A stretch of 64,000 nucleotides of DNA from NCBI RefSeq assembly GCF_000158195.2, contig NZ_GL987987.1, forward strand, positions 1 through 64,000, read 5' to 3'. Positions 1 through 64,000 of the stretch are shown here, piece by piece; position 1 is the first letter of the stretch; each line of letters opens with the position of its first letter. Both the position numbers and the translations under genes were made by a program. The notes below the pieces were generated by a model. It was not told the origin of the DNA and did no database searches. It saw only the letters and a program-made list of their open reading frames with translations. The DNA comes from Fusobacterium mortiferum ATCC 9817 (GTDB taxonomy: Bacteria; Fusobacteriota; Fusobacteriia; Fusobacteriales; Fusobacteriaceae).

Positions 1-42
1 CCTTTAGCTGACCAATACTAATAAGTCGAAGTTTTAACCTTG
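1..42 (+). rRNA. 23S rRNA, 3' end (partial)
   Basis: The first bases match the conserved 3' tail of bacterial 23S rRNA (GCTGACCAATACTAATAAG followed by TCGA). The gene starts outside the window. A 5S gene and a tRNA follow, which supports the end of an rRNA operon. The exact 3' end is approximate. Confidence 0.85.
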
Positions 43-87
43 AATTTACTATATAGTTTTGAATGTTCCATTAAAAGAAGTTAATAA

Positions 88-207
88 TGCTTGGTGAGAA
101 GAGCTACGGGGGTACACCCAGAAACATTCCGAACCTGGAAGTTAAGCCCGTAAACGCTGAAAGTACTTGGAGGGAAGCCTCCTGGGAGGATAGGAACTTG
201 CCAAGCT
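88..207 (+). rRNA. rrf: 5S rRNA
   Basis: About 120 nt lying 45 nt after the 23S tail. The ends pair (GCTTGG at 89-94 with CCAAGC at 201-206), and the internal CCGAACCTGGAAGTTAAGCC segment is typical of 5S. The boundaries come from the terminal helix and could be off by a base or two. Confidence 0.93.
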
Positions 208-219
208 CTCAATAAGAGT

Positions 220-295
220 GCTTCCTTAGCTCAGTCGGTAGAGCATGCGGCTGTTAACCGCAGTGTCAATGGTTCGAGTCCATTAGGAAGCGCCA
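220..295 (+). tRNA. tRNA-Asn (GTT anticodon)
   Basis: A 76-nt cloverleaf. Acceptor arm GCTTCCT (220-226) pairs with AGGAAGC (285-291), then discriminator G and an encoded CCA (293-295). The anticodon loop CTGTTAA at 251-257 gives anticodon GTT at 253-255. The T loop contains GGTTCGAGTCC. It is 12 nt after the 5S gene, so it is probably co-transcribed with the rRNA operon. Confidence 0.95.
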
Positions 296-324
296 TTTTT
301 TTATTTTTTGTAAATTATTTTACC

Positions 325-353
325 TTGACATTTTATAGGAATTATGATAAAAT
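325..353 (+). promoter_or_regulatory. Sigma-70-type promoter for rplS
   Basis: Consensus -35 TTGACA (325-330), 17-bp spacer, -10 TAAAAT (348-353) with an extended -10 TG at 345-346. It lies about 70 nt upstream of rplS, which has a strong RBS (GGAGGAG, 411-417). Confidence 0.8.
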
Positions 354-422
354 ACTAAAGTTAATTCGATATTCCGCTTTAATAGCAAATAAATTAAATG
401 AATATCTTTAGGAGGAGAATAA

Positions 423-773
423 ATGAAAGAAAAATTAATTCAATTAGTAGAGCAAAGCTACTTAAGAAACGACATTCCTGAATTCAAAGCTGGAGATACT
501 ATTGCAGTATACTACAAAGTTGTAGAAGGAAACAAAGAAAGAGTTCAATTATTCGAAGGAGTAGTTATTAGAGTAAATGGTGGAGGAATTGCAAAAACTT
601 TCACAATAAGAAAAGTAACTGCTGGTGTAGGAGTAGAAAGAATAATCCCTGTAAACTCTCCAATGATTGATAAAATCGAAGTATTAAAAGTTGGAAGAGT
701 AAGAAGATCTAAACTTTACTACTTAAGAGGACTTTCTGGTAAAAAAGCAAGAATCAAAGAAATCAGAAAATAA
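423..773 (+). CDS. rplS: 50S ribosomal protein L19
   Basis: A 116-aa protein, the usual length for bacterial L19, a large-subunit protein at the 30S/50S interface. Family features are the N-terminal [21 protein letters not shown] segment (residues 5-25), the [19 protein letters not shown] stretch near residues 62-80 and the basic C-terminal [19 protein letters not shown]. The ATG follows GGAGGAG by 5 nt. In many bacteria rplS follows rpsP-rimM-trmD; here it stands alone, with its own promoter just after an rRNA/tRNA cluster and its own terminator. Confidence 0.97.
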
Positions 774-780
774 TTTTTTA

Positions 781-806
781 GGAGATGGAAATTTCCATCT
801 CCTTTT
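781..806 (+). terminator. Intrinsic terminator of rplS
   Basis: Perfect hairpin GGAGATGGAAA / TTTCCATCTCC (781-802) followed by a T-rich tract, starting 8 nt after the rplS stop codon. Confidence 0.9.
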
Positions 807-881
807 TCTTTTTCTAGCTAAAATAATTAAAATATTATATAATTAATATATAATAATTATAAAAAGTAAAAGGAGAGTAAG

Positions 882-2225
882 ATGAATAATAATAATTACT
901 ATGAAAAACTAGAAAATAATTTTTCAGAATTTTTAAATAATTTAGATAGAGTAGTTTCTATTCCAAGTTATTATCAAGAAGATTCTACTAAATATCCATT
1001 TGGAGAAAATATTCAAAAAGTGTTGGAAGAGATGATAGATATTTGTAAAGAATTAGGCTTTAGAACTTATATTGACTCAGAAGGATATTATGGATATGCT
1101 GAAATAGGTAGTGGAGAAAAATTAGTAGGAGTATTAGGACATCTTGATGTAGTCCCACCAGGAGATTTAAGTAAATGGGAAAATGAACCTTTTAAACCTG
1201 TAATAAAAGATGGAAAATATTATGGAAGAGGAGCACAAGATGATAAAGGACCTACTCTAGCTGCTATATATGCACTAAAAACACTTTTAGATTATGGATT
1301 TAAATTAAAATACAGAGTAAGATTTATATTTGGAACAGATGAGGAAAATTTATGGAGAGATATGCCAAAGTATGTTGAAAAAGAGGAAATACCTACAGTA
1401 GGCTTTACTCCAGATTCAAAATTTCCATTAATTTATTCAGAAAAAGGATTGTTACAATGTAAACTTATAGCTAAAAATGAGAGTGGTTTAGTATTTAAAG
1501 GGGGAGATGCATTTAACTCTGTTCCATCAAATATTATAGTTCCAAAGAATGAGGAATTAATGAAAGTATTACTAGAATTAAATTATGAATTTAAAGATAA
1601 AGATGAAGTTATAGAGATAGTAGGAAAAAGTGTCCATGCACAAGTGGCAGAGACTGGAATAAATGCTATTAATAGATATATGCATGCTCTTACAAAACTA
1701 GGAAAAGAAACTAAATCAGGAAAATTTATAACTGAAAATTTGATAGGGTATGATTTTGCTGAGCCAATTTTTGAATTAGTAAAAGATGAACATTCAGGGG
1801 AATTAAAATTTAATGTAGGTAAGATAGAATTTACTGAAGAAAATGAAATATTAATGATCGATATGAGAATACCTGTAACTTATGATAAAGAAAAAATAGT
1901 AGAAACTTTATCAAGAAAAGCTAAAGAGTATGGATTTGAATATATACAGCATGATTATTTAAAATCTATATATGTGCCATTAGATTCTGAATTAATCACA
2001 ACTTTAATGAGTGCTTATCAAGAAATTACAGGAGATATGGAGTCTCAACCAGTAGCGAGTGGAGGAGCAACATATGCTAGAGCTATGAATAATTGCGTAG
2101 CTTTTGGGTGTGTTTTACCAGGAAGTCCTAAGACTGAGCATCAACCAAATGAGTATATTATATTGGATGATATAAAGAAAGCTATGAAAATTTATATGAA
2201 AGCTTTTGAAAAGTTTAATAAATAA
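882..2225 (+). CDS. M20 family dipeptidase, PepV/Sapep-like
   Basis: A 447-aa protein, close to the usual length of PepV-type Xaa-His dipeptidases, which are cytosolic di-zinc enzymes that cleave dipeptides. M20 metal-site motifs are visible: GHLDVVPPGD, YGRGAQDDKGP with the bridging Asp, the catalytic Glu pair in GTDEEN, and a C-terminal ASGGATYAR plus TEHQPNEY block with the last His ligand. The ATG has an AAGGAGAG RBS 6 nt upstream. The next gene, 20 nt downstream, is a polytopic carrier, so the pair probably takes up and cleaves peptides or peptide-like substrates. The exact substrate cannot be read from sequence. Confidence 0.88.
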   Translation: MNNNNYYEKLENNFSEFLNNLDRVVSIPSYYQEDSTKYPFGENIQKVLEEMIDICKELGFRTYIDSEGYYGYAEIGSGEKLVGVLGHLDVVPPGDLSKWENEPFKPVIKDGKYYGRGAQDDKGPTLAAIYALKTLLDYGFKLKYRVRFIFGTDEENLWRDMPKYVEKEEIPTVGFTPDSKFPLIYSEKGLLQCKLIAKNESGLVFKGGDAFNSVPSNIIVPKNEELMKVLLELNYEFKDKDEVIEIVGKSVHAQVAETGINAINRYMHALTKLGKETKSGKFITENLIGYDFAEPIFELVKDEHSGELKFNVGKIEFTEENEILMIDMRIPVTYDKEKIVETLSRKAKEYGFEYIQHDYLKSIYVPLDSELITTLMSAYQEITGDMESQPVASGGATYARAMNNCVAFGCVLPGSPKTEHQPNEYIILDDIKKAMKIYMKAFEKFNK

Positions 2226-2245
2226 TTTTAGAATGGAGAATATAA

Positions 2246-3796
2246 ATGAATAAAAAGAAAATGCTAAGTGCATATACTATAGTTTTTATATTTTTATTAA
2301 TAACTGCTGTATTAACCTGGATAGTTCCTCAATCAGTAGTTGTAACAAATGAGAGTGGAATTCAAGAAGTAATTTATAATGCAATATTTGATAGCAATGG
2401 AGAAATTATAAGAGGAGTAGGAGCACAACCAGCTGGGCTTTGGGATATTATTATGGCACCAATAACTGGTTTCCAAAATGCTGGACCAGTAAGTATAGCA
2501 ATACTTATGGCAGGAGCATTTTTAGGATTAATTAATTCTGTAGGAGCTTTAGATGCTGGAATAGGAGGATTACTAAAAAGATATACAGGGACATCTCTTA
2601 TAGCAATTTTAATGTTTGTATTTGCTATATTTGGAAGTGTTTTTGGTTTTTGGGAGGAGATTCCTGCATTTTCAATAGTTATAGTTCCATTATTTGTATT
2701 AGCTGGTTATGATGTAATGACAGGACTTGCAGTTTTATTTATAGGAGCTACAGCTGGGAATATGGCTAGTGTTGTAAATCCATTTTCAGTAGGAGCAGCA
2801 ATTGGAGCAATAGGAAATCCAGAGCTTTCTCTAGGTAGTGGGATGATTTTAAGAATGGTAATATTTTTAGCTTTATATCTAGTGGGAGTAGTATATGTTA
2901 TAAAGTATGCTAATACTGTAAAAAAAGATAAAGAAAAATCAATAGTGGCAGGTATTGAAGTAAATACAAGAGTAAATGAAGAGGGACATGAATTACCTGA
3001 ACTTACTAAAAAAAGATTTTGGTCGATTATGGTATTAGTTGGAATAATTATATTACTAATATTAGGTTATATGCCTTGGTATGTAATAGAATTAGATGGT
3101 GGAAGAACATTTCAAGATGTTATAAATGCTCCTATTAATTTCATAGCTTCAATACCTATATTAGGAAGTTTAAGTGGCTTTAAACATTTCACTCCTTTTG
3201 GTGATTGGTATTTTGGAGAATTTGCCTTTGTTTTCTTATTAGGGTCAATATTAATTGGATTAATAAATAGAATGCCAGAGGAGCAGTTTGTAAAAGAATT
3301 TGCAAATGGTGCTAAGGATTTATTAGGAGTAATACTAGTACTTTCTGTTGCTAATGGTATATCTGTACTTATGGGAAGTAAAAGTGAAGGAATGTCTGTA
3401 ACATTTGTTTATTGGATTCAAACAGCTCTTCAAGGAATACCATCTTGGGCTTTTTCAATAGCAACAGTGGTTGCTTATGTAGGAATAGGATTTTTCTTAC
3501 AATCTACAAGTGGAGTAGCAGGAATAACAATGCCAATATTAGGTGCTGTAACAATGGCACTTTTTCAAGGTTCAGATATTGGAGCTGCTGGTGGGCAAGT
3601 AATGTTGATATCAGCATTTACTGTGGGGATTAATTTTATGTGTGGAATTTATCCTGGAGCAAGTACAATGGGGACACTAGAATTATTCCATGTACCATAT
3701 GATAGATATCTAAAATTTGTATTGAAAATATTATTACCAATGTTAGCGATAGGGTGTTTAATAATTTCAGCTTCACAGTTCTTAGGATTAATTTAA
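2246..3796 (+). CDS. YfcC-type inner-membrane carrier (anaerobic C4-dicarboxylate/basic amino acid carrier superfamily)
   Basis: A 516-aa polytopic membrane protein with about 12 hydrophobic segments, starting with a TM helix at residues 7-27. The family-typical first periplasmic stretch (residues about 28-70) ends in GLWDIIMAPITGF. Conserved patches include GFWEEIPAFSIVIVPLF, the glycine-rich GATAGNMASVVNPFSVGAA and the C-terminal GINFMCGIYPGASTMGTLEL. It follows the dipeptidase by 20 nt and ends at a clear terminator, so the two form an operon. Family members are annotated as amino acid, peptide or dicarboxylate carriers; the pairing favours amino acids or peptides here. Confidence 0.82.
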   Translation: MNKKKMLSAYTIVFIFLLITAVLTWIVPQSVVVTNESGIQEVIYNAIFDSNGEIIRGVGAQPAGLWDIIMAPITGFQNAGPVSIAILMAGAFLGLINSVGALDAGIGGLLKRYTGTSLIAILMFVFAIFGSVFGFWEEIPAFSIVIVPLFVLAGYDVMTGLAVLFIGATAGNMASVVNPFSVGAAIGAIGNPELSLGSGMILRMVIFLALYLVGVVYVIKYANTVKKDKEKSIVAGIEVNTRVNEEGHELPELTKKRFWSIMVLVGIIILLILGYMPWYVIELDGGRTFQDVINAPINFIASIPILGSLSGFKHFTPFGDWYFGEFAFVFLLGSILIGLINRMPEEQFVKEFANGAKDLLGVILVLSVANGISVLMGSKSEGMSVTFVYWIQTALQGIPSWAFSIATVVAYVGIGFFLQSTSGVAGITMPILGAVTMALFQGSDIGAAGGQVMLISAFTVGINFMCGIYPGASTMGTLELFHVPYDRYLKFVLKILLPMLAIGCLIISASQFLGLI

Positions 3797-3803
3797 AAAT
3801 ATA

Positions 3804-3845
3804 GAGAAGGAACAATACCTTTTAGTATTAATTCCTTCTCTTTTT
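3804..3845 (+). terminator. Intrinsic terminator after the peptidase-carrier operon
   Basis: GAGAAGGAA and TTCCTTCTC arms (3804-3812 / 3832-3840) separated by an AT-rich loop and followed by TTTTT. It also lies just beyond the stop of the small minus-strand gene at 3852 and may act in both directions. Confidence 0.85.
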
Positions 3846-3851
3846 AATTAT

Positions 3852-4031
3852 TTAAATTAAAAAATTTTTTATTCTTTCTAAAAAAGTCTCTTGCTGAGGC
3901 AGAAGTTTTTTTAACTCTTCCTTTAAATATCTTTTTCTTTTTCCATTAGGACAACTACTACATAATTTTGCTTTACAAATATTACAGCTGATAAGAATTT
4001 TATCTAACTCACTTTGATATTTTTGAATCAT
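3852..4031 (-). CDS. Small Cys-rich protein with CxxC-x4-CxxC knuckle (59 aa), function unknown
   Basis: A minus-strand reading frame of 59 codons with a very strong RBS (AGGGAGGT, 4041-4048) and a consensus promoter (4081-4109), between two plus-strand genes. The product begins MIQKYQSELDKILISCNICK. Four cysteines at residues 16, 19, 24 and 27 form a CxxC-x4-CxxC arrangement suited to zinc or an Fe-S cluster. A strongly basic GKRKRY patch at 30-35 follows, then a charged helix. It resembles small zinc-ribbon proteins, but I do not recognise the family. RBS, promoter, Cys spacing and terminator together make it a likely real gene. Confidence 0.72.
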   Translation of the reverse strand: MIQKYQSELDKILISCNICKAKLCSSCPNGKRKRYLKEELKKLLPQQETFLERIKNFLI

Positions 4032-4080
4032 AAAAGTAAAACCTCCCTAATAATAATTTTTAGATATCTTCTTACTATAA

Positions 4081-4109
4081 ATATTAGTGTTTTGATAAAC
4101 TAATGTCAA
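4081..4109 (-). promoter_or_regulatory. Promoter for the small Cys-rich gene
   Basis: On the minus strand, TTGACA (complement of 4104-4109), a 17-bp spacer and TAATAT (complement of 4081-4086), about 50 nt upstream of the start codon at 4031. Confidence 0.7.
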
Positions 4110-4242
4110 TAAAATAAAAATTAAAACATTTTGTAGTAAAAATGAGTCTAAAAAATATCTTTTCAAAGGGAGGTGAAAATTTAATGTAAATTTTAAAAAA
4201 ATATGATAAAATATATATTAATCAAGGTTTATGGAGTGAAAT

Positions 4243-5181
4243 ATGGAAAAAAGTAAATTAATATTGAATGGAATTTTTTATATTATTATAACAATAATAT
4301 TTATAATTTTATTTGTTAAAGAGAAACAAATAGGAGCTTTTATAAAAACTAATAGAGATAAATTTTCAGACAATCTAGTTTTAAAGTTGGGTTGGGAAGG
4401 AAAAAGCTCAGGAATATTTTTAAAAAAAGCAATTGCTTTTATAGAAAGTATTGGAACAGCACTTATTTTAGTTTTAATTATTCAAAAAATTTATTTAGGA
4501 AATTTTTTAGTGCCAACAGGTTCAATGGAACCTACTATAATGCCTAAGGATAGACTTTTTGGAAATATGGTAGTCTATAAATTTAGAAAGCCAGAGAGAA
4601 ATGAAATAATAGTGTTTAAAGAGCCAATTCAAAATAAAGTTTTATATACTAAAAGAGTAATGGGATTACCAGGAGAAAAGGTATTTTTAAAGGATAATCA
4701 TCTCTATGTTAATGATGAGAAAATAAATATAAGAGAGTACTCTAGTTTAGGACAATTAGGAGAGGCTAATTACTGGATAATACCTAAAAAAGGAGATACA
4801 ATAGAAGTTATACCTGGAGCTAATTATGGAGAGTATACATGGAGCAAGGGTGGAAAACCAGTAGATGTTGCTGAAGTTCAAAAACAATTAGTAGATAACC
4901 CAGGAGCAGTAGCACAAATACTTCCAGATTTAGAATTTAGAGTTAATGGAGAAAAAACAGGAATGGTACTTGATATTATTCATGATTCAAAAGCTGTAGA
5001 AAAGATACTTTCTGGAGAAAAAGTTACTGTAACAGCTGATGAAGATTATTATTTAGCTTTAGGAGATAATACTAATGGGAGCTATGATTCAAGAATGTGG
5101 GGATTTGTAAAAGAGAGTAGAATAAAAGGAAAAGCTTTTGTAAGATTTTGGCCTTTGAATAGAATATCACTTTTAAAATAG
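4243..5181 (+). CDS. lepB: Signal peptidase I
   Basis: A 312-aa membrane-anchored serine protease that removes signal peptides from secreted proteins on the outer face of the cytoplasmic membrane. Two N-terminal hydrophobic segments (residues about 8-25 and 69-85) precede the catalytic region. The nucleophile is Ser94 in PTGSMEPT and the general base is Lys137 in TKRVMGLPGE; box E is LGDNTNGSYDSRMWG near the C-terminus. A long insert between boxes D and E fits Gram-negative-type enzymes with an extended periplasmic domain. The RBS is TGGAGTGA. An acetyltransferase gene follows within 15 nt. Confidence 0.95.
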   Translation: MEKSKLILNGIFYIIITIIFIILFVKEKQIGAFIKTNRDKFSDNLVLKLGWEGKSSGIFLKKAIAFIESIGTALILVLIIQKIYLGNFLVPTGSMEPTIMPKDRLFGNMVVYKFRKPERNEIIVFKEPIQNKVLYTKRVMGLPGEKVFLKDNHLYVNDEKINIREYSSLGQLGEANYWIIPKKGDTIEVIPGANYGEYTWSKGGKPVDVAEVQKQLVDNPGAVAQILPDLEFRVNGEKTGMVLDIIHDSKAVEKILSGEKVTVTADEDYYLALGDNTNGSYDSRMWGFVKESRIKGKAFVRFWPLNRISLLK

Positions 5182-5193
5182 TATGGAGTGAAG

Positions 5194-5610
5194 ATGGGAA
5201 TAGTTTATGATATTGATGTAAAAATATTAGAAGAATTAGAAAAAAAATGTTTTCCTAATAGTTCCTATACTCTAAATCAATTGGAGGAGATAATATCAGA
5301 TAAAGAGAAATATCAAATATTAGCAGTAAATGATAAAAATATAATAAAGGGATATATAATCCTTTTTGATAATAGTGAATCTCTAGAAATTATGAAGATA
5401 GGAACTTTAGTTGAATATAGAAGACAGGGAATAGGAAAAATTTTAATAGATGAGATTTCAAAAATGAAAAAGGATATTTTCTTAGAAGTTAGAGAGAGCA
5501 ATAGTGCCAGAGAATTTTATAAAAGTTGTGGATTTGAAGAGGTAGGAAAAAGAAAAAATTATTATCCTGACACCAGAGAAGCAGCTATTATAATGGTAAA
5601 AAATTTTTAA
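5194..5610 (+). CDS. GNAT acetyltransferase, RimI-like
   Basis: A protein of about 138 aa with the GNAT fold: acetyl-CoA-binding motif RRQGIGKILIDEI (V/I-x-x-x-x-R/Q-x-x-G-x-G/A) at about residues 73-85 and the C-terminal NSAREFYKSCGFEEVGKRKNYY, typical of RimI-type ribosomal-protein alanine acetyltransferases. An in-frame GTG lies at 5188, but GGAG (5185-5188) is better spaced for the ATG at 5194, so I chose that start. It is in an operon with lepB. The true substrate is uncertain, since small GNATs are hard to assign. Confidence 0.8.
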   Translation: MGIVYDIDVKILEELEKKCFPNSSYTLNQLEEIISDKEKYQILAVNDKNIIKGYIILFDNSESLEIMKIGTLVEYRRQGIGKILIDEISKMKKDIFLEVRESNSAREFYKSCGFEEVGKRKNYYPDTREAAIIMVKNF

Positions 5611-5678
5611 AAATTATACATAATTAAATCACAAAAAATCTATAAAATAACTAATACGTATAAAAAGGATGGTAAAAA

Positions 5679-7112
5679 ATGGAAACAAATATTTATTCAA
5701 ACCCTCTAGCAGAAAGATATAGTTCAAAGGAGATGTTAGAAAACTTTTCTCCAGACAAAAAGTTTTCTACTTGGAGAAAACTTTGGGTGGCTTTAGCTGA
5801 AGCAGAAAAGGAACTTGGATTGAATATTACTGATGAGCAAATTGAAGAGATGAAAGCTAATATCTATAATATTGATTATGAATTAGCAGCTAAAAAAGAA
5901 GCAGAGTTTAGACATGATGTAATGGCACATGTACATACATTTGGGACACAAGCTCCAAAGGCTATGCCTATAATCCACTTAGGAGCAACAAGTGCCTACG
6001 TTGGAGATAATACTGATTTAATTCAAATAAAAGATGGATTAGATATTATAAAAACTAAATTAGTAAATGTAATTTCTGAAATGTCAAAATTTGCTATGGC
6101 AAATAAAGATTTACCTACTTTAGGATTTACTCATTTCCAAGCAGCACAACTTACTACTGTTGGAAAAAGAGCAACTTTATGGTTACAAAGTTTATTATTA
6201 GATTTAGAAGAGTTAGAGTTTAGAGAAAATACTTTAAGATTTAGAGGAGTAAAGGGAACTACTGGAACGCAAGCAAGTTTCCAAGAGTTATTTAATGGAG
6301 ATTTTGAAAAAGTAAAAGAGTTGGATAGAAGAATAACTGAGAAAATGGGATTTGGTAAGAGATTTTTAGTAACAGGTCAAACTTATGATAGAAAAGTTGA
6401 CTCTGAAGTAATGAATCTACTTGCAAATATTGCTCAATCAGCTCATAAATTTACAAATGATTTAAGACTTTTACAACATTTAAAAGAGATAGAAGAACCA
6501 TTTGAAAAAAGTCAAATTGGATCATCAGCGATGGCTTATAAAAGAAATCCAATGAGAAGTGAGAGAATATCATCATTAGCTAAATTTGTAATAGCATTAC
6601 AACAAAGTACAGCTATGACAGCATCAACTCAATGGTTTGAAAGAACATTAGATGATTCTGCTAATAAAAGATTATCATTACCACAAGCTTTCTTAGCAGT
6701 AGATGCTATATTAATCATTTGGAAGAATGTTTTAGATGGATTAGTTGTTTATCCAAAAATGATAGAAAAAAGAATTATGGCTGAGCTACCATTTATGTCA
6801 ACTGAATATATTATAATGGAATGTGTAAAAAATGGTGGAGATAGACAAGAATTACATGAGAGAATAAGAGTTCATTCAATGGAAGCTGGAAAAAATGTAA
6901 AAGTTAAAGGAAAAGATAATGATTTAATTGATAGAATAATCAATGATAAATACTTTAACTTAGACAAAGATAGATTATTAGAGATATTAGACCCTAAAAA
7001 CTTTATTGGATTTGCTCCAGAGCAAACAGAGGAATTTGTAAATATAGAGGTTAAGCCAATATTAGAAAAATATAGTAATAGATTAGGAATGAAAGCAACT
7101 TTAAAGGTTTAA
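5679..7112 (+). CDS. purB: Adenylosuccinate lyase
   Basis: A 477-aa member of the fumarase/aspartase superfamily. It carries out two purine steps: SAICAR to AICAR plus fumarate, and adenylosuccinate to AMP plus fumarate. The signature loop [17 protein letters not shown] (about residues 285-301) contains the mobile catalytic serine; [11 protein letters not shown] and the early RHDVMAHVH segment carry the catalytic histidines. The length fits the eukaryote-like PurB subgroup (about 470-480 aa). Its stop overlaps the next start by one base (TAATG), which suggests translational coupling. Confidence 0.96.
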
Positions 7113-7627
7113 TGGAAAATAGAAAAAGAGAGATATATTTAACTGCATTTGTTTTAGTAGCATTATATCTTTCCCTTGCAGAAAACTTTATTCCAAAACC
7201 ATTTCCTTGGATGAAAATAGGGCTATCAAATATAGCTGTTTTGGTAGCCCTTGAAAAATTTGATTCTAAGTTTGCTGTTGAGTTAGTATTACTTAGAATC
7301 TTTATTCAAGGATTAATGTTAGGTACATTATTTACACCTGGGTTTATAATAAGTTTTGTTGCAGGGACTTTGACAACTATATTTATGATAGGGTTATATA
7401 AATTTAGAAAATATCTTTCATTGATAGCAATCAGTTCGTTATCAGCTTTTCTACACAATCTATTTCAACTCATAGTAGTATATTTCCTTATGTTTAGAAA
7501 TGTTTCTTTATATTCAAAGTCTATTATGGGGTTTGTGTGGATTTTTTTAATTATAGGAGTAGGAGCTGGGGTTATTACTGGCTTTATAGGAGAAAAGTTA
7601 AATTTAAGAAGGAGCAGAATAGAATGA
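7112..7627 (+). CDS. Gx transporter family membrane protein (heptaprenyl diphosphate synthase component I-like)
   Basis: A 171-aa hydrophobic protein with about five TM segments. The N-terminal ENFIPKPFPWMKIGLSNIAV (residues 22-41) and the following LRIFIQGLMLGTLFTPGF are typical of the family labelled Gx transporter or heptaprenyl diphosphate synthase component I. Some relatives are ECF-type S components, so a small-molecule uptake role is possible; the synthase name is historical. The start overlaps purB by 1 nt and the end overlaps glmM by 4 nt (ATGA), so all three are probably co-transcribed. Confidence 0.78.
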   Translation: MENRKREIYLTAFVLVALYLSLAENFIPKPFPWMKIGLSNIAVLVALEKFDSKFAVELVLLRIFIQGLMLGTLFTPGFIISFVAGTLTTIFMIGLYKFRKYLSLIAISSLSAFLHNLFQLIVVYFLMFRNVSLYSKSIMGFVWIFLIIGVGAGVITGFIGEKLNLRRSRIE

Positions 7628-8979
7628 GAAAATACTTTGGAACAGATGGAATAAGAGGAGAAGCAAATAGAGAGCTAACTGTAGATATAGCTTTAAGATT
7701 AGGATATGCTCTTGGATATTATTTAAAAAGGGAAAATCCAGATAAAAAGAAAATAAAAGTAATTATGGGGTGTGATACAAGAATATCTGGATATATGTTG
7801 AGGTCAGCAATGCTTGCAGGGCTTACTTCAATGGGAGTACCTGTGGATTTTGTAGGAGTAATATCAACTCCAGCGGTAGCTTATTTAACAAAAGCGAAGA
7901 AAGCAGATGCAGGTATAATGATATCAGCTTCTCACAATCCTGCTAAAGATAATGGATTAAAAGTATTTGCTGGAAACGGATATAAGTTACCTGATGAAGT
8001 AGAATTAGAGATAGAAAGACTTATGGATGATCCAACTATTTTAGCTAATCCAATTGCTGGAGATAAAGTTGGAAAATTCAAATATGCAGAAGATGAATAT
8101 TATTCATACAGAGACCATTTATTAGCTTCTGTAAATGGAGACTTTTCAGGAATGAAAATAGTTGTAGATACAGCTAATGGTTCAGCTTATAGAATAGCTA
8201 AAGATGTATTTTTAGCTCTAGGAGCAGAGGTAGTACTTATAAATGATGCTCCAAATGGAACTAATATAAATGTAAGATGTGGTTCTACTCATCCAGAAAT
8301 TCTTACAAAAGTAGTAGTAGGATATGAGGCAGATTTAGGTCTTGCTTATGATGGAGATGCAGATAGATTAATAGCTGTAGATAGACACGGAAATATAATT
8401 GATGGAGATAAAATAATAGCTACTCTTGCTATGGGAATGAAAAGAAAAGGGGAATTAAAAGAAAATAAAGTTGTTACAACTGTAATGAGTAATATGGGAT
8501 TTGAAAATTATTTAAAAGAAAATGGAATAGAGCTACTTAGAGCCAATGTAGGAGATAGGTATGTACTTGAAAAAATGATAGAGCATAATGTAGCTATTGG
8601 TGGAGAGCAATCTGGACATATTATATTATTACAATATGCAACAACAGGTGATGGAGTTTTAACTTCTTTAAAATTAGTTGAAGCTTTAAGAGATGAAAAG
8701 AAATATTTAGATGAGATGATAGGAGATATAAAAGATTGGCCACAAAAATTAGTAAATGTAGTTGTAGATAATAACAAGAAAAATATTTGGAATAAAAATA
8801 AAAATATAACAGACTTTATAGCTCAAAAAGAGAAAGAGATGGAAGGACTTGGAAGAGTTTTAGTTAGAACATCTGGAACGGAGCCATTAGTAAGAGTGAT
8901 GGTAGAAGGTAAAGAGATGAATATGGTGGAAAAAGTTGTAAATGAGATAGCTGAAGTTGTAAAGAAAGAGCTAGCTTAA
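7624..8979 (+). CDS. glmM: Phosphoglucosamine mutase
   Basis: A 451-aa enzyme that converts glucosamine-6-phosphate to glucosamine-1-phosphate on the way to UDP-GlcNAc for peptidoglycan and LPS. The start at 7624 gives MRKYFGTDGIRG, the invariant N-terminus, with AAGGAG 9 nt upstream; the frame is open further upstream but that part is not family-like. The phosphoserine loop is ISASHNPAKDNG (Ser103 the likely phosphorylated residue), the Mg loop is DGDADR, the sugar-binding GGEQSGH is present, and the C-terminal RTSGTEPLVRVMVEG phosphate-binding loop is complete. Confidence 0.97.
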   Translation: MRKYFGTDGIRGEANRELTVDIALRLGYALGYYLKRENPDKKKIKVIMGCDTRISGYMLRSAMLAGLTSMGVPVDFVGVISTPAVAYLTKAKKADAGIMISASHNPAKDNGLKVFAGNGYKLPDEVELEIERLMDDPTILANPIAGDKVGKFKYAEDEYYSYRDHLLASVNGDFSGMKIVVDTANGSAYRIAKDVFLALGAEVVLINDAPNGTNINVRCGSTHPEILTKVVVGYEADLGLAYDGDADRLIAVDRHGNIIDGDKIIATLAMGMKRKGELKENKVVTTVMSNMGFENYLKENGIELLRANVGDRYVLEKMIEHNVAIGGEQSGHIILLQYATTGDGVLTSLKLVEALRDEKKYLDEMIGDIKDWPQKLVNVVVDNNKKNIWNKNKNITDFIAQKEKEMEGLGRVLVRTSGTEPLVRVMVEGKEMNMVEKVVNEIAEVVKKELA

Positions 8980-8993
8980 TTAAGGAGAGATAG

Positions 8994-9701
8994 ATGTATA
9001 AAGTTTTCTCAAAATTATATGACAAATTTATGGAGTTTTCTGACTATGGAGCTTGGGAAAAGCAGGTAGAAGAGTTAATAAAAGAGGGACAACCTAATGG
9101 AAAAACTCTTTTAGACATAGGATGTGGAACAGGAGAATTACTTCTAAGAATGACAAAGAACTATCAATGTGATGGTATGGATTTGTCAGAAGAGATGTTA
9201 AAAATAGCTCAAAGAAAATTAAAACATAGAGAAGTCAGACTTTTCTTAGGAGATATGGTTGAATTTGATACTGGATATAAATATGATATTATGGTTTCAT
9301 TATTTGATACTGTAAATCATATGGTATCAGTAGAAGAGTTAGAAAGTCACTTAGAGAGTGTGCTTAACTCTTTAAATAATGGAGGAGTTTATATTTTTGA
9401 TATAGTGGATAGAGAGTTTATGGATACAATGTTTCCTGGGGGACTTTTTGTAGATAATAGAAAAGATATAACTTGTATTTGGGAACATGAGATAGAAGAA
9501 GGAATAGATTATATAGATGCTACATATTTCTTAAAAAATTCTCGTGGAAGTTGGGATAAATTAACAGAATCATATTCTAAAAAAATCTTTACTCATAATG
9601 AGATAGAAGAAAGTGTAAAAAAAGTTGGATTAACTTTAGTTAAAAGAGTAATAAATGATAAAATAGCAGGAAAAAGATTTGTGTATTTATTGAAAAAATA
9701 A
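8994..9701 (+). CDS. Class I SAM-dependent methyltransferase
   Basis: A 235-aa Rossmann-fold methyltransferase. Motif I LLDIGCGTGEL (residues about 39-49) binds SAM, GMDLSEEML is the acidic loop after strand 2, and the LFDTVNHM region corresponds to motif IV. RBS AAGGAGA is 5 nt before the ATG. It lies 14 nt after glmM, so it is probably at the end of that operon. The substrate cannot be predicted; ubiquinone/menaquinone-type and small-molecule methyltransferases share these motifs. Confidence 0.85.
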   Translation: MYKVFSKLYDKFMEFSDYGAWEKQVEELIKEGQPNGKTLLDIGCGTGELLLRMTKNYQCDGMDLSEEMLKIAQRKLKHREVRLFLGDMVEFDTGYKYDIMVSLFDTVNHMVSVEELESHLESVLNSLNNGGVYIFDIVDREFMDTMFPGGLFVDNRKDITCIWEHEIEEGIDYIDATYFLKNSRGSWDKLTESYSKKIFTHNEIEESVKKVGLTLVKRVINDKIAGKRFVYLLKK

Positions 9702-9753
9702 GTGATATTTATAACATTATAAAAAAGAATTTTAATAAAAAATCATAATAAGT

Positions 9754-9782
9754 TTGACTATTTTTGTTTTATATTATAAAAT
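9754..9782 (+). promoter_or_regulatory. Promoter of the ATP synthase operon
   Basis: TTGACT (9754-9759), 17-bp spacer, TAAAAT (9777-9782), 26 bp before the first small gene of the atp operon. No other good promoter is evident before atpB, so it probably drives the whole cluster. Confidence 0.65.
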
Positions 9783-9807
9783 TATATAGTGGAGCAAGTG
9801 AGAGTAT

Positions 9808-10026
9808 ATGAAATTTGTTAAATGGATCACGAAAGATATTATACATGCGTTATCTTTATTAAGTTATTTAGGTTTTTTAATAGTAGGAAATATACTCTTA
9901 TATATTGGAATCTATAAATTAATAGAAAAGTATTTTTTTAAGAGTACAATATTATTTATAGTTTTAGTCATAATAGGAGTTATAAGTGGATTTTATAATG
10001 CCTATGTAGCAATAATGAGAAAATAA
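9808..10026 (+). CDS. AtpZ/AtpI-like small membrane protein
   Basis: A 72-aa protein with two TM helices (about residues 14-37 and 46-66) and a C-terminal GFYNAYVAIMRK, like the AtpZ-type proteins encoded at the head of atp operons (ATPase assembly or Mg2+/Ca2+ handling factors). Position directly upstream of an AtpI-like gene and atpB is the main support. The family is short and divergent, so the call rests partly on context. Confidence 0.7.
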   Translation: MKFVKWITKDIIHALSLLSYLGFLIVGNILLYIGIYKLIEKYFFKSTILFIVLVIIGVISGFYNAYVAIMRK

Positions 10027-10035
10027 GGAGATTAA

Positions 10036-10413
10036 GTGGATAAAATAAAAAGTTTATTTAAAAGAACTGGAATAACAGCTTTGATAATATTGATTTATGG
10101 AATAATTATTGGAAGCAAAGAGGTATATTTTGGAATGTTTTCTGGAGCTTTGGTATCCATCTTAGGACTTTATTTGTTATGCTTAGATGTAAAAAAGATA
10201 ATAGCAACACAACAAGGTTCATATAAAAGAGGTATCTTAGGATATCTTCAAAGATATGCTCTATATGGTGTTTATTTAGGAGTGATGGCAAAATTTTTTG
10301 GGCTGTCAATGATAATATGTTCGGGACTAGGGCTTCTAAATGTAAAAGCAAATATTTTACTTATGGCTCTTTCTGATAAAGTTATTAAAATAAGGGATAA
10401 AAACCTAAAATAA
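10036..10413 (+). CDS. atpI: ATP synthase subunit I (AtpI-like)
   Basis: A 125-aa hydrophobic protein with four predicted TM segments. The start is GTG at 10036, with GGAG 6 nt upstream (10027-10030); no internal ATG is better placed. Family AtpI proteins help assemble the c-ring, and AtpI of the related Propionigenium/Ilyobacter type is known to be needed for Na+-type c-ring assembly. It lies between the small AtpZ-like gene and atpB, with a strong AAGGAGG site before atpB. Confidence 0.78.
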   Translation: MDKIKSLFKRTGITALIILIYGIIIGSKEVYFGMFSGALVSILGLYLLCLDVKKIIATQQGSYKRGILGYLQRYALYGVYLGVMAKFFGLSMIICSGLGLLNVKANILLMALSDKVIKIRDKNLK

Positions 10414-10440
10414 TATTAAGAAAGGAGGGTTTGATAATCA

Positions 10441-11611
<1,171 letters not shown>

Positions 11612-11615
11612 TCCT

Positions 11616-11644
11616 ATAATCAGTCACAAAAAATAACTGATTAT
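11616..11644 (+). promoter_or_regulatory. Intercistronic hairpin between atpE and atpF
   Basis: Perfect 9-bp inverted repeat ATAATCAGT / ACTGATTAT (11616-11624 / 11636-11644) with an 11-nt loop, directly after the atpE stop and without a T tail. It is not a terminator. It may stabilise the atpE segment of the message, since subunit c is needed in many copies per complex; that role is inference. Confidence 0.5.
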
Positions 11645-11667
11645 CATCTGGAAAGGAGGTAGAAAAT

Positions 11668-12174
11668 TTGGCGACAACTATAATGCCAGTAGTATCAGTA
11701 GATATTAATATGTTCTGGCAGATAATAAACTTTTTTATACTTGTATTTGTGTTTAACAAGTATTTCAAAAAACCTTTAGGTAAAATGTTAGACAGTAGAA
11801 AAGAAAAGATAACTAGCGATTTAAGAGAAGCTGATGAAAATAAAAAAGCAGCTATAAAACTTCAAAAAGAATCTGAAGAAATTTTAAGAAAAGCTAAAAT
11901 TGAAGCTAATGAAATTCTTAAAACTGCTGAGAAAAAAGCAGATGAGAGAAGAGAAAGTATCTTAAATGAGGCTAAAACTCAAAGAGAAAAAATTATAAAA
12001 ACTGCAGAAATGGAAGCTCTTAAAATGAAAACAGATGCTAAGGAGATATTACAAGAGGAAGTTAAAGTTCTTGCAGTTAAATTAGCTGAAAAACTTATTG
12101 AAGAGAGAATAAATCCAAAAATCGAGTCTACCTTAATAGATGAGTTTATAGAAGGGGTAGGGGAAGAAAAATGA
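11668..12174 (+). CDS. atpF: F0F1 ATP synthase subunit b
   Basis: A 168-aa peripheral-stalk subunit: one N-terminal TM helix (about residues 12-30, FWQIINFFILVFVF) followed by a long charged coiled coil rich in Lys, Glu and Ala, then a C-terminal segment that binds delta. The start is TTG at 11668, chosen because AAGGAGGT (11653-11660) is 7 nt upstream; the next ATG is at codon 6 and would be badly spaced. The stop overlaps the atpH start by 4 nt (ATGA). Confidence 0.93.
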   Translation: MATTIMPVVSVDINMFWQIINFFILVFVFNKYFKKPLGKMLDSRKEKITSDLREADENKKAAIKLQKESEEILRKAKIEANEILKTAEKKADERRESILNEAKTQREKIIKTAEMEALKMKTDAKEILQEEVKVLAVKLAEKLIEERINPKIESTLIDEFIEGVGEEK

Positions 12175-12695
12175 TAGCTAACCAAGTAGGAAGAAGATAT
12201 GCAGAGGCTATCTATGAAATCGCAGTTTCTAGTGATAAAGTAAAAGAGATATATGAAGCTTTAAATCAAATGATGGAGCTTTATAAAAATGATAATGAAT
12301 TTAAAACTTTTATCACTCATCCATTAATTGAATTAGATGAGAAGAAAAGAGTTTTAAAAGAGATGTTTAAAAATTCTGATGAGACAATAGAAAATATAAT
12401 TTTCTATATCTTAGATAAAAAAAGAATGGAAAACATAAGAAATATAACAGCTGAGTATCTAAAAATTTATTATGAAAAAAATCAGATAGTAGATGTAGAG
12501 GCTACTTTTGCTGTTGAGCCTAGTGAAGCTCAAAAAACTAAGTTAATAGCAAACTTAGAAAAGAAAACTGGTAAAAAAGTTAAACTGGCTATAAAAGTTG
12601 ATAAGAGCATCTTAGGAGGAGGTATTATCAGGATAGGTGATACTGTAATAGATGGTTCTATACGTAAAGAGCTAGAAAATATAAAGAAAAGATAA
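12171..12695 (+). CDS. atpH: F0F1 ATP synthase subunit delta
   Basis: A 174-aa subunit (OSCP homologue) that links F1 to the b stalk. The N-terminal GRRYAEAIYEIAV and the C-terminal KVDKSILGGGIIRIGDTVID are the two family hallmarks. It overlaps atpF by 4 nt, so its translation is probably coupled. Confidence 0.95.
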   Translation: MIANQVGRRYAEAIYEIAVSSDKVKEIYEALNQMMELYKNDNEFKTFITHPLIELDEKKRVLKEMFKNSDETIENIIFYILDKKRMENIRNITAEYLKIYYEKNQIVDVEATFAVEPSEAQKTKLIANLEKKTGKKVKLAIKVDKSILGGGIIRIGDTVIDGSIRKELENIKKR

Positions 12696-12722
12696 TGATT
12701 TGTAACAGGAGGTGTAAATCAG

Positions 12723-14225
12723 TTGAACATTAGACCAGAAGAGATTAGCAGCATAATTAAAAATGAGATTGAGAACTATAAAAAAAGTCTTGATATAAAA
12801 ACTTCAGGTTCAGTATTAGAAGTAGGAGACGGTATTGCAAGAATCTATGGACTTAGTAGTGCAATGTCTGGAGAGCTTCTAGAATTTCCACATGGAGTAA
12901 TGGGAATGGCACTAAACCTAGAAGAAGATAACGTTGGAGCCGTTATTCTAGGAGACTTCTCCCTAATTAAAGAAGGAGATGAAGTTAAAGCTACTGGAAG
13001 AGTTGTTTCAGTTCCAGCAGGGGAAGCTATGTTAGGAAGAGTAGTTAATGCCCTTGGAGAACCAATTGATGGAAAAGGTGAGATTAAACCTGAAAAATAC
13101 ATGGAGATAGAGAGAAAAGCGTCAGGAATCATCTCTAGAAAACCTGTATCAGAACCACTACAAACAGGTATTAAATCTATAGATGGAATGGTACCTATTG
13201 GAAGAGGACAAAGGGAATTAATCATCGGAGATAGACAAACAGGAAAGACTGCTATAGCTATTGATGCTATTATCAACCAAAAAGGAACAGGGGTAAAGTG
13301 TATCTATGTTGCTATTGGACAAAAAAGATCAACTGTAGCACAAATATATAAAAAGCTTGAGGATGCAGGAGCTATGGAGTACACTACTATCGTTGCTGCA
13401 ACAGCATCAGAAGCTGCACCATTACAATATATGGCACCATACTCAGGAGTAGCTATGGGAGAGTACTTCATGGATAAAGGTGAGCATGTATTAATAATAT
13501 ATGATGATCTTTCTAAACATGCAGTAGCTTATAGAGAGATGTCATTATTACTTAAAAGACCACCTGGAAGAGAAGCTTATCCAGGAGACGTATTCTACTT
13601 ACACTCAAGATTACTTGAAAGAGCAGCTAAATTATCTGATAAATTAGGTGGAGGTTCAATAACAGCTCTACCAATAATTGAAACACAAGCTGGAGACGTA
13701 TCTGCATACATCCCAACAAACGTAATTTCAATTACAGATGGACAAATATTCCTAGATTCTCAATTATTTAACTCTGGATTCAGACCGGCTATCAATGCAG
13801 GTATTTCAGTTTCAAGGGTTGGAGGATCAGCTCAAATAAAAGCTATGAAACAAGTTGCTGCTAAAGTAAAACTTGAATTAGCACAATACAATGAATTATT
13901 AACATTTGCTCAATTTGGTTCTGACCTAGATAAAGCTACAAAAGCTCAACTAGAAAGAGGACACAGAATCATGGAAGTATTAAAGCAATCTCAATACAAA
14001 CCATATGCTGTTGAAGAGCAAGTAGTATCATTCTTTGCATTAATTAATGGATACTTAGATTCTATTGAATTAGATAAAGTAAGAAGATTTGAAGCAGAAT
14101 TAATAACTGAATTAAAAAATACAACTAATATTCTTGATGAAATTAGAGAGAAAAAAGCTCTTGATAAAGATATTGAAGCTAAATTAGGAGATGCTATTAA
14201 CGCATTTAAAAAGAATTTTAACTAG
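12723..14225 (+). CDS. atpA: F0F1 ATP synthase subunit alpha
   Basis: A 500-aa subunit with the non-catalytic nucleotide sites of F1. P-loop GDRQTGKT is at residues 169-176, and the family segment [17 protein letters not shown] lies near residues 358-374. The start is TTG at 12723, 9 nt after AGGAGGT (12707-12713), giving the usual N-terminus [11 protein letters not shown]. Length is standard for the family. Confidence 0.97.
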
Positions 14226-14239
14226 GAAGAGGTGGGAGA

Positions 14240-15091
14240 ATGGCTGGAGCTAAAGAGATAAAAAATAGAATAAAAAGTGTTCAGTCTACTCACCAAATTA
14301 CTAAAGCCATGGAAATTGTTTCTACTACTAAGTTTAAAAGATTTTCAGCTCTAGTTGTAAAGTCTAGACCATTTGCTGAGAGTATTCAAACTATACTTTC
14401 AAATATAGCGGCTGGAATAAAAAGTGAAAGACATCCTCTTTTTGATGGAAGAGATGAAGTTAAAAAAATTGGTGTCATAGTTATGACTTCTGATACAGGA
14501 CTTTGTGGAAGTTTTAACCATGCAACATTAAAAGAGTTAGAAAAAATTAGAAAAGCTAATAGTGGAAAAGAGGTTTCAGTAATTGCTATCGGAAAGAAAG
14601 CAAGAGATTACTGCACTAAGAGAAATTATGATTTAAAAGCAAGTTATGTACAACTTGTACCTGAAACTATGGGTAAAAAAGCTCAAGAAATCAGTGAGAA
14701 TATTGTAGATTACTATTATGAAAATATTTTTGATGAGGTATATGTAATTTATAATAAATTCATATCAGCTCTTAGAAGTGATTTAACAGTTAAAAAACTT
14801 ATTCCAATAGAAAGAGTAGAGGCTAAAGAAAATACTTCGTATATTTTTGAACCAGATGCAGAAACAATTTTATCTGCTCTTCTTCCAAAATATTTAAATG
14901 TTGAGATTTATCAAGCTCTATTAAATAATGCTGCAAGTGAGCATTCAGCTAGAAAGAATTCTATGAAGAATGCAACTGAAAATGCAGAAGAGATGATGAC
15001 AATGCTTAACTTGAAGTACAATAGAGAAAGACAAGCTGCAATCACTCAAGAAATCACAGAGATTGTTGGTGGAGCAGCAGCTTTAAATTAA
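14240..15091 (+). CDS. atpG: F0F1 ATP synthase subunit gamma
   Basis: A 283-aa central-shaft subunit. It begins with [20 protein letters not shown] and ends with the conserved coiled-coil segment [20 protein letters not shown]. The middle contains [12 protein letters not shown], which is family-specific. RBS AGGTGGGAG lies just before the ATG; the gene starts 14 nt after atpA. Confidence 0.96.
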
Positions 15092-15094
15092 TGA

Positions 15095-16510
<1,416 letters not shown>

Positions 16511-16512
16511 TT

Positions 16513-16917
16513 ATGGCTACATTTAAAATAAAAGTTGTAACTTATGAGGAGAAAGTTCTTGAGCAAGAAGCTGAGTTTGTTCTTGTAAGAACAACAGAGG
16601 GAGATATGGGAATACTCCCAAATCACTCTCCATTTATAGCTGGATTAAGTACAGGAGAAATGAAGATAAGACTTAATGGAAAAGAAGAGAAATACTTTGT
16701 TTCAGAAGGATTATTAGAAATTTCTAATAACGTAGTAACTATTATAGCTACTGAAGCTATTCCAGCTGATCAGCTTGATGTAGAGAGAGCTAAAAAAGAG
16801 GTAGAAGAGTTAAAAGCTAAACTTGCTAAAATGCAAGAAGATAAAGATATTCTTTTAACTCAAAAAAATCTACACAAGGCTTTAATGAAAGTACAAGTTG
16901 CAGAAAAATTATTATAA
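16513..16917 (+). CDS. atpC: F0F1 ATP synthase subunit epsilon
   Basis: A 134-aa regulatory subunit: N-terminal beta-sandwich with GDMGILPNHSPFIAGLSTGEM (residues about 34-54) and a C-terminal helical hairpin that can inhibit ATP hydrolysis. It is the last gene of the operon, 2 nt after atpD and before a terminator. Confidence 0.95.
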   Translation: MATFKIKVVTYEEKVLEQEAEFVLVRTTEGDMGILPNHSPFIAGLSTGEMKIRLNGKEEKYFVSEGLLEISNNVVTIIATEAIPADQLDVERAKKEVEELKAKLAKMQEDKDILLTQKNLHKALMKVQVAEKLL

Positions 16918-16925
16918 AAATAATT

Positions 16926-16950
16926 AAGCAGTCTAAATGGCTGCTTTTTT
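16926..16950 (+). terminator. Intrinsic terminator of the ATP synthase operon
   Basis: AAGCAG / CTGCTT hairpin (16926-16931 / 16941-16946) running into a T-rich tract, 8 nt after the atpC stop. Confidence 0.85.
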
Positions 16951-17015
16951 ATTTATTTTATATAAAAAAAGGAGTATAATAAAATTAAGAGATTGTATAA
17001 ATAGGTGAGATAAAT

Positions 17016-18380
17016 ATGGAGAATAAAAATGATTTTTCACAAGGAAATATTTATAAACATATAATGGGACTTGCTATTCCAATGACAATAGCTCAAATGG
17101 TACAAGTACTTTATAATATAGTTGATAGAATATATATTGGTCATCTTCAAGGTAGTTCTTCATTAGCACTTACAGGATTAGGATTAACCTTTCCTATTGT
17201 AACTATTGTAGCAGCATTTACAAATTTGTTTGGAATGGGAGGAGCACCGCTTTGTTCAATTGCAAGAGGAAAAAATGATATGGAGAGAGCAGAAGTTATA
17301 ATGGGAAATACTTTTATCTTATTGATAATAAGTAGTTTTATTTTAATGCTTTCATCGTATATATTCATGAAACCTCTTCTTTATATATTTGGTGCTAGTG
17401 ATATAACTTATCCTTATGCTGCAGAATATTTAAAAATATATTTATTAGGGACACCATTTATAATGTTAGGAACAGGAATGAATGGTTTTATTAATTCTCA
17501 AGGTTTTGGAAAAATTGGGATGATGACAATACTTTTAGGTGCAATTATAAATATCATATTAGATCCTATATTTATATTTTATTTTAATTTGGGGATATCA
17601 GGAGCTGCAATAGCTACGATAATTTCACAGCTATTATCAGTAATTTGGGTAATGAAATTTTTATTAGGAGATAAGACAATATTAAAGTTAAATAAAAAAA
17701 GTATGAAATTAGAGAGCGAATTGAGTAAAAATATAATGGGCTTAGGATTAGCTGGATTTGTAATGTCTGCTACAAATGGAGCTGTTCAAATTGCTTGTAA
17801 TGCTACACTAAAAGGTCAGGGTGGCGATGTATATATTGGAATAATGACTGTATTAAGCTCAATAAGAGATGTAATAATGTTACCAATTCATGGAGTAACA
17901 ACTGGAGCACAGCCAGTTTTAGGGTATAATTATGGGGCTAAAAAATATGATAGAATAAAAAAAGGAATATTTTTTATTACTGTTGTAACAGTTATATATA
18001 TGTTAATAGCTTGGATAGTTGTATTTATATTTCCAGAAAATTTTATAAAGGTATTTAGTTCAGATAATGAGCTATTAGTAAAGGGTATACCTGCTATGAA
18101 TATTTATTACTTTGGATTTTTTATGATGGCTTTTCAAGTAGCAGGGCAATCAATATTTGTAGCATTAGGACAATCTAAACAGGCTGTATTTTTTTCACTC
18201 TTTAGAAAAATAATAGTAGTAGTACCATTAACTTTATTTTTACCATATGTAGCAAATTTAGGAGTTAAGGGAGTATTTTTAGCTGAACCAATTTCTAATT
18301 TTGTAGGAGGAACAGCTTGTTATATAGCTATGTTGATGACTATAAGAAAAATATTAAAAGATGAGAGGGAAAAGATATGA
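17016..18380 (+). CDS. MATE family multidrug/toxin efflux transporter
   Basis: A 454-aa inner-membrane antiporter with about 12 TM segments in two homologous halves. The N-terminal IPMTIAQMVQVLYNIVDRIYIG and the middle HGVTTGAQPVLGYNYGAKKYDR are MATE-specific. Family members export cationic drugs or other compounds with Na+ or H+; a Na+ gradient would fit this organism. The stop overlaps the next start (ATGA). A TATAAT at 16975-16980 is a probable -10, though no good -35 is seen. Confidence 0.9.
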   Translation: MENKNDFSQGNIYKHIMGLAIPMTIAQMVQVLYNIVDRIYIGHLQGSSSLALTGLGLTFPIVTIVAAFTNLFGMGGAPLCSIARGKNDMERAEVIMGNTFILLIISSFILMLSSYIFMKPLLYIFGASDITYPYAAEYLKIYLLGTPFIMLGTGMNGFINSQGFGKIGMMTILLGAIINIILDPIFIFYFNLGISGAAIATIISQLLSVIWVMKFLLGDKTILKLNKKSMKLESELSKNIMGLGLAGFVMSATNGAVQIACNATLKGQGGDVYIGIMTVLSSIRDVIMLPIHGVTTGAQPVLGYNYGAKKYDRIKKGIFFITVVTVIYMLIAWIVVFIFPENFIKVFSSDNELLVKGIPAMNIYYFGFFMMAFQVAGQSIFVALGQSKQAVFFSLFRKIIVVVPLTLFLPYVANLGVKGVFLAEPISNFVGGTACYIAMLMTIRKILKDEREKI

Positions 18381-18853
18381 ATATAATGATAAGAGAGGGA
18401 AAGGTAGAAGATTTAAAAGAGATGAACTCATTATTTGAAGATTTAGATAAACATCATAGGGTAAACTTACCAAATATTTTTAAAAAAGGGAATATAGAGG
18501 GAAGAACTTTAGAACATATAGAAAATATGTGTAAAGATAAAAATAGTAAGATATTTGTAGCAGAGAGTGAAGGTAAATTATTAGGATTAGCTGAAGTGAT
18601 AAAAAAGAAAAATGTTCCTTACCCTTTGAAAATAGATAGGGAATGGATAGTTTTAGATACTATAATAGTCAAAGAAGAATATAGAGGAATGGGAATAGGA
18701 AATATGTTATTTGATACTATCTTAGACTGGACTAAAGAAAAAGGAATTAATAGAATAGAAGTAAATGTATATGAATTTAATAAAAGTGCAATATCATTTT
18801 ATAAAGGATTAGGATTTGAAAATTTTAGTAGAATTATGTATTTAGAGATATAA
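18377..18853 (+). CDS. GNAT family N-acetyltransferase
   Basis: A 158-aa protein with acetyl-CoA-binding motif EYRGMGIGNMLFDTIL (about residues 99-114) and the C-terminal NKSAISFYKGLGFENFSRIM, typical of GNAT enzymes. It overlaps the MATE gene by 4 nt, so the two are coupled; a joint role in drug detoxification is possible but only inferred from position. Confidence 0.85.
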   Translation: MNIMIREGKVEDLKEMNSLFEDLDKHHRVNLPNIFKKGNIEGRTLEHIENMCKDKNSKIFVAESEGKLLGLAEVIKKKNVPYPLKIDREWIVLDTIIVKEEYRGMGIGNMLFDTILDWTKEKGINRIEVNVYEFNKSAISFYKGLGFENFSRIMYLEI

Positions 18854-18863
18854 AAAATTAAAG

Positions 18864-18907
18864 GAAAATATATTTAGATTGCTTTCTAAATATATTTTCT
18901 TTTTTTA
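18864..18907 (+). terminator. Intrinsic terminator after MATE-GNAT
   Basis: Long AT-rich hairpin, GAAAATATATTTAGA paired with TCTAAATATATTTTC (18864-18878 / 18885-18899), followed by a run of T. Confidence 0.85.
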
Positions 18908-18927
18908 TTAGATGAAAATAAGAAGTA

Positions 18928-18954
18928 TTGAAAAATGAGGTTTTATGGTATAAT
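18928..18954 (+). promoter_or_regulatory. Extended -10 promoter of dnaE
   Basis: Consensus -10 TATAAT (18949-18954) with extended TG at 18946-18947; a TTGAAA (18928-18933) lies 15 bp upstream. It is 24 nt before the dnaE start, whose RBS is AAAGGAGG. Confidence 0.7.
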
Positions 18955-18978
18955 TAAAAGAAAAAAGGAGGAAAAAAT

Positions 18979-21900
18979 ATGATAAAGAATTTTGTACATC
19001 TACATTTACATACTGAATATAGCCTCCTTGATGGAGTAGGAAAGATAGATGATTATTTAGGTAGAGCCAAAGAGTTAGGAATGCAAGCTATAGCAATTAC
19101 TGACCATGGAAATCTTTTTGGAGCCTTAGAATTTTATAAAAAGGCAAGAAAAAAAGGGATAAAGCCAATAATAGGAATGGAAGCCTATGTTTGTGAAAGG
19201 GGAATGGAAGATAAAGAAGGAAGAAACTTTCATCTAATCCTTTTGGCAAGAGATAATGAAGGGTATAGAAATCTTTTAAAGATAAGTTCAGAGAGTTTTA
19301 TAAGAGGATTTTATTATAAACCAAGAGTAGATAAAAATTTTTTAAAAGAACATAGTGAAGGGTTAATAGCTCTTTCAGCTTGTATGCAGGGAGAGATATC
19401 TAGAAGAATTTTAGATATGGAAAGTGAAGATAAAATATCTAGTGCAATAGATGAGTATGTAGATATTTTTGGAAAAGAGAATTTCTTCATAGAAGTACAA
19501 GCAAATGGAATAAAAGAGCAATTTGAATTAAATGAAAAACTTTATGAAATAGCTAAGCAAAATAATTTAAAATTGGTAGCTACTAATGATACTCATTATG
19601 TAAATGAGGGAGAGCACACACTTCAAGATATTTTAATTTGTGTGCAAACAGGAGCTAAACTTTCTGATGAAAAGAGAATGAGAATAGAAACTGAAGAGCT
19701 ATTTTTAAAAAGTAGAGAGCAAGTATTAGGACAGCTTGGAGAGAAATATCTAGAGGCAGTAGATAATACTATTATTATAGCAGAGAGATGTAATGTAGAT
19801 ATAGAGTTTGGACATTTCAAATTTCCAGATTATAAGATACCTACTTGTGTAAAAACTATTGAAGCTTTTTTAAGAAAGTTAGTGTATTTAGGATTATCTA
19901 AAAGGTATCCTCATGGTCTTACTAAAAGTATAGTAGAAAGAGTGGAGTATGAGCTTGGAATAATAGAGAAGATGGGATATGCTGGATACTTTGTAGTAGT
20001 ATGGGATTTTATAGATTTTGCCAGAAGAAAAAATATTCCAATAGGACCAGGAAGAGGTTCTGCTGCTGGAAGTTTGATAGCTTATGCATTGGGAATAACT
20101 CAACTAGACCCATTAAAATATAATCTAATTTTTGAAAGATTTTTAAATCCAGAGAGAATATCTATGCCAGATATAGATATAGATATTTGTCAAGAAAGAC
20201 GTCAAGAGGTAATAGATTATGTTATAGAAAAATATGGAGCTGATAAGGTAGCTCAGATCATTACCTTTGGAACCATGAAAGCTAGAGCAGCTATTCGTGA
20301 TGTAGGAAGAGTACTAAATACTCCACTTAGTAAAATAGATGCAGTGGCGAAATTAGTTCCTTTTAATGCTACTATAAAGCAGACTTTAGAGGGAGTAGAG
20401 GAGTTTAGAAAACAGTATTTAGAAGATAGAGAGATACAAAAAGTTATAGATATTTCAGCTAAGATAGAGAATAAAGTAAGGCATGCCTCTGTACATGCAG
20501 CAGGGATAGTAATTACTAAGGATCCACTTACTGATACAGTGCCACTTTATTGTGACACGAAAAATAAGGTAGTTTCTACTCAATATCAAATGAAAGAGTT
20601 AGAAGATTTAGGACTTTTAAAGATGGACTTTTTAGGGCTTAGAAATCTTACTAACTTACAAAGAACTATTGATTATATAAAAGAGGACTTAGGAGAAGAG
20701 ATTAGGCTAGAGGATATTCCACTAAATTCTAAAAAAGTATATGAATTGCTTTCTAGAGGGGATACATCTGGAGTATTCCAGATGGAGTCAGTGGGTATTA
20801 GAAAAATATTAGTAAAATTAAAACCTGATAAATTTGAAGATATCATTGCACTTTTAGCTCTATATAGACCTGGACCTCTTGGCTCTGGAATGGTAGATGA
20901 TTTCATCAATGGTAAGAATGGGATAACTGAGATAAAATATCCACATCCATCATTAGAGCAAACATTGAAGGAAACTTATGGAGTAATTCTATATCAAGAG
21001 CAAGTAATGAAGATAGCTAATATAATGGCTGGATACTCTTTAGGAGAAGCAGATTTATTAAGAAGAGCTATGGGAAAAAAGAATGTTCAAATAATGGAGG
21101 AGAATAGAGAAAAATTTATTACTCGTTCAATAGAAAATGGTTATAGTGAAGAGAAAGCACTAGAGATGTTTGAACTTATAGATAAATTTGCTGGATATGG
21201 ATTTAATAAATCTCACTCAGCAGCTTATGCCCTTATAGCTTATTGGACAGCTTATTTTAAAGCTCACTATATGAAACATTATTATGCAGCACTTATGACA
21301 TCAGAGATGGCACATATTGAAGATATAGCTTATTATGTAGATGATGCTAAAGTACATAATTTGAAATTACACCTTCCAGATGTCAATAGAGCTACTTCTA
21401 AATTTATTGTAGATAAAGATGGAATTGTATTTTCATTAGCAGCTATAAAAAATGTAGGAGAGGGAGTGTCTGAAAAGATACTTGAAGAGTATAATGAAAA
21501 TGGAGAGTATAAAAATTTAGAAGATTTCGTAGTGAGAACTAAAAAGTATGGACTTAATAAAAAAGCATTAGAGTCTTTGATTTTAGCTGGAGCTTTAGAT
21601 GGACTTCCTGGAAATAGAAGACAAAAATTTGAATCAGTAGATAAGATAATTGATTATGCTAATAGAAAATTAAAAGAAGATGATATACAGCAGATGAATC
21701 TTTTTGGTGAAGCTAAATCCTCTTTAGGAGTATTTACATTGCCTCAAGTAACAGAATACTCTTTAGATGAATTGTTATCTAAGGAGAAAGAGTATTTAGG
21801 ATTTTATTTTAGTGCACATCCATTAGATAGTTATAGAAGACTTATAAAAGTATTTAGATTATCTCCTATCAACGAAATAAAGGAAGAAAAGACTACGCAA

Positions 21901-22395
21901 ATTTTAAAAACTTGTGGAATACTAAGAGATGTAAAAAAAATAGTAACTAAAAACTCTGGACAGATAATGGGAGTTTTTGAATTAGAAGATTATTATGATA
22001 AGATTTCTTGTGTTCTTTTTCCAAAAGATTATGAGAGATATACTCATATACTTTTAGAAGGAAAACCTGTATATATTGAAGGAAGCATACAGATAGACTA
22101 TTTTAAAGGAACTGAGAATAAGAAACTTATAGTTAGAAAATTAAAGTTTTTAGATGATATAGTTAGAGAGAAAAATTTAAAATTGTATATTTTAATGGTA
22201 GAAGAGGATAGAGAAAAATTTAGTAGACTCAAGGAGATTTTAAATAAATCGGTAGGAGAAACACCTGTTTTCTTTGCTATTAAAGATAAAAATCATAAAG
22301 AGATAAAGAAAAGTAAATATAATATAACTCCAGATAAGATTTTTCTTGATGAAATAGTAGAATTGATGGGAGAAGAGAGGGTAACTATAAAATAA
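18979..22395 (+). CDS. dnaE: DNA polymerase III subunit alpha
   Basis: An 1138-aa replicative polymerase of the DnaE1 type. The N-terminal PHP domain begins FVHLHLHTEYSLLDG. The palm has the catalytic aspartates in PDIDID (residues 397-402, Asp398 and Asp400). GPGRGSAAGSL and the GYGFNKSHSAAYA block are also diagnostic. A C-terminal OB-fold region (about residues 970-1060) follows the helix-hairpin-helix part (NRRQKFESVD). Length is typical. It has its own extended -10 promoter and ends before a new promoter for the acc cluster. Confidence 0.96.
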   Translation: MIKNFVHLHLHTEYSLLDGVGKIDDYLGRAKELGMQAIAITDHGNLFGALEFYKKARKKGIKPIIGMEAYVCERGMEDKEGRNFHLILLARDNEGYRNLLKISSESFIRGFYYKPRVDKNFLKEHSEGLIALSACMQGEISRRILDMESEDKISSAIDEYVDIFGKENFFIEVQANGIKEQFELNEKLYEIAKQNNLKLVATNDTHYVNEGEHTLQDILICVQTGAKLSDEKRMRIETEELFLKSREQVLGQLGEKYLEAVDNTIIIAERCNVDIEFGHFKFPDYKIPTCVKTIEAFLRKLVYLGLSKRYPHGLTKSIVERVEYELGIIEKMGYAGYFVVVWDFIDFARRKNIPIGPGRGSAAGSLIAYALGITQLDPLKYNLIFERFLNPERISMPDIDIDICQERRQEVIDYVIEKYGADKVAQIITFGTMKARAAIRDVGRVLNTPLSKIDAVAKLVPFNATIKQTLEGVEEFRKQYLEDREIQKVIDISAKIENKVRHASVHAAGIVITKDPLTDTVPLYCDTKNKVVSTQYQMKELEDLGLLKMDFLGLRNLTNLQRTIDYIKEDLGEEIRLEDIPLNSKKVYELLSRGDTSGVFQMESVGIRKILVKLKPDKFEDIIALLALYRPGPLGSGMVDDFINGKNGITEIKYPHPSLEQTLKETYGVILYQEQVMKIANIMAGYSLGEADLLRRAMGKKNVQIMEENREKFITRSIENGYSEEKALEMFELIDKFAGYGFNKSHSAAYALIAYWTAYFKAHYMKHYYAALMTSEMAHIEDIAYYVDDAKVHNLKLHLPDVNRATSKFIVDKDGIVFSLAAIKNVGEGVSEKILEEYNENGEYKNLEDFVVRTKKYGLNKKALESLILAGALDGLPGNRRQKFESVDKIIDYANRKLKEDDIQQMNLFGEAKSSLGVFTLPQVTEYSLDELLSKEKEYLGFYFSAHPLDSYRRLIKVFRLSPINEIKEEKTTQILKTCGILRDVKKIVTKNSGQIMGVFELEDYYDKISCVLFPKDYERYTHILLEGKPVYIEGSIQIDYFKGTENKKLIVRKLKFLDDIVREKNLKLYILMVEEDREKFSRLKEILNKSVGETPVFFAIKDKNHKEIKKSKYNITPDKIFLDEIVELMGEERVTIK

Positions 22396-22410
22396 CGGTA
22401 GTAATTTTTA

Positions 22411-22439
22411 TTGAAATATAGGCAAGTTAGTGGTAAAAT
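22411..22439 (+). promoter_or_regulatory. Promoter of the accB-accC cluster
   Basis: TTGAAA (22411-22416), 17-bp spacer, TAAAAT (22434-22439) with extended TG at 22431-22432; 27 bp upstream of the AccB-like start. Confidence 0.65.
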
Positions 22440-22466
22440 ATATTGATATTATATAAGGAGGATTTT

Positions 22467-22892
22467 ATGAAAGGTGATGTAAATACTATTGAAGAGTTAA
22501 TGAAAATACTTCAAGAGAAAAAATTGACTGAGATATCATATGAAACATCTGAAATAAAAATAAATATAAAAGGTTCTCTTATACCAGAGAGTAAACCAGT
22601 AGCTTCTAAAAAAGTTGAAGCAAAAAAAGAGGAAACTAAGAAAAAAGTAGTAAATTGTAGAGATATAGTATCTGAACATATAGGAAGATATAACTATCTA
22701 AAAAAAGATGGGACACCTATAATTGAAGTAGGGCAAGAGATAAAAGAGGGACAGGAATTAGGAAATGTAGTTGCTGTTGGAGTAGCTTTACCAGTAATAG
22801 CTAAATTTTCAGGGAAAATAGAAGAAATATATATTGAAAACGGTAAGCCAGTAGATTATGGAAGACCATTAATAAAAGTTAAGATTTCATAA
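22467..22892 (+). CDS. AccB-like biotin carboxyl carrier protein lacking the biotinyl lysine
   Basis: A 141-aa protein with BCCP architecture: N-terminal helical segment (residues 1-30, [16 protein letters not shown]), a charged Lys/Glu/Ala linker (about 44-66), then a biotinyl/lipoyl-like beta-barrel ending [15 protein letters not shown]. In true BCCPs the barrel's hairpin tip is (E)AMKM and the lysine carries biotin. Here the same position reads [12 protein letters not shown], with no MKM. The downstream [13 protein letters not shown] aligns well, so this is not a frameshift. The start at 22467 follows AAGGAGG; an upstream TTG is not used. It lies directly before accC. It may be a non-biotinylated structural or regulatory paralogue. 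Confidence 0.75.
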
Positions 22893-22924
22893 TCAAAATT
22901 CTTGGATTATCAGGAGGAAAAATA

Positions 22925-24271
22925 ATGTTTAAAAAAATACTTATTGCCAATAGAGGAGAAATTGCTGTAAGAGTAATAAGAGCAGCTAAAGAATTAGGAA
23001 TAAAAACTGTTGCTGTATATTCAGAAGCTGATAAGGAAAGTTTACATGTAAGACTTGCAGATGAGGCTGTATGTATAGGAGGAGTATCTAGTACAGAGTC
23101 TTACTTAAAAGTTCCTAATATAATAGCAGCAGCTGAGATAACAGGAGCAGATGCTATACACCCAGGATATGGATTTTTATCAGAAAATGCTAAATTTGCT
23201 TCAATATGTGAAGAGCACAATATAACATTTATAGGACCAAGACCAGAGTGTATCACAAAGATGGGAGATAAGGCAACAGCTAGAGCAACAGCCATAGCTA
23301 ATAATGTACCACTTACTAATGGAACAGGAATAGTAAGAAGTATATCAGAAGCTAAAAAAGAGGTAAATGAGAGAATAACATATCCAGTAATGATTAAAGC
23401 CACAGCTGGTGGTGGAGGAAAGGGTATGAGAATTGCTAGAAATGATGAAGAGTTAGAAATGAACATAGTAGCAGCTCAAACAGAGGCTGGAGCAGCTTTT
23501 GGAAACCCTGATGTATATATAGAAAAATTTGTAGAGAATCCTAGACATATAGAGATACAAATTTTAGGAGATAAATATGGAAATGTTATATATTTAGGAG
23601 AAAGAGATTGTTCTATTCAAAGAAGACATCAAAAACTTATTGAGGAAGCTCCATCATTTTCATTACCATATGAAGTAAGAAAAGCTATGGGAGAGGCAGC
23701 TGTTACATTAGCTAAAGCTATAAACTATGATTCGGCTGGAACATTAGAATTTTTAGTAGATAAGGATAATAAATTCTATTTTATGGAAATGAATACAAGA
23801 GTTCAAGTTGAGCATACTGTAACTGAAATGGTAACAGGATTAGATATTATAAAACTTCAAATTCAAATAGCTTCAGGAGCTAAATTAAATATTTCACAAG
23901 ATGATATTCAGCTATTTGGACATGCAATAGAGTGTAGAATAAATGCTGAAGATCCAGAAAATAATTTCTTACCATCACCAGGAGTACTTACAAAATATAT
24001 AGTTCCTGGAGGAAATGGAGTAAGAGTTGATTCTCATTCATACCAAGGATATGAGATAAGCCCATATTATGATTCGATGATAGGAAAACTTATAACTTTT
24101 GGAATAAATAGAGAGGAAGCTATTGCTAAGATGAAGAGAGCTCTTAATGAGTATATAATTGAGGGAATAGATACTACTATACCATTCCATTTAGAAGTAT
24201 TAAATAATGAACTTTATTTAGCTGGAAAAACTTCAACAAACTTTATAGAAGAAAATTTTTCAAAAAAATAA
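22925..24271 (+). CDS. accC: Acetyl-CoA carboxylase, biotin carboxylase subunit
   Basis: A 448-aa ATP-grasp enzyme that carboxylates biotin on a carrier protein using bicarbonate and ATP. It has the N-terminal [20 protein letters not shown], the glycine-rich ATP loop [12 protein letters not shown], the CSIQRRHQK element and the catalytic [10 protein letters not shown] (Arg). All key residues are intact, so it should be active, yet the adjacent AccB-like protein has no lysine to carry biotin. Its real carrier may be encoded elsewhere. RBS AGGAGG is 8 nt upstream. Confidence 0.94.
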
Positions 24272-24306
24272 TTTTATAAGTAGTAGTTTTTTTTGAAAAA
24301 ATTAGG

Positions 24307-24312
24307 TATAAT
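24307..24312 (+). promoter_or_regulatory. Probable -10 element before the asp23-like gene
   Basis: Perfect TATAAT 33 bp upstream of the start codon, but no convincing -35 at the right distance (TAGTTT at 24284-24289). It may allow asp23-amaP-nusB transcription independent of accBC. Confidence 0.4.
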
Positions 24313-24344
24313 ATATAGTAGAAGATTACACGGAGGTGTTACAG

Positions 24345-24722
24345 ATGAGCGAATTAGGAAATATTAGAATATCTGATGATGTGGTGAAAACAATAGCAGC
24401 TAAGGCAGCTTCTGATGTAGAAGGAGTATATAAATTAGCTGGAGGAGTAGCTGACGAAGTTAGTAAAATCTTAGGAAAGAAAAGACCTACAAATGGTGTA
24501 AAAGTAGAGGTAGGAGAAAAAGAGTGCAGCATCGAAATATTTATCGTTGTTGAGTATGGATATCTTATCTCAGAAGTTGCTCATGATGTACAAAAAGCAG
24601 TTTTACAAGCTGTATCAGAACTTAGTGGGCTAAAAGTAGTGGAAGTAAATGTTTATGTTCAAGATGTAAAAATTAGAACTGAAGAAGTTTCTGAAGAGGA
24701 AGAAGAAGATTTAGAAGCGTAA
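24345..24722 (+). CDS. Asp23/Gls24 family envelope stress protein (YqhY-like)
   Basis: A 125-aa protein: GNIRISDDVVKTIAAKAASD at the start, VKVEVGEKECSIEIFIVVEYG in the middle and LKVVEVNVYVQDVKI near the end, all typical of Asp23/YloU/YqhY proteins, plus a very acidic tail. The ATG at 24345 is spaced correctly from GGAGGTG (24332-24338); a GTG inside that RBS is rejected. In many Firmicutes yqhY lies in accB-accC-yqhY-nusB, the same order as here. There it is linked to control of acetyl-CoA carboxylase, so a similar role is plausible. Confidence 0.9.
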   Translation: MSELGNIRISDDVVKTIAAKAASDVEGVYKLAGGVADEVSKILGKKRPTNGVKVEVGEKECSIEIFIVVEYGYLISEVAHDVQKAVLQAVSELSGLKVVEVNVYVQDVKIRTEEVSEEEEEDLEA

Positions 24723-24728
24723 CTCCAT

Positions 24729-24757
24729 AGAGGTGTTTAAAAAGCACCTCTAATCTT
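24729..24757 (+). terminator. Weak hairpin/attenuator after the asp23-like gene
   Basis: AGAGGTG / CACCTCT stem (24729-24735 / 24745-24751) followed by AATCTTTT. The tail is poor, so it may only reduce read-through into amaP. Confidence 0.55.
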
Positions 24758-24775
24758 TTATTATAGGTGGTATTT

Positions 24776-25300
24776 ATGATTAAAAAAATTATATTCTTTT
24801 TTGCATGGTTAGGAATATTTTTGCTTTCAATAACAGGAATAGTATATGTGGCGGTACCAAAATATTTAGTACAATTTAACACTTATATTGGAACTTTAAG
24901 TTATGATATAGTTGTTCTTGCAATATCAATTATTTATTTCATAATATCAATATTAAAATTTTTATCTCTATTTGAAAGAACAAAAGATTATGAGATAAAA
25001 ACAGAAGATGGAGTTGTATATATATCTTCAGCTTCTGTAACAAGTTTTATAAGAGAACTTTTATCTAAAGATAAAGAGATTTCTAATATAAGGGTAGAAA
25101 CTTCTAAAAAAGGAAGAAAATTCAATATAAGAGTAAGATTAGATATGCTTTCAAATGGAAATATATCTGGTAAGTCATCTTCAATACAAAATGAAATAAA
25201 AAGTAAATTAGCTGATAAGATGGGACTAGAAGTAGGAGCTATAGAAGTAAAAATATCTAAATTAGCTGTTAAAGATACTGATAGTCAAGCAGAAGAATAG
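24776..25300 (+). CDS. amaP: AmaP-like alkaline shock response membrane anchor protein
   Basis: A 174-aa protein with two N-terminal TM helices (about residues 4-26 and 44-64) and a cytosolic domain with EDGVVYISSASVTSFIREL and a repeat of Asp23-like strands, as in AmaP, which anchors Asp23 at the membrane in staphylococci. It follows the asp23-like gene and precedes a DUF2273 membrane gene, the standard partners. The ATG at 24776 is preceded by AGGTGG. Confidence 0.82.
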   Translation: MIKKIIFFFAWLGIFLLSITGIVYVAVPKYLVQFNTYIGTLSYDIVVLAISIIYFIISILKFLSLFERTKDYEIKTEDGVVYISSASVTSFIRELLSKDKEISNIRVETSKKGRKFNIRVRLDMLSNGNISGKSSSIQNEIKSKLADKMGLEVGAIEVKISKLAVKDTDSQAEE

Positions 25301-25311
25301 AGGTGGGATAC

Positions 25312-25533
25312 ATGTTGGATGAAATTATAATAAACCTTATTCAAAATAGAAAGAGATACCTCTATGCCTTTGTAGGATTTATAGTGTCACTTTTATTAGT
25401 AACAGTTGGAATATTTGAAACTATATTTATATTATTAGTTACATTTGTAGGATATTGCTTGGGAAGTCCTGTTTTTGTTAAAAAGGCAAAAAAAATTAAA
25501 AATATATTATCTGAAAAATTAAATGAAGAATAG
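25312..25533 (+). CDS. DUF2273 small membrane protein
   Basis: A 73-aa protein with a basic N-terminal segment (QNRKRYLY), two TM helices (about residues 17-33 and 36-53) and a basic tail. This is the DUF2273 pattern found with Asp23/AmaP. The ATG at 25312 was chosen over a GTG at 25303 that lies inside the AGGTGGG RBS. It presumably works at the membrane with AmaP and the Asp23-like protein. Confidence 0.78.
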   Translation: MLDEIIINLIQNRKRYLYAFVGFIVSLLLVTVGIFETIFILLVTFVGYCLGSPVFVKKAKKIKNILSEKLNEE

Positions 25534-25545
25534 GAAAGGAAAATA

Positions 25546-25944
25546 ATGAGTAGAAGAGTAGCAAGAGAAGAACTATTTAAATTAGTTTTTGAAAGTGAAT
25601 TAAAAGAGGAGAGTACAAAAGAGGTACTAGATAACTATTTAAAAAGAGATGAAGTTTTAACTAATGAAAATGAGCTAGCATTTATAAAAAAATATATGAA
25701 TGGAATAGCTGAAAATAATGATAGAATATTAGAAACTATCAATAATAATATCACTGGTTGGAGCTTTGAAAGAATAGGAAACGTGGAAAAAGCTTTATTA
25801 AGATGCTCTGTATATGAACTTTTATGTGAAACTACTCCACATGAGATAGTTGTAAATGAAGTTGTAGAGCTTGCAAAACTTTATGGTGATGAAAAAACTT
25901 CTGAATTTGTAAATGGAGTATTAGCTAAGATAATAAATAAATAA
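25546..25944 (+). CDS. nusB: Transcription antitermination factor NusB
   Basis: A 132-aa all-helical RNA-binding protein. It starts SRRVAREELFKLVFESE and has the C-terminal IVVNEVVELAKLYGDEKTSEFVNGVLAKI that forms the NusE-binding face. It acts in rRNA antitermination. It lies 12 nt after the DUF2273 gene and before a strong terminator, so it closes the accB-to-nusB cluster. Confidence 0.93.
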   Translation: MSRRVAREELFKLVFESELKEESTKEVLDNYLKRDEVLTNENELAFIKKYMNGIAENNDRILETINNNITGWSFERIGNVEKALLRCSVYELLCETTPHEIVVNEVVELAKLYGDEKTSEFVNGVLAKIINK

Positions 25945-25982
25945 TTAGAAAAAATTTTTATAAAATATTAAATAAATATTTA

Positions 25983-26026
25983 AAAACTCAAGAATGATAA
26001 AGATTAAAGTATTCTTGAGTTTTTTA
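25983..26026 (+). terminator. Intrinsic terminator after nusB
   Basis: AAAACTCAAGAAT / ATTCTTGAGTTTT hairpin (25983-25995 / 26011-26023) with a T tail. Confidence 0.9.
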
Positions 26027-26130
26027 TTTTTGGTGATAATTATTTATTAGGAGAAAAAAAGATTATAACTAGAGTTAGTTATTTGAAAGTGATATAATAT
26101 AAAAAACTATGTTAAATTGGAGGTAAAGAG

Positions 26131-27162
26131 ATGGTAAGTTTTAAAAATGATTATAGTGAGGGAGTATTACCAGTTATAATGGAGGCTCTTTTAAAAACTA
26201 ACTTAGAACAAACAGTGGGATATGGAGAGGATGAATACACAGCTAAGGGTATAGAAGCTATAAAAAAAGCTATAAATTTTGAAGATTGCTATGTACGTCT
26301 TTTAGTAGGAGGAACACAGACAAATCTTCTTACAATTTCTCATATTTTACGTCCATATGAAGCAGTAATAGCAGCAGATACAGGGCATATCAGTGTACAT
26401 GAAGCTGGTGCAATAGAAGCTACTGGGCATAAAGTAATAGAGTTAGCAACTAATGGTGATGGGAAAATAAGTTTAGATATGATAAAAAAGGTTTATGATG
26501 TTCATAAAAATGATTTTCATATGGTAAAGCCTAAAATGGTATATATATCTAACCCAACAGAATTAGGAACTCTTTATACAAAAGAGGAGTTAATAAATAT
26601 TTCTAACTATTGTAAAGAGGTAGGTATGTATCTATATATTGATGGAGCAAGAATGGCATCAGCACTAGCTTCTGAAAAAAATGATATAGAGCTTACTGAC
26701 TATCCTAAATATTGTGATGTTTTCTATATAGGAGGAACTAAGTGTGGACTTTTATTTGGAGAGGCATTAGTAATTACAAATAAAGAGCTAGCTGAAGGAT
26801 TTTTCTGTAGTACAAAACAAAAGGGAGCTACTTTAGCAAAAGGAAGATTATTAGGAATACAATTTACAGAGTTATTTCAAGGTGATAGATACTATCAAGT
26901 AGGAAAACACTCAAATGAGATGGCAGCTATGTTAAAAAAAGGAGTATTAGAGGCTGGATATAAATTGAAGGCAGATTCATATACTAACCAACAATTCTTT
27001 ATACTTCCTAATAAGGTGATAGATGAGATTGGAAAAAAATATAGATATGAGTTTTGGGAAAAAATAGATGAAGAAACTTCAGCAATTAGATTAGTAACTT
27101 CTTGGGCTACAAAAGAGGAAGATGTAAAAGATTTTATAGAAGACTTAAAAAATATAAAATAA
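26131..27162 (+). CDS. Threonine aldolase family PLP enzyme
   Basis: A 343-aa fold-type I PLP protein of the low-specificity L-threonine aldolase / beta-eliminating lyase family (threonine to glycine plus acetaldehyde). The PLP lysine is Lys204 in IGGTKCG. YIDGARMASAL carries the Asp and Arg that contact the cofactor, and GGTQTNLLTISHILRP is the N-terminal phosphate-binding part. RBS GAGGTAAAGAG precedes the ATG. A TATAAT (26093-26098) is a likely -10. The gene stands alone between terminators. Confidence 0.88.
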   Translation: MVSFKNDYSEGVLPVIMEALLKTNLEQTVGYGEDEYTAKGIEAIKKAINFEDCYVRLLVGGTQTNLLTISHILRPYEAVIAADTGHISVHEAGAIEATGHKVIELATNGDGKISLDMIKKVYDVHKNDFHMVKPKMVYISNPTELGTLYTKEELINISNYCKEVGMYLYIDGARMASALASEKNDIELTDYPKYCDVFYIGGTKCGLLFGEALVITNKELAEGFFCSTKQKGATLAKGRLLGIQFTELFQGDRYYQVGKHSNEMAAMLKKGVLEAGYKLKADSYTNQQFFILPNKVIDEIGKKYRYEFWEKIDEETSAIRLVTSWATKEEDVKDFIEDLKNIK

Positions 27163-27166
27163 AATA

Positions 27167-27195
27167 TTGACAAAAAAAGTAAAAAATAGTATTAT
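27167..27195 (+). promoter_or_regulatory. Promoter of copZ-copA
   Basis: TTGACA (27167-27172), 17-bp spacer, TATTAT (27190-27195), directly followed by a G/C-rich palindrome (27199-27218) that looks like a CsoR site covering the start of transcription. Confidence 0.8.
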
Positions 27196-27198
27196 AGG

Positions 27199-27218
27199 TA
27201 TAGGGGGGTACCCCTATA
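27199..27218 (+). promoter_or_regulatory. CsoR-like copper operator
   Basis: Perfect 8-bp inverted repeat TATAGGGG - GGTA - CCCCTATA. It stands out as G/C-rich in an AT-rich genome and resembles the TACCC/GGGTA operators of CsoR repressors. It sits between the -10 and the copZ RBS. A CsoR-family gene lies just downstream of copA. Confidence 0.75.
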
Positions 27219-27243
27219 TTTAATTTAAGCGGAGGTTAGAAGC

Positions 27244-27438
27244 ATGAAAAAAGTAATAAAAATAGATGGGATGGGTTGTCAACACTGTGTAAAAAGTGTA
27301 ACTAATGCTTTAGAGAATGTATCTGGAGTGAAGATATTAGAGGTAAAAATTGGAGAAGCTACTGTGGAAATAGCTGAAGATTTTGATATGAGTATAATAG
27401 TTGATGCTCTAGATGATGTAGGATATGAGGTAGTCTAA
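27244..27438 (+). CDS. copZ: Copper chaperone CopZ-like
   Basis: A 64-aa ferredoxin-like heavy-metal-associated domain with the Cu(I) site GMGCQHC (residues 10-16). It delivers Cu(I) to the ATPase encoded next. The stop codon overlaps the copA start (TAATG), so translation is coupled. The RBS is GGAGG. Confidence 0.93.
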
Positions 27439-29909
27439 TGACTAGAAAAAATTATCAACTTGGTGGAGTAACATGCCAAGTATGTGTAAATAAGATAGAG
27501 AAGAAACTCTCTAAATTAGAAGGTGTAAATGAAGCTGTTGTAAATTTCTCAAATGAGAAACTTATTGTAGAATATGATGAAAAGATATTAGAAAACGAAA
27601 AGATAAAAGAAGTTGTAAAGAAACTTGGATATGAGATAGAAGAGATAAATGATTATAAAGAAGTAGAACTAGATATCTCTGGAATTACTTGTCAAGTATG
27701 TGTAAATAAGATAGAGAAAAAAGTAGGAAAGCTAGAAGGAGTAAGTGAAATTGTTGTTAATCTAGCTAATAGCAGAGGAAAAGTAATCTATGATTCTGAA
27801 AAAATAAAGCTTTCTGAAATATTAGAAGTTATAAAAAAACTTGGATATGATGGTAAGAAACATGAAGAGTTAGAAGAAGATAGCAGAGCTTTAGAAAATG
27901 AAAAGATTCTTAAAAGAGAGTTTTTAGAATTTAAGTTGGCAATATTTTTCTCAGCAATTGTTTTTTATATATCTATGGGAACAATGGTAGGGCTTCCTGT
28001 ACCTAATATAATCTCACCTGATAATAATCCTTTGAATTTTGCTTTGATTCAATTAGTATTAGCAATACCTGTAATTTACATAGGTAAAAGATTTTATAGA
28101 GTGGGAATAAAACAACTTATTATGAGAAGTCCTAGTATGGATTCATTGATAGCTACTGGTACAGGATCAGCTATATTATATAGTCTGTATGCTACATATA
28201 AAATCTATCAAGGAGATATTCACTATGCCCATGCACTTTACTATGAGTCTGGAGTAGTAATATTAGCTCTCATCTTATTAGGAAAATATTTAGAAAATGT
28301 AAGTAAGGGAAAAACTTCTGAAGCTATTAAAAAGCTTATGAATTTAAAAAGTAAAAAAGCTACTCTTGTAAGAGATGGAAAATTTGTACAGGTAGATATA
28401 GAGGAAGTAGAATTAAATGAGATAGTTCTAGTAAAGCCTGGAGAGAGTATCCCTGTAGATGGAGTGGTTGTAGATGGACAAAGCAGTGTAGATGAGTCTA
28501 TGCTTACAGGAGAGAGTATTCCTGTAGAAAAAAATATCGGAGATAAAGTTTTTGGAGCAAGTATCAATAAAAATGGAACTTTACAAATAAAGGTTGAGGC
28601 TATAGGAAAAGATACAGTTATATCTAAGATAATTAAACTTGTAGAGAATGCTCAAGGAAGTAAAGCTCCAATCGCTAAGATAGCTGATAAGGTTTCAGGC
28701 TATTTTGTTCCAGTGGTTATGTTTATAGCAACACTAGCTGGTATAACTTGGTATTATTTAGGAAGTAAAGGAATAGTTGAAATACATGAAGCACCATCTA
28801 TCTTTGCTCTTACAATATTTGTAGCAGTTATGGTTATAGCTTGTCCATGCTCTTTAGGGCTTGCTACACCTACAGCTATAATGGTAGGAACTGGAAGAGG
28901 AGCAGAATTAGGAGTACTTATTAAATCTGGAGAAGCTCTTGAAAAAGCTCATAAAGTTGATACAATAGTTTTTGATAAAACTGGAACACTTACTGTTGGA
29001 AAGCCAAAGGTTACAGATATAATAGTTTTTAATGAAATGAGTGAAGATGAGATTTTAAAAATATCTGGAGCACTGGAGGAGTATTCAGAACATCCATTAG
29101 GAGAAGCTATTGTAGAAGCTGGGAAAGAAAGAAAATTAGTATTTCCAAAAGTTAAAGATTTTAAATCTATAACAGGAAAGGGAGTATCTGGTGTTATAGA
29201 TGAAAGAAAAATATATATAGGGAATATTAAACTTATGAAAGAGTTTGGTGTAGGATTAGGAGAGGAAAAAATCTTAGATGAATTGGCAACACAAGGAAAA
29301 ACACCAATGTATTTAGCTATAGGTAATAAACTTGCTGGAGTAATAGCAGTAGCTGATATTTTAAAAGATGAGGCTATTGAAACAATAAAAGAGTTACAAA
29401 AAAGAGGTTACTATATTGGAATGATAACTGGAGATAATAAACTTACAGCTCAAGCTATTGGAAAACAAGTGGGAATAGATATAATCTTTGCTGAAGTAAC
29501 TCCAGAAGAGAAGTATCTAAAGGTAAAAGAACTACAAGAGCAAGGAAAAAATGTAGCTATGGTAGGGGATGGAATAAATGATTCTCCAGCTCTAGTACAA
29601 GCTAATATAGGTATAGCTATAGGTGGAGGAACAGATATAGCTATGGAAAGTGCTGATATAGTTCTTATGAAGAGAAATTTAAAAGATGTATTAGTAGCTA
29701 TGGATTTAAGTCATGCAGTAATAAAAAATATAAAAGAAAATCTATTCTGGGCTTTTATTTATAATACAATAGGAATACCAGTGGCAGCTGGTATATTATA
29801 TCCTCTTACTGGGCATCTATTAAATCCTATGATAGCTGGAGCAGCTATGGCAATGAGTTCAGTTTCTGTTGTAACTAATGCACTTAGATTGAAGAAATTT
29901 AAAAAATAA
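27438..29909 (+). CDS. copA: Cu(I)-exporting P1B-type ATPase
   Basis: An 823-aa inner-membrane copper exporter. Two N-terminal HMA domains each carry TCQVC (residues about 11-15 and 84-88). The TM metal site is Cys469-Pro-Cys471; the phosphorylated Asp513 lies in DKTGTLT; the P1B-specific SEHPLGEA, the A-domain TGES and the hinge [10 protein letters not shown] are all present. It sits behind copZ and the CsoR-like operator and ends at a terminator. The sequence looks fully functional. Confidence 0.96.
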
Positions 29910-29921
29910 TTTTAAAAAATT

Positions 29922-29972
29922 AAAGGTATTGAGCAAATTTTTTATTTTAAATTTGCAACAATACCTTTTTTT
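29922..29972 (+). terminator. Intrinsic terminator of copZ-copA
   Basis: Two-part stem: AAAGGTATTG pairs with CAATACCTTT, with inner GCAAATTT / AAATTTGC, then a T run (29964-29972). The -35 of the next promoter lies inside the 3' arm. Confidence 0.9.
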
Positions 29973-29982
29973 AATGTATAAT
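29953..29982 (+). promoter_or_regulatory. Promoter of the double CsoR gene
   Basis: TTGCAA (29953-29958), 18-bp spacer, TATAAT (29977-29982), 29 nt before the ATG at 30012. It overlaps the copA terminator. No copy of the G/C-rich palindrome is seen here. Confidence 0.55.
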
Positions 29983-30011
29983 ATATGTAGTATGTTGTAT
30001 AAGGTGATAAA

Positions 30012-30587
30012 ATGGAAAATAAAAATATAGAGGTACAAGGACACTGTCTATCCAATGAAAGTAGTTTTAGAAAAAATCTTATTTCAAGAATAAATAGAAT
30101 TGCTGGGCAATTAAGAGGAATAGAAAAAATGATATTAAATCATGTAAAGTGTGACGAAATATTAAATCAAGTTGCTTCAGTAAAATCTGCTCTTAATGGA
30201 ATAGCTAAAGTTGTATTAGAAGCGCATTTAAGAAGTTGTGTAGTAGAAGAGATAAAATCTGGCTTTGAAAAACAAGCAACTTCAGAATTAATAGAAACTT
30301 TGAGTAAATTGATGGATAAAAATGGAAATAAAACTCAAGAGAGTAATGATAATATAATAAGAAAAGTAGAAAAACAAATAGCAACAATAAAAGAATGTAT
30401 AGAAAAAGATGAGTGTTGTAGTAGTATCTTAAAAGAGATAGCACTTATAAAAAATGAACTAGATAGTATGTCTAAGGTAATATTAGAAGGACATATAAGA
30501 AATTGTTTAGTAAGAGATATAAAATTAGGTTTAGAGGAAAAAGTAGTAGATGATTTTTTATATACTATTAATAAGATGATAAAATAA
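30012..30587 (+). CDS. Tandem-fused CsoR-family copper-sensing repressor
   Basis: A 191-aa protein made of two CsoR (DUF156) domains; a normal CsoR is about 90 aa. Domain 1 (about residues 17-100) has LISRINRIAGQLRGIEKM and Cu(I) ligands Cys47, His72, Cys76. Domain 2 (about 114-190) has a shorter first helix and ligands Cys136, His161, Cys165. Both keep the C-H-C set. The two halves are linked by KNGNKTQESND. It follows copZ-copA, whose promoter has a CsoR-like palindrome, so it is the likely repressor. A response regulator gene follows 12 nt downstream. Domain 2 lacks the basic N-terminal helix residues, so it may not bind DNA as well. Confidence 0.85.
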   Translation: MENKNIEVQGHCLSNESSFRKNLISRINRIAGQLRGIEKMILNHVKCDEILNQVASVKSALNGIAKVVLEAHLRSCVVEEIKSGFEKQATSELIETLSKLMDKNGNKTQESNDNIIRKVEKQIATIKECIEKDECCSSILKEIALIKNELDSMSKVILEGHIRNCLVRDIKLGLEEKVVDDFLYTINKMIK

Positions 30588-30599
30588 TAGGAGGTAAAT

Positions 30600-31259
30600 A
30601 TGAAAAAAATTCTTGTAATAGATGATGAATGGAAAATCAGAAAATTAATAAAGGATTACTTAGTGAGAGAGGGATATATTGTAGATGAAGCTGGAGATGG
30701 AGAAGAGGGGATAGAAAAATTTTTTTCAAATATCTATGATATAGTAATTTTGGATATAATGATGCCAAAAATAGATGGATGGAGTGTTTGTAGAAAAATA
30801 AGAGAGGAATCACAAGTACCAATTATTATGCTTACAGCTAGAGCAGATGAGAGTGATCAACTTTTTGGATTTGACTTAGAAACAGATGAATATATGGTAA
30901 AACCTTTTAATCCAAAACTTCTAGTAGCTAAGGTAAAAGCTTTACTTAGAAGGGATGGAAAGATAATAGATAAGGCACCAATGGTATTTGGAGATTTAGC
31001 AATAGATGGAATAAAAAGAGAGGTAAGATTAAAAGATGTAGTTTTAGATCTAACTCCTAAAGAGTATGATTTATTATATTTCTTTGTAGAAAATAAAGGG
31101 ATCGCCCTGTCAAGGGAGAAAATATTAAACTCAGTATGGGGGTGGGATTATTTTGGAGACTCTAGAACTGTTGATACTCATATTAAGAGATTGAGAAAAA
31201 AAATAGGAGATAAGTATGTTCAAACTGTAAGAGGTTTTGGTTATAAGTTTGAGGAGTAA
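30600..31259 (+). CDS. OmpR/PhoB-family response regulator
   Basis: A 219-aa regulator: receiver domain (residues 1-115) with acidic pocket DDE at 8-10, phospho-acceptor Asp52 in LDIMMP, Thr in MLTARAD and Lys in MVKPF; winged-helix DNA-binding domain (about 125-219) with LTPKEYDLLYFFVENKG and the recognition part SRTVDTHIKRLRKKIG. It is followed 3 nt later by its sensor kinase. Position after the CsoR gene suggests a metal or envelope-stress link, but the signal is unknown. Confidence 0.92.
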   Translation: MKKILVIDDEWKIRKLIKDYLVREGYIVDEAGDGEEGIEKFFSNIYDIVILDIMMPKIDGWSVCRKIREESQVPIIMLTARADESDQLFGFDLETDEYMVKPFNPKLLVAKVKALLRRDGKIIDKAPMVFGDLAIDGIKREVRLKDVVLDLTPKEYDLLYFFVENKGIALSREKILNSVWGWDYFGDSRTVDTHIKRLRKKIGDKYVQTVRGFGYKFEE

Positions 31260-31262
31260 TAT

Positions 31263-32669
31263 ATGAAAATAAGATGGAAGATGTTTCTCCTTATGTGGAG
31301 TATGGTAATGATGATAATAGGAGGATTTGCTATAACTAATACTGTTTATTTGGAAAAATTTTATTTAACAAATAAAAAAGACAAATTAATCCAAATGGGG
31401 AGAGTTATAACAGATCCTAACTATATAGTAGATTTTAGAAATCTTGAAGTACAAAATAATGCTGAGATTATTATAAAAAAGTGTGATCAAGTAGATAAAT
31501 ATTATCAAAGAAAGCAACTTACTGAACATGAAGTAGATGAGATAAAAGAGAGTTTAAAAGATGAAGAACCTATATTTAAGACAATTTCTTTTGAAGATTA
31601 CAGAGGAAAAGCTTTAATATTATTCATGCCTTATAAACCAGATAGATATATTGAGATAATTACCCCTCTAAGTCTTATCCAAGAGGGATTAGAACTTTCA
31701 ATGAACTATCATTTACAAATAATAATTTTATCATTTATAGTTGGATCATCAATGGCTTTTATTTTTTCAAAAGCTATGGTTACACCAATATTAGAGATAA
31801 AAGAAATTACACAAAAAATAGCTAAACTTGACTTTAGTAGGAAATTTGAGTCAGATAGAACAGATGAGATAGGAGAGTTAGGAGAAGCTATCAATAAGAT
31901 GGGAGAAACTCTAGAAAAAAATATCGATGAGATAAATAAAGTTAATAGGAAATTAATAGCTGATATAGAAAAAGAGAAAAAATTAGATAAACTTAGAAAA
32001 GAATTTGTAGCTTGTGTAAGTCATGAATTAAAAACTCCTATAGCTATAATTCAAGGATATGCTCAAGGATTAGTGGAGAATGTTGCTAATGAAGAGGATA
32101 GAAATTTTTATTGTGATGTAATTATAGAAGAAAGTTATAAGATGGATAGTTTAGTAAAAGAGTTACTATTAATTTCTCAGATTGAAGCTGGATATTTTAA
32201 AATGAAGATGGAAAAAACAGATATCTACCATTTAATTAAAGATTTGATGGATAAATACTCTACAAAAATAAATAAAATAGAGTATGAAGGAAAAGAGAAT
32301 ATAGTTGTTTTATGTGATGAAAAATATATAGATAGGGTTTTAGATAACCTTATTTCAAATGCAATAAAATATAAAACAGGAGATTCTCCAATAAAAATAA
32401 AGTTAGAAGAGAATAAAAATAGATGTATAGTAACTGTAAGTAATGAAAGTAAAAATCTTCAGAAGAAAGATTTAGATACTATTTGGAATCCATTTGTAAG
32501 ACTGGATAGTGCAATAGGAAAAGAGGGACATGGACTTGGACTTGCTATAGTAGCAGGAGTATTAGAAAATCATAAAAGTAAATATGGAGTATATCTTTCT
32601 GAAGGGAATATAGTAAATTTTTGGTTTGAGTTAAAAAAATATAATGGAGAAAAAAATGAAGAAGAATGA
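31263..32669 (+). CDS. Membrane sensor histidine kinase
   Basis: A 468-aa kinase. TM1 is at about residues 7-27, an extracytoplasmic sensor region spans about 28-148, TM2 is at about 151-171, HAMP at about 172-225, HisKA with the phosphorylated His in CVSHELKTP, then HATPase with the N box DNLISNAIKY and GHGLGLAIV. The C-terminus overlaps the next gene. It pairs with the response regulator immediately upstream. Confidence 0.92.
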   Translation: MKIRWKMFLLMWSMVMMIIGGFAITNTVYLEKFYLTNKKDKLIQMGRVITDPNYIVDFRNLEVQNNAEIIIKKCDQVDKYYQRKQLTEHEVDEIKESLKDEEPIFKTISFEDYRGKALILFMPYKPDRYIEIITPLSLIQEGLELSMNYHLQIIILSFIVGSSMAFIFSKAMVTPILEIKEITQKIAKLDFSRKFESDRTDEIGELGEAINKMGETLEKNIDEINKVNRKLIADIEKEKKLDKLRKEFVACVSHELKTPIAIIQGYAQGLVENVANEEDRNFYCDVIIEESYKMDSLVKELLLISQIEAGYFKMKMEKTDIYHLIKDLMDKYSTKINKIEYEGKENIVVLCDEKYIDRVLDNLISNAIKYKTGDSPIKIKLEENKNRCIVTVSNESKNLQKKDLDTIWNPFVRLDSAIGKEGHGLGLAIVAGVLENHKSKYGVYLSEGNIVNFWFELKKYNGEKNEEE

Positions 32670-33312
32670 TTATTTTTATGAGATAGAGAAGGTTTATTTT
32701 GAAAAAAAATATGATATAGAAAAAAGGTTAAAAGAATTTAAAGAAGTATGGGAAAAAGGAAGTAATAAAGATATTCATGTGGAGTTATCTTTTTGTATAC
32801 TTACACCACAATCTAAAGCTGTCAATGCTTGGAAAGCTATTACAACATTAAGAGATAATGGTTTACTTTTTAATGGTACAGCAGAGGAAATGGTGGAATA
32901 TCTTAATATTGTAAGATTTAAAAATAATAAGGCAAAATATCTAGTAGAACTTAGAGAGAAAATGAAAAATGAAAAGGGAGAATTTATAACTAAAGATTTC
33001 TTTTCAAGTTTTAAGGATTTAAGAGAAGCTAGAGAGTGGATAGTAAAAAATATAAAGGGAATGGCATTTAAAGAAGCTAGTCACTTTTTGAGAAATGTAG
33101 GATTTGGAAAAGAGATATCTATTTTAGATAGACATATTTTAAGAAATTTAGTGAGATTAGAGGTAATAGATGAGATACCTAAAACTATTACTCCAAAGCT
33201 TTATTTAGAGATAGAAAAAAAGATGAAAGAGTATTGTGATTTTGTCAATATATCTATGGATAGTTTAGATTTACTTTTGTGGTATTTGGAAGCTGGAGAA
33301 ATTTTTAAATAA
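32656..33312 (+). CDS. 8-oxoguanine DNA glycosylase/AP lyase, Ogg2 type
   Basis: A 218-aa helix-hairpin-helix glycosylase that removes 8-oxoguanine and cuts the abasic site. It has the Ogg2 features FCILTPQSKAVNAW, the Schiff-base Lys139 in MAFKEASHFLRNVG and the catalytic Asp158 in SILDRHIL. The short form without an N-terminal domain fits Ogg2. The ATG at 32656 is preceded by GGAG (32646-32649); an ATG at 32644 overlaps that RBS and is less likely. The start lies inside the kinase gene (14-nt overlap). Confidence 0.88.
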   Translation: MKKNDYFYEIEKVYFEKKYDIEKRLKEFKEVWEKGSNKDIHVELSFCILTPQSKAVNAWKAITTLRDNGLLFNGTAEEMVEYLNIVRFKNNKAKYLVELREKMKNEKGEFITKDFFSSFKDLREAREWIVKNIKGMAFKEASHFLRNVGFGKEISILDRHILRNLVRLEVIDEIPKTITPKLYLEIEKKMKEYCDFVNISMDSLDLLLWYLEAGEIFK

Positions 33313-33340
33313 TAATGTTTAAGAAAGTGGATTCACTACA

Positions 33341-33488
33341 CAAGAATGACGAAGATTGAAGAGAATAAATAGAGCAAGTCAGCAAAAGCGAACACTAAAA
33401 AACACAACTGTTTGAGTGAAACGAGTTTTGTGTTTTTAGTGAGCTAAGCCATACTTGCTCTTTATTCTTTGAACGAAAGTCATTCTTG
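33341..33488. repeat. 148-bp imperfect palindrome between convergent genes
   Basis: Left arm begins CAAGAATGAC and the right arm ends GTCATTCTTG. Further pairing blocks are AGAATAAA...GAGCAAGT with ACTTGCTC-TTTATTCT, and CACTAAAAA-CACAA with TTGTGTTTTTAGTG. It lies between the glycosylase gene (plus) and a hydrolase gene (minus). It could act as a bidirectional terminator. Its size and imperfect symmetry also fit a REP- or MITE-like dispersed element. No second copy is present in the window. Confidence 0.7.
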
Positions 33489-33504
33489 AATTATTTATAA
33501 TTTC

Positions 33505-34233
33505 TTAAATTGCAGTAGCTTTTTCTATAAATTTTTTAAATATTTTTAACATCTCTGTATTTCCACGAGCTGTCATCATTTCAGGATGCCACTGTATACC
33601 ATAGAAAAATTTATGCTCTTTCATCTGAAAGGCTTCAATAATTCCATCTGAAGAGATAGCAATAGGGGTAAGATTTTTTCCTAAATTATTGACAGCTTGA
33701 TGATGGAAGGAGTTAGTAGAAATCTCATCTCCATAAAGCTCAGCTAGAATATTATCTTTATCTACTATTTTTACTTTATGTACAGGCATATCTGGATAAA
33801 AATCTTGTCTATGTTTTAAAACTTCTCTATTAGAATATTTTAAATCTTGAAAAAGAGTTCCTCCCATAAAAACATTTAGAAGTTGATGACCACGACAAAT
33901 TCCAAGAATAGGTTTACCTGTTTTAATAAATTCTTCTAAAATAAGAAACTCTCCTCTATCTCTTTCAAGAGAGACAACTCCTATTCCATTTTTAAAGTCT
34001 TCTCCATAAAGAGTAGGGTTTATGTCAGCACCACCAGAAAAAATGATACCATCTAATATTTTTATCTGCTCTTTTATAACCTCTAAATTATCTAAAGTAG
34101 GAAGGATAATAGGTATTCCTCCAGCTTCAATAACAGATTTAGAATAATCAATACTTACACAATTTCTAAAATAGTTTTGAAGATTTGGGTCATTTTCCCA
34201 AGCAGAAGTTATTCCTATAATTGGTTTTCTCAT
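33505..34233 (-). CDS. Class I glutamine amidotransferase-like gamma-glutamyl hydrolase (C26, PuuD-like)
   Basis: A 242-aa enzyme of peptidase family C26, which cleaves gamma-glutamyl bonds such as gamma-glutamyl-GABA. The nucleophile Cys is in ILGICRGHQLLN and the catalytic His-Glu lies in QWHPEM near the C-terminus; IIFSGGADINP is also family-typical. RBS AGGAGA precedes the ATG at 34233. It stands alone, and no polyamine genes are nearby, so the exact substrate is open. Confidence 0.88.
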   Translation of the reverse strand: MRKPIIGITSAWENDPNLQNYFRNCVSIDYSKSVIEAGGIPIILPTLDNLEVIKEQIKILDGIIFSGGADINPTLYGEDFKNGIGVVSLERDRGEFLILEEFIKTGKPILGICRGHQLLNVFMGGTLFQDLKYSNREVLKHRQDFYPDMPVHKVKIVDKDNILAELYGDEISTNSFHHQAVNNLGKNLTPIAISSDGIIEAFQMKEHKFFYGIQWHPEMMTARGNTEMLKIFKKFIEKATAI

Positions 34234-34295
34234 AAAATCATCTCCTATAATTTTACTTTATTAATATAATATGAAATTTTTAAAATATAGTCAAT

Positions 34296-34325
34296 AAAAA
34301 ATGGAGGGTTACTCCTCCATTTTTT
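34296..34325 (-). terminator. Intrinsic terminator overlapping the end of the 64-aa gene
   Basis: A-tract + ATGGAGG / CCTCCAT + T-tract (34296-34307 / 34314-34325) with the loop over the stop codon of the small minus-strand gene. It is symmetrical, so it can also stop plus-strand transcripts. Confidence 0.8.
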
Positions 34326-34503
34326 CAATTTCAATATCTGGAAAGTTATTTTTTAAATCCTCTTGAGTTTTAATTTTTTTTAGTACTTCACAAGCAGAAC
34401 AAAGACCACTACAAGTAGAAAAACCTTCTATAAACTCTATTGTATCTCCATCTTTTAATTGGTTTCCATTACCTTTAATTTTATATTTTCCATTTAATAT
34501 CAT
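34309..34503 (-). CDS. Small Cys-containing protein (64 aa), function unknown
   Basis: A 64-aa acidic protein starting MILNGKYKIKGNGNQLKDGD, with a cysteine cluster STCSGLCSAC at residues 29-38 that could bind metal or form a disulfide, and an acidic tail. The RBS is weak (GAGGTAT). It is the last gene downstream of two solute-binding protein genes on the same strand, with an 82-nt gap. The last codons and stop are inside the terminator stem. I do not recognise the family. Confidence 0.65.
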   Translation of the reverse strand: MILNGKYKIKGNGNQLKDGDTIEFIEGFSTCSGLCSACEVLKKIKTQEDLKNNFPDIEIEKMEE

Positions 34504-34585
34504 CTAAATACCTCGTATAATATAATTTTTTATATTATACCAATTTTATAAAGTAATGGAAATGAAAATTTTAGAAACAATCAAA

Positions 34586-35344
34586 TTATAGATTATTAGC
34601 TTTTTTATAAGCAGCATAGTTATCTAGTTTATCAGGGAAATATTTTTTTAGTATTTCAAGATATTTTCCTTCAGCATCAAGTTCAAGAAGAGCTTTATTA
34701 AATTTTTCAGCCATTTCAGTATTTCCTTTTCTAAAAGCTACTGAAGCACCTGGTTTTGTATCAAAGATAATATCTATTTTTTTAATACCATCTAGATTTT
34801 TTAAATACTCTTCAGCAGAGATATCAGCAATGATAACAGCATCAACTTTTCCATTCTTCAAATCCATTAGAGCTCCAGTCCAAGAATCATAAAGTTTAGG
34901 AATGCCACCAACATTAATAGTGAATTCCTCTTGAACAGTTCCAATTTGTACTCCTACTTGTTTCCCTTTCAACTCTTCTTTTTTAGTAAGTGGACTATTT
35001 TCAGCAACAAGAACATAGTGTCCACCCTCTATAAAAAGATAAGGCATAGAGAAAGTAACAGCTTTTTGTCTTTCAGGAGTTTGTCCCATACCAGCAATAA
35101 CAGCATCGATTTTTTTCATTTGAAGAGCAGGAAGTAATCCATCAAAAGACATATTATGCCAAACAATTTCATAACCTAGTTTTTTACCTATTGCTTCCAT
35201 TAAATCTATATCAAATCCAACAATTTCCCCATTTTCTAAGTATTCATAAGGTTTAAATTCAGCATTAGTTCCAACATATAATTTTTTAGCTGAAAAAGAT
35301 AGTGTAGATAGTATTAATAGTAAGAATAAAATTAGTTTTTTCAT
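34586..35344 (-). CDS. Periplasmic amino acid-binding protein (SBP family 3), copy 2
   Basis: A 252-aa family 3 solute-binding protein of polar amino acid ABC transporters. The signal peptide (residues 1-18, ending SFSA) has no lipobox. The mature part starts KKLYVGTNAEFKPYEYLENG, has the GFDIDLMEAIGKKLGYE and SMPYLF segments and a conserved second lobe. It is a close paralogue of the gene at 35381. No permease or ATPase gene is present in this cluster, so it must use a transporter encoded elsewhere. Confidence 0.9.
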   Translation of the reverse strand: MKKLILFLLLILSTLSFSAKKLYVGTNAEFKPYEYLENGEIVGFDIDLMEAIGKKLGYEIVWHNMSFDGLLPALQMKKIDAVIAGMGQTPERQKAVTFSMPYLFIEGGHYVLVAENSPLTKKEELKGKQVGVQIGTVQEEFTINVGGIPKLYDSWTGALMDLKNGKVDAVIIADISAEEYLKNLDGIKKIDIIFDTKPGASVAFRKGNTEMAEKFNKALLELDAEGKYLEILKKYFPDKLDNYAAYKKANNL

Positions 35345-35380
35345 AGTATAAAATCCCCCTTGATGTTCAATAGCTTAAAA

Positions 35381-36136
35381 CTATTTATTATTTTTATATT
35401 CGTAATATTTATTAATTTTATCAGGGAAATATTTTTGTAAAATCTCAAAATATTTTCCATCAGCATCAATTTTTAAAATAGCTTGATTAATTTGTTCTGC
35501 TAATTCTGTTTCACCTTTTCTTAGGGCAATAGATGCACCTGGGAAGTTTTCCTCTACTACATCAATTTTTTTAATTCCTTTCATAGTTTTTAAATACTCT
35601 TCTCCACTTACATCAGCAATGATTACAGCATCAATTTTATTTTGTTGTAAATCCATTAGAGCCCCAGTCCAAGAGTTATAAAGTTGAGGTAATCCACCTA
35701 AATCTTTAGCAAACTCTTCTTGCATAGTTCCAATTTGTACTCCAATTTTTTTACCATTTAATTCCTCTTTTTTTACATAGCTACTCTCTTCATTAACTAT
35801 TACATAGTGCTCATCTGATGAGAAAAGTAGATAAGGCATAGAGAAAGTAACAGCTTTTTGTCTTTCAGGAGTTTGAGACATACCAGCAATAACAGCATCG
35901 ATTTTTTTCATTTGAAGAGCAGGAAGTAATCCATCAAAAGACATATTACTCCAAACTATTTCATATCCTAACTCTTCTCCAATGGCATCCATAAGTTCAA
36001 TATCAAATCCTACCATTTTTCCATTTTCTAGGTATTCATAAGGAGCAAATTCAGCGTTAGTTCCAACATATAATTTTTTAGCTGCAAATGATAGTGAAGA
36101 TAAAATTAACATTAAAAATAAAATAACTTTTTTCAT
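35381..36136 (-). CDS. Periplasmic amino acid-binding protein (SBP family 3), copy 1
   Basis: A 251-aa paralogue of the next gene with the same signal peptide type (ends SFAA) and the motifs KLYVGTNAEFAPYEYLENG and GFDIELMDAIGEELGYE. The real start is the ATG at 36136; an in-frame ATG 15 nt upstream is part of the GGAGGG RBS. The two copies differ mainly in the ligand region (for example SSDEHYVIVNEES against IEGGHYVLVAENS), which suggests different ligands. It follows an M20 amidohydrolase gene in the same operon. Confidence 0.9.
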   Translation of the reverse strand: MKKVILFLMLILSSLSFAAKKLYVGTNAEFAPYEYLENGKMVGFDIELMDAIGEELGYEIVWSNMSFDGLLPALQMKKIDAVIAGMSQTPERQKAVTFSMPYLLFSSDEHYVIVNEESSYVKKEELNGKKIGVQIGTMQEEFAKDLGGLPQLYNSWTGALMDLQQNKIDAVIIADVSGEEYLKTMKGIKKIDVVEENFPGASIALRKGETELAEQINQAILKIDADGKYFEILQKYFPDKINKYYEYKNNK

Positions 36137-36166
36137 AAAAAATCCCTCCATATTTTATATAAATTT

Positions 36167-37339
36167 TTATTTAGAACTATTTTTAAACTCTTCTTTTATC
36201 TCTTTTAAAAGTTGAGGATTAGTAAATATATCCATAGCTGTAAGAGCCATTGCTATTGCAGCTTCTTTCATTCCCTTATAAGCTTCTGGTTGTACAGTAG
36301 CACAAGCAAATTCTACACTGTGTCCAGTTAAATGATTTGTAGTAAGTGGGAAAGATGGATGTATAGTTGGACAACAATGACTTACATCTCCCATATCAGT
36401 AGAACCAAATCCCTCTTTATCAACAATTTTTGTAACTCCTTGAAGTATTAGATTTTTTTCATAAGTTTCAGATAATTTCTTATTTGTAACAAGGTTAGCA
36501 AAACTTGTTTCATAGTTTTCCATTTCCAAAGTAGTTCCAGTAGCAAGAGCAGCTCCTCTAGCACAGTTTTTTACTCTTTCTACTAATTCTTTAAGGTAAG
36601 AAAGTGTTTGAGCTCTTACATAGAAGTTAGCAACTGCTAAATCTGGAATAATATTAGCTGCCTTTCCACCATTACTTATAATTCCATGAATTCTAGCTGT
36701 TTCTAAAGTTTGTTGTCTTAAAGCATTGATAGAGTTAAATAACATAAGAACTCCATCAAGAGCATTTATTCCCTCATGTGGAGAACCAGCAGCATGAGCT
36801 GTTTTTCCTTTAAATGTGAATTGTATAGCTTCCATAGCTTGAGACTTTCCACTTCTAGTATGAGCTTCTCCAGTAGGATGTACAGCCATAGCTATATCTA
36901 TATCATTAAATATTCCAGCTTTAGCCATATCTACTTTAGCTCCACAAGTTTCCTCAGCAGGAGTTCCAATTACCAATACTTCCCCCACAACATCTCCCAT
37001 AATCTCTTTTAAAAGTATACCAGCTGCTACACTTGTAACACCAAATATATTATGTCCACAACCATGTCCAATACCAGGTAAAGCATCATATTCAGCAAGG
37101 ATAGCTATCTTAGCTCCACCATTTCCAGATTTATATTTACCGATAAAAGCAGTAGATATTCCTGCATAGTTATCACTAGTTTCAAAGTTATGTTTTTTTA
37201 ACAGATTAGTTAAAGCTTCACAAGCTTTAAATTCTTGATGACCTAGTTCAGGGTTATTGTAAATATACTCATTTACTTCTTTAAACTCCTCTAAGTATTT
37301 GTCAAAGATTATTGAAAGTTTTTCTTTTAATTGATTCAT
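36167..37339 (-). CDS. M20 family amidohydrolase (AbgB/IAA-amino acid hydrolase type)
   Basis: A 390-aa metal-dependent hydrolase of N-acyl amino acids or aminobenzoyl-glutamate-like conjugates. The metal motif GHGCGHNIFG (Cys and His ligands), the catalytic Glu in GTPAEETCG, the dimerisation lid with KGKTAHAAGSPHEG and the final TGHSVEF are all present. It heads an operon with two solute-binding proteins and lies behind a leader peptide and terminator (37362-37529). It probably processes an imported conjugated amino acid. Confidence 0.88.
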   Translation of the reverse strand: MNQLKEKLSIIFDKYLEEFKEVNEYIYNNPELGHQEFKACEALTNLLKKHNFETSDNYAGISTAFIGKYKSGNGGAKIAILAEYDALPGIGHGCGHNIFGVTSVAAGILLKEIMGDVVGEVLVIGTPAEETCGAKVDMAKAGIFNDIDIAMAVHPTGEAHTRSGKSQAMEAIQFTFKGKTAHAAGSPHEGINALDGVLMLFNSINALRQQTLETARIHGIISNGGKAANIIPDLAVANFYVRAQTLSYLKELVERVKNCARGAALATGTTLEMENYETSFANLVTNKKLSETYEKNLILQGVTKIVDKEGFGSTDMGDVSHCCPTIHPSFPLTTNHLTGHSVEFACATVQPEAYKGMKEAAIAMALTAMDIFTNPQLLKEIKEEFKNSSK

Positions 37340-37361
37340 TTTTCCCTCCAGATGTAATAAA

Positions 37362-37397
37362 AATAAAAAAAGTCAATACACCATAGATGTATTGACT
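37362..37397 (-). terminator. Terminator/attenuator before the M20-SBP operon
   Basis: Perfect 10-bp stem AGTCAATACA / TGTATTGACT (37371-37380 / 37388-37397) followed on the minus strand by a T tract (37362-37370 region). It lies between the leader peptide stop and the amidohydrolase RBS, so transcription must pass it to reach the operon. Confidence 0.85.
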
Positions 37398-37442
37398 CAA
37401 ATTTTTCTATATTAAAAATTGCTAATAGAAAATTCTATAAGC

Positions 37443-37529
37443 TTAGAGCAATATATTACTAGGTATAACAAAAGATAAGGTATTCAATTTTATATTAAAT
37501 TTCCTTAACTTTAATGTCCTTAGTAACAT
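37443..37529 (-). CDS. Leucine-rich 28-aa leader peptide
   Basis: A 28-codon frame with a strong RBS (AAAGGAGGAG, ending 4-5 nt before ATG) and a good promoter (37563-37591). The product starts MLLRTLKLRKFNIKLNTLSF and has 8 leucines in 28 residues (positions 2, 3, 6, 8, 15, 18, 27, 28). The stop codon is 46 nt before a perfect terminator that precedes an amino-acid-related operon. This is the layout of a transcription-attenuation leader. Alternatives are a small membrane peptide or a toxin, but the mix of basic residues and scattered leucines fits a leader better. Confidence 0.65.
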   Translation of the reverse strand: MLLRTLKLRKFNIKLNTLSFVIPSNILL

Positions 37530-37562
37530 TTTACTCCTCCTTTAATAGTTCTATTTGAAATA

Positions 37563-37591
37563 TATATACCATATTCAAGAAAAAAAGTCAA
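37563..37591 (-). promoter_or_regulatory. Promoter of the leader peptide-M20-SBP operon
   Basis: On the minus strand TTGACT (complement of 37586-37591), 17-bp spacer, TATATA (complement of 37563-37568), about 35 nt before the leader start. It begins just past the phoU stop. Confidence 0.7.
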
Positions 37592-37598
37592 ACTATTT

Positions 37599-38285
37599 TT
37601 AAATTTTTCTCTCTTCAAGTAATTCAATCTTTCTCATATTTTCACCTTTTAAAATATATATTAAATCAAATACTAGGTGAAGAATATGATCAGCAAATCT
37701 TTCAAGTTTTTTACAAAGTAGAATTAAATCAGTTCCACTTTGAATATTTTCAGGTTTTTTCTTCATAAGCTCAATAATAGTTTCAGTATCTTCTTTAGTT
37801 AAAGTATCTATCTCTTCGTCCATAGTTAAAAGAGAGAAAAGAATTTTTTCATCACTTTTTATAAAAGCATTGATATATCCTTCATAGATATTTTTTGTTT
37901 TAATAGCTATTGGGTAGATAATGTTTTTTAACTCTTTTTTCATTTCAGGAGAATCCTTTTCAATAGCTTTTATAATTTTTAAATTAGCTTTTAAAATATC
38001 TCCCATTCTTTCTATAAGTCTAGCACTATTAATCAACATAATAAGTAATCTTAGGTTTCCAGCTGCTGGTTGGAATCTTGCCATTGTAAAGATAGAATCC
38101 TCTTTTATTTTTACTTCAAAATTATTGATTGTATCTTCAACTATTAAACATTCTCCATAAAGAGTTTTATCAAATGATGATTTTTCTAGCATCTCAATAT
38201 TGATATCTAAAACTCTATTTAGATTTTTTAATAGTTCTAAGTAATGTTCTCTCAATCCTTTAATACTTTCATCTAAGTTTCTCAT
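37599..38285 (-). CDS. phoU: Phosphate signalling protein PhoU
   Basis: A 228-aa all-helical protein with two PhoU repeats. Metal-binding type motifs are MARFQPAAGNLRLL and ARLIERMGDI in repeat 1 and KKLERFADHI in repeat 2. PhoU links the Pst transporter to the PhoR-type kinase and represses the Pho response when phosphate is high. It is the last gene of pstC-pstA-pstB-phoU, 9 nt after pstB. Confidence 0.95.
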   Translation of the reverse strand: MRNLDESIKGLREHYLELLKNLNRVLDINIEMLEKSSFDKTLYGECLIVEDTINNFEVKIKEDSIFTMARFQPAAGNLRLLIMLINSARLIERMGDILKANLKIIKAIEKDSPEMKKELKNIIYPIAIKTKNIYEGYINAFIKSDEKILFSLLTMDEEIDTLTKEDTETIIELMKKKPENIQSGTDLILLCKKLERFADHILHLVFDLIYILKGENMRKIELLEERKI

Positions 38286-38294
38286 AATATCCTC

Positions 38295-39059
38295 CTATCC
38301 AAATTTTCCTGTTATATAGTCTTCTGTTTTTTTCTTGTGTGGTGTTGTAAATATCAGTTCTGTTTTATCAAACTCTTCTAATACTCCTTGATAGAAAAAG
38401 CCAGTATATTCAGATATTCTAGAAGCTTGTTGCATATTATGAGTAACAATTATGATACTGTATTCTTTTTCAAGTTGTCTAATAAGTTCCTCAATTTTTG
38501 ATGTAGAGATAGGGTCTAGAGCTGATGTAGGCTCGTCCATTAGTAATATTTCAGGTCTTATAGAGATAGCTCTAGCTATACATAATCTTTGTTGTTGTCC
38601 TCCAGAAAGTCCTAATGAAGATTTGTGAAGTTTATCTTTAACTTCGTCCCAAAGAGCAACTGATTTTAAAGAAGTTTCTACAATTTCATCTAGTTTATCT
38701 TTATCTTTTTCTCCATGTAACTTAGGAGCGTAAACAAGATTTTCATAGATGCTCTTAGGGAATGGATTTGGTTTTTGGAAAACCATTCCTATTTTTTTTC
38801 TAAGTTCAACAATATCATATTCTTTATCAAAGATATTTTTTCCATCAAAAATAATATTTCCTTCATACTTAACATTAGGAATTAAGTCATTCATTCTATT
38901 TATTGACCTTAAAAATGTAGATTTTCCACAACCAGAAGGTCCAATTAGGGCAGTAACTTTATTTTTTTTGATTTCCATATTGATGTCTTTTAATGCTTTA
39001 AAGTCACCATAATAAAAGTTAAAATCTTTTACTAAAATTCTTGTATCATTAGAATTCAT
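38295..39059 (-). CDS. pstB: Phosphate ABC transporter ATP-binding protein
   Basis: A 254-aa ABC ATPase: Walker [10 protein letters not shown], PstB-type Q loop [17 protein letters not shown], signature LSGGQQQR, Walker [14 protein letters not shown]. It energises the PstCA channel. The RBS AGGAGG lies 5 nt before the ATG. Confidence 0.97.
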
Positions 39060-39089
39060 ATTTCCTCCTAAAAATCTATATCTATATCA

Positions 39090-39938
39090 TTATTTATTTT
39101 TTGAATTAAATCTTTGTCTAATAAAAGCACCAAATAAGTTGAAGCTAAGTGTTATAACTACAAGTATAAATAGTGTTCCATTGATAAAAGATGGTGGCAT
39201 ATTAGGAACTTGTGTAGATATAACATATAGATGGTATGGTAATGCCATTACTTGATCCCAATATGAAATTGGCAAGAATGGTAGATAGAAAGCAACTGCT
39301 GTAAACATTATTGGAGCTGTTTCTCCAGCTGCTCTAGATATACTTAAGATAACTCCAGTTAAAATTCCTGGCATAGCTGCTGGTAAAATTACCTTAGTTA
39401 TTGTTTCCCATTTTGTAGCTCCAAGAGCAAGAGAAGCTTCTCTTAAATGATTAGGTATTGCAAGTAGAGATTCTCTAGTAGCTGTAATAATAACTGGTAA
39501 ACACATTATTCCCAAAGTTAATGAACCAGAAAGTATAGAAACATCAAACCCTAAGAAGATAACAAATAGTGCCATACCAAATAATCCATAAATTATACTT
39601 GGAATACCAGCAAGGTTTATGATTGTTAAATTAATGATTCTAGTTAGAAAATTATCTTTAGCATATTCTACTAAATAAACACCAGTGAAAATACCAAATG
39701 GAACAGCTACAATGATTGTTCCAAGTGTTAACCAAAGAGTTCCAACTATTGCTGGAAATATTCCTCCAGCTCTCATTCCATCAGTAGGCATCTCACTTAG
39801 AAATTCCCAAGATATTGCAGGAATACCAGTATATATTATATAACCAATTATTAAAAATACAGGAATTACAGCAACTAAAGTCATTATTTTTATCAATATT
39901 TCTAAAAAATTAGCTTTTGATTTTTTTATAATTAACAT
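39090..39938 (-). CDS. pstA: Phosphate ABC transporter permease PstA
   Basis: A 282-aa inner-membrane permease with six TM helices and the EAA-type cytoplasmic loop REASLALGATKWETI. The motif AAGETAPIMFTA is typical of PstA. It lies between pstC and pstB with an AGGAGG RBS. Confidence 0.96.
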   Translation of the reverse strand: MLIIKKSKANFLEILIKIMTLVAVIPVFLIIGYIIYTGIPAISWEFLSEMPTDGMRAGGIFPAIVGTLWLTLGTIIVAVPFGIFTGVYLVEYAKDNFLTRIINLTIINLAGIPSIIYGLFGMALFVIFLGFDVSILSGSLTLGIMCLPVIITATRESLLAIPNHLREASLALGATKWETITKVILPAAMPGILTGVILSISRAAGETAPIMFTAVAFYLPFLPISYWDQVMALPYHLYVISTQVPNMPPSFINGTLFILVVITLSFNLFGAFIRQRFNSKNK

Positions 39939-39955
39939 TGTTTTTCCTCCTAAAA

Positions 39956-40828
39956 TTATAACTCTCTTGCTTTTCTTATAAATTTATCAGCTATACAGTT
40001 AGTTATAAAACTTATTATAAAAAGTACAATTCCTATTGCAAATAGTGCATAGTAGTGAGTACTTCCTTGAACTACTTCTCCCATCTCAGCTGCTATCGTA
40101 GCTGTAAGAGTTCTTACAGCAGAAAGTGGAGTAGTAGCTAAGATTGGAGAGTTACCAGTTATCATAAGAACAGTAAGTGTTTCTCCAATTATTCTTCCAA
40201 ATCCTAACATAATACCAGCAAATATTCCTGGAAAAGCTGCAGGAAGAAGAACATTAAAAATAGTTTCTACTTGGTTAGCTCCAAGAGCAAGAGAAGCTTC
40301 TTTATAAGATTTATCAAGAGCTTCTAATGAGTCATCGGCTATACTTACTATTGTAGGGAGAGCCATAAAAGCAAGCATTATTCCACCAGTTAAAGCTGTT
40401 AATCCACTTGAAAGATTAAATAAATTTTTTATAGGACCAGATAATACATATAATCCAATAACTCCTAAAACAACTGATGGTATAGCTGACATTGTTTCAA
40501 TAATAATTTTTAAAAATGTCCTTACTTTAGGAGTAGCATATTCTGCTATATAGATAGCTGTTAAAATTCCAACTGGCACAGCAATAACTAAAGCTACTAT
40601 TGTTACCCAAAATGAACCAACTAAAAGAGGTAAAAGTCCATATAATTCTGAAAGAGAAATCCACTTTTTCCCAAAAAAGAAATCAGTAACAGAGTATGAA
40701 CTAAAAAACTTTAATCCATTCACAACTATAAATAAAAAGATTAGAAAGATTATAACTATATTTGAAATCCCTATTCCAAATAGAATATGTTTCATTCCGT
40801 TATCTTTAATTTTTCTAAGATATTGCAT
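39956..40828 (-). CDS. pstC: Phosphate ABC transporter permease PstC
   Basis: A 290-aa permease with six TM helices; EAA-type loop KEASLALGANQVETI and the motif GRIIGETLTVLMITGN. The start is the ATG at 40828, with TGGAGGT just upstream; the frame is open 12 nt further but only through the RBS. It is the first gene of the minus-strand pst operon and is divergent from pstS across a Pho-box region. Confidence 0.95.
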   Translation of the reverse strand: MQYLRKIKDNGMKHILFGIGISNIVIIFLIFLFIVVNGLKFFSSYSVTDFFFGKKWISLSELYGLLPLLVGSFWVTIVALVIAVPVGILTAIYIAEYATPKVRTFLKIIIETMSAIPSVVLGVIGLYVLSGPIKNLFNLSSGLTALTGGIMLAFMALPTIVSIADDSLEALDKSYKEASLALGANQVETIFNVLLPAAFPGIFAGIMLGFGRIIGETLTVLMITGNSPILATTPLSAVRTLTATIAAEMGEVVQGSTHYYALFAIGIVLFIISFITNCIADKFIRKAREL

Positions 40829-40891
40829 AAAAACCTCCAAAAATATTTCAAACTACATTAATTTAATAACAAAATAATAATAAAGTATCAA

Positions 40892-40930
40892 TGTAAAAAG
40901 AGTATTAATTCAATGTTAAAATTGTGTAAA
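40892..40930 (-). promoter_or_regulatory. Pho-box array for pstCAB-phoU (four hexamers, 11-bp period)
   Basis: On the minus strand the hexamers TTTACA (40925-40930), TTAACA (40914-40919), TTAATA (40903-40908) and TTTACA (40892-40897) are each separated by exactly 5 bp. This matches the TT(A/T)ACA-N5 repeat pattern bound by PhoP of Bacillus subtilis. A TATTAT (complement of 40874-40879) downstream is a likely -10. Confidence 0.75.
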
Positions 40931-40936
40931 AAAATT

Positions 40937-40987
40937 TTTACATAAAATTTACATTGGATTAATACTAACTTAACATAAAAATATTAT
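40937..40987 (+). promoter_or_regulatory. Pho-box array and -10 of pstS (four hexamers, 11-bp period)
   Basis: On the plus strand TTTACA (40937-40942), TTTACA (40948-40953), TTAATA (40959-40964) and TTAACA (40970-40975) at 5-bp spacing, followed by TATTAT (40982-40987). There is no consensus -35, as in activator-dependent Pho promoters. It mirrors the minus-strand array 6 bp away. Confidence 0.75.
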
Positions 40988-41039
40988 ATTTGATTTGTAA
41001 ATAAGAAAAAGTAATAAAAATTAATTTGGAGGGAATAAA

Positions 41040-41885
41040 ATGAATATTTTCAAAAAAGGTTTATTAGGAATGTTAGTTGTGGCAGGATTATTAGTAAGTG
41101 CTAATACAGCAGAAGCTAGATCAAAAGTTATTCAAGCTAAAGGGTCAGATACTATATTAAATGTATCGCAATCAATAGCAGAAAATTATATGAAGGAAAA
41201 TAGAAAAGCAAGAATAGCAGTAACTGGTGGAGGTTCAGGAGTAGGAATTTCAGCTCTTATTAATGGAACAACAGATATAGCTATGGCTTCAAGAAGTATT
41301 AAATCAAAAGAGATAGAACAAGCTAAAGCAAAAGGATTAGAAGTAAAAGAAGTAGTATTAGGTTTTGATGGAATAACAATAATAGCAAACCATGCAAATA
41401 CTGTAAAAGATATTGATGATATAACTCTAGGAAAAGTGTTTAGAGGAGAGATAACTAACTGGAAAGAGTTAGGAGGAGACGATGCTCCAATCGTTGTACT
41501 ATCAAGAGATTCATCTTCAGGAACTCATGAATTCTTTAAAGAACATATAATAAGAGAAAATAATACTAAAAAAGATTTAGAATATGGACCAAAAACTTTA
41601 TATATGCCTTCCAATGAAGCTATAAAGCAAGAAGTTAAATCAAATAAATATGCAATTGGATATATTGGAATGGGATATATGGATAACTCAGTAGAAGCTA
41701 TAAAAGTAGATGGAATAGAGGCAAGTGTAGAGAACGTAGCAAGTAAAAAATATCCAATAGCTAGAGAGGTATATTGGTATGTAGATAATAATGCTTCAGA
41801 AGATGTAAGCAATCTTGTAGATTATGCACTTTCTTCAAAAGGACAAGAATTAGTTAAAGAAGAAGGGTTTGTTCCTGTAAAATAA
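41040..41885 (+). CDS. pstS: Phosphate-binding protein PstS
   Basis: A 281-aa periplasmic phosphate receptor. Signal peptide residues 1-26 end in NTAEA. The mature part has KGSDTIL (phosphate-binding Ser/Asp), TGGGSGVGISALINGTTDIA and SRDSSSGTHEFF, the three phosphate-contact segments. It is encoded opposite the pstCAB-phoU operon instead of inside it, so expression can exceed that of the permease genes. RBS GGAGGG precedes the ATG and a terminator follows. Confidence 0.95.
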   Translation: MNIFKKGLLGMLVVAGLLVSANTAEARSKVIQAKGSDTILNVSQSIAENYMKENRKARIAVTGGGSGVGISALINGTTDIAMASRSIKSKEIEQAKAKGLEVKEVVLGFDGITIIANHANTVKDIDDITLGKVFRGEITNWKELGGDDAPIVVLSRDSSSGTHEFFKEHIIRENNTKKDLEYGPKTLYMPSNEAIKQEVKSNKYAIGYIGMGYMDNSVEAIKVDGIEASVENVASKKYPIAREVYWYVDNNASEDVSNLVDYALSSKGQELVKEEGFVPVK

Positions 41886-41913
41886 AATAATAAAGTAAAA
41901 TAATATCTATGTT

Positions 41914-41978
41914 AGAGAGAGCTTAAGAAATAGTTAAAAGTTGCAAATTTCCTTTTACTTTTTGAGCTCTCTCTTTTA
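41914..41978 (+). terminator. Intrinsic terminator after pstS
   Basis: AGAGAGAGCT / AGCTCTCTCT arms (41914-41923 / 41965-41974) followed by TTTT. It separates pstS from the regulator pair. Confidence 0.85.
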
Positions 41979-42016
41979 TAATTTAAATATAAATTATAAA
42001 AACCAATGGAGGCAAA

Positions 42017-42700
42017 ATGAGAATATTAGTAGTTGAAGATGATAAAGAGATACAGGAGCTAATAACATATTTTCTTTCTAAAGAAGGATACGAAGTAGAC
42101 CAAGCAGATGATGGATTAGAGGGACTTAGACTTTTGAAAGAAAAACAACATAATTTAGTAGTATTAGATTTAATGTTGCCTAATTTAGATGGGAAAAATT
42201 TTACGAAAATAGTAAAAGGTATATCTTCAGAATATGGAGATCCAGCTATTATTATGTTAACTGCTAAAACAGAGATAGAAGATGTATTAGAGGGATTAGA
42301 AATAGGTGCTGATGATTATATGAAAAAACCTTTTGATCCAAGAGAATTAGTTTTAAGAGTTAAAAGATTTTTTAAAGAGGAAAAAAGAGAAGAAGAAGTA
42401 AAAAGAAAGTATGAATTTCTAGATTTAGTGATAGAAGATGATAAACATAGAGTTCTTTATAAAGGAGAAGAGATAGATTTTTCCAAAAAAGAGTATGATT
42501 TATTACTTTTATTGGTTTTAAATAAAAATTTAGTTATAACAAGAGAAAAAATATTAGATAAAATTTGGAAAAGTAATTACTATACTGGAGATAGAACAGT
42601 GGATGTATATATATCAAAATTGAGGGATAAGCTTCCTGAAATAAGCGAACATATAAAAACAATAAAAGGAGTGGGATACAAATTAGAAGAAAAGAGATAG
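42017..42700 (+). CDS. PhoB/PhoP-type response regulator
   Basis: A 227-aa OmpR-family regulator: receiver (1-118) with Asp51 as phospho-acceptor in VLDLMLP, Thr in MLTAKTE and Lys in MKKPF; winged helix (about 130-227) with DFSKKEYDLLLLL and DRTVDVYISKLRDKL. Its place next to pstS and the Pho-box arrays makes it the likely phosphate-starvation activator. RBS TGGAGG precedes the ATG. The sensor kinase gene follows directly. Confidence 0.92.
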   Translation: MRILVVEDDKEIQELITYFLSKEGYEVDQADDGLEGLRLLKEKQHNLVVLDLMLPNLDGKNFTKIVKGISSEYGDPAIIMLTAKTEIEDVLEGLEIGADDYMKKPFDPRELVLRVKRFFKEEKREEEVKRKYEFLDLVIEDDKHRVLYKGEEIDFSKKEYDLLLLLVLNKNLVITREKILDKIWKSNYYTGDRTVDVYISKLRDKLPEISEHIKTIKGVGYKLEEKR

Positions 42701-42711
42701 CAATATTAATT

Positions 42712-44376
42712 ATGATATTAATATTGGAAGGAATATTTATAGGAATAAACTCAAAAATACTTTCAAATCTATATCAAGAAAGAGCAAAACAGATTTTAAA
42801 AGAGGATACAATATTAGTAAAATTAGTAGCTGAAGGGAATCCACGTACAAAGTATCAAGAACTATTTTCAAATAATGCTTTAAGATTTACTTTAGTTGAT
42901 TTAACAGGGAAAGTAGTATTTGATTCTAAAAAAACTGAAGAAGAAGAAAAGAGGATGGATAATCACCTTCAAAGAGAAGAGATTCAAGAAGCAATAGAAA
43001 AAAAAGAGAGTTTTACAATTAGGTATAGCGAAACTTTTGACACTGTGATGGCTTATTATGCAGTTTCTATAAAAAATAGTGTGGGGGAAGAATATATATT
43101 AAGAACTGCTAGTGAATACAGCAAAGAACTTTTACAGATAAGAGAATTTCTTTTAGTTCAGATAGTTTTCTTTTTAATATTAAATTATGTTATACATTTT
43201 TTCTATAAAAACTATATAAAAAGAGATTTTTATACTAAGATTAAAAGAATGAGAAAATTTCTTGAAAGTGGAGAAATGGAGAAAATAAATTACTCTAAAG
43301 ATGAATATTGGCTTTTTGAATTTTGGGATATTTTAAAAGAGTGGCAAGGAAAAAATTTAAAAAATATTTCAAAGCTAGAGAAAGAGAGAAGAATACTTTC
43401 TGAAGTTTTACATTCAGTAGATCTGTTTATTGGATTGCTAGATAGTGAAGGGAAGTTTATTGTAAAAAATACATCTTTAAAATATGTGGTAGATCCATAT
43501 GAAGAAAAATATTTAGAAGCAATAAAATATCTTGAATTGATAACTCCAATAAAAAATGGATTAGTAAATAAAAAAGAATACAGAGAGGATATTTATATAC
43601 AAAGTCTTAAAAAATATTTTTTATTTACAATGAAGTATTTGGAATTTAGTAATAGATTTATAATTACAATTAAAGATATCACAAGTACAAGAGAAGCAGT
43701 AGAGGTTCAAAAAACATTTATAAATAATGTAAGTCATGAATTAAAAACACCACTTACTAATATCAAAGGATACTTAATAGCTCTAGAAGATGCACCAGAA
43801 GTAATGAGAAAAAAATTTTTAAATACCATTAAAACAAATGTTGAGAGATTAGAAAATATAGTTTTAGATTTTTTAAATATCTCTAAAATAGAAAATTCCA
43901 ATTTAGTCAATATATCTCAAGTTGCAGTTGAAAAAATAAAAAAAGAACTTTTAGAGATTCTCTCAGGAAAAATTAATGAAAAAGGAGCTAAGGTAGATTT
44001 TTTATTTAATTTAACAGATGGAAGAGATTACTTAAAGGTAGACTCTGAAAAGATATTTATGATATTAAAAAATCTTATTGAAAATGGAATAATATATAAT
44101 AAAAATTCAGAACCTGAAGTAATAGTTAAAGTAGATGAAAAAGGAGATAGGTATAATATAAGTGTAGAGGATAATGGAATAGGAATACCTATCTACGAGC
44201 AAGATAAGATATTTGAAAGATTCTATAGAATAGATAAGGCTAGAACAAGCAATTTAGGAGGAACAGGATTAGGACTTTCCATAGTAAAGACTCTCATTGA
44301 AAAATGTGGTGGAGGGCTTGTAATTGACTCTATTGAAGGAAAAGGCACAATATTTTCTTTCTACATTTTAAAATAA
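42712..44376 (+). CDS. PhoR-type membrane sensor histidine kinase
   Basis: A kinase of at least 554 aa. N-terminal TM helix, extracytoplasmic region (about residues 12-144), TM2 (about 147-164), PAS-like region (about 230-330), HisKA with the phosphorylated His in NNVSHELKTPL, HATPase with LKNLIENGIIYN and GGTGLGLSIVKTL. The ATG at 42712 has no clear RBS and cuts into the TM segment. The same frame is open upstream and would add a basic segment IRRKEIAILI, so the true start may be a rare codon (ATA at 42676 or ATT at 42682). It pairs with the regulator just upstream. Confidence 0.88.
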   Translation: MILILEGIFIGINSKILSNLYQERAKQILKEDTILVKLVAEGNPRTKYQELFSNNALRFTLVDLTGKVVFDSKKTEEEEKRMDNHLQREEIQEAIEKKESFTIRYSETFDTVMAYYAVSIKNSVGEEYILRTASEYSKELLQIREFLLVQIVFFLILNYVIHFFYKNYIKRDFYTKIKRMRKFLESGEMEKINYSKDEYWLFEFWDILKEWQGKNLKNISKLEKERRILSEVLHSVDLFIGLLDSEGKFIVKNTSLKYVVDPYEEKYLEAIKYLELITPIKNGLVNKKEYREDIYIQSLKKYFLFTMKYLEFSNRFIITIKDITSTREAVEVQKTFINNVSHELKTPLTNIKGYLIALEDAPEVMRKKFLNTIKTNVERLENIVLDFLNISKIENSNLVNISQVAVEKIKKELLEILSGKINEKGAKVDFLFNLTDGRDYLKVDSEKIFMILKNLIENGIIYNKNSEPEVIVKVDEKGDRYNISVEDNGIGIPIYEQDKIFERFYRIDKARTSNLGGTGLGLSIVKTLIEKCGGGLVIDSIEGKGTIFSFYILK

Positions 44377-44448
44377 AGTATGGACTAGACTTATAAAAAT
44401 ATGGTATTATTTAAAAGTCTATAAATACAAATGAAAAGGGGTAAAAAA

Positions 44449-45156
44449 ATGGCAAAAGTAAAACATGTAATAACAGCTTATAAAGCACAAATGAATCCAC
44501 AGGTAAATGGAGTTATAGATATATTTGGAGAATTTGATAATCTTATTCAACCTATGTTCCCATTCCCAATGGCAAATCTTTCAGTAGTAGTAACTGTAAC
44601 AGATTTACAAAGACCTACTATGTTTGAAGTAAGACTTAATGCTCCAGATGATACATTAATAACTAAGGGAGAGTTTGGAATTTTACCAGACCCATTTGGA
44701 GTAGGAAAGAAAATTTTAGATTTAGAGAAATTCTTAGTTGGAGAAAGAGGAAAGTATACAATAGATATATTTGAAAAGGTAGCTCAAGATAAAGTGAAAT
44801 TCCTGTCAACAGAGGATTTATTCATAGCTGACTATCCACCACAAAGAAGATTATCCGATGAAGATAAAGCTAAGATATTAGCAACTGAAGGTGTAATAAA
44901 AACTGTAAGAACAGAGTTTAAAGCAGGAGAAGAAGTTATAAAACTTCAAGTAAATCTAGATAAAAATGCACCTATTGATGAAGGACATATAGCTATTCCA
45001 GAAAATGATAGATTGACAGTAGGAGATAGAGTTTTTGATTTAACTGGAATTAGAAGACAGATAGAATGGTTATTTGGAAATCCATTACCAAAAGCACCAG
45101 AAAAAAAAGAGGAAGAAACTGATAAAACTGTTGAAAAAACTGAGGAAAAACAATAA
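44449..45156 (+). CDS. DUF6941-like protein, function unknown
   Basis: A 235-aa soluble protein with no signal peptide or TM helix. The N-terminal half (residues about 3-95) has a beta-rich pattern with VNGVIDIFGEFDNLIQPMFP, which resembles the DUF6941 family. Residues about 150-210 form a second possible domain. The C-terminal tail is rich in Lys, Glu and Thr. ATG 44449 follows AAAGGGG; an ATG at 44431 would lie upstream of that RBS. An extended -10 (TGGTATTAT, 44402-44410) is a likely promoter. It is upstream of rplM but separated by a strong promoter. Confidence 0.6.
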   Translation: MAKVKHVITAYKAQMNPQVNGVIDIFGEFDNLIQPMFPFPMANLSVVVTVTDLQRPTMFEVRLNAPDDTLITKGEFGILPDPFGVGKKILDLEKFLVGERGKYTIDIFEKVAQDKVKFLSTEDLFIADYPPQRRLSDEDKAKILATEGVIKTVRTEFKAGEEVIKLQVNLDKNAPIDEGHIAIPENDRLTVGDRVFDLTGIRRQIEWLFGNPLPKAPEKKEEETDKTVEKTEEKQ

Positions 45157-45163
45157 AAAATCC

Positions 45164-45192
45164 TTGACATAATTGAGGAAAACTAATATAAT
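45164..45192 (+). promoter_or_regulatory. Consensus promoter of rplM-rpsI
   Basis: Perfect TTGACA (45164-45169), 17-bp spacer, perfect TATAAT (45187-45192). It is the only promoter in the window that matches both consensus elements exactly, fitting a ribosomal protein operon. Confidence 0.92.
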
Positions 45193-45208
45193 AGTAAGGT
45201 ATATTAAA

Positions 45209-45252
45209 CCTTTCCCACAAAGGACCGTTGCGTTATATTAGAGAAATATAAC
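45209..45252 (+). promoter_or_regulatory. Structured 5' leader of rplM
   Basis: Two small hairpins lie in the leader: CCTTT / AAAGG (45209-45213 / 45219-45223) and GTTATATT / AATATAAC (45232-45239 / 45245-45252), followed by the RBS. L13 leaders in other bacteria bind L13 for autoregulation. A similar role here is inference. Confidence 0.45.
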
Positions 45253-45275
45253 ATAATTCAGGAGGAAATTTTAAA

Positions 45276-45710
45276 GTGAAAAAGTATACTTTTATGCAAA
45301 GAAAAGAAGATGTTGTTAGAGAATGGCATCACTATGACGCTGAAGGGCAAATATTAGGAAGATTAGCAGTTGAGGTTGCTAAAAAATTAATGGGTAAAGA
45401 GAAATTAACTTTTACTCCACACGTTGACGGAGGAGACTTCGTAGTAGTTACTAACGTTGAGAAATTAGTTGTAACTGGAAAAAAATTAACTGACAAAAAA
45501 TACTACAATCACTCAGGATTCCCAGGAGGAATAAGAGAGAGAAAATTAGGAGAAATCCTAGAGAAAAAGCCAGAAGAACTATTAATGCTAGCTGTTAAGA
45601 GAATGCTTCCAAAAAATAAATTAGGAAGACAACAATTAACTAGATTAAGAGTATTTGCTGGAGCAGAGCACGCTCATACTGCACAAAAACCAGTAAAGGT
45701 AGAATTTTAA
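45276..45710 (+). CDS. rplM: 50S ribosomal protein L13
   Basis: A 144-aa protein of standard length with WHHYDAEGQILGRLAVEVAK near the N-terminus, GKEKLTFTPHVDGGDFVVV and the C-terminal AGAEHAHTAQKPVKVEF. The start is GTG at 45276, about 10 nt after AGGAGG. It is co-transcribed with rpsI. Confidence 0.97.
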   Translation: MKKYTFMQRKEDVVREWHHYDAEGQILGRLAVEVAKKLMGKEKLTFTPHVDGGDFVVVTNVEKLVVTGKKLTDKKYYNHSGFPGGIRERKLGEILEKKPEELLMLAVKRMLPKNKLGRQQLTRLRVFAGAEHAHTAQKPVKVEF

Positions 45711-45726
45711 TAGGGGGTAAATGACA

Positions 45727-46125
45727 GTGGCTGAAATGATTCAATATAGAGGAACTGGTAGAAGAAAAACTTCTGTAGCAAGAGTAAGATTAATTCCTGG
45801 AGGAAAAGGAATTGAAATAAACGGAAAAACTATGGCTGACTACTTTGGAGGAAGAGAAATCCTTTCTAAAATAGTTGAGCAACCTTTAGCTTTAACTGAA
45901 ACTTTAGATAAATTTGAAGTTAAAGTTAACGTAATCGGAGGAGGAAACTCTGGACAAGCTGGAGCTATCAGACATGGAGTAGCAAGAGCTTTAATATTAG
46001 CTGATGAGACTTTAAAAGGAGCTTTAAGAGAAGCTGGATTCTTAACTAGAGACTCAAGAATGGTTGAAAGAAAGAAATACGGAAAGAAAAAATCAAGAAG
46101 ATCTCCTCAATTCTCAAAAAGATAA
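45727..46125 (+). CDS. rpsI: 30S ribosomal protein S9
   Basis: A 132-aa protein with [17 protein letters not shown] at the start, [14 protein letters not shown] in the middle and the basic C-terminal tail that reaches the P-site tRNA, ending SPQFSKR. I chose GTG at 45727, giving the usual MAE-type N-terminus 9 nt after AGGGGG; the ATG at 45721 is only 3 nt from that site. The terminator just downstream is the left edge of the island insertions. Confidence 0.95.
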
Positions 46126-46143
46126 TTTGCATGGAATTATATA

Positions 46144-46174
46144 CCTCACAAACTCAATGTTTGTGGGGTTTTTT
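46144..46174 (+). terminator. Intrinsic terminator of rplM-rpsI
   Basis: CCTCACAAAC / GTTTGTGGGG stem (46144-46153 / 46159-46168) and TTTTTT. The same hairpin is repeated in R2 at 52873-52903, where it ends island A. Confidence 0.92.
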
Positions 46175-46214
46175 CTTTATCTGAGATTTTAAAAAATTAA
46201 GAAAAATGATAGCC

Positions 46215-46247
46215 GTAGGTAACAAGTAGCCAACAAGTAGGTAACAA
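46215..46247 (+). repeat. Three tandem 11-bp arm-type repeats beside R1
   Basis: GTAGGTAACAA (46215-46225), GTAGCCAACAA (46226-46236) and GTAGGTAACAA (46237-46247). The period is one helical turn. A matching set lies beside R2 (52944-52976). They look like integrase or accessory-protein arm sites. Confidence 0.75.
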
Positions 46248-46551
46248 AATTATTCTTCTCTAACTAGCTAAAAATAGTACTTGGGAGAGAATTTTTAAAC
46301 GATCTAAAAAAATGAAGGTATATAATAGATATCGTATATCTATTGAAAATAAGAAAATATAATATATAAAATTTTATAATAAAGAGAAATTATAAAAGAT
46401 CTAGAGAAATTAAATCCCCTAGAGTATGAAAATAAAGCTCTTACTTAGATAACAGAAAAAAGGAACATCTATTGCAAAAGTTTTATTTAATATATTAACT
46501 AAATCATAGAATTTTTTTGAAATAATTTTAATAAAAATAGCCTTATTATTT

Positions 46552-46598
46552 ACTACATCTAAAATCTTAGATAACTAAGATGAAGGATGTAGTTTTTT
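46552..46598 (+). terminator. Hairpin with T tail upstream of the island A regulator
   Basis: Outer stem ACTACATC / GATGTAGT (46552-46559 / 46586-46593), inner stem ATCTTAG / CTAAGAT (46564-46570 / 46575-46581), then TTTTTT. No gene precedes it in the island, so it either insulates the island from rpsI read-through or ends a short transcript. The rest of 46300-46776 is AT-rich non-coding DNA, with a 9-bp palindrome at 46324-46344. Confidence 0.7.
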
Positions 46599-46729
46599 AT
46601 AAATAAAATGTTACTTAAAATTTTATTTTTTTAAACTGATATCATTTTAATTGTATTATAAATGAAGAAAAAGATGATTTTTGCACGAATTAGTGAAGAA
46701 AAAAGTCCTTTTAAAAAGAAAAAAAATAT

Positions 46730-46760
46730 ATTAATATAAAATCATAAAACTTATATTAAT
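46730..46760 (+). promoter_or_regulatory. Inverted repeat before the island A regulator
   Basis: Perfect 10-bp arms ATTAATATAA (46730-46739) and TTATATTAAT (46751-46760) with an 11-bp spacer. It overlaps a TATAAA -10-like element and ends 16 bp before the regulator ATG. It is a possible operator, though AT-rich arms arise easily by chance here. Confidence 0.4.
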
Positions 46761-46776
46761 TTAGAGAGGAGAAAAA

Positions 46777-48822
46777 ATGTATTATGATAATTTAACAATA
46801 AAGCTATTAAAATCTATAGGTAAAAATATAGAAGAAGTTTCTAATGAGTTAAAAATTTCTGAAAGAACAATAAGATACAGAATAAAAGATTTAAATACAA
46901 ATTTTTCTCTTCAAGATAACTCATTGTATATAGAGAAGAAAATAATAAAATTTAAAGGAGATATTTCATCTTTACAAAAAATTTTAGAAAAAGAAGAATA
47001 CATATTTAATTCTGAAGAACGGATAGAATTAATATTATTGTTACTTCTCTTTAACTCTGAAGGTTATAAAGCGGATAAAATTTTGGATATTTTAGCTATT
47101 AGTAGAAGTACATTAAAAAGTGATTTAAAAGTAATTCGAAGTATTTTTAATTCTAAAAAAATAGAGTTAACTTCAAAAGCTAATAAAGGATTAATAGTAA
47201 GTGGAGAAGAATTAGAAATTCGTAAATTGTTATTGGATAAATTAAGAAGCTATTATGTTATTAAAAGGGAAAAATTAGAGATAGTAAGTAATTTTAATGC
47301 AATAAAAAAGGAAATAATAGAAAGTTTTATTTCAAAAGAATTAATAGAAAGAGTATCAATTTTTTTTGAAAAAATAAAAATAGAATTAAAGAAAAAAATT
47401 TCAGATGAAGCATTTCAGATAATTTATATATATATATTAATTACATTAAGAAGAATAGAAGTAGGTTTAAAATTAAGTAAATCTCAAAATTCTCAATTTA
47501 TAAAATCAACAGAAGATTATAGGATTATTAAAAAAAATATAATTATTTTGGAGAATGAGAATTTAAAAATAATAGAAGAAGAAATATTAAAAATAACTGA
47601 GTTTATTTTAGGAGCACATACTTATAATTTTAATTATTCTTTTTATGAAAATTGGATTTTAATAGAAAAATTTATAGATAACTTAATTTATAGAATGAGT
47701 AAAAAAATAGAAAAAAATTTAATAGAAGATAAAATTTTAAGAGAAGGCTTGATAAATCACATTGTTCCTACTATATATAGATTAAAAAATAATTTAGAAT
47801 TACAAGAATCAATCTCAAGTGAGATAAAAGAGGAATATCCACAATATTATTATTATATAAAAGAGTTTGTGAAAGAACTTGAGAATTATATAGGAAAAGA
47901 TTTTTCCGAAAATGAATTAGCTTTTTTAGTAGTTCATTTTATATTAGCTATAAAAAGGTTAGATGAAAAGATTCAGAATCATAAAAGAGCAGTAATAGTT
48001 TGTGGCTTAGGATACGGAACTTCAAATTTATTAAAGCAAGAGATAGAAGAGTTGTTTGATATAGAAATAAAAGATGTAATTCCATTGAATAATTTAAAAG
48101 ATATAGAGTTATTAGATATAGATTATATTATATCAACAATTGAAATAAAAGAAGAAAAAATCAAAATACCAATAATTAAAGTAAATACTTTTTTAAAGAA
48201 AGAAGATATTGTCAATTTATTAAATCATGGAATAAAAAATAAAAAAACTAATATAGAAGTAGATGAAATAATAAAAATAATAGAAGAATGTACTGATATA
48301 AAAGATAAAAAATTACTAAAAGAAAAATTAGTAAATTATACTTCGAAAAAAGAAAAGATAGAGAATCAAGTAGTATCTAAAAAATTATTAGAATTATTAC
48401 CTTTAAAAAATATAAAACTAAATTTAGAACTTAAATCTTGGAAAGAAGTAATAGAAAAATCAGGAGAACTATTGTTAAAAAATCAATATATAAATAAGAA
48501 ATATATTGAAGAAATGAAAAATAAAATAATTGAATTAGGAACTTATATGGTAATAGATAATAAAGTTTTATTACCACATGGTGAAATGAAAACAAATGTA
48601 TTAAAAACAGGAATATCATATATACAATTAAAGAATGAAGTAGAATTTCCAGGAGGACTTCCTATAAAGCACATTTTTGCTTTATGTACTTTAAATTCAG
48701 AAGAACATATAAAAGGATTATTAGAATTAAAAGAATTATTAGAGGAAAAAGACTTACGAATAAAATTAGAAAAATGTTTTAATGAGATGGAAGTAATAAG
48801 TTTATTAAAAAGTTTAACATAA
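46777..48822 (+). CDS. PRD-containing PTS-controlled transcriptional regulator (MtlR/BglG superfamily)
   Basis: A 681-aa regulator of the MtlR/ManR type: N-terminal HTH (residues 1-60, ISERTIRYRIKDLN), a second HTH (about 80-130), two PRDs (about 180-395, the second with LAFLVVHFILAIKRL), a galactitol-type IIB domain (about 405-490, Cys409 in VVCGLGYGTS) and a IIA-like domain (about 535-681, His601 in LPHGE). Such proteins activate PTS operons when the cognate EII is dephosphorylated by substrate. It is the first gene of island A and is followed by the operon it should control. RBS GAGAGGAG. Confidence 0.88.
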   Translation: MYYDNLTIKLLKSIGKNIEEVSNELKISERTIRYRIKDLNTNFSLQDNSLYIEKKIIKFKGDISSLQKILEKEEYIFNSEERIELILLLLLFNSEGYKADKILDILAISRSTLKSDLKVIRSIFNSKKIELTSKANKGLIVSGEELEIRKLLLDKLRSYYVIKREKLEIVSNFNAIKKEIIESFISKELIERVSIFFEKIKIELKKKISDEAFQIIYIYILITLRRIEVGLKLSKSQNSQFIKSTEDYRIIKKNIIILENENLKIIEEEILKITEFILGAHTYNFNYSFYENWILIEKFIDNLIYRMSKKIEKNLIEDKILREGLINHIVPTIYRLKNNLELQESISSEIKEEYPQYYYYIKEFVKELENYIGKDFSENELAFLVVHFILAIKRLDEKIQNHKRAVIVCGLGYGTSNLLKQEIEELFDIEIKDVIPLNNLKDIELLDIDYIISTIEIKEEKIKIPIIKVNTFLKKEDIVNLLNHGIKNKKTNIEVDEIIKIIEECTDIKDKKLLKEKLVNYTSKKEKIENQVVSKKLLELLPLKNIKLNLELKSWKEVIEKSGELLLKNQYINKKYIEEMKNKIIELGTYMVIDNKVLLPHGEMKTNVLKTGISYIQLKNEVEFPGGLPIKHIFALCTLNSEEHIKGLLELKELLEEKDLRIKLEKCFNEMEVISLLKSLT

Positions 48823-48839
48823 ATTAAGGAGGGTTTAAA

Positions 48840-49490
48840 ATGATATTACAAACTGAAAGAGAAAAGGTAGTGAAATACTTAAATTTACTTATTCAAAAAG
48901 GATTAACTAAAGGAACAGGAGGAAATATATCTATCTATAATAGAGAAAAAAATTTAGTAGCAATATCACCAAGTAGTATACCATATGATATCTTAACACC
49001 ATATGATATTATGGTAGTTGATTTAGAAGGGAAAGTAGTTGATGGGAATCCAGACTATAAACCATCATCAGAAACAGAAATGCATTTAAGTGCTTATAGA
49101 TCAAGAGAAGATTTTAGTGCATTTATTCATACCCATGCAATGTATTGTACAACAATTGCTTGTTTGAGAGAATCTTTAAAAGCAGTTGATTATATGTTAG
49201 CAATAACTGGAACAAATGAGGTAAAATGTGCTGAATATGCAACTTTTGGGACTCCAGAATTAGCCAAAAATGCAACAGAAGCTATTAGAGGAGCAAAAGC
49301 TTGTTTATTAGCTAATCATGGAGTAAATGTAGGAGCAGAAGATATAGAAAATGCTTTTGCTATAACAGAATATGCTGAATTTTGTGCAGAATTATATGTA
49401 AAAGCAAAAGCAATAGGAGAACCAGTAATTTTATCAAAAGAAGAAATTGATAAACATATAGAAAAATTTGGTTCATATTGTAAACTATAA
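48840..49490 (+). CDS. Class II aldolase, FucA-type (L-fuculose-1-phosphate aldolase-like)
   Basis: A 216-aa zinc aldolase of the FucA/AraD family. Phosphate loop GTGGNIS (residues 25-31), SSETE with the catalytic Glu78, Zn ligands His97 and His99 in HTHA and His160 in ANHG. Family enzymes split ketose-1-phosphates into dihydroxyacetone phosphate and an aldehyde such as lactaldehyde or glycolaldehyde. It is encoded with a PTS and a FucO-type dehydrogenase, so the substrate is probably a ketose-1-phosphate made directly by the PTS. Confidence 0.9.
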   Translation: MILQTEREKVVKYLNLLIQKGLTKGTGGNISIYNREKNLVAISPSSIPYDILTPYDIMVVDLEGKVVDGNPDYKPSSETEMHLSAYRSREDFSAFIHTHAMYCTTIACLRESLKAVDYMLAITGTNEVKCAEYATFGTPELAKNATEAIRGAKACLLANHGVNVGAEDIENAFAITEYAEFCAELYVKAKAIGEPVILSKEEIDKHIEKFGSYCKL

Positions 49491-49508
49491 AATTGAGAGT
49501 GAAGGATT

Positions 49509-49946
49509 ATGTTTGAGGAAAAATATATATTTAGAATAGACGAGAGAATAACAAGGGATGAGATACTAGAAAAAGTGGGAAAAGTTTTTTATGAAGATAA
49601 TATAGTAAAAGAAGAGTTTATTTCTGCAATAAAAAAAAGAGAAGAAGAGTTTCCTACAGGGTTAATATTAGAAGGTGGTACTAGAACAGCTATATCTCAT
49701 TCAGATGATGAGTATGTATTAAAAGATAAAATAGCAATAGTAATCAGTAAAGAACCAATTATTTTTAAAAGTATTGAAGACTTAAATAAAGAAATAGGAT
49801 GTAATGTTTTCTTTGTTATGGCGTTAACAAAAGAAAATAAAAATGATATTTTAGTTGTTTTAATGAATTTATTTGAAGAACACGAAGAGATTTTAGAAAA
49901 ATTTAAAAAAATGAGTAATCAAGAAATATTAGAGTTTTTATTATAA
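49509..49946 (+). CDS. PTS IIA component, galactitol/fructose type
   Basis: A 145-aa IIA phosphotransfer protein. The phosphorylated His is His64 in AISHSDDEYV, in the position of PHTD in other IIA proteins. It passes phosphate from HPr to the IIB protein encoded next. It lies 18 nt after the aldolase gene with the RBS GTGAAGGA. Confidence 0.85.
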   Translation: MFEEKYIFRIDERITRDEILEKVGKVFYEDNIVKEEFISAIKKREEEFPTGLILEGGTRTAISHSDDEYVLKDKIAIVISKEPIIFKSIEDLNKEIGCNVFFVMALTKENKNDILVVLMNLFEEHEEILEKFKKMSNQEILEFLL

Positions 49947-49960
49947 GTTTGGAGGGAAAA

Positions 49961-50353
49961 ATGGGGTTATTTAGCAAATTATTTAAAGGAAATAATGAAG
50001 AGAATAAAGAAATAAAAAATGAAGAAGTAGTTAAGGAAGAAATCATAAATACAGCTAAAGGAAGTAAATATAAGGCAATAATTGCTTGTGGAAGTGGAGT
50101 TGCAACTTCTACTATGGCAAGAAAAAAAATAGAAAAAGGTTTTGAAGAAAGAGGATTAAAAATAGAAATTATTCAATGTAAAATAGGAGAATTAGAGAAT
50201 TTATCAAAAGCACAAAAACCAGATTTCGTAATACATACAGTTGTATTACCTCAAGGTTTGAGTTTTGATTGTCCTGTTTTTTCAGGAGTTCCATTTTTAA
50301 CAGGAGTGGGTTTAACAAAAGCATTAGATGAAATAATAAATAGTTTGAAATAG
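49961..50353 (+). CDS. PTS IIB component, galactitol type
   Basis: A 130-aa protein with an unusual charged N-terminal extension (residues 1-35, Glu/Lys-rich) before the IIB domain. The phospho-Cys is Cys43 in IIACGSGVATS. The C-terminal part LPQGLSFDCPVFSGVPFLTG is like GatB. The ATG at 49961 is 4 nt after GGAGGG; a TTG at 49949 is upstream of that site and rejected. Confidence 0.88.
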   Translation: MGLFSKLFKGNNEENKEIKNEEVVKEEIINTAKGSKYKAIIACGSGVATSTMARKKIEKGFEERGLKIEIIQCKIGELENLSKAQKPDFVIHTVVLPQGLSFDCPVFSGVPFLTGVGLTKALDEIINSLK

Positions 50354-50367
50354 GAGAGGGATTGAGT

Positions 50368-51630
50368 ATGGGAATTATAAAAGCTTTATTGGATATGGGA
50401 GCAGTAGTTGTATTGCCCATTATAATATTTTTAGTAGGATTATTTTTTAGATTGAGAGTAAAGGATGCTTTTAAATCAGGACTAACAATAGGGATTGGAT
50501 TTGTTGGAGTAAATTTAGTTATTGGAATGTTAGTAGGAAATTTAGGAACAGCAACTCAAAAAATGTCAGAAAGATTTAATCTTAATTTAACAACTATGGA
50601 TGTTGGATGGCCAGTGGAATCTGCTATTTCTTTTGCAACTCCATTAGTAATATGGGTTTTTATTTTAGCTATTGTTATAAATATTATAATGTTAACAATG
50701 AACTGGACAAATGTAATGAACGTGGATTTATGGAACTTTTGGCATTTCATATTTACAGGAGCATTAGTTTATTATACTACAAATTCGATGGTTTTAGCTT
50801 TAATTGCAACTGCTATTTCAATTGTGATTATAATAAAATTAGCTGACTGGGCAGCTCCAATAATTAGTAAATACTTTGGAATGGAAGGAGTTACATTTGC
50901 TCATATGGAAACTGTTAACTGGTTACCAATAGGATATGGAATAAATAAGTTAATTGATATGATTCCAGGAATTAATAAGATTGATATTAGAATGAATTCA
51001 AATGAAAATAAAAATACTAATTCTTTAATGTCTGTATTTGGTGATCCTGCAATAATGGGATTGATTTTAGGAGCTATAATAGGAGCATTAGCAGGATATG
51101 GATGGAAAGAAATTTTAATGTTAGCAATGAATTTAGCTGCTGTAATGTTTTTAATGCCAAGAATGGTTAAAATTTTAATGGAAGGGTTAGTTCCAATTTC
51201 TGATGGAGCTCAAGAATTTATGAATGCTAAATTTCCTGGAAGAAAAGTTTATATAGGACTTGATGGAGCTATAGCAATAGGAGATCCAGGAATAATGTCA
51301 GTTGGGGTAATAATGGTTCCAATATCATTACTACTAGCTGTTATTTTACCAGGAAATACAATGCTTCCATTTGCTGACTTAGGAATAGTTCCAATTTTAT
51401 TAACTTGGGCTATTATACCAGCTAAAGGAAATTTATTTAGAGCATTAGTATCATCAATAATTGTAATGAGTTTAATTTTATTAATTGGATCAGCAATGGC
51501 ACCATTATTAACAACAATTGCAAAAGAAGTTGGATTTGCTATTCCAGAAGGAGTTGGAAGTGTTTCTTCACTTGATGGTGGTTCTCATGTGTTGTCATAT
51601 ATTTTATGGAAGGTATTTTCATTATTTTAA
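50368..51630 (+). CDS. PTS IIC component, galactitol type
   Basis: A 420-aa membrane permease with about 10-12 TM segments. FRLRVKDAFKSGLTIGIGF near the N-terminus, GWPVESAISFATPLVIW and DGGSHVLSYILWKVF at the C-terminus are typical of GatC. ATG 50368 is preferred; a TTG at 50362 is the alternative and is closer to the AGGAGAGGG RBS. GatC-type EIIs import hexitols, pentitols and some ketoses, so the substrate is not fixed by the family. Confidence 0.88.
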   Translation: MGIIKALLDMGAVVVLPIIIFLVGLFFRLRVKDAFKSGLTIGIGFVGVNLVIGMLVGNLGTATQKMSERFNLNLTTMDVGWPVESAISFATPLVIWVFILAIVINIIMLTMNWTNVMNVDLWNFWHFIFTGALVYYTTNSMVLALIATAISIVIIIKLADWAAPIISKYFGMEGVTFAHMETVNWLPIGYGINKLIDMIPGINKIDIRMNSNENKNTNSLMSVFGDPAIMGLILGAIIGALAGYGWKEILMLAMNLAAVMFLMPRMVKILMEGLVPISDGAQEFMNAKFPGRKVYIGLDGAIAIGDPGIMSVGVIMVPISLLLAVILPGNTMLPFADLGIVPILLTWAIIPAKGNLFRALVSSIIVMSLILLIGSAMAPLLTTIAKEVGFAIPEGVGSVSSLDGGSHVLSYILWKVFSLF

Positions 51631-51682
51631 TATCATAAAAAATATATAAAGTTAGAAGAAAATATTTGGAGGAAAAATTAAA

Positions 51683-52831
51683 ATGGCAAGATACATATTA
51701 AATGAAACTAGTTATTTTGGTGTAGGAAGTAGAGAGAATCTAGCTACTGAGGTAAAAGCTAGAGGTTACAAAAAAGCTTTATTAGTGAGTGATAAAATAC
51801 TAGAAAGCTGTGGAGTATTGGATAAAGTAAAAAAAGTTTTAGAAGATGCAAATATACCTTATGATGTATTTGTAGAAATTAAACAAAACCCAACTGTAAA
51901 AAACTGTAAAGATGGTTTAACAGCATTTAATGCAGCAGGAGCAGACTTCATAGTAGCAGTAGGTGGAGGATCAGTAATAGATACAGCTAAAGCTATAGCT
52001 ATAACTAAAAACAATCCAGAATTTGAAGATATAAAATCATTAGAAGGAGTAGCACTAACACATACTAAATGTGTACCTATAATTGCTTTGCCAACAACAT
52101 GTGGAACAGCAGCAGAGGTAACAATAAACTATGTAATAACATTAGAAGATGAAAATAGAAAAATAGTTTGTGTAGACCCTAAAGATATTCCATTAGTAGC
52201 AATAGTTGACGCAGAGTTAATGTTAACAATGCCAAATAAAACAATAGCAGCAACAGGAATGGATGCTTTAACACATGCAATAGAAGGATATATAACTAAG
52301 GGAGCTCATGTAATATCTGATATGTTTGAGATAAAAGCTATAGAACTAATAGCAAAACATCTAAGAGGAGCAGTAGCAGATAAAAACTTAGAAGATATGG
52401 ATGGAATGAGTATAGCTCAATATGTAGCTGGAATGGGATTCTCAAATGTAGGATTAGGAATAGTACACTCAATGGCACACCCATTAGGAGCAGTATATGA
52501 TATACCACATGGAATAGCAAATGCACTATTATTACCAACAGTAATGGAATTTAATATGTCAGCATGTATAGAAAAATATGGAGACATAGCAAGAGCTATG
52601 GGAGTAGATACTACAGGAATGAGCAAAGAAGTAGCAGCACAAGCAGCAGTAGATGCAGTAAGAAAATTAGCAATTGATGTAGGAATACCACAAACATTAA
52701 GAGAGATAGGAATACCAAAAGAAGGATTACCAAAACTATCAAAAGATGCTTTAGCAGATGTATGTACAGGTGGAAATCCAAAAGATGTAACTTTAGAAGA
52801 TATTGAAAAACTATATAATAAAGTATATTAA
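51683..52831 (+). CDS. Iron-containing alcohol dehydrogenase, lactaldehyde reductase-like
   Basis: A 382-aa group III dehydrogenase. NAD-binding GGGSVIDTAKAI; metal ligands in DALTHAIEGY, GIVHSMAHPLGA and IPHG. FucO-type enzymes reduce lactaldehyde to 1,2-propanediol or glycolaldehyde to ethylene glycol. It is the last gene of island A, followed 41 nt later by the R2 terminator hairpin. With the aldolase it would recycle NADH from the aldehyde product. RBS TTGGAGG. Confidence 0.9.
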   Translation: MARYILNETSYFGVGSRENLATEVKARGYKKALLVSDKILESCGVLDKVKKVLEDANIPYDVFVEIKQNPTVKNCKDGLTAFNAAGADFIVAVGGGSVIDTAKAIAITKNNPEFEDIKSLEGVALTHTKCVPIIALPTTCGTAAEVTINYVITLEDENRKIVCVDPKDIPLVAIVDAELMLTMPNKTIAATGMDALTHAIEGYITKGAHVISDMFEIKAIELIAKHLRGAVADKNLEDMDGMSIAQYVAGMGFSNVGLGIVHSMAHPLGAVYDIPHGIANALLLPTVMEFNMSACIEKYGDIARAMGVDTTGMSKEVAAQAAVDAVRKLAIDVGIPQTLREIGIPKEGLPKLSKDALADVCTGGNPKDVTLEDIEKLYNKVY

Positions 52832-52858
52832 AAATCATACTAAATACTAAGAGTTTTA

Positions 52859-53024
52859 CATGGAATTATATACCTCACAAACTCAATGTTTGTGGGGTTT
52901 TTTCTTTATCTGAGATTTTAAAAAATTGAGAAAAATGATATCCGTAGGTAACACACAGGTAACATACAGGTAACAAAGTAATTTTTCTCTAGCAAGCTAA
53001 AAATAATATTTAGTAGAGAATTTT
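52859..53024 (+). repeat. Direct repeat R2: second attachment-site-like copy, between islands A and B
   Basis: A 166-bp copy of R1; 52859-52927 are identical to 46130-46198. It carries the same terminator hairpin (52873-52897 plus T tail), which is the only terminator seen for island A. The diverged right part holds three 11-bp units. The region 53025-53182 is AT-rich with no gene visible. Confidence 0.88.
52944..52976 (+). repeat. Three tandem 11-bp arm-type repeats beside R2
   Basis: GTAGGTAACAC (52944-52954), ACAGGTAACAT (52955-52965), ACAGGTAACAA (52966-52976). The shared core AGGTAACA is the same as beside R1, although the flanking letters differ, so the core is conserved while neighbours drift. 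Confidence 0.75.
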
Positions 53025-53182
53025 AAGGAATCTTAAAATTTTGATAAACTTAGAAATAAATATGTCTTAAAATTCTTTAAAAATATGATTTAATTTCTGA
53101 AAAAAATATTCTTATTCTAATATATTATTCAGTATATATTATACAAATATAACGTTCTAAAACAGATAAAAATAAAAAAAAC

Positions 53183-53211
53183 TTGACAAAAATATAAAAA
53201 AATTGTATTCT
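53183..53211 (+). promoter_or_regulatory. Promoter of the yhf-type operon
   Basis: TTGACA (53183-53188), 17-bp spacer, TATTCT (53206-53211). It lies 51 bp before the yhfZ ATG and 15 bp before the operator-like palindrome. Confidence 0.8.
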
Positions 53212-53225
53212 ATTGTTGTGAAAAG

Positions 53226-53251
53226 ATTATTTTCAAATTTTTGAAAATAAT
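53226..53251 (+). promoter_or_regulatory. 12-bp perfect inverted repeat: operator candidate of yhfZ
   Basis: ATTATTTTCAAA - TT - TTTGAAAATAAT (53226-53237 / 53240-53251), just downstream of the -10 and touching the RBS TGGAGGTG. The size and place suit autoregulation by the GntR-like YhfZ. As RNA it could also form a hairpin next to the RBS. Confidence 0.65.
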
Positions 53252-53261
53252 GGAGGTGTTT

Positions 53262-54149
53262 ATGGAAAGTAATAAATATAAGAAAATAGAAGTAGGAACA
53301 ATTGAATTAGCTAAAGATATTCTTTCAAGAGAAATTGGAGAAAATATAGATACAATTATTAATTATTCAGAAAAATTTAATTTGTCATTAGGAACAATTC
53401 AAAAATCATTAACATTATTGAGTGAAAAAAATATAGTAAAATTAGTAAAAATGGGGAAATATGGAACTAGAATAGAGAAAATTGACTATAAAAAATTATT
53501 AAATATTTTAGGATATGAACATTTACTATGTGTGATGCCTATAACTTATTCATCAAGATATAAAAAAATAATGGATAGTATAAATGATAGTTTTAAAATT
53601 CCAATTTCATTATATTTTTCACATATGCGTGGTGGATATGTAAGACTTAAATTGATTGAACAAGGTGTTTTTCAATTTGGAGTTGTATCAAAATTGGCAG
53701 CACAAGAAGCTATTACATCAGGATTAAATTTAGAGATTATTGAAGAATTTGGTCCAAGAACATATGTTACTAAACATGTTATTTTAAAAAGAAAAGATGG
53801 ATTAGTAAGAAGAGTGGGGGTAGATTTAGAATCAAACGATCATACATTTTTAACTAATCTTAATTTTCAAAAAAATGAAAATATAGATTTCCAAGAAATA
53901 AAGTATTCAGAAGTAATAGAGAAATTAATAGATAAAACTATAGATGCAGCAATTTGGAATTACGATGATGTTTTAGATAAATTAATATTATTGGAAAAAA
54001 ATAACATTGTTATTGAAGATTTAAAAGATGAAAGTGGAATTAGTTTATTGGCAACAGAATCAGTTATAGTAATTCCTAAAAATAATAAAATCATGAAAAC
54101 ACTTTTTAATAAGTTTTTTGATAAAGAAAATTTTAAATTAATGGATTAG
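53262..54149 (+). CDS. yhfZ: YhfZ-like GntR-type transcriptional regulator
   Basis: A 295-aa protein with an N-terminal winged helix (residues about 5-75, with NLSLGTIQKSLTLLSEKNIV) and a C-terminal domain (about 85-290) that resembles a periplasmic-binding-protein fold, as in E. coli YhfZ. It should sense a small ligand. The ATG at 53262 follows GGAGGTG; earlier in-frame starts would lie in the operator. It is the first gene of island B, under its own palindrome. Confidence 0.8.
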   Translation: MESNKYKKIEVGTIELAKDILSREIGENIDTIINYSEKFNLSLGTIQKSLTLLSEKNIVKLVKMGKYGTRIEKIDYKKLLNILGYEHLLCVMPITYSSRYKKIMDSINDSFKIPISLYFSHMRGGYVRLKLIEQGVFQFGVVSKLAAQEAITSGLNLEIIEEFGPRTYVTKHVILKRKDGLVRRVGVDLESNDHTFLTNLNFQKNENIDFQEIKYSEVIEKLIDKTIDAAIWNYDDVLDKLILLEKNNIVIEDLKDESGISLLATESVIVIPKNNKIMKTLFNKFFDKENFKLMD

Positions 54150-54162
54150 GTGAGGAGGAGTA

Positions 54163-54525
54163 ATGGATTTACAAACAAGACTTGAAATTTTATGTTCAAC
54201 AGGAACAATTAGTAATGAAACAAGGGAAGTGATGTTAAATGTAATAAAAATGTTTCAAGAAAAACATCAAATTACATTAACAGAAGAAAATGGAGCTATG
54301 ATGACAACTCATTTATCAATGGCTATAACAAGAGTAAAAAATAATGAGCCAGTAAAAGTGATTAATGAAGAGGTTTATCAAGAAATATTAGAAAGTGAAT
54401 TCTTAGAAAAAGCCCAAGAAATATATAAAGATTTGGAAAGTGTTTTAGATGTAAAATTACCAGAAGATGAAAAAAAATATATGTTAGTAAATATATGTAC
54501 AATATTAGATATTATAAATAATTAG
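54163..54525 (+). CDS. yhfY: YhfY-like single-PRD protein
   Basis: A 120-aa helical protein with a single PTS regulation domain (LTEENGAMMTTHLSMAITRV, with the likely phospho-His at about residue 48). It is the size and type of E. coli YhfY. PRDs are usually phosphorylated by HPr or EII. Having no DNA-binding domain, it may act on YhfZ. It lies 13 nt after yhfZ with GAGGAGG as RBS. Confidence 0.8.
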   Translation: MDLQTRLEILCSTGTISNETREVMLNVIKMFQEKHQITLTEENGAMMTTHLSMAITRVKNNEPVKVINEEVYQEILESEFLEKAQEIYKDLESVLDVKLPEDEKKYMLVNICTILDIINN

Positions 54526-54538
54526 GAGGAGAATTTTT

Positions 54539-54898
54539 ATGAAAAAAATAGTTATTGGAGGACAAATCGATAAAGAAAAATTAGCAGAAGTAGTAAGAAA
54601 AATCGCAGGAGAAAAAGCAAGTGTAACAATAAAAAGCGATATAGAAGCAGCTATGGATGTTAAAACAGGAATGGCAGATATTTATTTAGGAGCTTGTAAC
54701 ACTGGTGGTGGAGGAGCTTTAGCAATGGCTATAGCATTATTAGGAGCAAATAATTGTGCTACAGTATCAATGCCAGGAAACATAAAATCTGATGTAGAAA
54801 TAGTAGCAGAGGTTAATGCAGGTAAAAAAGCATTTGGATTTACAGCACAACACATAGAACAAGTAGTTCCAGTAATTTTAAAGGAAATTTTAAAATAA
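54539..54898 (+). CDS. yhfU: YhfU-like DUF2620 protein
   Basis: A 119-aa soluble protein of the DUF2620 family: MKKIVIGGQIDKEKLAEVVR, DIYLGACNTGGGGALAMAIA and the C-terminal AQHIEQVVPVILKEIL. The glycine-rich stretch is conserved in the E. coli counterpart. It has no known activity. It always seems to stand next to yhfT, so it may be a soluble partner of that transporter. Confidence 0.8.
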   Translation: MKKIVIGGQIDKEKLAEVVRKIAGEKASVTIKSDIEAAMDVKTGMADIYLGACNTGGGGALAMAIALLGANNCATVSMPGNIKSDVEIVAEVNAGKKAFGFTAQHIEQVVPVILKEILK

Positions 54899-54911
54899 GG
54901 AGTGTGTTAGT

Positions 54912-56198
54912 ATGAATTATATAGTTGCAATTTTGCTGGGAGCACTAGCTTCATTTTTAGCAAATAGAGGTGTTGCAGTATTTAATGATGGATTAAGACC
55001 AATTGTTCCAGAGTTTTTAGAAGGAAGAATGGATAGAAAATCTTTGGCAGCAACAAGTTTTGCACTAAGCTTTGGACTTGTTGTGGGATTTGGAATTCCA
55101 TTTTCGTTGACAACACCAATAATATTAGTGCATAGTATTTTATTAGCAACAGATATAATAGGAACATCATTTAGTGCAGATAAAAAGGGAGCAATCTTAT
55201 CAACAGTTGTTGGTGGAATATATGGATTATTAATAACATTAGGTTTAAAAATAATTGTGGAATTATTTGCAAAATTACCTGTAAATTTTTTACCAGCATT
55301 AGGAAAAGTAGGGGCACCAATAATTGTTGCATTTGCAGCTTTTCCTGCTTTAGTAGTAGCTTATCAATATGGATTTAAAAAAGGAGCAACAACATTTATC
55401 GTAACTATTTTGATTAGACAGTTATTTCAAGTGTATGGAAAAATTTCTTTTGGTGGAAGTACAATAGCTTTAAATCCAGATGGAATGGCTTTATTAGTAG
55501 GAATGATTATAATGGTAACTTTTGCAATGAGAGAAAAATCAACAACTACTGGTGTTGGTTCAAATGAGATGCTATTAAATATATTTGCTGCTAGAGTAGA
55601 AAGAATTAAGAAAAATATGATTCCATTAGGATTAATGAGAGGAGTTATATCAGCAGCAATAAGCTTAAATTTAATTGCAGGAGATCCTATTTCTTTAAAC
55701 TTATTAGCAGAAGGAAAGATATCAGAAGCAGGGTTAGCAGCTTTAGCTAGAGCGATTGGATTTGTTCCTCTAGTAGCAACAACAGCTATAGCAACAGGAG
55801 TATATGCCCCAGCAGGAATGACATTTGTATTTGTAATTGGGATATTTTTAAGAAATCCTATTATAGCTTTTGTAGGTGGAGTATTAGCAATTATTGTTGA
55901 AATTTGTGCTTTAGGTGCAATAGCTAAATTTTTAGATAAATTCCCAGGAGTTAAAGCATGTGGAGACCAAATTAGAACTGCAATGTCAAAAGTTCTTGAA
56001 ATTTCTTTAATAGTTGGAGGAATGATAGCAGCAGATGCAATGGCTCCAGGATTAGGATATTTATTTGTTGCAGGAGTATATGTGTTAAATAAAACAGCAA
56101 AAAAACCTTTAGTAGATATGGCAGTAGGACCAGTTTCGGCAATTGCATTAGGAATAATATTAAATATTTTTTCACTTATAGGATTATATGCAGGATAA
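54912..56198 (+). CDS. yhfT: YhfT-like membrane transporter
   Basis: A 428-aa polytopic protein with about 11-12 TM segments. The N-terminal RGVAVFNDGLRPIVPEF and GRMDRKSLAATSFALSFGLV are typical of YhfT. It is the only transporter of the island. Since it is encoded with the small YhfU and a PRD protein, it is the likely uptake route for the substrate. A strong hairpin follows. Confidence 0.82.
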   Translation: MNYIVAILLGALASFLANRGVAVFNDGLRPIVPEFLEGRMDRKSLAATSFALSFGLVVGFGIPFSLTTPIILVHSILLATDIIGTSFSADKKGAILSTVVGGIYGLLITLGLKIIVELFAKLPVNFLPALGKVGAPIIVAFAAFPALVVAYQYGFKKGATTFIVTILIRQLFQVYGKISFGGSTIALNPDGMALLVGMIIMVTFAMREKSTTTGVGSNEMLLNIFAARVERIKKNMIPLGLMRGVISAAISLNLIAGDPISLNLLAEGKISEAGLAALARAIGFVPLVATTAIATGVYAPAGMTFVFVIGIFLRNPIIAFVGGVLAIIVEICALGAIAKFLDKFPGVKACGDQIRTAMSKVLEISLIVGGMIAADAMAPGLGYLFVAGVYVLNKTAKKPLVDMAVGPVSAIALGIILNIFSLIGLYAG

Positions 56199-56207
56199 AA
56201 TTAAAGA

Positions 56208-56235
56208 TTTAAGAGGAGCAGGTGCTCCTCTTAAA
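56208..56235 (+). promoter_or_regulatory. Strong hairpin between yhfT and the amidase gene
   Basis: Perfect 13-bp arms TTTAAGAGGAGCA / TGCTCCTCTTAAA (56208-56220 / 56223-56235) with a minimal loop, 10 nt after the yhfT stop. No proper T run follows, so it could be a partial terminator, an mRNA processing site, or a stabiliser separating regulatory and transport genes from enzyme genes. Confidence 0.65.
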
Positions 56236-56257
56236 TTATAAAATATGAGGTTGAGCT

Positions 56258-57277
56258 ATGGAAAAAATTTTAGCAGGAATTGATAGAACAAAAAATTTTA
56301 TTGGAAAGACAGTTAAGGAACAAAACCCAAATATTCTTTTAGATTTTTTTAAAAATAAGGGAAAAACAATAGGGGTAAAAGATACTAAAGAAATTGATAA
56401 TAATTTAATAAAAAAACTTCTAAGAAATGGATATATTTGGAATACAATAGATTTTTCATCTGATAGAGGAAGAGCCATTGATATAAGATTATTAAATCCA
56501 ATAACTTCAAAAGTCATGACAGGGTCATCAAGTGGAACAGCAATAAATGTTCTTTATGGATTAAATACAGTGGGGATAGGAACTGATGGTGGTGGTTCTG
56601 TTTTAGGACCAGCAATTTCTTTAAACCTATATTCTGCACTTTTATCTGGAATGGGATTAAAAGGTAAAAATAAAAAAAAATCAACAGATGAAATAGCTTT
56701 TATTGCTGGAATTGGATTTATAACTCAAAATTTTATGGAACTAGAGAAAGTTTTAAAAATTTTTTATGAAGAAAGTGAAAAAAAATTAAAAAAATTAGTT
56801 TTAAGCGATACTCTTGAGAAAGAGATAGGGGATAAACTAAAAAATAATTATGAGATTACAATTTGGAAAGATAAATCACTTTTCTCTAGAGAAGAATTGA
56901 TGACAGAATTGAATAATATTTTTCAGAAGGGAGATGTATTTATATACATTGAGAAAAATATAGAAGTAGAAGGTATAGGAGACAGTGTTTTAGGAAGTTT
57001 AGGAGATAGTGGTAAAGTTTTTCAAGAAAATTCTAATAAAAAATTTTTAAAAGTTTTTAATATGCTTGATTGTACTGCAATTACAATTCCTTTAAAAAAT
57101 ATTGGAAGTTCCATAGTAATAGCAACACCAAAAGGAAAGAATGGTTTGAAATATGTTTTAGAAATAGGAAAAATATTAGACTATGAATATCGTCCAAAAT
57201 TATTTCAAGAATATTTTTTAAATTATCCTTTAAAGAGAATAGATAATAGAACATTTGAAATTTTAGAGGAGATGTAG
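56258..57277 (+). CDS. Short amidase-signature family protein
   Basis: A 339-aa protein (typical amidases are 450-500 aa). The Ser-cisSer-Lys triad is visible: Lys41 in IGVKDT, Ser91 in TGSSSGTA and the nucleophile Ser114 in GIGTDGGGSVLGPA. The usual arginine after GGS is Leu116. The C-terminal half is shortened. It should cleave an amide, perhaps of a substrate handled by this operon. It is not part of the E. coli yhf operon. RBS GAGGT is weak and distant. Confidence 0.75.
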   Translation: MEKILAGIDRTKNFIGKTVKEQNPNILLDFFKNKGKTIGVKDTKEIDNNLIKKLLRNGYIWNTIDFSSDRGRAIDIRLLNPITSKVMTGSSSGTAINVLYGLNTVGIGTDGGGSVLGPAISLNLYSALLSGMGLKGKNKKKSTDEIAFIAGIGFITQNFMELEKVLKIFYEESEKKLKKLVLSDTLEKEIGDKLKNNYEITIWKDKSLFSREELMTELNNIFQKGDVFIYIEKNIEVEGIGDSVLGSLGDSGKVFQENSNKKFLKVFNMLDCTAITIPLKNIGSSIVIATPKGKNGLKYVLEIGKILDYEYRPKLFQEYFLNYPLKRIDNRTFEILEEM

Positions 57278-57279
57278 AG

Positions 57280-58152
57280 ATGAAAGATATAACATATATA
57301 CATGAACATATGACAATAGATTTATCTGGAGTAAAAAATAATATTGACTGTAAATTAAATGATTTTGAAAAAACAAAAAAAGAATTATTAAGATTAAAAG
57401 AATTAGGAGTAACAAGAATAGTTGATGTTACAAATATGGGAATGGGAAGGAATGTTGAATTTATAACAAGATTAGAAAAGGAAACAGGAATAGAAATTTT
57501 AATGTCAACAGGTTATTATAAAGAACCATTTTTTCCAAAGGAAGTTGAAAAGTTAAGTATAGAAAAATTAGAAGAAAAATTAATAAACGATATAAAAATA
57601 GGAATAGATGGAACAAATAAAAAAGCAACTTTTATTGGTGAAATAGGAACAGGCTTTGAAAAAATGACTTCACTTGAAGAGAAAGTTTTTATAGTAGCAA
57701 GTAGAGTACAGAAAAAAACAGGAGTATATATATCAACACATACAAGTCTAGGAAAATTAGGACATGAACAGTTAGATATAATTGAAAAAAATGGGGGAAA
57801 TTTAGAAAAAGTTATTTTAGGACATACTGATTTATCAAAAGATATACATTATATAGAGACTTTATTAAAAAGGGGAGTTTATATTTCTTTTGATACAATA
57901 GGAAAAATAAACTATCTTTCAGAAGAAAAAAGAATTGAATATATTAAATATTTATGTGATAGAGGATGGGAAAATAAAATTTTACTATCAGTAGATTTAA
58001 CAAGACAATCTCATTTAAAAGAGAATGGTGGAATAGGATATTCATATTTACTTGAGGAATTTGTTCCTAAGTTACTTGAAAATGGGGTAGAATTAGAAAA
58101 AATAGAAAAGTTTTTAGTTGAAAATCCAAAAAAAATTTTAGGAATAAAGTAG
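57280..58152 (+). CDS. php: Phosphotriesterase homology protein (Php)
   Basis: A 290-aa amidohydrolase-superfamily TIM barrel. Metal ligands are His8 and His10 in YIHEHM, Glu in FIGEIG, His in STHTSLG and GHTDLS, and Asp in LSVDLTRQ. Segments such as DLSGVKNNIDCKLND and RSHLKENGG-type sequence closely resemble E. coli Php. The natural substrate is unknown; relatives are sugar lactonases and phospho-lactonases. It lies 2 nt after the amidase gene. Confidence 0.88.
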   Translation: MKDITYIHEHMTIDLSGVKNNIDCKLNDFEKTKKELLRLKELGVTRIVDVTNMGMGRNVEFITRLEKETGIEILMSTGYYKEPFFPKEVEKLSIEKLEEKLINDIKIGIDGTNKKATFIGEIGTGFEKMTSLEEKVFIVASRVQKKTGVYISTHTSLGKLGHEQLDIIEKNGGNLEKVILGHTDLSKDIHYIETLLKRGVYISFDTIGKINYLSEEKRIEYIKYLCDRGWENKILLSVDLTRQSHLKENGGIGYSYLLEEFVPKLLENGVELEKIEKFLVENPKKILGIK

Positions 58153-58165
58153 AAAGGAGAAAATG

Positions 58166-59266
58166 ATGAAAACATATCCATTAGAATCAATTACATTAGA
58201 AGAAGCAAAGAGAAAACAATTTAAATTAATAGATATAATTACAAGAAAATTTAGGGGAAGTGAAATTTTAACAAGAGGAGATCTAGGAGTAGTAAAGGGA
58301 TTAAATAAACCAAGAACTACCAAGAAGGTTGAAGAAGTAATAGCAGATTTTTTTGGGGTAGAGAAAGCTGTTTTAGTTAGAGGAGCAGGGACAGCGGCTA
58401 TAAAATGGGGATTATATAGTATTTTAAAGAATTCTAAAACAAGAAAGGTATTAGTACATAAAGCACCTATTTATCCAACAACTTTAGTATCTTTACAAAT
58501 GTTAAATACAAATATTTTAGAAGCAGATTATAATAATTTAGAAGAACTAGAAAGAATTTTAAAAAATGAGAAGATTGATGTAGCAATAGTACAATATACT
58601 CGTCAAAAAATAGATGATAGTTATAAAATTGATGAGGTAATAGAAAAAATAAAAGAATATGAAGTTCCTATATTAACGGATGATAATTATGCAGTAATGA
58701 AAGTTAAGGATATTGGAGTTGAATTAGGAGCTAATTTATCAGCATTTTCAACTTTTAAATTATTAGGACCAGAGGGAATAGGATGTTTAGTTGGAAATGA
58801 GAAATATATATCTCAAGTAGTAGAATCAAATTATTCTGGTGGTGGACAAGTTCAAGGGCATGAAGCATTAGATGTATTAAGAGGAATGGTATATGCTCCT
58901 GTTTCTCTGGCTATTCAAGGAGAAGTAAATGACGAATTAATTCAAATTTTAAACAATGGAAGATTATCATTTATAAAAAATGCATATTTAGTAAATGCTC
59001 AATCAAAAGTTGTTATTGTTGAGTTAAAAGAAAATATAGCAGAAGAAATGTTAGTACACTCTGAAAAGTTAGGAGCTTTACCAAATCCAGTAGGAGCTGA
59101 GTCAAAATATGAATTTTCTCCATTATTCTATAGAGTGTCAGGTACATTTAGAAAAACAGATCCAACACTTGAAAAAAGAATGATTAGAATAAATCCTAAT
59201 AGAGCAGGAGTGGAGACAATAATTAGAATTTTAGAAGAAAGCTATAAGAAAGTAAAGGGGGAATAG
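58166..59266 (+). CDS. yhfS: YhfS-like PLP-dependent protein
   Basis: A 366-aa fold-type I PLP protein. The cofactor lysine is Lys198 in STFKLLGPEG; RGAGTAAIKWG holds the phosphate; LTDDNYAVMKV carries the Asp that contacts the ring. It is close to E. coli YhfS, which starts MKTFPL; hence ATG 58166 (MKTYPL) over the ATG 3 nt upstream. The reaction is unknown; related folds do beta-elimination, aldol or selenocysteine-type chemistry. Confidence 0.85.
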   Translation: MKTYPLESITLEEAKRKQFKLIDIITRKFRGSEILTRGDLGVVKGLNKPRTTKKVEEVIADFFGVEKAVLVRGAGTAAIKWGLYSILKNSKTRKVLVHKAPIYPTTLVSLQMLNTNILEADYNNLEELERILKNEKIDVAIVQYTRQKIDDSYKIDEVIEKIKEYEVPILTDDNYAVMKVKDIGVELGANLSAFSTFKLLGPEGIGCLVGNEKYISQVVESNYSGGGQVQGHEALDVLRGMVYAPVSLAIQGEVNDELIQILNNGRLSFIKNAYLVNAQSKVVIVELKENIAEEMLVHSEKLGALPNPVGAESKYEFSPLFYRVSGTFRKTDPTLEKRMIRINPNRAGVETIIRILEESYKKVKGE

Positions 59267-59269
59267 GTA

Positions 59270-60424
59270 ATGTTTTTAAATAAATTACAAGAAAGAAATC
59301 CAAATTTACTAAATGCAGCAATTGAATTTCATCAAAAAGGATTACTTTTTCCAGATACATATCTATTGGATGTAGATACTATTTTAGATAATGCTAGGTT
59401 ATTAATAGAAGAAGCGAAAAAAAATAATATAAAGTTATATGCAATGACAAAACAAATAGGAAGAATACCTTTTTTAGCTAAAAAAATTTTAGAGTTAGGA
59501 TATTCAGGAGTGGTTGCTGTTGATTTTAAAGAAGCAGAAATAATGATAGAGAATAATATTCCTCTTGGAAATGTAGGACATTTAGTACAAACACCAACAA
59601 GGTTACTTGAGAAAATTATAAAAAGCAATGTTGAAATAATGACAGTTTATTCTTATGAAAAGATAGAACAAATAGATAAAGTAGCTAAGAAATTAAATAA
59701 GATACAAAATATTATGTTGAGAGTATTAGAAGAAGATAGCACAATATATTCAGGACAAAGTGGTGGATTTTATTTAAATGAACTTGAAGGGCTTTGTATG
59801 AAGATAAAAAAACTAAAAAATATTAAAATAAATGGATTAACTTCTTTCCCTTGTTATTTATATGATAAAAGTATAAATAAGGTTAAATCTACAAAAAATG
59901 TTGAAACTATAAAAAAAGCACAAGATATTTTAAGAAAACATGGAATAGAAGCAGAACAACTTAATACTCCTTCAGCAACAAGTTTAGCTAATATAGAGAA
60001 TATTAAAGAAAATGGTGGAACACATGGAGAACCAGGACATGCATTAACTGGAACTACACCATTTAATGCATATAATAGTGAGGGAGAAAAACCAGCAATT
60101 TTATATCTATCAGAAGTTTCTCATAATTTAGGAGGAAAAGGTTATTTTTATGGTGGAGGACATTATAGACGTTCTGGAATAGAGAATGTTTTAGTAGGAG
60201 ATAAATTGGAATCTATGAAGAAAATAAAAGTAACTCCTCCAACAGATGAAAGTATAGATTATTATTTTGAGCTTAATGAAGAAGCAAATGTTGGAGATAC
60301 AGTTTTAGGAGCATTTAGAACACAAATATTTGTAACAAGAAGTGATGTTGCTTTAATAGGTGGATTGAAGGAAAATAAACCATATATAATAGGAATATAT
60401 GATAGTTTAGGAAGGGAGAAATAA
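59270..60424 (+). CDS. yhfX: YhfX-like fold-type III PLP protein (alanine racemase-like)
   Basis: A 384-aa protein with an alanine-racemase-type barrel. The PLP lysine is Lys61 in YAMTKQIGRIP. GEPGHALTGTTPFNAY and YYGGGHYRRSG-like segments (GGGHYRRSG) follow in the second half. It matches YhfX in size and type. The activity is unknown. It is 3 nt after yhfS and directly next to yhfW. Confidence 0.84.
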   Translation: MFLNKLQERNPNLLNAAIEFHQKGLLFPDTYLLDVDTILDNARLLIEEAKKNNIKLYAMTKQIGRIPFLAKKILELGYSGVVAVDFKEAEIMIENNIPLGNVGHLVQTPTRLLEKIIKSNVEIMTVYSYEKIEQIDKVAKKLNKIQNIMLRVLEEDSTIYSGQSGGFYLNELEGLCMKIKKLKNIKINGLTSFPCYLYDKSINKVKSTKNVETIKKAQDILRKHGIEAEQLNTPSATSLANIENIKENGGTHGEPGHALTGTTPFNAYNSEGEKPAILYLSEVSHNLGGKGYFYGGGHYRRSGIENVLVGDKLESMKKIKVTPPTDESIDYYFELNEEANVGDTVLGAFRTQIFVTRSDVALIGGLKENKPYIIGIYDSLGREK

Positions 60425-61627
60425 ATGGGAAGATTTATAGTTCTTGTTTTGGATAGCTTTGGAATTGGTGAAATGGAAGATGTAAAGACAACAAGACCAC
60501 AAGATATAGGAGCAAATACATATAAAAGTGTTATTTCTAAAAATAAAGAGATAAATATTCCTAATTTGCAAAAATTAGGATTAGCAAATGCAGCTAATTT
60601 AGAAGTTGATAATATAAAATTTTCGAGTACAGCTATTTTTGGAAAAAGTAAATTGAAACATTTTGGATGTGATACATTTTATGGACATCAAGAGTTAATG
60701 GGAACAGAACCAAAAGAACCTATAAATGAACCTTTTTTTAAAAATATAGATGAAGTTGAAAAAAAATTATTGATTGAAGGTCATAAAGTAGAAAGATATG
60801 GTGCTGAACAAAAAATATTAATCGTAGATGATTGTTTAAGTATAGGAGATAATTTAGAAGCTGATTTAGGACAAGTGTATAATATAACAGGAACTTTTGA
60901 TAAAATTAGTTTTGATAATCTATTAAAAATAGGAAAAATAGTTAGGGAAATTGTAAAGGTTCCTAGAGTAATAACTTTTGGTGGAGAAGACGTAACTTTA
61001 GATGATATAAAAAATGCATATGAATGTAAAGATAACATATATGCAGGAGTAAATGCACCAAAATCAAAAGTTTATAATAAAGGATATCAAGTACAGCATT
61101 TAGGTTATGGCGTAAAAACAGAAGTACAACTTCCAAATATTTTAGGAACAGAGATAAAAACTATTTTAATTGGGAAAGTAGCTGATATTGTTGAAAATAA
61201 ATATGGGAAATCAATATTTGCAGTAGATAGTGAATTAGCTATGAATAAACTTATAGAAGAAATAAAAAATAATAAGAAAGCATTCATATGTGCAAATATA
61301 CAGGAAACAGATTTGGCTGGACATCAAGAAAATGCAAAAAAATACGCTGAAAAATTAGAAATAGTTGATAGGAAGTTAAATGAATTATTGCCTTTATTAA
61401 ATGACGAAGATATTTTAATTATAACAGCAGATCATGGAAATGATCCAGAAATAAAACATTCACATCACACAAGAGAAAATGTTCCTATTTTAATTTATAA
61501 AAAAAATATTGATAAATTAAAAAATATAGGAGAAATGGAAAGTCTAGCAGATATAGGACAAACTGTAGCAGAATATTTTGGGAAAAAATTACCAGAAAAT
61601 GGGAAATCATTTTTAGAAAAAATTTAA
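60425..61627 (+). CDS. yhfW: YhfW-like phosphopentomutase/metalloenzyme superfamily protein
   Basis: A 400-aa member of the alkaline phosphatase superfamily close to phosphopentomutase. Metal-site motifs are VLDSFGIGEMED (Asp), DTFYGHQELMGTEP, ITADHGNDPEIKHSHHTREN and an ETDLAGHQ segment. E. coli YhfW is the counterpart. It is expected to move a phosphate within a sugar phosphate. It is the last gene of island B; its stop is followed by a hairpin at 61629-61664. Confidence 0.85.
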   Translation: MGRFIVLVLDSFGIGEMEDVKTTRPQDIGANTYKSVISKNKEINIPNLQKLGLANAANLEVDNIKFSSTAIFGKSKLKHFGCDTFYGHQELMGTEPKEPINEPFFKNIDEVEKKLLIEGHKVERYGAEQKILIVDDCLSIGDNLEADLGQVYNITGTFDKISFDNLLKIGKIVREIVKVPRVITFGGEDVTLDDIKNAYECKDNIYAGVNAPKSKVYNKGYQVQHLGYGVKTEVQLPNILGTEIKTILIGKVADIVENKYGKSIFAVDSELAMNKLIEEIKNNKKAFICANIQETDLAGHQENAKKYAEKLEIVDRKLNELLPLLNDEDILIITADHGNDPEIKHSHHTRENVPILIYKKNIDKLKNIGEMESLADIGQTVAEYFGKKLPENGKSFLEKI

Positions 61628-61628
61628 A

Positions 61629-61664
61629 AAGAGAGTGTAATTAATTTTGTGTATTTACTCTCTT
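61629..61664 (+). terminator. Hairpin after yhfW
   Basis: AAGAGAGT / ACTCTCTT (61629-61636 / 61657-61664), with only a short T-rich tail. A second hairpin AGACTGAA / TTCAGTCT (61693-61700 / 61715-61722) lies further on, followed by TTCTTC. Together they probably end the island B transcript. Confidence 0.6.
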
Positions 61665-61780
61665 GATTATTAGAATTAAACTAGTTTAGTAGAGACTGAA
61701 GAACTTAGATATTTTTCAGTCTTTCTTCATATTTTGTTGTCAATTATTCTTTAATAAAATACTAATCTCTCATATATTTT

Positions 61781-61829
61781 ATAAGCTCAATGTTTATGTT
61801 TTTTCTTTACCTGAGATTTTAAAAATATT
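61781..61829 (+). repeat. R3: degenerate attachment-site-like core, right edge of island B
   Basis: 28 bp at 61798-61825 match 46168-46195 of R1 with one mismatch (GTTTTTTCTTTA then C for T, then CTGAGATTTTAAAAA). CTCAATGTTT (61786-61795) also matches. The terminator stem of R1/R2 is missing and no 11-bp units follow. The rest of 61628-61989 holds only hairpins, such as AAAGTGT / ACACTTT with a T tail at 61931-61957. Confidence 0.7.
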
Positions 61830-61989
61830 ATTTAACTCAATAAAAAATGGAAATCCATATACCTAGAAATAGATATATAAATTTCCATAGTAGAATTATT
61901 TATTTTTATCATATCACATTATTTTAGAGAAAAGTGTGAAAATTTACACTTTTTTTTAAAGAATAATGTGTAAATCTCCACATAATTTA

Positions 61990-63017
61990 TTATTTTATTA
62001 ATTCTACATTTTTTCTTAATTCTTCAATATCCTTATGAGTATATATTTTTTCAGTAGTAGCATAACTTTCATGTCCTATCATCTTCTTGATAGCTGTAGC
62101 ATTTGCATTAGCATTACTAAGAAGAGTAGCAAAGGTATGACGGCAATCGTGAGGTCTATGTTCCATATTTAGTTGCTCCATAATAGGAATGAATTTTTCT
62201 TTATAGTAGTTGTCATATTTCATCTTTTTACCCTTGAAGTTGATGATTAGATACTGGTTATCTTTATTATATCTCTTTTCAATTAAAGGGAATATTTTAG
62301 GATGAATAGGTACTAATCTATTTTTACCTGCTTCTGTTTTTAATCCTCCAGTCATAGTCATATTAACAAGGTCTATATTCTTAGTTTCAAGTTCTAATAA
62401 TTCTCCTATTCTAAAACCACTATATATCATAATAAGTATAGTATCTATAAATTCAATATCATCTATATGCTTCCATAGTAACTCTATCTCTTTATTACTA
62501 AATGGTTCTCTCTTACTCTCCTCACTAGCTTTTCCAATATCAACAAACTCACTATAATCCTTTGTTATAATATCATTTTGCATAGCATAGGCGAACATTT
62601 GTCCAAATAGAAATTTTATTTTCTTTTTAGTTGCTTGTCCTTTAGAACAGTTATCTATTGCTTCTTGTAAATGTCTAGCTTTAATATCTTTTATTTTCAT
62701 ATTATGAAGCTTTTCAATATTATTATAAGCAATTGATAACCTAGTATAGCAGAATGACTAACTTTAGGATATTTAAGTTTACTCCATTTTTCATATACAT
62801 CTTTAAATAAGATATTTGACAAATCTAAATCATAAGGATTATCCAGGTAGTCAATAAGAGCTTTTTGAGCTTCTTTTTGTGTAACATATGTTCCTATAGT
62901 TTTTCGTATTTGGCGACCTGTACTTTCATCCCAACCTAATGTTACTCTAGCTATATATGGTTTTCTTCTAATTCCACTTAATTTACTGACACTTCCATTT
63001 CCATTAGCTTTTTTCAT
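61990..63017 (-). pseudogene. Tyrosine recombinase/integrase, broken by one frameshift
   Basis: Two overlapping frames of one integrase. The N-terminal part (63017 down to about 62731, 96 family-like residues) has an AP2-like/SAM-like start, MKKANGNGSVSKLSG and ARVTLGWDESTGRQIRKT. The C-terminal part (to 61990) has the catalytic set: Arg in GFRIGELL, HDCRHT, GHESYATT and the Tyr in IYTH. Around 62730 the frame changes: an extra base would restore a continuous protein of about 342 aa with AYNNIEKLHNMKIK at the joint. It is probably inactive unless the base is a sequencing error. RBS AAAGGAG precedes the ATG. Confidence 0.85.
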
Positions 63018-63055
63018 AGTTTTATCATCTCCTTTAAAAATTTTTCTTTATTAAA

Positions 63056-63107
63056 AATACCAGAGATGATATACTCTAATTGCGGTAAGGGTATATTCTC
63101 TGGTATT
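63056..63107. repeat. Inverted repeat between the excisionase-like and integrase genes
   Basis: Perfect 11-bp arms AATACCAGAGA / TCTCTGGTATT (63056-63066 / 63097-63107), extended inside by GATATAC / GTATATT with one mismatch. No good T run follows on either strand. It could be a recombination or repressor site, or an RNA hairpin controlling integrase expression. Confidence 0.6.
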
Positions 63108-63134
63108 AATAACCTAGAATACTCTTGAGTCTAT

Positions 63135-63344
63135 TTAGATGGCAGTCTGAATAGGCTCTTTTATATTTAGGTACTCATATAGTCTAGTGGCATTGATATA
63201 ATATATCCAATGTTTAGACCCTTCTTTTTTGATAGCACTGGCAAATTCTGAAAATTTACCCTGCTGTATAAAGACTCTCAATGTCTGTACAGGTAGCCCT
63301 AATAATTGAGCTGCTTTTTCAGTTTTTATTCTTTCTGATTTCAT
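63135..63344 (-). CDS. Excisionase-type small DNA-binding protein
   Basis: A 69-aa protein with a MerR/Xis-like winged helix: RIKTEKAAQLLGLPVQTLRV then FIQQGKFSEFASAIKKEGSK. It resembles excisionases found next to Tn916-type integrases. RBS AAGGAGG is 6 nt before the ATG. It precedes the integrase gene on the same strand, the normal xis-int order. Confidence 0.8.
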   Translation of the reverse strand: MKSERIKTEKAAQLLGLPVQTLRVFIQQGKFSEFASAIKKEGSKHWIYYINATRLYEYLNIKEPIQTAI

Positions 63345-63401
63345 TTTTTCCTCCTTCTTTTTTAGATTAGGTAGATTTCAATTTATAATATATACTTAAG
63401 T

Positions 63402-64000
63402 TTATAAAAAATTTATAATTTTAAATTCGCCAGTACTAGCATTATATCCAATATCCTCTCTATTAAGAATTTTTCCTAAACTAGCTATTAAAGTTATAAA
63501 ATTAGTAGAAATATCTTGTGTGTAATAAGAAATTCTACGGGGAATAGGTCTAGGAGTGTAGGTATTTAATCCGATAATATATTCTACTAACATATTATAA
63601 TTCTGTGTAAGAGTACTTAATGTTTGTATAAGGTTATTTTTATCTTTTTCTAAATTTTCTATTCTTTCTATTGCTTCTTCTAAAGATGTCAAGTTAGAGA
63701 ACTTAAATTCAAATTTTTTATCTAATATTTCATAAAATTCCTGTAAAAGTACATTATATCCTTGATCAGTTTTAATTATAGGAGATATATAAGGCTTAAT
63801 AGTTTGATTATTTATATAATTATTGTATTCGGTTTCGTTCTCTTTAACTCCATATTTATTAATAGCAATCTTATAATATTTAGAAGGCTTTTCTTTTATT
63901 TGCACCAAAATTCTATTTGAATAAAAATAAATCTTTTTGATAGTTGAATTTGGTGGTAAATAAAGTGGAACAAAGTTTACTAAAAATTTTTTTCCATAAT
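63402..64000 (-). CDS. Unrecognised protein, start beyond the window (partial)
   Basis: The frame is open from 63402 to the window edge without a stop, so the gene begins outside. At least 198 codons are visible. Near 63908 a TTG-GTG pair exists but no RBS supports it. The visible part has a Tyr/Asn-rich region (KYGVKENETEYNNYINNQTI), a coiled-coil-like stretch (LEEAIERIENLEKDKNNLIQ) and no clear TM helix. It could be a structural or tail-fibre-type protein, or another cargo protein. I do not recognise it. Confidence 0.6.
   Translation of the reverse strand, partial: YGKKFLVNFVPLYLPPNSTIKKIYFYSNRILVQIKEKPSKYYKIAINKYGVKENETEYNNYINNQTIKPYISPIIKTDQGYNVLLQEFYEILDKKFEFKFSNLTSLEEAIERIENLEKDKNNLIQTLSTLTQNYNMLVEYIIGLNTYTPRPIPRRISYYTQDISTNFITLIASLGKILNREDIGYNASTGEFKIINFL

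Follow-up and report, generated by a model that had tools for sequence, protein, structure and literature searches.

Organization of the yhf locus

The window analyzed here comprises 64,000 nucleotides of Fusobacterium mortiferum ATCC 9817 (contig NZ_GL987987.1, positions 1 to 64,000). At 53256-61627 on the plus strand it carries a yhf operon of nine intact, closely spaced open reading frames, preceded by a candidate promoter:

53183-53251, plus strand: candidate promoter and operator, TTGACA-17-TATTCT followed by the palindrome ATTATTTTCAAATTTTTGAAAATAAT, a candidate YhfZ operator
53256-54149, plus strand: YhfZ, regulator with a helix-turn-helix and a ligand-binding-type domain (Pfam YhfZ_C and HTH_41; PDB 2ozz relative)
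54163-54525, plus strand: YhfY, stand-alone PRD protein (Pfam PRD)
54539-54898, plus strand: YhfU, DUF2620, predicted RpiB/LacAB-superfamily fold, near-invariant Cys53
54912-56198, plus strand: YhfT, polytopic membrane protein, presumed transporter (PF10797, 8.8e-170)
56258-57277, plus strand: short amidase-signature enzyme (Pfam Amidase, above cut-off)
57280-58152, plus strand: Php, phosphotriesterase-family metal hydrolase (Pfam PTE; PDB 1bf6 relative)
58163-59266, plus strand: YhfS, fold-I PLP enzyme, Lys199 (Pfam YhfS-like_C; PDB 4j8l relative)
59270-60424, plus strand: YhfX, fold-III PLP enzyme, Lys61 (Pfam YhfX-like_C; PDB 4kbx relative)
60425-61627, plus strand: YhfW, phosphopentomutase-like (Pfam Metalloenzyme; NCBIfam YhfW PRK12383, 4e-167)

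The order Z-Y-U-T-amidase-php-S-X-W agrees with the first-pass annotation, which had equated all nine genes with the E. coli yhf set. Eight are indeed orthologues of the clustered E. coli genes, with BLASTP identities to the MG1655 proteins of 52% (YhfS), 49% (YhfW), 45% (Php), 44% (YhfX), 39% (YhfU), 34% (YhfT), 29% (YhfZ) and 23% (YhfY); the equation fails for the amidase, which has no counterpart at the E. coli locus. As that annotation had also supposed, the literature searched assigns no pathway to the set, and we found no yhf function in PMC text.

Distribution and neighborhood of yhf loci

The expectation that the set recurs in unrelated taxa was borne out by 25 syntenic loci distributed over Fusobacteriota, Bacillota and Gammaproteobacteria. 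Across ~396 Bacillota genomes, the distributions of YhfT and YhfS are nearly identical, with 11 of 12 shared (p = 1.5e-20 by Fisher's test), a co-occurrence indicating that the yhf genes function together. The hydrolases, previously described as variable, do vary in presence (amidase at 17 and Php at 24 of the 25 loci) but not in kind, as the same two families are always found. In Fusobacteriota and many Bacillota the amidase is a conserved ninth component of the set. At the Vibrio halioticoli locus yhfS is missing, and a single Bacillota locus has neither hydrolase, so not all steps are universal.

Scanning 55 flanking proteins for additional pathway genes revealed no family in more than three, and the yhf loci contain no recurrent kinase, dehydrogenase or aldolase. 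The pathway must therefore begin with or gain phosphate elsewhere, and likewise finish elsewhere. A search for phage carriage of yhf gave no match in IMG/VR. The one GenBank record labelled 'Bacteriophage' that carries yhf genes, MT836239, is an unverified scaffold.

An att array at the rpsI 3' end

The repeat copies that were first noticed on either side of the operon are real, and can now be resolved as att sites at rpsI. They belong to a four-copy family that begins at the rpsI 3' end, with copies at 46126, 52850, 61772 and 86180:

46089-46195, plus strand: attL of the array, rpsI 3' end and terminator (core 46089-46180), then element-specific sequence, CTGAGATTTTAAAAAA
52855-52924, plus strand: att copy 2, marking the left boundary of the yhf unit, 99% identity to 46126-46195
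52947-52975, plus strand: GGTAACA present as three direct repeats, which may be arm-binding sites for an integrase
61772-61825, plus strand: att copy 3, right edge of the yhf unit, degenerate, 82% identity
61990-63017, minus strand: tyrosine integrase of the neighboring element, frameshifted (catalytic part 61990-62700, arm-binding part 62697-63017)

The fourth copy, at 86147-86234, repeats 46089-46180 with 93% identity. GGTAACA motifs adjoin copies 1 and 4 as well, lying beside attL at 46218 and 46240, and copy 2 doubles as a terminator after a lactaldehyde reductase gene. Both empty and occupied rpsI sites are present among relatives, and in the empty, single-copy sites the match stops at ~46178-46180. 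The att copies at rpsI, 52855, 61772 and 86147 mark out integrative elements arranged in tandem, which bears out the first-pass description of the operon as mobile. Between 52855 and 61772 lies just the yhf operon, flanked by att copies on both sides and with no integrase or transfer genes inside. The unit thus resembles a CIME, and we infer from this structure that it may be mobile in practice. The counterpart of the frameshifted integrase in one relative (G020) is a single intact protein of 344 amino acids. We had also considered the 61.8-86.2 kb element as a prophage, an assignment that was dropped: the genes it carries correspond to those of the G020 element, and no phage character emerged.

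Regulatory proteins and the promoter region

A perfect TTTTCA-N6-TGAAAA site lies upstream of yhfZ; it is matched at 12 of 12 positions in four Fusobacteriaceae loci and at 11 of 12 in E. coli, and was not found in the clostridial loci. In the proposed mechanism, YhfZ would hold the operon repressed through the palindrome and release it on binding the substrate or an intermediate from early in the pathway. YhfY retains one invariant PRD histidine, His50 (15/15 sequences), and could report the phosphorylation state of the PTS. Close homology between YhfY and the PRD protein of the EF_0829-type cluster discussed below was rejected: both are PRD proteins, with a weak NCBIfam match only (2.2e-6), and hhalign of the two small alignments found no match.

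YhfU and the membrane protein YhfT

YhfU had been regarded as a small partner of the transporter, a role not supported by its AF2 model (pLDDT 94.5), which resembles RpiB-type sugar-phosphate isomerases rather than a transport subunit. Foldseek matched the model to RpiB structures with a probability of 1.00, an E-value of 7e-4 and a TM-score of ~0.7. In profile comparisons, YhfU and SFCGS are remote homologues (hhalign E 2.9e-5), and SFCGS is the bridge in an hhalign chain, itself weak, from YhfU to RpiB; the score against Pfam LacAB_rpiB (PF02502) is weak and below the cut-off. Overall, the model places YhfU as a remote member of the RpiB/LacAB sugar-phosphate isomerase superfamily. It shares with PF02502 proteins the fold and a C-x-T/S-G loop at the catalytic Cys, but is shorter. 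A complete RpiB active site comprises Asp/His, Cys, Thr, a ring-opening His and phosphate Args; outside the loop, none of these has a recognizable equivalent in the aligned part of YhfU. Because the Asp/His and ring-opening His are among those missing, YhfU may not be an isomerase.

The Cys-Gly loop had prompted a comparison with PTS EIIB proteins, which fold search and hhalign (E 0.37) ruled out: YhfU lacks an EIIB fold with a phospho-Cys after strand 1, and its Cys aligns with the catalytic Cys of RpiB, not with the EIIB phospho-Cys. The YhfT model is helical and membrane-type (pLDDT 74) with no PDB match, and hhalign gave no support for YhfT as a DUF4311-DUF4310 fusion.

Enzymes of the operon

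Lys41, Ser90 and Ser114 of the amidase, which we take by motif to be the Lys/cis-Ser/Ser triad, are invariant in nine loci. Php matches the phospho-furanose lactonase family (7e-34). The best profile match of YhfS is to methionine gamma-lyases (1.5e-10), followed by cystathionine synthases and cysteine desulfurases. The profile matches of YhfX are to D-threonine aldolase and alanine racemase, and they put Lys61 at the PLP-lysine position; when its Glu254 was compared with alanine racemase and fold-III decarboxylases, the hhalign alignments with Alr and LysA of E. coli were too short to map this residue.

Residue comparison places YhfW among enzymes with a phosphopentomutase-type two-metal site and a phosphorylated Thr/Ser, the nucleophile being Thr84. 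Its D10, T84, K251, D296, H300, D336, H337 and H348 correspond in order to D13, T85, K240, D286, H291, D327, H328 and H339 of Bacillus cereus phosphopentomutase. While the metal ligands and Thr nucleophile are thus common to both, YhfW departs from DeoB: the ribose contacts R193 and R208 are replaced, W90 is a Gln, D142-N143-x-E145-x-D147 is family-specific, and the TIGR01696 score of 174.5 bits falls below the cut-off of 341.2.

A proposed catabolic pathway and its alternatives

Gene identities, synteny, the YhfW active-site residues, the amidase triad, the predicted YhfU fold and the att structure are the established basis for a tentative reading, to which we assign a probability of roughly 0.4: the yhf operon is complete and probably works, serving to import and degrade a single specific compound, and it rides on a unit of the cis-mobilizable type within the array of integrative elements at rpsI. 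Our best guess for the substrate is an acylated amino-acid or amino-sugar-acid compound degraded via phosphorylated intermediates. The amino-acid- or amine-bearing sugar and the order of action put forward in the first-pass annotation would likewise be compatible with the enzyme classes. In the order of steps that we infer, YhfT would import the substrate, the amidase would take off an acyl substituent or an amide, and Php would open either a lactone or another amide or ester bond to give a free alpha-amino acid with a polyol or pentose-like chain. YhfX would then invert or labilize the alpha carbon of the freed amino acid, YhfS would perform a PLP elimination, YhfW would shift a phosphate on the chain, and YhfU might bind or isomerize the sugar-phosphate part. 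The pathway would yield ammonia or an amino acid, along with a pentose-phosphate or keto-acid fragment that feeds into central metabolism.

A narrower possibility, doubtful but the most credible of the alternatives, is degradation of an amino-sugar acid (a 2-amino-2-deoxy-aldonate, either free or as the N-acyl derivative or lactone). Here the amidase would deacylate, Php would open an aldonolactone phosphate, in keeping with its lactonase-family match, YhfX would epimerize C2, YhfS would eliminate at C3 to give a 2-keto-3-deoxy acid, and YhfW would reposition the phosphate. Such a route would parallel the EF_0829-EF_0839 type cluster, a version of which occurs in the same genome (amidohydrolase, PRD, SFCGS, DUF4312, DUF4311, DUF4310, and enzymes that we take to be DgaE and DgaF), and which would end in the DgaE/DgaF-like enzymes. 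Both clusters combine a PRD protein and membrane protein(s) with a small protein rich in Cys and Gly (SFCGS being the remote homologue of YhfU), a hydrolase and a fold-I PLP enzyme. However, the EF_0829-type cluster has different enzymes, ending in an aldolase and including no mutase; YhfT has no detectable homology to its membrane proteins DUF4310/4311, yhf loci lack an aldolase, YhfS best matches gamma-lyases, and the DgaE/DgaF names are presumed.

Less probable still is a D-amino-acid or thio-amino-acid conjugate, such as an S- or O-glycosyl amino acid, which YhfX would racemize and YhfS would cleave by gamma- or beta-elimination, passing the freed pentose to YhfU and YhfW. The nearest characterized relatives of YhfS and YhfX favor such a substrate, but these similarities are remote, and genes for a phosphorylase or thiol handling are absent.

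We consider it improbable that YhfY, YhfU and YhfT form a PTS-like phosphorylating uptake system, with phosphate passing from HPr via PRD His50 and YhfU Cys53 to a substrate crossing YhfT. This relay would account for a phosphomutase without a kinase, and agrees with the invariant His50, the near-invariant Cys53 in its Gly-rich loop and flanks free of a recurrent kinase, but the RpiB topology and Cys alignment of YhfU, its lack of EIIB similarity and the missing EIIA gene argue against it. Least probable is a decaying, currently functionless passenger, as suggested by the degenerate right att copy and the frameshifted neighboring integrase, given nine intact reading frames, conserved active-site residues and a perfect promoter palindrome.

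For the favored reading of a catabolic operon, the predicted RpiB-type fold of YhfU, the conserved amidase, the YhfW phosphotransfer center and the candidate operator shared with E. coli narrow the field of substrate candidates to phosphorylated amino-acid/sugar compounds, from which concrete assays follow.

Relation to known systems

The E. coli K-12 yhfSTU-php-yhfWXYZ locus, among the larger unexplained gene sets on that chromosome, holds the eight orthologous genes in the order Z-Y-X-W-php-U-T-S. Structures deposited from it (YhfX 4kbx, YhfS 4j8l, YhfZ 2ozz, Php 1bf6) are labelled uncharacterised, hypothetical or by homology only. More speculatively, and with little weight, the YhfY-YhfU-YhfT and EF_0829-0833 modules could be two branches of an unrecognized PTS-linked uptake class, in which a PRD protein, an RpiB-fold Cys protein and a membrane protein of unknown fold would import, phosphorylate or isomerize amino-sugar-type compounds.

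Tandem accretions of IMEs and CIMEs at rpsI have been described in streptococci (PMC5357655, PMC5704250), and share with this array a tyrosine integrase, the rpsI 3' end as target, tandem att sites and integrase-less units. In contrast to the streptococcal elements, the F. mortiferum array sits in Fusobacteriaceae and carries catabolic cargo, and thereby offers an example of how catabolic operons can move between fusobacteria.

A conserved, uncharacterised yhf operon

Nine intact, closely packed genes occupy positions 53256-61627 on the plus strand of this 2.67-Mb genome, and Pfam and NCBIfam models identify them as YhfZ, a PRD protein (YhfY), DUF2620 (YhfU), YhfT, an amidase, Php, YhfS, YhfX and YhfW. 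Identities to Escherichia coli MG1655 are 52% (S), 49% (W), 45% (Php), 44% (X), 39% (U), 34% (T), 29% (Z) and 23% (Y). The E. coli locus is ordered Z-Y-X-W-php-U-T-S and lacks the amidase, so eight genes, not the nine of the first-pass annotation, match the E. coli set. Across Fusobacteriota, Bacillota and Gammaproteobacteria, 25 loci keep the set, usually as Z-Y-U-T-(amidase)-Php-S-X-W. X, W, U and T occur in 25/25 loci (for YhfT by construction, as it served to find them), and Z, Y, S and Php each in 24/25. The hydrolases, previously called variable, vary in presence (amidase 17/25, Php 24/25), but their families are constant. In the Bacillota sample, which was searched for both, YhfT turned up in 11 genomes and the C-terminal domain of YhfS in those 11 and one more, 12 in all (Fisher p = 1.5e-20, presuming that both searches drew the same genomes, as matching genome identifiers indicate). 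The suggested co-occurrence in unrelated taxa is thus borne out, and family assignments, E. coli identities and conserved loci together confirm the recognition of a real, conserved and uncharacterised operon. No extra family recurs beside more than three loci among 55 flanking proteins, so the operon looks self-contained.

Within Fusobacteriaceae, 6/61 genomes carry YhfT, and in Cetobacterium somerae the yhf genes lie on a plasmid of 704,842 bases. Vibrio halioticoli plasmid pIAM14596 (locus L046) holds the only one of the 25 loci without yhfS, the fold-I PLP enzyme. Another locus (L044, contig C85 of genome G447) lacks Php and amidase, has a reported in-frame TAA in yhfT and may be decaying. 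The entire operon is also present in MT836239.1 (L047), an unverified GenBank record labelled 'Bacteriophage sp.' that is likely a bacterial contig.

Predicted enzymes, transport and regulation

Alignment of YhfW with Bacillus cereus phosphopentomutase pairs D10, T84, K251, D296, H300, D336, H337 and H348 with D13, T85, K240, D286, H291, D327, H328 and H339, while R193 and R208 are both replaced. We take these residues to form the metal site, the nucleophile (T85) and the ribose contacts (R193/R208). By this alignment, YhfW should transfer phosphate on a compound other than ribose phosphate. Searched against the PDB, the YhfS profile matched best the YhfS structure 4j8l; methionine gamma-lyases (1.5e-10) came next, followed by cystathionine synthases and cysteine desulfurases. 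For YhfX, 4kbx came first, and further matches (about 1e-3) to D-threonine aldolase and alanine racemase place Lys61 at the PLP lysine position. Php matched 1bf6, then 3pnz, and scored 7e-34 against the NCBIfam phospho-furanose lactonase model, yet far under its cut-off. The mammalian relative PTER hydrolyses N-acetyltaurine (PMC11374699), so by analogy Php may also cleave amides. The amidase is short (339 aa), and its conserved Lys41, Ser90 and Ser114 correspond by motif to the amidase-signature triad.

YhfT is a polytopic membrane protein whose fold could not be placed by a structure model and structure search. YhfY retains one invariant PRD histidine, His50 (15/15 sequences). Candidate regulatory features are:

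53183-53211, promoter-like pair upstream of yhfZ, in a region where such matches as a class do not exceed chance expectation
53226-53251, perfect palindrome upstream of yhfZ, candidate operator
56207-56236, strong stem-loop of 13 bp between yhfT and the amidase gene, where mRNA may be processed or transcription attenuated

Four Fusobacteriaceae loci match the palindrome motif TTTTCA-N6-TGAAAA at 12/12 positions and the E. coli locus at 11/12; the motif was not found in clostridial yhf loci.

YhfU and the RpiB superfamily

YhfU had been taken for the small partner of the transporter; its confident AlphaFold2 model (pLDDT 94.5) instead finds ribose-5-phosphate isomerases B as closest PDB matches (E 7e-4, probability 1.00, TM about 0.7). 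The SFCGS family spans the sequence gap between YhfU and RpiB, with hhalign E values of 2.9e-5 (YhfU-SFCGS), 9.6e-5 (SFCGS-RpiB) and 1.8e-3 (YhfU-RpiB), against 0.37 for YhfU and EIIB. The YhfU loop GACNTGGGG aligns with the RpiB loop ICGTGIG, and YhfU scores under the Pfam LacAB_rpiB cut-off. Predicted fold and remote sequence links place YhfU in the RpiB superfamily, but outside the isomerase family, since none of the remaining RpiB catalytic residues is recognisable. Genes of both YhfU and SFCGS adjoin membrane-protein genes, so YhfU may still be linked to transport.

Substrate class

The two PLP enzymes imply that the substrate has an amino-acid moiety, YhfW and the YhfU fold that it has a sugar-phosphate moiety, and the amidase and Php that it contains acyl, amide, ester or lactone bonds. 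Among the 55 flanking proteins no kinase recurred, so the phosphate must already be on the substrate, be supplied by the transporter or have another source. Any catabolic order of the yhf enzyme steps is one that we infer. The host genome also encodes an EF_0829-type cluster (contig C3:37077-42547; L113:4077-9547) comprising amidohydrolase, PRD, SFCGS, DUF4312, DUF4311, DUF4310, DgaE and DgaF genes. Its architecture parallels yhf, its SFCGS is remotely related to YhfU and RpiB, and by this analogy amino-sugar acids would be a reasonable first substrate class to consider.

An att array at rpsI

The mobility of the yhf unit would be accounted for by the following array:

46089-46180, rpsI 3' end and terminator (att copy 1), repeated at 86147-86234 (copy 4)
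52855-52924 and 61772-61825, further copies of terminator and element-specific tail (copies 2 and 3)
adjoining copies 1, 2 and 4, GGTAACA repeats, candidate integrase arm sites
46.2-52.85 kb, sugar-PTS unit between copies 1 and 2
52.9-61.8 kb, yhf unit between copies 2 and 3
61.8-86.2 kb, 24-kb element between copies 3 and 4

The repeats between which the first-pass annotation had set a mobile yhf unit thus read as att sites at the rpsI 3' end. In the 24-kb element the tyrosine integrase is broken by a frameshift. The genes at 46777-52831 encode a PRD/EIIA regulator, class II aldolase (FucA-like), PTS EIIA, EIIB, EIIC-GAT and lactaldehyde reductase, which suggests a PTS cassette for a deoxysugar or polyol.

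Among related genomes, G020 carries at rpsI an element whose genes match those of the 24-kb element and whose 344-aa integrase is intact. At this site G018 has a different element, of 10 kb, and in G019 the site is empty; in G025, of the same genus, yhf lies away from rpsI. The gene sets at the rpsI 3' ends of G018 (L085, C3:115-125 kb; AAA ATPase and small adjoining gene) and G020 (L086/L087, C207:11-37 kb; DNA methyltransferase-type) are possibly defence cargo.

In streptococci, integrative mobilizable elements (IMEs) and cis-mobilizable elements (CIMEs) form tandem accretions at rpsI 3' ends (PMC5357655, PMC5704250), and tandem att copies lie at the rpsI 3' end here too. Given the array, the relatives' rpsI elements and this precedent, the yhf unit is best described, by its att structure, as CIME-like.
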